Shown piece after piece: positions 1 through 14,040 of a stretch of 14,040 nt of DNA (its first letter is position 1; the number at the start of each line of letters is the position of its first letter). Source of the DNA: Rhodoferax sp. GTDB lineage: Bacteria > Pseudomonadota > Gammaproteobacteria > Burkholderiales > Burkholderiaceae_C. The notes beneath the pieces were generated by a model that saw nothing but the letters and a program-made list of their open reading frames with translations, did not search any database and was not told where the DNA came from. The stretch is from contig JAKFXU010000202.1 of the NCBI GenBank assembly GCA_021731215.1, forward strand, positions 1 through 14,040, read 5' to 3'. The position numbers and the translations under genes are program-made.

Positions 1-555
1 GATGATGACGGTGCAGCCGGCGGCCAGCGCCGGCGCCACCTTGCGCGTGATCATGGCCAGCGGAAAGTTCCAGGGCGTGATGGCGGCGCACACGCCGATT
101 GGCTGCTTGATCACCAGCAGGCGGCGGTTGTTGTCGAACTGCGGCAGGGTCTCGCCATTGACGCGCTTGGCTTCCTCGGCAAACCATTCGACAAAACTGG
201 CGCCGTAGGCCACTTCGCCCTTGGCCTCGGGAAACGGCTTGCCCTGCTCGGCGGTCATGATGCGCGCCAGGTCCTCCTGGTTCGCCATCAGCAAGTCAAA
301 CCATTTGCGCAGGATGATGCTGCGCTCCTTGGCCGTTTTGCTGCGCCAGGCCGGCCAGGCGGCGTTGGCGGCGGCGATTGCGGCTTGTGCCTGCGCCGGG
401 CCCAGGTTGGCGACATCGGCCAGCTTGTGGCCGGTGGCCGGGTCGAGAATGTCAAAGCGGCTGCTGCCTGCCACCCACTGGCCGTTGATCAGCGCGTCGG
501 TCTTGAGCAGGGTCGGGTCTTTGAGCAGCGAAAGGGGAGAAGTCTTCGTGTTCAT
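1..555 (-). CDS. gabD: NAD(P)-dependent succinate-semialdehyde dehydrogenase, N-terminal part (cut by window edge)
   Basis: Aldehyde dehydrogenase family. It is expected to oxidise succinate semialdehyde to succinate in the cytoplasm, the last step of GABA breakdown. Only the first 185 codons lie in the window; the frame is open to position 1. Visible family features are the early LINGQWV stretch, ILDPATG, the MTAEQGKP segment, GEVAYGASFVEWFAEEA, and the cofactor-domain motif PWNFP followed by a lysine-rich KVAPALAAGCT stretch. The catalytic cysteine and glutamate lie beyond the edge. The ATG at 555 is preceded by a GAGGA ribosome site 7 nt away. It lies 10 bp after the cupin gene and downstream of gabT, which supports the GABA assignment. 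If the imported substrate is a C5 lactam, it could act as glutarate-semialdehyde dehydrogenase instead. The family is certain; the exact substrate is inferred from the neighbours. Confidence 0.9.
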   Translation of the reverse strand, partial: MNTKTSPLSLLKDPTLLKTDALINGQWVAGSSRFDILDPATGHKLADVANLGPAQAQAAIAAANAAWPAWRSKTAKERSIILRKWFDLLMANQEDLARIMTAEQGKPFPEAKGEVAYGASFVEWFAEEAKRVNGETLPQFDNNRRLLVIKQPIGVCAAITPWNFPLAMITRKVAPALAAGCTVII

Positions 556-565
556 GTCTTGATCC

Positions 566-847
566 TCAGCGCATTTCCACCTCGACGAAGATGACTTCGT
601 CGGGGCCGGGGTTGATGACGTTGTGGCTCACGCCAATGTGGCGGGCGTAGGAACGGCCCTTGACCAACTGGCTGGTCTTGATGCCTTCGTCTGTCTCCAA
701 CTGCAGGTTGCCGTCGGTCATGGGCACGATCACGTAGTCGTGTGCGTGGGTGTGCCAGCGGGTCTCGGCGCCGGGTGGAAAACGCCACTCGGTAACGATG
801 ACACGTTCATTGTCGATCTGCACTGTGGGGATGGCCTGAGGTCTCAT
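566..847 (-). CDS. small single-domain cupin protein
   Basis: A 93-residue protein that is almost entirely one cupin barrel. Cupin motif 1 is visible at about residues 24-45 (PPGAETRWHTHAHDYV... ending in DG), with three histidines in HTHAH. The glutamate usual in this motif is not obvious. Motif 2 is at about residues 66-80, with histidine and asparagine in VSHNVIN. The ATG at 847 has AAGGA six nt upstream. It sits 31 bp after gabT and 10 bp before gabD in the same direction, so it is probably co-transcribed and tied to the pathway. Small cupins of this kind may be metal-dependent enzymes, isomerases or ligand sensors; nothing in the sequence decides which. The fold is confident and the function unknown. 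Confidence 0.85.
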   Translation of the reverse strand: MRPQAIPTVQIDNERVIVTEWRFPPGAETRWHTHAHDYVIVPMTDGNLQLETDEGIKTSQLVKGRSYARHIGVSHNVINPGPDEVIFVEVEMR

Positions 848-878
848 CTCACGTCCTTATGTATCGGGTGCAAAAGGC

Positions 879-2180
879 TTATGCCGCCGCAGTCAGAGCG
901 TCCAGCGACGTAGCGATGATGGCTAGGCCTTCGTCGAGCAGCGCGTCGCTGGCGGTCAGCGGCACCAGGATGCGTACCACGTTGCCGTAGGTGCCGCAGG
1001 TCAGGATGATCAGGCCGCGTCGCGTCGCCTCGGCGGCCAGCGCCTTGGTCAGCTCGGAGTCGGGCTGTTGCGGGTCGCCATTCTTGCACAATTCCATGGC
1101 CACCATGGCGCCCAGACCACGCACCTCGGCGATGCAGCTATGGCGTTGGGCCAGTCCTTTCAGACTCGCGGTGATGCGCTGGCCCAGGTCGCGGCTGCGC
1201 TGCAGCAGGTCGTGTTTCTCGAACTCATCCAGCACCGCCAGCGCGGCTGCGCAGGCCACTGGACTGCCGGCGTAGGTGCCACCCAGGCCGCCCGGTGCGG
1301 ATGCGTCCATCACCTCGGCACGGCCCACCACCGCAGAGATCGGAAAGCCGCCCGCCATGGATTTGGCCGTGGTGACCAGATCAGGCGCTACGGGCCACTG
1401 CTCACTGGCGAACCATGTGCCGGTGCGCCCGACACCGGTTTGGATCTCGTCGGCAATCACCAAAATGCCGTGACGATCAGCGATGGCACGCAGGCCTTCC
1501 ACAAAATCGTTTGGAGCGATATAAAAGCCCCCTTCGCCTTGCACGGGTTCGAGGATGAAGGCGGCAACACGGGTAGGCTCGATATCGTTCCTGAACAGGG
1601 TCTCGACAGAGTGCAATGCATCGTCCACCGAAATCCCATGAAGTGGGTTGGGGAACAACGCGTGAAAGATCTCGCCGGGAAACGGGCCAAAGCCGATCTT
1701 GTAGGGTGCCACCTTACCGGTCAGGCCCAGCGTCATATTTGTGCGGCCATGGTAGCCACCGGTGAATGCGATCACGCCCGGCCGCTGGGTATGGGCGCGC
1801 GCAATTTTGATGGCGTTTTCCACCGCTTCGGCGCCTGTGGTGAGAAGCAGCGTCTTCTTGGCGAAGTCGCCCGGCGCCTTGGCGTTGATGCGCTCGGCCA
1901 GTTCCACGTAGGGCTCGTAGGCCAGCACCTGAAAGCAGGTGTGGGTGTAGCGGTCGAGTTGGGCCTTCACCGCGTCGATCACGGCGGTGTTGCGGTGCCC
2001 GGTGTTGAGCACCGCAATACCACCGGCGAAGTCGATGTAACGGCGCCATTCCACGTCCCAGACCTCGGCGTTGTCGGCACGACTCACAAAGATTTCATGC
2101 GCTTGGCCGACACCGCGGGCTACGGCCGCATGGCGGCGCACCATCAGTGCCGAATTGGCGGCGTTTTCTTCTCGTTTCAT
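879..2180 (-). CDS. gabT: 4-aminobutyrate--2-oxoglutarate aminotransferase
   Basis: A class-III, PLP-dependent aminotransferase of 433 residues, close to the usual 425-430. It transfers the amino group of GABA to 2-oxoglutarate, giving succinate semialdehyde and glutamate in the cytoplasm. Visible features are the N-terminal substrate region (FAGGIAVLNTGH, about 51-62), the phosphate-binding TTGAEAVENAIK (about 114-125), FTGGYHGRT (about 139-147), EPVQGEGG (about 211-218), the PLP-aspartate in VIADEIQTGVGRTG (D244) and the Schiff-base lysine in TTAKSMAGG (K273). The ATG at 2180 has GGAG 5 nt upstream. It follows the permease gene by 38 bp and precedes the cupin and gabD. 5-Aminovalerate aminotransferase (DavT) is a close relative and cannot be excluded by sequence alone. 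Confidence 0.93.
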   Translation of the reverse strand: MKREENAANSALMVRRHAAVARGVGQAHEIFVSRADNAEVWDVEWRRYIDFAGGIAVLNTGHRNTAVIDAVKAQLDRYTHTCFQVLAYEPYVELAERINAKAPGDFAKKTLLLTTGAEAVENAIKIARAHTQRPGVIAFTGGYHGRTNMTLGLTGKVAPYKIGFGPFPGEIFHALFPNPLHGISVDDALHSVETLFRNDIEPTRVAAFILEPVQGEGGFYIAPNDFVEGLRAIADRHGILVIADEIQTGVGRTGTWFASEQWPVAPDLVTTAKSMAGGFPISAVVGRAEVMDASAPGGLGGTYAGSPVACAAALAVLDEFEKHDLLQRSRDLGQRITASLKGLAQRHSCIAEVRGLGAMVAMELCKNGDPQQPDSELTKALAAEATRRGLIILTCGTYGNVVRILVPLTASDALLDEGLAIIATSLDALTAAA

Positions 2181-2218
2181 AAGGACTCCAAAGTGGTTTC
2201 TAAGACTGTTCAGCGAAT

Positions 2219-3262
2219 TCAGTTCGCGTTGGGCAAGATCATCTGTTGGCGAAACTTGTCGGCAACCACAGCGATGATCAGAAGCAGGCCCAACACCACC
2301 ATCTGCAGGTAGGAACCAACATTGGTCAGGTTCATGCCGTTTTGCACTAAGCCAATGAAGATGGCACCCAGCACCACATTGGGAACACGCCCAATACCGC
2401 CGCGCAAGCTGACCCCAGCAATGACGCAGGCCGCAATTGATTCGAGCGCGATGGTGCCGCCCAGGTTCGCCTCACCGGTCTCAACCCGGGCCGTCAATAG
2501 CAGGCCGCTGATGGATGCCAATACCGCACACATCAGGTAAGCCGTCAGCAGCACCTTTCGCGTATCAATGCCCGAAAGCGCAGCCGCCTTCGCATTTCCC
2601 CCCACGGCCAACAAGTAAGTGCCGGTGGGCAGCCGGTTCATCAACAGGTGGACGGCAAGTACGCACACAACAGTGACCAACACTGGAATCGGCAGACCGA
2701 GGACGGTGCCGAATCCAAACAGATCACTAAAGGCTGGCGGCAGGCGGTTCACTGGAACTCCTCCCGTGAGGTAGAGTGCCGCGCCAAAACCGATGGACTG
2801 CACGCCCATGGTCATGATGAATGGAGACACGCCAGCCCAAGCGACGCCCAAGCCATTGAGCAGTCCAACGAGCGCACCGGCCATCAATCCGGCCATACAG
2901 CCCGCAACGATGACCAGACCGACCATGTCAGGTAGGCTACTGCCCAGGGTCTGCATGACCATTGCAGAAACCACCGAGGTCAATGCCATGATGGTCCCTA
3001 CCGAAAGGTCAAAGCCACCTGTGACCAAGACCAGCATTTGCGCCGTGGAAACCAGGATCAGGTAGACCGATTGACGCAGCAGGTTCATCAGGTTCTGCGC
3101 GGAGAGGAATTGGTCAGACAGCGTTCCAAACACGATCACAGCGAGTACCAACATGAAAGGAAGGACACCCAGACGGACAAACAGTCGACGCGCACCCCAG
3201 GACACCCGTTCAGTGAAAGAAATAGAGGCCGCAGGCGAGGCAGTGGCGTTAGGGGTATTCAT
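2219..3262 (-). CDS. ABC transporter permease, ribose/sugar (RbsC) type
   Basis: Inner-membrane permease of 347 residues in the branched-chain/ribose transporter superfamily. The protein is a run of hydrophobic segments from about residue 32 to the C-terminus. The family hallmark AVGGNAKAAALSGIDTRKV, the cytoplasmic coupling loop that contacts the ATPase, lies in the second half, followed by ESIAACVIAGVSLRGGIG. I chose the ATG at 3262, although the frame stays open to 3355, because its ATGA overlaps the stop of the ATPase gene (4-bp overlap, translational coupling) and it gives a normal RbsC-like N-terminus. Only one permease gene is present, so it probably works as a homodimer with the neighbouring two-domain ATPase and the TorT-like binding protein. 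The solute is probably not a sugar, given the surrounding genes; this is inferred. Confidence 0.92.
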   Translation of the reverse strand: MNTPNATASPAASISFTERVSWGARRLFVRLGVLPFMLVLAVIVFGTLSDQFLSAQNLMNLLRQSVYLILVSTAQMLVLVTGGFDLSVGTIMALTSVVSAMVMQTLGSSLPDMVGLVIVAGCMAGLMAGALVGLLNGLGVAWAGVSPFIMTMGVQSIGFGAALYLTGGVPVNRLPPAFSDLFGFGTVLGLPIPVLVTVVCVLAVHLLMNRLPTGTYLLAVGGNAKAAALSGIDTRKVLLTAYLMCAVLASISGLLLTARVETGEANLGGTIALESIAACVIAGVSLRGGIGRVPNVVLGAIFIGLVQNGMNLTNVGSYLQMVVLGLLLIIAVVADKFRQQMILPNAN

Positions 3263-4767
3263 GACTGGCCTTCCTTGGTACCAAAAAATAAACTCAATAG
3301 GCCACTCTCGGTGATCTCGGGGCCCTGCAACTCCCCCATCACCTCGCCGCGGCACATCACATAGGCCCTGTGGGCCAGGTGCAGAACTTCGGGCAGATCG
3401 GAAGAAATCAATACCACCGCAGCACCACCTTCACACAGTTGCTTGATCACTCCGTACAGTGCCGAGCGCGTCCCCACGTCAACACCAACCGTTGGCTCAT
3501 CGAACACGTACAAGGCCATTTTGTTGGTCAGTCCCTTGGCAAACAGCGCCTTTTGCTGGTTGCCACCAGACAGCAGTCCGACTGCTTTGCTCATATTCCG
3601 GGCAGTGAGTTCGACCTGATCGCCCGCCTTGGTAGCCAAGCCCCGCAAGTCCTTCTTGCGCAACCACCCGCCCAGCCCCCGCAGTGGACCGTCCAAAACT
3701 GGCAAGGTGATGTTGGAGGCGCTGCTGAATCCCAGTACCAGGCCTTCGGATTTGCGGTCTGGTGGCAAATAGAAGTATCCCAACTTCAAACTTTGTGCAG
3801 TGTTGGCATGGGTATGGTCCTGCCCTTTAAGTATCACTTTTCCATGAGTAACAGAGTCAAGGCCGTAAGCCGCGCGCAGCACCTCTGACTTGCCGCAACC
3901 CACCAGACCCGCAAGCCCCACCACTTCACCGCGACGCGCAGTAATGGACGCATTGAGCACTCCGCTGCGGGTGCTCAAGTTCTGGATTTCAAGAACCACC
4001 TCACCAGGGCGAGACTCGATGTGTGGGTAGATCTTTTCAATCGTCCGACCACTCATCAAAGTGATGAGTTGATCGTGCGTGGTCTGGGCAGCTTTCACCG
4101 TGCAGACTTTGCGACCATCGCGCAGCACCGTCACGCGATCCGCGATCTGAGATATCTCCTGCATTCGGTGCGAGATATACACAACGCCCACGCCTTGTTC
4201 CTTCAGTCGCCCAATGAGAGCGAACAGATTGGCGGTTTCACGCTCGGTCAGAGAAGCCGTAGGTTCATCGAGAATAAGCACCGATACTTGTCCACGCAAT
4301 CCTTTGGCAATCTCCACCATTTGTTGCTGAGCCCGGCTGAGGGTCGCAACAAGCGCCGAAGCGTTGACCTCAAAGCCCAACTCGTCAAGGCTGCTTTGGG
4401 CACGCTTCAAAAGCCCCTGCTTATCCAGCATGCCCTTGTGCAAAGGTTCTTCGCCAAGGCACAGGTTTTGTGCAACCGTAAGGGTTGGAATCAGCGAAAA
4501 CTCCTGAAAGACTGCGCTGATCCCCTCCATGCGAGCGTCATGGACGTTGCCAAAGTGCTTGGCGACGCCTCGCACATGGATGCTGCCTGCGCTTGGAGTG
4601 TTGGCCCCCGCAAGCAGCGAGATCAGCGTAGATTTTCCCGCACCGTTCTCGCCAAACAGCACATGCACTTCGCCTGCCAACAGGTCAAAGTCCACCGAGT
4701 CCAGGGCACGAACACCAGGGTAGAACCTGGACAGACCTTCAGTATGCAAAAGATGAAAATCGTTCAT
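3259..4767 (-). CDS. ABC transporter ATP-binding protein, two nucleotide-binding domains (RbsA/MglA type)
   Basis: Cytoplasmic ATPase of 502 residues, the normal length for RbsA/MglA-type proteins. It powers uptake through the adjacent permease. First domain: Walker A GENGAGKST (residues 39-47), signature region LSRAQQQMVEIAKGL, Walker B VLILDEPTAS. Second domain: a degenerate Walker A (GLVGCGKSE), signature LSGGNQQKALFAKGL and Walker B LYVFDEPTVGVD. The altered second Walker A and the altered first signature are normal for this subfamily, where usually only one ATP site is fully active. The gene starts 23 bp after the binding-protein gene and overlaps the permease start by 4 bp. No strong ribosome site is visible before the ATG at 4767. 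Confidence 0.94.
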   Translation of the reverse strand: MNDFHLLHTEGLSRFYPGVRALDSVDFDLLAGEVHVLFGENGAGKSTLISLLAGANTPSAGSIHVRGVAKHFGNVHDARMEGISAVFQEFSLIPTLTVAQNLCLGEEPLHKGMLDKQGLLKRAQSSLDELGFEVNASALVATLSRAQQQMVEIAKGLRGQVSVLILDEPTASLTERETANLFALIGRLKEQGVGVVYISHRMQEISQIADRVTVLRDGRKVCTVKAAQTTHDQLITLMSGRTIEKIYPHIESRPGEVVLEIQNLSTRSGVLNASITARRGEVVGLAGLVGCGKSEVLRAAYGLDSVTHGKVILKGQDHTHANTAQSLKLGYFYLPPDRKSEGLVLGFSSASNITLPVLDGPLRGLGGWLRKKDLRGLATKAGDQVELTARNMSKAVGLLSGGNQQKALFAKGLTNKMALYVFDEPTVGVDVGTRSALYGVIKQLCEGGAAVVLISSDLPEVLHLAHRAYVMCRGEVMGELQGPEITESGLLSLFFGTKEGQS

Positions 4768-4790
4768 GCCGTTGGATTGCAGGTTCGGCC

Positions 4791-5873
4791 TTACTTGACC
4801 TGAAACGTTGGCTTGAAGGACGCTGGCGGCAGGATGTCGTCGAAGCGAACGGTTTTGTAGTTACTGGGGTCAACCACGAAGATTTTGGGTCCGACATGGC
4901 GCGTCAACTCTTTTCCTTCCAGCAAACGCACCGCCTGGTCGATCGCGACTCGTCCCTGAATCACCATGGAATCGGCGGGGGCTGCCAGAATTCGACCCGA
5001 CTCGATGCCTTGATAGACACCTGGTGTCATGTAAAAGGACAGCAGCTGCACTTTTTTGTCCAGCTTACGACTACGCAAAATACCCACTGCTGCTTCGGCG
5101 GTCACCGCGGTTCCCGCCACATAGGAGAGGTCGGGGTTGGCCTGCAACACGTCTTCCACCAGCTTGGACTGCGCTTCTTTGCCCGTATCGCCATATTTTG
5201 GGTCGAGCACCACCACGGCACTGCCCTTGATCGCATCCATGAATCCCTTGTGCGCCGCTTCTACCCAACCGGCACCGGCTGGGCCGGGAAACCAACCCAC
5301 CTTGACGGCAGGGCTGCCCGCTGGGTGTTTCTTGGCCAGGTATTCGCCGGTCGACTGCCCCATGGTGTAAAACGATACCAGCGACTTAGCCGAGACGTCG
5401 GGCGAACTGATGCCGTTGACGAGGTCCACCACGGGAATCTTCTTAGCCGCCAGTGATTTGACGAGATTGTTCAAACCGTCGCCAGAAATCGCGCCGATCA
5501 CCACCGCATTGGCGCCACGTGCCACGCAATCTTCGATTTGTGAAATCTGTTTGCTCAGGTTGGTGTAGCCACCTGCATCCACCAAGTTGAGCTTGACACC
5601 GAGGCGCTTGGATTCTTCAACCACGCCGTAGTTCACGCCTAACCAATAGGCGTCCTTCATGTGAGGGAAGGACACGCAAATATCCCATTTCTTGCTGGCT
5701 TTGGTCAGTGGCGTGTAGTCCATCATGACCTTTTTGCCATCTGCGGCAAAGGCAGGCTCGGTGGCTTCGGCCTTGTATGGGAACCAGTTGGCTGCGCTGA
5801 CGCTTTGCCATACGAGGCTGGCGCCGATGGCGATGCTGGCGGTCAGAATTCTGCGGGTGAAAGTGCGGTTCAT
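4791..5873 (-). CDS. TorT-like periplasmic substrate-binding protein of an ABC importer
   Basis: Periplasmic binding protein of 360 residues (Peripla_BP_4/type I fold). A Sec signal peptide is visible: arginines at 3, 7 and 8, a hydrophobic stretch to about residue 23, and likely cleavage after VSA at residue 27. The mature part closely recalls E. coli TorT, the periplasmic partner of the TMAO sensor TorS: compare WDICVSFPHMKDAYWLGVNYG, then DAGGYTNLSKQ, then VAGTAVTAEAAVG and LLSFYM, with the matching TorT stretches (from memory). No torS/torR or TMAO reductase genes are nearby. Instead an ATPase and permease follow 23 bp downstream, so here it most likely delivers the solute to the transporter. 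The ATG at 5873 has GGAG 6 nt upstream. Class is confident; ligand unknown, possibly a small amide or lactam. Confidence 0.88.
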   Translation of the reverse strand: MNRTFTRRILTASIAIGASLVWQSVSAANWFPYKAEATEPAFAADGKKVMMDYTPLTKASKKWDICVSFPHMKDAYWLGVNYGVVEESKRLGVKLNLVDAGGYTNLSKQISQIEDCVARGANAVVIGAISGDGLNNLVKSLAAKKIPVVDLVNGISSPDVSAKSLVSFYTMGQSTGEYLAKKHPAGSPAVKVGWFPGPAGAGWVEAAHKGFMDAIKGSAVVVLDPKYGDTGKEAQSKLVEDVLQANPDLSYVAGTAVTAEAAVGILRSRKLDKKVQLLSFYMTPGVYQGIESGRILAAPADSMVIQGRVAIDQAVRLLEGKELTRHVGPKIFVVDPSNYKTVRFDDILPPASFKPTFQVK

Positions 5874-5899
5874 TGTCGTCTCCTTGGGTTGTGAAAAAA

Positions 5900-6874
5900 T
5901 CAGATCAAAGCCTGGCGCTGATGCGCCAGACGGGTGCGTCGCTCGGCGCGGGCGGCCAGGGCTTGCGCCATGTCCACCTGGACAAAGCGTGCTGAGTGGT
6001 TGGGTTGCATCTGGGCAATGAGGTCCATGTCGGCACTGATGACCGTGCCCAACATGGCATAGCCACCACCGGACACGGCGTCCCGATGCAAGATGATTGG
6101 CTCGCGCCCCGCTGGTACCTGGATCGAGCCATAGGGGTAACCGGCATCCACGATGTTCGAGGGATCGGAGCCTGCACCAAAAGGTGGCGTGCGTTCATGA
6201 AACTTCAGCGGCGTGCCGCCTTTGTAGCGGTAGCCGATGCGGTCTGCTTCCGGTGCGACACGCCAAGTATCGGCAAAGAAGCTCTGCACCGATTCCACTT
6301 GCAGCCTGTGGAAATACAGGCCCGGCAATACCCTGAGCTGGACTTCTTTGGCCAGTGGCGTTCTCAGCGCGTCTGGCAAGGTTTTCCCGACCGTCGCGGG
6401 CGCCGTCGTCTGGCCCACCGGAAGTACATCGCCTGCTTGCAGCTTGCGGCCCTGCAAACCGCCAAAAGCCCCAAGACCGTAAGTGGACCGGCTACCCAGA
6501 ACCACGGGCACGTCAATGCCACCAGCCACCGCTATGTACAGGCGAGCACCCAGCTTGAAGAAGTCAAAGGACAGGCGATCTCCCGCTTTGACTGCAAAGC
6601 TGGTATTTCTTGCCACTTCGATCCCATTGAGCTTTGGCGTGGCTTGTGCGCCTGTCACTGCCAACACCGCATCGGCGTCAAAACGCAGCTCAGGGGCCAT
6701 CAGAGTACATTCCAGCACCGCAGCGTTGTCTGGGTTACCCACCAGCCAGTTCGCCTGAAGAAAGCACTCCTGGTCCATGGCGCCAGACAACGGGATGCCC
6801 AGGTGGTAGTAGCCAGGGCGACCAGCGTCCTGCACGGTAGTAGCCAATCCTGGCTTGAGCAGTTCAATTGCCAT
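5900..6874 (-). CDS. pxpC: biotin-dependent carboxyltransferase-type subunit, PxpC/KipA-like (urea-carboxylase CT C-terminal half)
   Basis: A 324-residue protein of the carboxyltransferase domain family, subdomain 2 (AHS2; also called KipA or PxpC). The family hallmark near the N-terminus is VQDAGRPGYYHLGIPLSGAMD (about residues 14-34). It should pair with the PxpB-like neighbour to form the lactam- or amide-handling active site. The C-terminal half contains DPSNIVDAGYPYGSIQV and REPIILHRDAVSGGG. As recalled, these match the SNI...AYAIGTV...PVILGPDGPS..GG pattern of urea carboxylase. The ATG at 6874 lies inside pxpB (11-bp overlap), so translation is likely coupled. Read alone, it would be called 5-oxoprolinase subunit C. 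With a biotin carboxylase and carrier in the operon, it is better seen as half of a carboxyltransferase. The true substrate is unproven. Confidence 0.88.
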   Translation of the reverse strand: MAIELLKPGLATTVQDAGRPGYYHLGIPLSGAMDQECFLQANWLVGNPDNAAVLECTLMAPELRFDADAVLAVTGAQATPKLNGIEVARNTSFAVKAGDRLSFDFFKLGARLYIAVAGGIDVPVVLGSRSTYGLGAFGGLQGRKLQAGDVLPVGQTTAPATVGKTLPDALRTPLAKEVQLRVLPGLYFHRLQVESVQSFFADTWRVAPEADRIGYRYKGGTPLKFHERTPPFGAGSDPSNIVDAGYPYGSIQVPAGREPIILHRDAVSGGGYAMLGTVISADMDLIAQMQPNHSARFVQVDMAQALAARAERRTRLAHQRQALI

Positions 6875-7760
6875 GGAGCACCTGCAAGAGTTCTTGGTTG
6901 TAGGAATCGGGGTTGACCAGAAATGCCCTCAGTGAAAACGTCACGGAGTGCATAGGCAACTGATAGGTTCCCGCGACGACCTCGTGGGTGATACGGTCGT
7001 ACTCGGCGCGGTCAATCGGTTTCCACTTGACGATGTCACCCGGCTTGAAGAACACCATCATGTCCTTCAGATAGGGCAGGCTTTGCGCCGGGTCGAAGAT
7101 CGGTGCGGGGGTCACACCAAACATCTGGTAGCCACCGGCGCCACGCACTGAGTAGATGCAACTAAAGCATCCACCGTGGCCTAGAGTGAGCTTGGGCGTG
7201 TCCGTGCGCGGGCTAAGGTATTTTGGAACTTCGAGCTGCCGTTGCTGCTCAACCATCTGAAACAGGAATGGCAGCCCCGCCACAAAGCCCACCATCGACA
7301 CAAACCAGGGCGACGATGAGTGCGCATGAATGAATTCGTTCACCGTTTGAAAGCCGTTGACCCGCGCCGCGTATTCCAGATCGGTGCTCTGGGGGTCTTG
7401 GTGGCGTTCACGGAAGCGCATCAAGGTCTCGTGCGTCCATGGGTCGTTGTAGAGCACGGGCACTTCGACGATGCGGGTCTGCAACTCCATCTCGGCATTG
7501 CCAATCGAGACCTCGATGTCCTGCAAGCTGCGCATCATCTGGTCCGGCGAAATAATGTCCGGGTCAAAGCGAACTTGGTATGACGCATTGGCCGGGCAGA
7601 TCTCTGTCACACCTTGGATTTCGCGCCCTCGCAGTTCGTTGCAAATGGCCATGCCTTTGAAGAAGGCAGGCAGCGACATAGATTCGCTGATTTCGACAAA
7701 AACATGCTCGTCACCCCCAAAGGTGTAGCGCGCCTTGCCCAAAGCTGTGGCTTGACTCAT
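6864..7760 (-). CDS. pxpB: carboxyltransferase-type subunit, PxpB/KipI-like, long urea-carboxylase-like form
   Basis: A 298-residue protein of the carboxyltransferase domain, subdomain 1 family (AHS1; KipI/PxpB). PxpB/KipI proteins are usually about 220-240 residues. The extra length includes a segment at about residues 98-145 (PVLYNDPWTHETLMRF, then DLEYAARVNGF) that resembles the CT domain of urea carboxylase. The later motif SCIYSVRGAGGYQMFG (residues 200-215) resembles the CIYGMEGPGGYQ.VG signature of urea carboxylases, and FFKPGDIVKW (about 237-246) its FRPGD segment. The ATG at 7760 has AAGGAG 7 nt upstream and its ATGA overlaps the end of the biotin carboxylase gene. The likely role is to transfer carboxyl from carboxybiotin to an amide nitrogen, together with the PxpC-like partner. 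Sequence resemblances are from memory of the family. Confidence 0.88.
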   Translation of the reverse strand: MSQATALGKARYTFGGDEHVFVEISESMSLPAFFKGMAICNELRGREIQGVTEICPANASYQVRFDPDIISPDQMMRSLQDIEVSIGNAEMELQTRIVEVPVLYNDPWTHETLMRFRERHQDPQSTDLEYAARVNGFQTVNEFIHAHSSSPWFVSMVGFVAGLPFLFQMVEQQRQLEVPKYLSPRTDTPKLTLGHGGCFSCIYSVRGAGGYQMFGVTPAPIFDPAQSLPYLKDMMVFFKPGDIVKWKPIDRAEYDRITHEVVAGTYQLPMHSVTFSLRAFLVNPDSYNQELLQVLHGN

Positions 7761-9169
7761 GCAGTGACTCCTTGTTTGGAAGCTGAAACAGGTTCGGACT
7801 GGTCAGTGGCCAACGGGTTCTCTGCCAGCCAGACTTCGAGAAAGCCGGTATGAAATTGCGCCGCCGCCACATCGGGTGCAGCGCATAGCGCCTGGTGCAA
7901 AGGCACCGTAGTCCGAACTCCCTCCACAACCAACTCACCTAAGGCACGTTGCATGCGCCGCAAGGCGCTGGAGCGGTCTGGTGCATGCACAATCAATTTA
8001 CCCAACAGCGAGTCGTAATAGGCTGGCACTGTGTAACCTGGATAAAGCATGGAGTCAAATCGCACGCCGGGGCCACCAGGCACCAACAATTGAGTCACCT
8101 TGCCTGGACTGGGCATGAAATTCTTGGCGGCGTCTTCAGCATTGATGCGAACTTCGATCGCTGAGCCGTTCAGTCGGATGTCTTGTTGCTGCAGACGCAA
8201 GGGCTCGCCAAGCGCTATGCGGATCATTTCCTGAACCAAGTCAACGCCAGTCACCATTTCAGTGATGGGGTGCTCAACCTGAATGCGGGTGTTCATCTCG
8301 ATGAAGAAGAATTCCTGCGAATCATCGTCGTACAGATACTCCAAAGTGCCAGCCCCACGATACGATACAGCGCGCGCCAGACGTAATGCGGACTCGCACA
8401 GCGCCGCGCGAGTAACCTCGTTGATGGCCGCAGACGGAGCCTCTTCCCATACTTTTTGGCGCCGACGCTGTAAGGAGCACTCACGCTCAAAGCAGTGCAC
8501 CACGCGCTCTCCGTCCCCCAGGATCTGGACTTCGATATGGCGTGCGCGCCGGATGAAACGCTCCAGATACACTGCGCCGTTGCCGAACGCAGCAGCGGCT
8601 TCAGCAGTTGCCAGGCCAAATTGCTGCCGCAGTTCATCCGCATTCTGTGCAACCCGGATGCCGCGACCGCCTCCGCCCGCTGAGGCCTTGATCATGATGG
8701 GAAAGCCGATATCTTTGGCTTGCGCGACGGCGTCATCCGCAGTCAACACCACATCAGCGCTGCCAGGGACGGTGGGCACGCCAGCACGCGTGGCGGCTGA
8801 CCTGGCAGCCGCCTTGTCACCCATGGTGCGAATGGCAAGCGGCGTTGGGCCAACAAACACCAGGCCAGCCTGTTCCACGGCCTCAGCGAACGCCGCGTTC
8901 TCAGACAAGAACCCGTACCCTGGATGGACGGCTCCGGCGCCACTTTCACGTGCAGCATCCAGCAAGGCGGGAATGCTCAGGTAGCTCTTGCTCGCATGAG
9001 CCGGACCGATTCGAACTGCAGTGTCGGCCATGCGCACGGCCAGACTGTCGGCATCGGCGTCGCTGTAAACCGCCACCGTGCGCAAACCCAGCTCTTTGGC
9101 CGCACGGATGATCCGAACCGCTATCTCGCCCCGGTTGGCGACCAGCAAAGTCTTGAATTTCGCTTCCAT
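7757..9169 (-). CDS. biotin carboxylase subunit (AccC-like)
   Basis: A 470-residue, stand-alone biotin carboxylase, slightly longer than AccC (about 450). It uses ATP and bicarbonate to carboxylate the biotin on the carrier protein. Features in order: N-terminal VANRGEIAVRIIRA (residues 10-23), HPGYGFLSEN (82-91), the ATP-grasp glycine loop ASAGGGGRGIR (162-172), RRRQKVWEEAPS (about 235-246) and the metal- and bicarbonate-site stretch FIEMNTRIQVEH (289-300). All expected catalytic residues seem present. It starts 12 bp after the small carrier gene and overlaps pxpB by 4 bp, so it belongs to a multi-subunit carboxylase with these neighbours, not to acetyl-CoA carboxylase; no accA/accD-type subunit is present. 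A weak ribosome site precedes the ATG. An automatic accC label would mislead. Confidence 0.94.
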   Translation of the reverse strand: MEAKFKTLLVANRGEIAVRIIRAAKELGLRTVAVYSDADADSLAVRMADTAVRIGPAHASKSYLSIPALLDAARESGAGAVHPGYGFLSENAAFAEAVEQAGLVFVGPTPLAIRTMGDKAAARSAATRAGVPTVPGSADVVLTADDAVAQAKDIGFPIMIKASAGGGGRGIRVAQNADELRQQFGLATAEAAAAFGNGAVYLERFIRRARHIEVQILGDGERVVHCFERECSLQRRRQKVWEEAPSAAINEVTRAALCESALRLARAVSYRGAGTLEYLYDDDSQEFFFIEMNTRIQVEHPITEMVTGVDLVQEMIRIALGEPLRLQQQDIRLNGSAIEVRINAEDAAKNFMPSPGKVTQLLVPGGPGVRFDSMLYPGYTVPAYYDSLLGKLIVHAPDRSSALRRMQRALGELVVEGVRTTVPLHQALCAAPDVAAAQFHTGFLEVWLAENPLATDQSEPVSASKQGVTA

Positions 9170-9181
9170 GATGATCTGGTT

Positions 9182-9430
9182 TCAATCCCTGATCACTACA
9201 GCCAATACCTGGCCTGGGTCCACCGGCTCGCCGCTGGGTGCTGAAAAACACTCAATGCGCCCAGCCGCATCGGCTGTTATTTCGTTGAACTGTTTCATCA
9301 CCTCGATCAGGCCAATGACATCGCCCACCTCGATGCGATCGCCTTCCGCCTTGTAGGGGGGCACGTCCGGACTTGAACTGCGGTAAAAGGTGCCAGGTAA
9401 GGGGCTGAGAATTTCGTGGGATAGGGACAT
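9182..9430 (-). CDS. minimal biotin carboxyl carrier protein
   Basis: An 82-residue protein consisting of little more than one biotinyl domain. It carries carboxybiotin between the biotin carboxylase and the carboxyltransferase subunits. LSPLPGTFYRSSSPDVPPY (residues 8-26) matches the front of AccB-type domains, and the biotin lysine is K46 in IEVMKQFNEI. The usual motif is EAMKM; here it is EVMKQ. The long N-terminal linker of AccB (about 70 residues) is missing. The frame is open further upstream, but I chose the ATG at 9430 because a GAGGAG site lies 5 nt before it and the upstream part would run into pxpA. It lies 35 bp after pxpA and 12 bp before the biotin carboxylase gene. Confidence 0.9.
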   Translation of the reverse strand: MSLSHEILSPLPGTFYRSSSPDVPPYKAEGDRIEVGDVIGLIEVMKQFNEITADAAGRIECFSAPSGEPVDPGQVLAVVIRD

Positions 9431-9435
9431 GTTGA

Positions 9436-9441
9436 CTCCTC
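9436..9441 (-). promoter_or_regulatory. ribosome binding site of the biotin carrier gene
   Basis: GAGGAG on the minus strand, 5 nt before the ATG at 9430. It decides the start, because the frame stays open to 9574 and would otherwise overlap pxpA. Confidence 0.75.
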
Positions 9442-9465
9442 TGAAATGAGCGTGATCGAAATGAC

Positions 9466-10239
9466 TTAGGCAGGCATGGGAAGGGGCGCAGCCACTGCAA
9501 TGCCATTGTCCGACAGCACGTGGCGCGTGGCTTGAATCAACGCCAGTGCGCCGGGCGTATCGCTGTGAATGCACACTGAGTCAAATTCGATAGCAATGGG
9601 TTGCCCATCCACCGTCTGCACAGTGCCTTGTTGGCAAGCTCTGAGCACTTTGGCGGCCACCGCTGCAGGGTCAAGCGCACCAACACGGCGTGTGAAGACA
9701 ATGGAACCAGTGCTGTCGTAGTCACGATCCGCATAGAACTCGCGCACCACGCGCAGACCCATCTCTTGCGCCACACGAAACGTCAGGGACTGGGCCATGC
9801 AGTAAAGAGATAGCGAAGGATCGATACGCTGGATGGCGTTGACCAGCGCGCGTGACATCGCTTCGTCCTGCGCCACATGCATATAAAGCGCACCATGGGG
9901 TTTGACGTGGCGCAGCGGCGCATTGTTCAAACGTGTGAACTCTCGAAGAGCACCCATCTGGTAGATGAAGTCATTGACCAGCTCATCCACACTGGAGCGG
10001 ATATGCCTTCGCCCAAAGCCCATAAGGTCGCGAAAGCCGGGATGCGCGCCAATGCCCACGCCGTGCTTGGCCGCCAGAACCACCATCTGCTGCATGATGT
10101 TCGGGTCACCCGCATGGAATCCGGTGGCGATGTTGGCCGAGCTGATCAAGGGCATGATTTCCACATCAACCCCGTCCCCGATCTGCCAAGGTCCAAAGCC
10201 TTCACCCATGTCGGAATTCAGGTCAATTGTTCGTTTCAT
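9466..10239 (-). CDS. pxpA: LamB/YcsF family protein, 5-oxoprolinase subunit A (PxpA)-like
   Basis: A 257-residue LamB/YcsF family protein, the usual length (about 250). In PxpABC this subunit works with PxpB and PxpC in ATP-dependent opening of 5-oxoproline. Visible hallmarks are [14 protein letters not shown] (5-18), [14 protein letters not shown] (33-46), [16 protein letters not shown] (63-78), [10 protein letters not shown] (about 109-118) and [12 protein letters not shown]. The acidic and histidine residues of these motifs line the presumed active site. It is the first gene of the operon, reading away from the LysR gene across a 133-bp control region. In this operon it probably supplies the hydrolysis step for the amide or lactam after carboxylation; that role is inferred. 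The ribosome site before the ATG at 10239 is weak. Confidence 0.92.
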
Positions 10240-10298
10240 ATGCTTCGTTGTTTCCGTTAGTCACACCCTTAGGGCATGTAATGGGCCGAAGTATGGGA

Positions 10299-10328
10299 TT
10301 CCCAATAACCATTGAAAAGCTTTATATT
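10299..10328 (+). promoter_or_regulatory. possible promoter of the lysR gene
   Basis: A -35-like TTCCCA (10299-10304) is followed, after 18 bp, by TATATT (10323-10328), five of six bases of the -10 consensus. Its end touches the palindrome at 10327-10348, an arrangement that would let the regulator repress its own gene. This is a sequence-only guess. No convincing sigma-70 promoter was found for the operon on the other strand, as is common for activator-dependent promoters. Confidence 0.35.
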
Positions 10329-10348
10329 TAGATATCCTGATATCTAAA
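10327..10348. promoter_or_regulatory. perfect palindrome, probable LysR operator
   Basis: Arms TTTAGATATC (10327-10336) and GATATCTAAA (10339-10348) are exact reverse complements separated by CT. The AT-rich dyad fits the T-N11-A pattern of LysR-family binding sites. It lies between the divergent pxpA and lysR starts, 25 bp before the lysR ATG and 88 bp before the pxpA ATG. It is a likely binding site for both autoregulation of lysR and control of the operon. Confidence 0.65.
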
Positions 10349-10372
10349 ATTTTGATGACCATAGGGTTTTCC

Positions 10373-11299
10373 ATGAGTTTTTCCATTCGTCAACTCAAGT
10401 ATTTCACTGCCGTGGCTGAGCTTGGGCGCATTTCTCAGGCGGCTGTACAACTCAACATTTCTCAATCGGCAGTGACAACGGCGGTAAGGGAGCTCGAAGA
10501 CACCCTGAATCAGCAGTTGATCGCACGTCATTCACATGGCGTTGAACTCACGGATGCCGGGCGGCGTTTCTTGAGCCATGCATACAACGTGCTTGCGGCC
10601 GTTGACGATGCGTTGCGCATGCCTGACAACGAAGCAACCGTCGAAGGCACGCTGACTCTGGCTGCCAGCTACACCGTCCTGGGCTACTTCCTGCCACATC
10701 ATCTTCAGCGCTTTGCACAGCGTCACCCAAAGGTTGAAGTAAAGGTGCACGAGGTTGTGCGTGAAGGTATCGAAGAAGGCCTGGTGACCGAGCGGTATGA
10801 CATGGGCGTGCTGCTGACGTCCAATGCGGTCTTGCATGAGCTCACATTGGAGACCTTCTTCGGCTCACAACGCCGCTTGTGGGTCCCTGCCAAGCACCCA
10901 ATGCTGGAGAAGGCCGATGTGACCTTGGCTGACATTGCGGCGGAGCCTTACATCATGTTGACCGTGGACGAGGCCGCCGCCACCACCTTGAAGTATTGGT
11001 CGAGTACGCCCTATTTGCCCAGCATCCGTTTGCGCACCAGTTCAGTCGAGGCTGTGCGCAGCATGGTAGCCAACGGCCAGGGAGTGACGATTCTGTCCGA
11101 CATGGTTTATCGCCCCTGGTCGCTGGAGGGCAAGCGAATTGAGACCATTAATCTGAAGGACAGCGTTCCGTCCATGAACATTGGCTTGGGATGGAAACAT
11201 GGTCGCGATCACTCGCCAGCCATGCAGGCCTTTAGAGACTATTTCAGGCAACTGTTCTTGGATCCGATATCCGGGAGGGCCGTCAAGGCGCGGCCGTGA
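10373..11299 (+). CDS. LysR-family transcriptional regulator
   Basis: A 308-residue LysR-type regulator, a normal family length. The N-terminal winged helix-turn-helix covers about residues 1-65: FSIRQLKYFTAVAELGRISQAA, SQSAVTTAVRELED and GVELTDAGRRFL. The rest is the inducer-binding, periplasmic-binding-protein-like domain (about 90-300). The frame is open a few codons upstream from a TTG at 10352, but I chose the ATG at 10373 because MSFSIRQLKYF matches the family N-terminus and AGGG lies a few bases before it. It is divergent from the eleven-gene operon and shares a control region holding a perfect palindrome. It is therefore the likely regulator of that operon, probably responding to the imported substrate or an intermediate. 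The inducer is unknown. Confidence 0.93.
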   Translation: MSFSIRQLKYFTAVAELGRISQAAVQLNISQSAVTTAVRELEDTLNQQLIARHSHGVELTDAGRRFLSHAYNVLAAVDDALRMPDNEATVEGTLTLAASYTVLGYFLPHHLQRFAQRHPKVEVKVHEVVREGIEEGLVTERYDMGVLLTSNAVLHELTLETFFGSQRRLWVPAKHPMLEKADVTLADIAAEPYIMLTVDEAAATTLKYWSSTPYLPSIRLRTSSVEAVRSMVANGQGVTILSDMVYRPWSLEGKRIETINLKDSVPSMNIGLGWKHGRDHSPAMQAFRDYFRQLFLDPISGRAVKARP

Positions 11300-11371
11300 G
11301 TATTCAGGTTGTGTAAGTCAGCTTTCTGATTTCCATGAATTCAGTTGAATGACCGCTCCGTCCACCAGTGG

Positions 11372-11419
11372 CTGACCGGTAAGGGCACTAAACGGTCAGT
11401 CACTTAACGGCACTGACCG
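11372..11419. repeat. alternating CTGACCG / CGGTCAG repeats with possible hairpin
   Basis: CTGACCG (11372-11378), CGGTCAGT (11393-11400) and ACTGACCG (11412-11419) alternate in orientation, so the middle copy can pair with either neighbour. CACTAAACGG (11386-11395) and CACTTAACGG (11401-11410) form a 15-bp-spaced near-direct repeat. It lies between the convergent lysR and toxin genes. On the minus strand the stem is followed by TTTAG, so it may weakly end transcription; no real T-tract is present. Confidence 0.5.
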
Positions 11420-11437
11420 ATCACTTCCCGCCCTTAC

Positions 11438-11860
11438 TCAGGAACTGCGCCATGGGTTCAGGACCAGCACACCGGTGGGCTCAAAATCAGCCACGTTGCG
11501 CGTGACGACGGTCATGCCATGCACCAGCGCTGTCGCCGCGATGAGGCCGTCACGCACGGGACGAGGGTCTGGCACATGGAGGCGGGCGCTGCGCTGCGCA
11601 ACTGCGGTGTCGACGGACAGGATGCGGCCCGCAAAGGCGGGTAAGACCTGCGCATTCAGCCACGCCCGAAATAGGGCGCCTTGCGATGAGTCTCGGCGCT
11701 CGGCCAGCAACACGCCGATTTCCAGCTCCTGGATGCTGATCGCTGACAGATACAAATCGGTGGCTTCTACGCTGTCGGCCCAATCTGCCACGTGAGGGTC
11801 CGCTTTACCCAGACGGACCTTGCGCAACTCGGACACGACATTGGTATCGAGCAAGTACAT
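11438..11860 (-). CDS. type II toxin, PIN-domain ribonuclease (VapC/FitB family)
   Basis: A 140-residue PIN-domain protein, the normal toxin length. Such toxins are magnesium-dependent ribonucleases held inactive by the partner antitoxin. The acidic catalytic residues are all visible: D5 in LLDTNVVSEL, E45 in SIQELEIGV, D104 in VRDGLIAATAL and D125 in TRNVADF. The pattern LDTNVVSE...P...W is most like the FitB subgroup. The ATG at 11860 overlaps the antitoxin stop by one base (TGATG), typical of coupled toxin-antitoxin genes. It looks intact. The target RNA cannot be told from sequence. The pair sits outside the catabolic operon and seems unrelated to it. Confidence 0.92.
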   Translation of the reverse strand: MYLLDTNVVSELRKVRLGKADPHVADWADSVEATDLYLSAISIQELEIGVLLAERRDSSQGALFRAWLNAQVLPAFAGRILSVDTAVAQRSARLHVPDPRPVRDGLIAATALVHGMTVVTRNVADFEPTGVLVLNPWRSS

Positions 11861-12114
11861 CAGGACAAATCCGCCGTTTGCGCCAGATCGCGAAATGGCG
11901 GGATATCCAGTTCAATATCGTCGAGCCCGGGCAACGCCAGCAGATCGGCGATTTTCGTATGCATGCGGGTAATCTTCTTGTACTCTTCAAACGTCAGTAG
12001 CACATGCGCCGGTTGGCCGCGATCCGTGATGAACACCGGACCCGCCTGGGCCGCCTTTTTGGCCTTGCTGGCATCTTGGTTGAATTGGCGACTGGAAAGG
12101 GTTGTGATGGGCAT
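11860..12114 (-). CDS. type II antitoxin, Phd/YefM family
   Basis: An 84-residue antitoxin of the Phd/YefM family. It neutralises the PIN toxin encoded next and usually represses the shared promoter. The N-terminal DNA-binding part shows SSRQFNQDASKAKKAA (7-22), VFITDRGQPAHVLLTFEEY (about 27-45). The C-terminal tail, LALPGLDDIELDIPPFRDL, is the acidic toxin-binding segment. The frame is open to 12270, but the ATG at 12114 gives the family N-terminus MPITTLSSRQF and has AGGAG 7 nt upstream, so the longer form is rejected. Confidence 0.9.
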   Translation of the reverse strand: MPITTLSSRQFNQDASKAKKAAQAGPVFITDRGQPAHVLLTFEEYKKITRMHTKIADLLALPGLDDIELDIPPFRDLAQTADLS

Positions 12115-12121
12115 ATCAACA

Positions 12122-12126
12122 CTCCT
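12122..12126 (-). promoter_or_regulatory. ribosome binding site of the antitoxin gene
   Basis: AGGAG on the minus strand, 7 nt before the ATG at 12114. It decides between this start and the longer open frame reaching 12270. Confidence 0.7.
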
Positions 12127-12318
12127 GCCTGGGAATAATGTAGGCACGTTACCACAAAATTCCTTGCGCACAAATATAGGTAGCGATGCAGGTCCATTGC
12201 CCATCGACAGGTCCTTGCCAAAATCAGCCATCAGGGTCCGACACGCCCGGTTGTCAAGGACGCGCCACAAAACCGGCCCAGGCCAGCGCGTCGCGCTCGG
12301 GGTTACTCAGTCAGTGCT

Positions 12319-13005
12319 TCAGGCGCCATCGGCGCCCGGGCCCAGCACGCGGGCCAGAAAGACCGATAGATCGGCGATTTCGCGCGGATGCACGCTGTGC
12401 GCCATCGGGTAGCTATGCCATTGCACCGGGTAGCCCAGGCCGGCGAGCAAGTCGCGCGAGGCTTCGCCGCGGGCCGGTGCCACCACCGGGTCCTGGCTGC
12501 CGTGCGCCATGAAGATGGGGCTGGCGGCGTTGGCCGGGTGGCGCTCGGCGGCCAGGGTGTCGGCCAGCGGCAGGTAGCCCGACAAGGCCATGATGCCGGC
12601 CAGCCGCTGCCCAAAACGCAAGCCGATGTGCAGCGCCATGGCGCTGCCTTGCGAGAAGCCGGCCAGCACGATGCGCTGGTAGGGGATGCCGCGCGCTGCC
12701 TCCCACTCGATCAGCGCCGCAATGGCGCGCGCCGACTGCGCGATGCCGGCGCCGTCCTGGCGGCCCACCAGGTCGGCACCCAAAATGTCGTACCACGCCG
12801 GCATCACATAACCGCCGTTAATAGTGACCGCCAGGCTGGGGGCGTGCGGAAAGACGAAGCGGATCGGCGGGCAGTCGCCCAAGTCCAGTTCCGGCACCAA
12901 GCCGGCAAAATCATGGCCATCGGCGCCCAGGCCATGCAGCCAGATGACGGCAGCGGTGGGTTGCGGGGCGCTTTCAATTTCAAGGCGGGGCAGCAGGGTA
13001 TTCAT
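12319..13005 (-). CDS. alpha/beta-hydrolase carboxylesterase/phospholipase family
   Basis: A 228-residue cytoplasmic esterase of the Abhydrolase_2 family (carboxylesterase/lysophospholipase/acyl-protein thioesterase type). The catalytic triad is visible: nucleophile S118 in GFSQGSAM, D172 in HGSQDPVV and H203 in MAHSVH. The oxyanion-hole motif LHGLGADGHDF (23-33) and the FVFPHAP stretch (50-56) are typical. I chose the ATG at 13005; a TTG three codons earlier is possible but less likely. It hydrolyses short acyl esters; the natural substrate is not known. It stands alone, with about 200 bp to the antitoxin gene and the inverted-repeat element upstream. No link to the operon is apparent. Confidence 0.9.
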   Translation of the reverse strand: MNTLLPRLEIESAPQPTAAVIWLHGLGADGHDFAGLVPELDLGDCPPIRFVFPHAPSLAVTINGGYVMPAWYDILGADLVGRQDGAGIAQSARAIAALIEWEAARGIPYQRIVLAGFSQGSAMALHIGLRFGQRLAGIMALSGYLPLADTLAAERHPANAASPIFMAHGSQDPVVAPARGEASRDLLAGLGYPVQWHSYPMAHSVHPREIADLSVFLARVLGPGADGA

Positions 13006-13082
13006 GGCGCGCAAGTGTACCCAGTGTGGCAGCCAGCCTGGCGTGCAGCGTGCAGCGCCGCATCCGACCCGCGCCAGGGCGG

Positions 13083-13251
13083 CTAGGAGCCTGTCGGGCT
13101 TTGGTCGTCGAGAGCGAAAATTGGCCCCAGCGAGGACAGTTTTTGCCGGATTTGCAGGCCCATAGCCCCGCTATGGGTCAAAAAGACGGTGAAAAATGGA
13201 CCGCTGCGGTCAATTTGCAGCCGACGATTCCAAAGCCCGACAGGCTCCTAG
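13083..13251. repeat. 169-bp inverted-repeat element (MITE-like or long hairpin)
   Basis: The outer 22 bases (13083-13104 and 13230-13251) are exact inverted copies, beginning CTAGGAGCCTG and ending CAGGCTCCTAG. The inner part also pairs imperfectly all the way to a central 8-bp stem (CCCATAGC, 13159-13166; GCTATGGG, 13170-13177) with a 3-base loop. The whole element can therefore fold as one long hairpin centred at about 13168. It encodes nothing. The TA next to each end would fit a TA target duplication (IS630/Tc1-type), but this is inference. It lies between the esterase start and the HNH gene. Confidence 0.8.
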
Positions 13252-13292
13252 AGGCAATCGCATTTCGTGTCAGTGGTTCATTCAACTGTTCC

Positions 13293-13298
13293 AGGAGG
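13293..13298 (+). promoter_or_regulatory. consensus ribosome binding site of the HNH gene
   Basis: AGGAGG, 6 nt before the TTG at 13305. This perfect site decides the unusual start. Confidence 0.85.
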
Positions 13299-13304
13299 CG
13301 TGTT

Positions 13305-13862
13305 TTGAAGGTCTTGAAGCTGTCAGCCCAGGGGCTGCCCCAATCGTGGATTTCGCTGGAGCAAGCGGTGATTCATTACGCGGCAGAGGAGGTGCGCTGG
13401 GAAATGGGCGGCGAAGTCGCGGTGTTTCATGGCGGACACAACGCGATCAGCGGCGCGCAGTCCATCATCACCGTCAACAGCATCATCGGCACCCGGGGCG
13501 TGCCCAATATCAACCCGTTCCACCTCAAGCCCGGGCTCACCAACAGCAAGCTGTTCACCCGCGACCGCAACATCTGCGCCTATTGCGGCGACCAATTCCA
13601 TGAGGAAGATCTGACGCGCGAGCACATCATTCCGTTCGCCCAGAACGGCTACGATACCTGGATGAACGTGGTCACCGCCTGCCGCCCGTGCAACCACCGC
13701 AAGAGCCACCGCACCCCCGAGCAGGCCCATATGCCGCTGCTGTACGCGCCCTATGTGCCCAGCCTGTGGGAAGACTTCATTTTGCGCAACCGCCGCATCC
13801 TGGCCGACCAGATGGAGTTCTTGATGGCGCACGTGCCCAAGTCTTCAAGGCTTCTCGCCTGA
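13305..13862 (+). CDS. HNH endonuclease family protein (TTG start)
   Basis: A 185-residue HNH nuclease-fold protein. The HNH/zinc module spans about residues 85-137: CxxC at C91/C94, the EH pair at E106-H107 in TREHIIPF, N121 in MNVVTACRPC, a second CxxC at C126/C129, and H131 and H135 in NHRKSH. The N-terminal part (LKLSAQGLPQSWISLEQAV...) belongs to a widespread proteobacterial HNH family of unknown cellular role. The frame is open back to 13026, but that part would translate the inverted-repeat element and looks non-coding. A perfect AGGAGG stands 6 nt before TTG at 13305, which I take as the start. There is no restriction or phage context. Family confident; function unknown. Confidence 0.88.
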   Translation: MKVLKLSAQGLPQSWISLEQAVIHYAAEEVRWEMGGEVAVFHGGHNAISGAQSIITVNSIIGTRGVPNINPFHLKPGLTNSKLFTRDRNICAYCGDQFHEEDLTREHIIPFAQNGYDTWMNVVTACRPCNHRKSHRTPEQAHMPLLYAPYVPSLWEDFILRNRRILADQMEFLMAHVPKSSRLLA

Positions 13863-14040
13863 CTGCCGGGGTCCGATTCAAACGGATGTGGCGTGTTCTG
13901 CTGGTTTTCTATTGCTCGGGGTTTCTCCCCCACTCTCCCCAACCCTTGCCCCGCCGGGCGAGAGGGAGCCAACAGCCCTATTTGGCCTTGTGTTTTAAGG
14001 CCTGAAGTACACGCGCCGCGTTGAGGAGCCGGGTAGGGTG
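13863..14040. other. intergenic stretch without a supported gene
   Basis: About 180 bases after the HNH gene. There is a C-rich then G-rich stretch (about 13926-13970) able to fold loosely and a weak 6-bp stem (GGCCTT, 13984-13989; AAGGCC, 13997-14002) without a T-tract. No convincing coding region or RNA gene was seen. Confidence 0.5.

What the first reader, a model, noticed from the sequence alone, without database searches (positions are those of the whole stretch)
1..10239. Candidate lactam (amide)-to-succinate operon: importer, biotin-dependent opening enzyme, gabT and gabD in one unit
Seen: eleven co-directional genes with gaps of 38 bp or less and three overlaps. They encode a complete ABC importer, a biotin carboxylase, a biotin carrier, two carboxyltransferase-like subunits, PxpA, GABA aminotransferase, a cupin and succinate-semialdehyde dehydrogenase. 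Known: PxpABC opens 5-oxoproline with ATP and needs no biotin parts; GabT and GabD turn GABA into succinate. Inference: the biotin enzyme opens a cyclic or acyl amide of GABA, with 2-pyrrolidinone the simplest candidate, feeding GABA to GabT/GabD. Alternatives are delta-valerolactam (to glutarate), 5-oxoproline, or ureido/guanidino derivatives of GABA. I do not know of a described biotin-dependent lactam-opening pathway of this make-up.
Basis: partly seen in the sequence, partly recalled or inferred. Interest (0 to 1): 0.85.

Follow-up and report, generated by a model that had tools for sequence, protein, structure and literature searches.

The report
Bacterial biotin-dependent lactam-to-succinate operon
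This stretch of bacterial DNA carries a set of genes that most likely imports a small ring-shaped amide, opens the ring with a biotin-driven enzyme, and feeds the product into central metabolism; a similar route is known genetically in a mould, while the bacterial version appears untested.

Summary
In detail: eleven co-directional genes (gabD cut off by the contig end), divergent from a LysR gene. Five (PxpA/LamB type, biotin carrier, biotin carboxylase, CT subunits CTB and CTA) form a core complete in 73 of 80 fetched relatives; six of the other seven are cut by contig ends. CTB is neither PxpB nor ordinary urea carboxylase but a third family: it misses the PxpB cut-off in 40 of 40 genomes and keeps, in 88 of 88 loci, the lysine proposed as general base in urea carboxylase (10 of 10 urea carboxylases have K, 10 of 10 PxpB-type proteins R). 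Of 40 core genomes, a list I chose, 20 also hold a PxpB over its cut-off. GabT lies within about 10 kb in 12 of 80 loci, in several lineages and arrangements, against about 0.2 expected; 68 of 80 lack it. Transporters vary. I infer N-carboxylation of a lactam, hydrolysis by the LamB-type protein, and GABA to succinate, with 2-pyrrolidinone the best candidate. The logic has a fungal precedent (Aspergillus nidulans lamA/lamB with gatA/gabA under AmdR), so it is a new bacterial variant of a known kind. Substrate and chemistry are inferred, not shown.

The parts
9466..10239 (-). pxpA/lamB-type gene (LamB_YcsF, PF03746); proposed amide hydrolase
   Evidence: 308.9 bits to PF03746; passes two PxpA subfamily models, misses three equivalog models
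9182..9430 (-). biotin carrier protein (BCCP)
   Evidence: NF005457 115 bits over cut-off 87; EVMKQ motif; a motif of this kind somewhere in 83 of 88 loci
7757..9169 (-). biotin carboxylase (BC), one of three BC genes found in this draft genome
   Evidence: nine active-site positions (numbering recalled from E. coli BC) never replaced where aligned (83 to 85 of 85 loci)
6864..7760 (-). carboxyltransferase subunit CTB (PF02682), with K180 at the urea carboxylase general-base position
5900..6874 (-). carboxyltransferase subunit CTA (PF02626)
   Evidence: solved relatives K. lactis urea carboxylase 3va7 (167.7 bits) and YbgK 5dud (166.1) are equally near
4791..5873 (-). TorT-like periplasmic substrate-binding protein
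   Evidence: NF008185 428 bits over cut-off 200; solved relative 4yhs (549.8 bits), then TorT 3o1h (193.6)
3259..4767 (-). sugar-type ABC transporter ATPase (two ABC domains)
2219..3262 (-). ABC transporter permease (PF02653)
   Evidence: overlaps the ATPase gene by 4 bp
879..2180 (-). gabT, 4-aminobutyrate transaminase; second copy elsewhere in the genome is 74% identical
   Evidence: TIGR00700 571 bits over cut-off 506.65 (NF005985 665 under 713); best solved match E. coli GabT 1sf2
566..847 (-). small cupin protein, role unknown; a relative lies in 6 of 80 loci
   Evidence: PF07883 29.2 bits over 27.2
1..555 (-). gabD, succinate-semialdehyde dehydrogenase, first 185 codons only (contig end)
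   Evidence: best model NF008415 over the part present; cut-offs cannot be judged on a fragment
10373..11299 (+). divergent LysR-type regulator (start moved to the ATG at 10373)
   Evidence: divergent from pxpA in 63 of 80 related loci
10341..10357 (.). possible LysR operator TATC-N9-GATA with one mismatch; overlaps a 10-2-10 palindrome at 10327-10348
   Evidence: exact form in 41 of 81 LysR-pxpA gaps, shuffles 0.42 on average; a one-mismatch copy alone is weak (about 6 of 81 shuffled gaps have one)

Best explanation
The unit is a catabolic operon for a small cyclic amide with a free N-H, most likely 2-pyrrolidinone (the lactam of GABA). The TorT-like ABC transporter imports it. BC uses ATP and bicarbonate to carboxylate biotin on BCCP; CTA/CTB, acting like urea carboxylase with K180 as general base, move the carboxyl group onto the lactam nitrogen. 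The N-carboxylated, imide-like ring is then hydrolysed by the LamB/PxpA-type protein; the carbamate loses CO2 and leaves GABA. GabT and GabD turn GABA into succinate. LysR controls the unit. Shown: gene content, conservation, active-site residues, separation from 5-oxoprolinase, recurrent linkage to gabT/gabD, a conserved motif beside LysR. Inferred: lactam as substrate, which lactam, N-carboxylation as the activating step, role of each subunit, direction of transport, role of the cupin.
For: Complete five-gene core in 73 of 80 relatives. CTB below the PxpB cut-off in 40 of 40 genomes searched (a list I chose), of which 20 also have a PxpB over it. K180 aligns with K1605 of K. lactis urea amidolyase, described as most likely the essential general base of the CT reaction (PMC5770610, passages); K in 88 of 88 core CTBs, K in 10 of 10 urea carboxylases and R in 10 of 10 PxpB-type proteins (classes checked with family models). 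BC residues kept. A clean BC-CTB fusion, P0131. gabT in 12 of 80 loci against about 0.2 expected, plus three of 21 plasmid loci; in Agrobacterium sp. T29 gabT and gabD come next after the core. Other neighbours fit a cyclic amide: NCS1 permeases (annotated 'allantoin permease') in 34 of 80, HyuA/HyuB in 12 of 80; BioB near the core in 11 of 80. Fungal precedent. 2-Pyrrolidinone arises by cyclization of GABA (PMC6517487, passage).
Against: gabT is absent from 68 of 80 loci and gabD from 74 of 80; 0 of 34 NCS1-type loci carry gabT, so the substrate may differ between lineages or GABA use may rest on genes elsewhere. No copy of the LysR motif, up to one mismatch, within 300 bp before gabT in 13 loci. 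CTB is only modestly nearer to urea carboxylase than to PxpB, and CTA is equally near to both. The importer is of the TorT/sugar class, which does not name a lactam. No assay, expression or growth data exist here. GabT/GabD-type enzymes may also take C5 homologues (recalled).
Confidence: 0.55

Rival explanations
1. Same enzyme chemistry, different cyclic amide: a substituted 2-pyrrolidinone, delta-valerolactam (giving glutarate through GabT/GabD-like enzymes), a hydantoin or another ureide; the GABA genes in the window reflect one of several routes.
For: Transporters near the core vary (TorT-like ABC 28, NCS1 34, polyamine-type ABC 7, none of these 11 of 80 loci). HyuA/HyuB, the ATP-dependent lactamase/hydantoinase family, in 12 of 80. 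A molybdenum hydroxylase set follows the ABC genes in Diaphorobacter HDW4B and Sulfitobacter alexandrii, as expected if a heterocycle is first oxidised to a lactam; but only 1 of 80 genome loci and 2 of 21 plasmid loci matched its large subunit.
Against: GabT passes TIGR00700 and the gabD fragment fits succinate-semialdehyde dehydrogenase best; no glutarate genes among the window's genes.
Confidence: 0.28
2. A divergent, biotin-assisted 5-oxoprolinase: the product is glutamate, and GabT/GabD are incidental or act after a decarboxylase.
For: The LamB-type protein passes two PxpA subfamily models; no other PxpA-family or CT_C_D gene was found in this draft genome.
Against: CTB, CTA and PxpA miss the equivalog cut-offs; lysine instead of arginine at the key CTB position; 20 of 40 chosen core genomes also keep a PxpB over its cut-off; C. 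glutamicum uses pxpTABC for 5-oxoproline (PMC13274462, title and start of abstract, passages). The draft genome is only 84.67% complete, so absence of a second set is weak evidence.
Confidence: 0.07
3. A urea, guanidine or ureido/guanidino-GABA carboxylase.
For: The best solved match of the CTB profile is urea carboxylase; CTA's best too, but by 1.6 bits over YbgK.
Against: No allophanate hydrolase/amidase gene among the window's genes; CTB is 24-29% identical to ten urea carboxylases of related genomes and scores 109 bits where their pieces score 358-494; a LamB-type partner takes the hydrolase place.
Confidence: 0.06
4. The biotin genes make an acyl-CoA carboxylase (as automatic annotation says) that happens to sit beside GABA genes.
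For: NCBIfam names the BC and BCCP 'acetyl-CoA carboxylase'.
Against: The carboxyltransferase is of the urea carboxylase/PxpBC type, not an acyl-CoA CT; the draft genome has two further BC genes.
Confidence: 0.04

Closest known systems
Aspergillus nidulans lamA/lamB lactam utilization, with gatA and gabA under AmdR
   Same: A urea carboxylase without amidase domain exists in A. nidulans (P38095, 1,241 aa; PMC3073912, passage; that P38095 is LamA is recalled), the PF03746 family bears the name LamB, and lactam and GABA genes share one regulator (PMC8016842, passage). That lamA/lamB serve 2-pyrrolidinone is recalled.
   Different: Bacterial genes are split into four biotin-enzyme subunits, carry their own importer and a LysR regulator, and lie in one operon with gabT/gabD. 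LamA's sequence was not compared here.
PxpABC 5-oxoprolinase
   Same: PxpA-family protein with CT_C_D and CT_A_B subunits; 5-oxoproline ring opening (PMC8453981, passage).
   Different: PxpABC needs no biotin genes (recalled); core CTB lacks the arginine of PxpB-type proteins, misses the PxpB cut-off, and coexists with PxpB in 20 of 40 chosen genomes.
Urea carboxylase / urea amidolyase
   Same: BC, BCCP and CT domains of the same kinds; general-base lysine kept.
   Different: No allophanate hydrolase in the window; a LamB-type protein instead; split genes; 24-29% identity in CTB.
CapAB caprolactamase and NmpAB (N-methylpyrrolidone) pathways
   Same: A lactam or imide ring is opened and the product passes by an aminotransferase (caprolactam) or amino acid oxidase and succinate-semialdehyde dehydrogenase (N-methylpyrrolidone) (PMC8453981, PMC6061476, PMC12866759; passages). 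One mechanism proposed for CapAB activates the lactim as a carboxyester, a distant cousin of the step proposed here.
   Different: Hydantoinase/oxoprolinase-type enzymes; no such gene in the window. N-methylpyrrolidone has no N-H and could not be N-carboxylated by the route proposed here.

Membership tests
A. nidulans-type LamAB lactam utilization | Biotin carboxylase, CT_A_B, CT_C_D and biotin carrier parts | tested here: met
   (that LamA itself has these parts rests on PMC3073912 plus recall)
A. nidulans-type LamAB lactam utilization | LamB/YcsF-family partner protein | tested here: met
   PF03746 308.9 bits over cut-off 22
A. nidulans-type LamAB lactam utilization | Linked to GABA catabolic genes | tested here: met
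   in the window; but only 12 of 80 relatives
A. nidulans-type LamAB lactam utilization | Closer in sequence to LamA than to urea carboxylase | not tested
   no LamA sequence in hand; none of the 40 proteins listed is named as fungal
A. nidulans-type LamAB lactam utilization | Use of 2-pyrrolidinone | not testable with these tools
   needs growth or enzyme assay
PxpABC 5-oxoprolinase | PxpB model TIGR00370 over its cut-off (145.55 bits) | tested here: not met
   73.3 bits; core CTBs of 40 genomes 62-78 bits
PxpABC 5-oxoprolinase | PxpC equivalog NF045499 over its cut-off (500 bits) | tested here: not met
   219.9 bits
PxpABC 5-oxoprolinase | PxpA models | tested here: inconclusive
   two subfamily models passed, three equivalog models missed
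Urea carboxylase / urea amidolyase | General-base lysine in the CT domain | tested here: met
   K180 = K1605; 88 of 88 core CTBs
Urea carboxylase / urea amidolyase | CT domain scoring like that of true urea carboxylases against TIGR02712 | tested here: not met
   109 bits against 358-494 bits for pieces of ten urea carboxylases
Urea carboxylase / urea amidolyase | Allophanate hydrolase domain or neighbour | tested here: not met
   none among the window's genes
ATP-dependent lactamases CapAB/HyuAB | Hydantoinase/oxoprolinase A and B subunits | tested here: not met
   no such domain among the window's genes
TorT TMAO sensor protein | TorT models | tested here: inconclusive
   NF008185 passed (428 over 200), TIGR02955 just missed (307.2 under 310); sits in an ABC operon, no sensor kinase among the window's genes

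The most novel reading that the evidence does not exclude
Proteobacteria, halophilic archaea and actinobacteria share a five-part biotin-dependent lactamase that opens amide rings by first carboxylating the ring nitrogen: a way of spending ATP on an amide bond different from the activated lactims (phosphate or carboxyester) proposed for CapAB, and explaining why LamB-family proteins stand beside biotin genes that are annotated as acetyl-CoA carboxylase. With the TorT-like ABC importer and GabT/GabD it makes a full 2-pyrrolidinone-to-succinate route.
Probability: 0.45. Interest if true: 0.75.

Novelty: new variant of a known kind. Interest (0 to 1): 0.58.

Why it matters
Hundreds of species genomes carry relatives of CTB (573, a capped scan), and such loci bear names such as acetyl-CoA carboxylase, allophanate hydrolase, TorT or 5-oxoprolinase. 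A correct reading would assign a function to this family, add a candidate lactam importer and regulator, give the old fungal lam genetics a testable biochemistry, and show a natural outlet for 2-pyrrolidinone, a cyclization product of GABA and (recalled) an industrial chemical.

Tried and rejected
Structure prediction of CTB gave mean pLDDT 56 and no confidence around the active site (147-237), probably because the 22 aligned sequences are too alike; no fold search was run on it. Two apparent fusions, P0152 (LamB-BCCP-BC-CTB) and P0156 (BC-CTB-CTA), carry stretches that look out of frame, so they are not counted; about 30 more listed proteins hold BC and CTB domains, but only P0131 was opened and found clean. 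The LysR motif was looked for before gabT in 13 loci and not found. A strict motif search for the CTB lysine found only 14 of 88 loci because the motif varies; the alignment-based count replaced it. Ten paper searches for a bacterial biotin-dependent lactamase showed none in the rows listed, but several lists were capped (for example 20 of 4,776, 30 of 228) and only open-licence PMC papers are held. My gene calls in the loci were unreliable (cluster 11 looks like the antisense shadow of CTB), so the counts come from tblastn.


Full report
Observation. Searches confirm eleven minus-strand genes between 10239 and base 1, with gaps of 38 bp or less and three overlaps. Domain and family searches give: LamB/YcsF protein (PxpA type), biotin carrier, biotin carboxylase, CT_C_D subunit (CTB), CT_A_B subunit (CTA), TorT-like binding protein, ABC ATPase, permease, GABA transaminase, a small cupin, and the first 185 codons of a succinate-semialdehyde dehydrogenase. 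The window is one entire contig of a draft genome (84.67% complete, 507 contigs). Three 'same genus' genomes have contigs of the same length as records titled Rhodoferax sp. (60166, 73125 and 14915 bases), so the source is probably Rhodoferax or close kin.

What the core is. A protein search with CTB scored 8,000 candidates (a cap) and kept 7,760; only the best 120 were listed. In these 80 loci CTB is in 80, CTA in 79, BC in 76, PxpA-type and BCCP in 75 each; all five in 73. Six of the seven incomplete loci are cut by a contig end; in the seventh (L051) no BC matched and only a short gap lies between BCCP and CTB. LysR matches in 68 of 80 and stands divergent within 700 bp of pxpA in 63 of 80. 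More distant relatives (CTB 50-55% in halophilic archaea, 44% in Rhodococcus jostii RHA1) keep the five genes within about 11 kb but not in one row; a Paenarthrobacter plasmid shows no BC or BCCP nearby.

Not 5-oxoprolinase, not ordinary urea carboxylase. CTB scores 73.3 bits against the PxpB model (cut-off 145.55) and 109.3 against urea carboxylase. In 40 genomes with the core (a list I chose) the core CTBs score 62-78 bits against PxpB, and 20 of the 40 also have a PxpB over the cut-off. A profile of eight core CTBs matches K. lactis urea carboxylase over positions 6-282 (73.7 bits); PxpB/KipI-type structures score 31-59 bits, most of them over the C-terminal half only. K180 aligns with K1605 of K. 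lactis urea amidolyase (position counted on the alignment), which a structural paper calls most likely the essential general base of the CT reaction (PMC5770610, passages). The residue is K in 88 of 88 core loci. Among 20 other CT proteins from the related genomes (those outside the core family for which a locus was kept), it is K in 10 and R in 10. Family models sort these 20 independently: the ten with K match urea carboxylase best (358-494 bits), the ten with R match PxpB best (seven over the cut-off, three under, some of them cut pieces). Nine BC active-site positions (numbering recalled) are unchanged wherever aligned (83 to 85 of 85 loci). A BCCP-type motif was found in 83 of 88 loci (whole loci scanned in six frames). 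A clean BC-CTB fusion exists (P0131). CTA, by contrast, is as near to YbgK as to urea carboxylase. So a working biotin carboxylase with a transferase that keeps the urea carboxylase lysine is well supported; an acyl-CoA carboxylase is not.

What it is for. GabT at 50% identity or more lies in 12 of 80 loci, gabD in 6 of 80. In the 40 chosen genomes there are 38 gabT matches in about 232 Mb (my sum); the 80 loci hold 1.46 Mb, so about 0.2 would be expected by chance. Five of the twelve are Variovorax and count as one lineage, but the arrangements differ: after the permease (Variovorax, L044, L072), between permease and pxpA with a cupin (L051), upstream on the other strand (Acidovorax temperans L074; Ruegeria TM1040), beyond another gene downstream (L110; Aestuarium), next after CTA (Agrobacterium T29), upstream on the same strand (L105), and with HyuAB and a cupin (L087). 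A Paenarthrobacter plasmid has the CT genes, two PxpA genes, two class III aminotransferase genes and an aldehyde dehydrogenase. The window's genome has a second gabT, 74% identical, on another contig, so the operon copy looks dedicated. Eleven of the 12 gabT loci have the TorT-like transporter; none of the 34 NCS1 loci has gabT. Against the reading: 68 of 80 loci have no gabT nearby.

Other neighbours. NCS1 permeases (annotated 'allantoin permease') are in 34 of 80, HyuA/HyuB in 12 of 80, a polyamine-type ABC set in 7 of 80, biotin synthase BioB in 11 of 80. Molybdenum hydroxylase genes follow the transporter in Diaphorobacter HDW4B and Sulfitobacter alexandrii, but not in Sulfitobacter THAF37, and a large-subunit match was seen in only 1 of 80 genome loci. 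These suit a small N-heterocycle or cyclic amide, but they also show that substrate or supply route may differ between lineages.

Regulation. The LysR-pxpA gap holds TATC-N9-GATA exactly in 41 of 81 gaps (63 genome loci, 17 plasmid loci and the window), against 0.42 on average in 50 shuffles; fourteen spacings were tried and only N9 stands out strongly. With up to one mismatch it is 64 of 81 against about 6. The window has a one-mismatch copy at 10341-10357, overlapping a perfect 10-2-10 palindrome. Shuffles ignore relatedness. The motif was not found before gabT in 13 loci.

Mechanism. By analogy with urea carboxylase, I propose N-carboxylation of the lactam, hydrolysis of the activated ring by the LamB-type protein, decarboxylation to the amino acid, then GabT and GabD. 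This is inference. It predicts that N-methylpyrrolidone, which has no N-H, is not a substrate; the known N-methylpyrrolidone route uses NmpAB, named N-methylhydantoin amidohydrolase (PMC12866759, passages).

Known or new. AmdR of A. nidulans controls amdS, gatA, gabA, lamA and lamB (PMC8016842, passage). A. nidulans has a 1,241-residue urea carboxylase without amidase domain, P38095 (PMC3073912, passages); that P38095 is LamA and that the lam genes serve 2-pyrrolidinone is recalled, not from a call. Ten paper searches showed no bacterial biotin-dependent lactamase in the rows listed; several lists were capped and only open-licence PMC papers are held. I therefore call it a new bacterial variant of a known kind.

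Noticed in passing
window 10327-10357 and LysR-pxpA gaps of related loci: TATC-N9-GATA motif exactly in 41 of 81 gaps; the window has a one-mismatch copy overlapping a palindrome.
   Followed up: partly
window 11438-12270, minus strand: A PIN-domain gene and a Phd/YefM-type antitoxin gene, probably a type II toxin-antitoxin pair.
   Followed up: no
window 12319-13014 minus and 13026-13862 plus: A phospholipase/carboxylesterase (PF02230) and an HNH endonuclease gene (PF14279) beyond the operon.
   Followed up: no
L112 15650-19423 and L117 15635-19264: A molybdenum hydroxylase set of the xanthine dehydrogenase family follows the TorT-like ABC genes, suggesting that a heterocycle may be oxidised to the lactam first.
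   Followed up: partly
L045, L071, L073, L076, L078, L081, L083, L084, L089, L092, L099 and L114: Biotin synthase BioB lies near the core, mainly in Burkholderia and on an Acidiphilium plasmid.
   Followed up: partly
L125 9971-12159 and 17478-19658, L126 7382-12210: Halophilic archaeal plasmids carry the five core genes with BC on the other strand.
   Followed up: no
L128 1-4746 and 9992-20537: In Rhodococcus jostii RHA1 the core lies near microcompartment shell genes, an aminotransferase and an aldehyde dehydrogenase.
   Followed up: no
L051 9571-10000: No BC between BCCP and CTB in this locus, so another BC may serve the enzyme.
   Followed up: no
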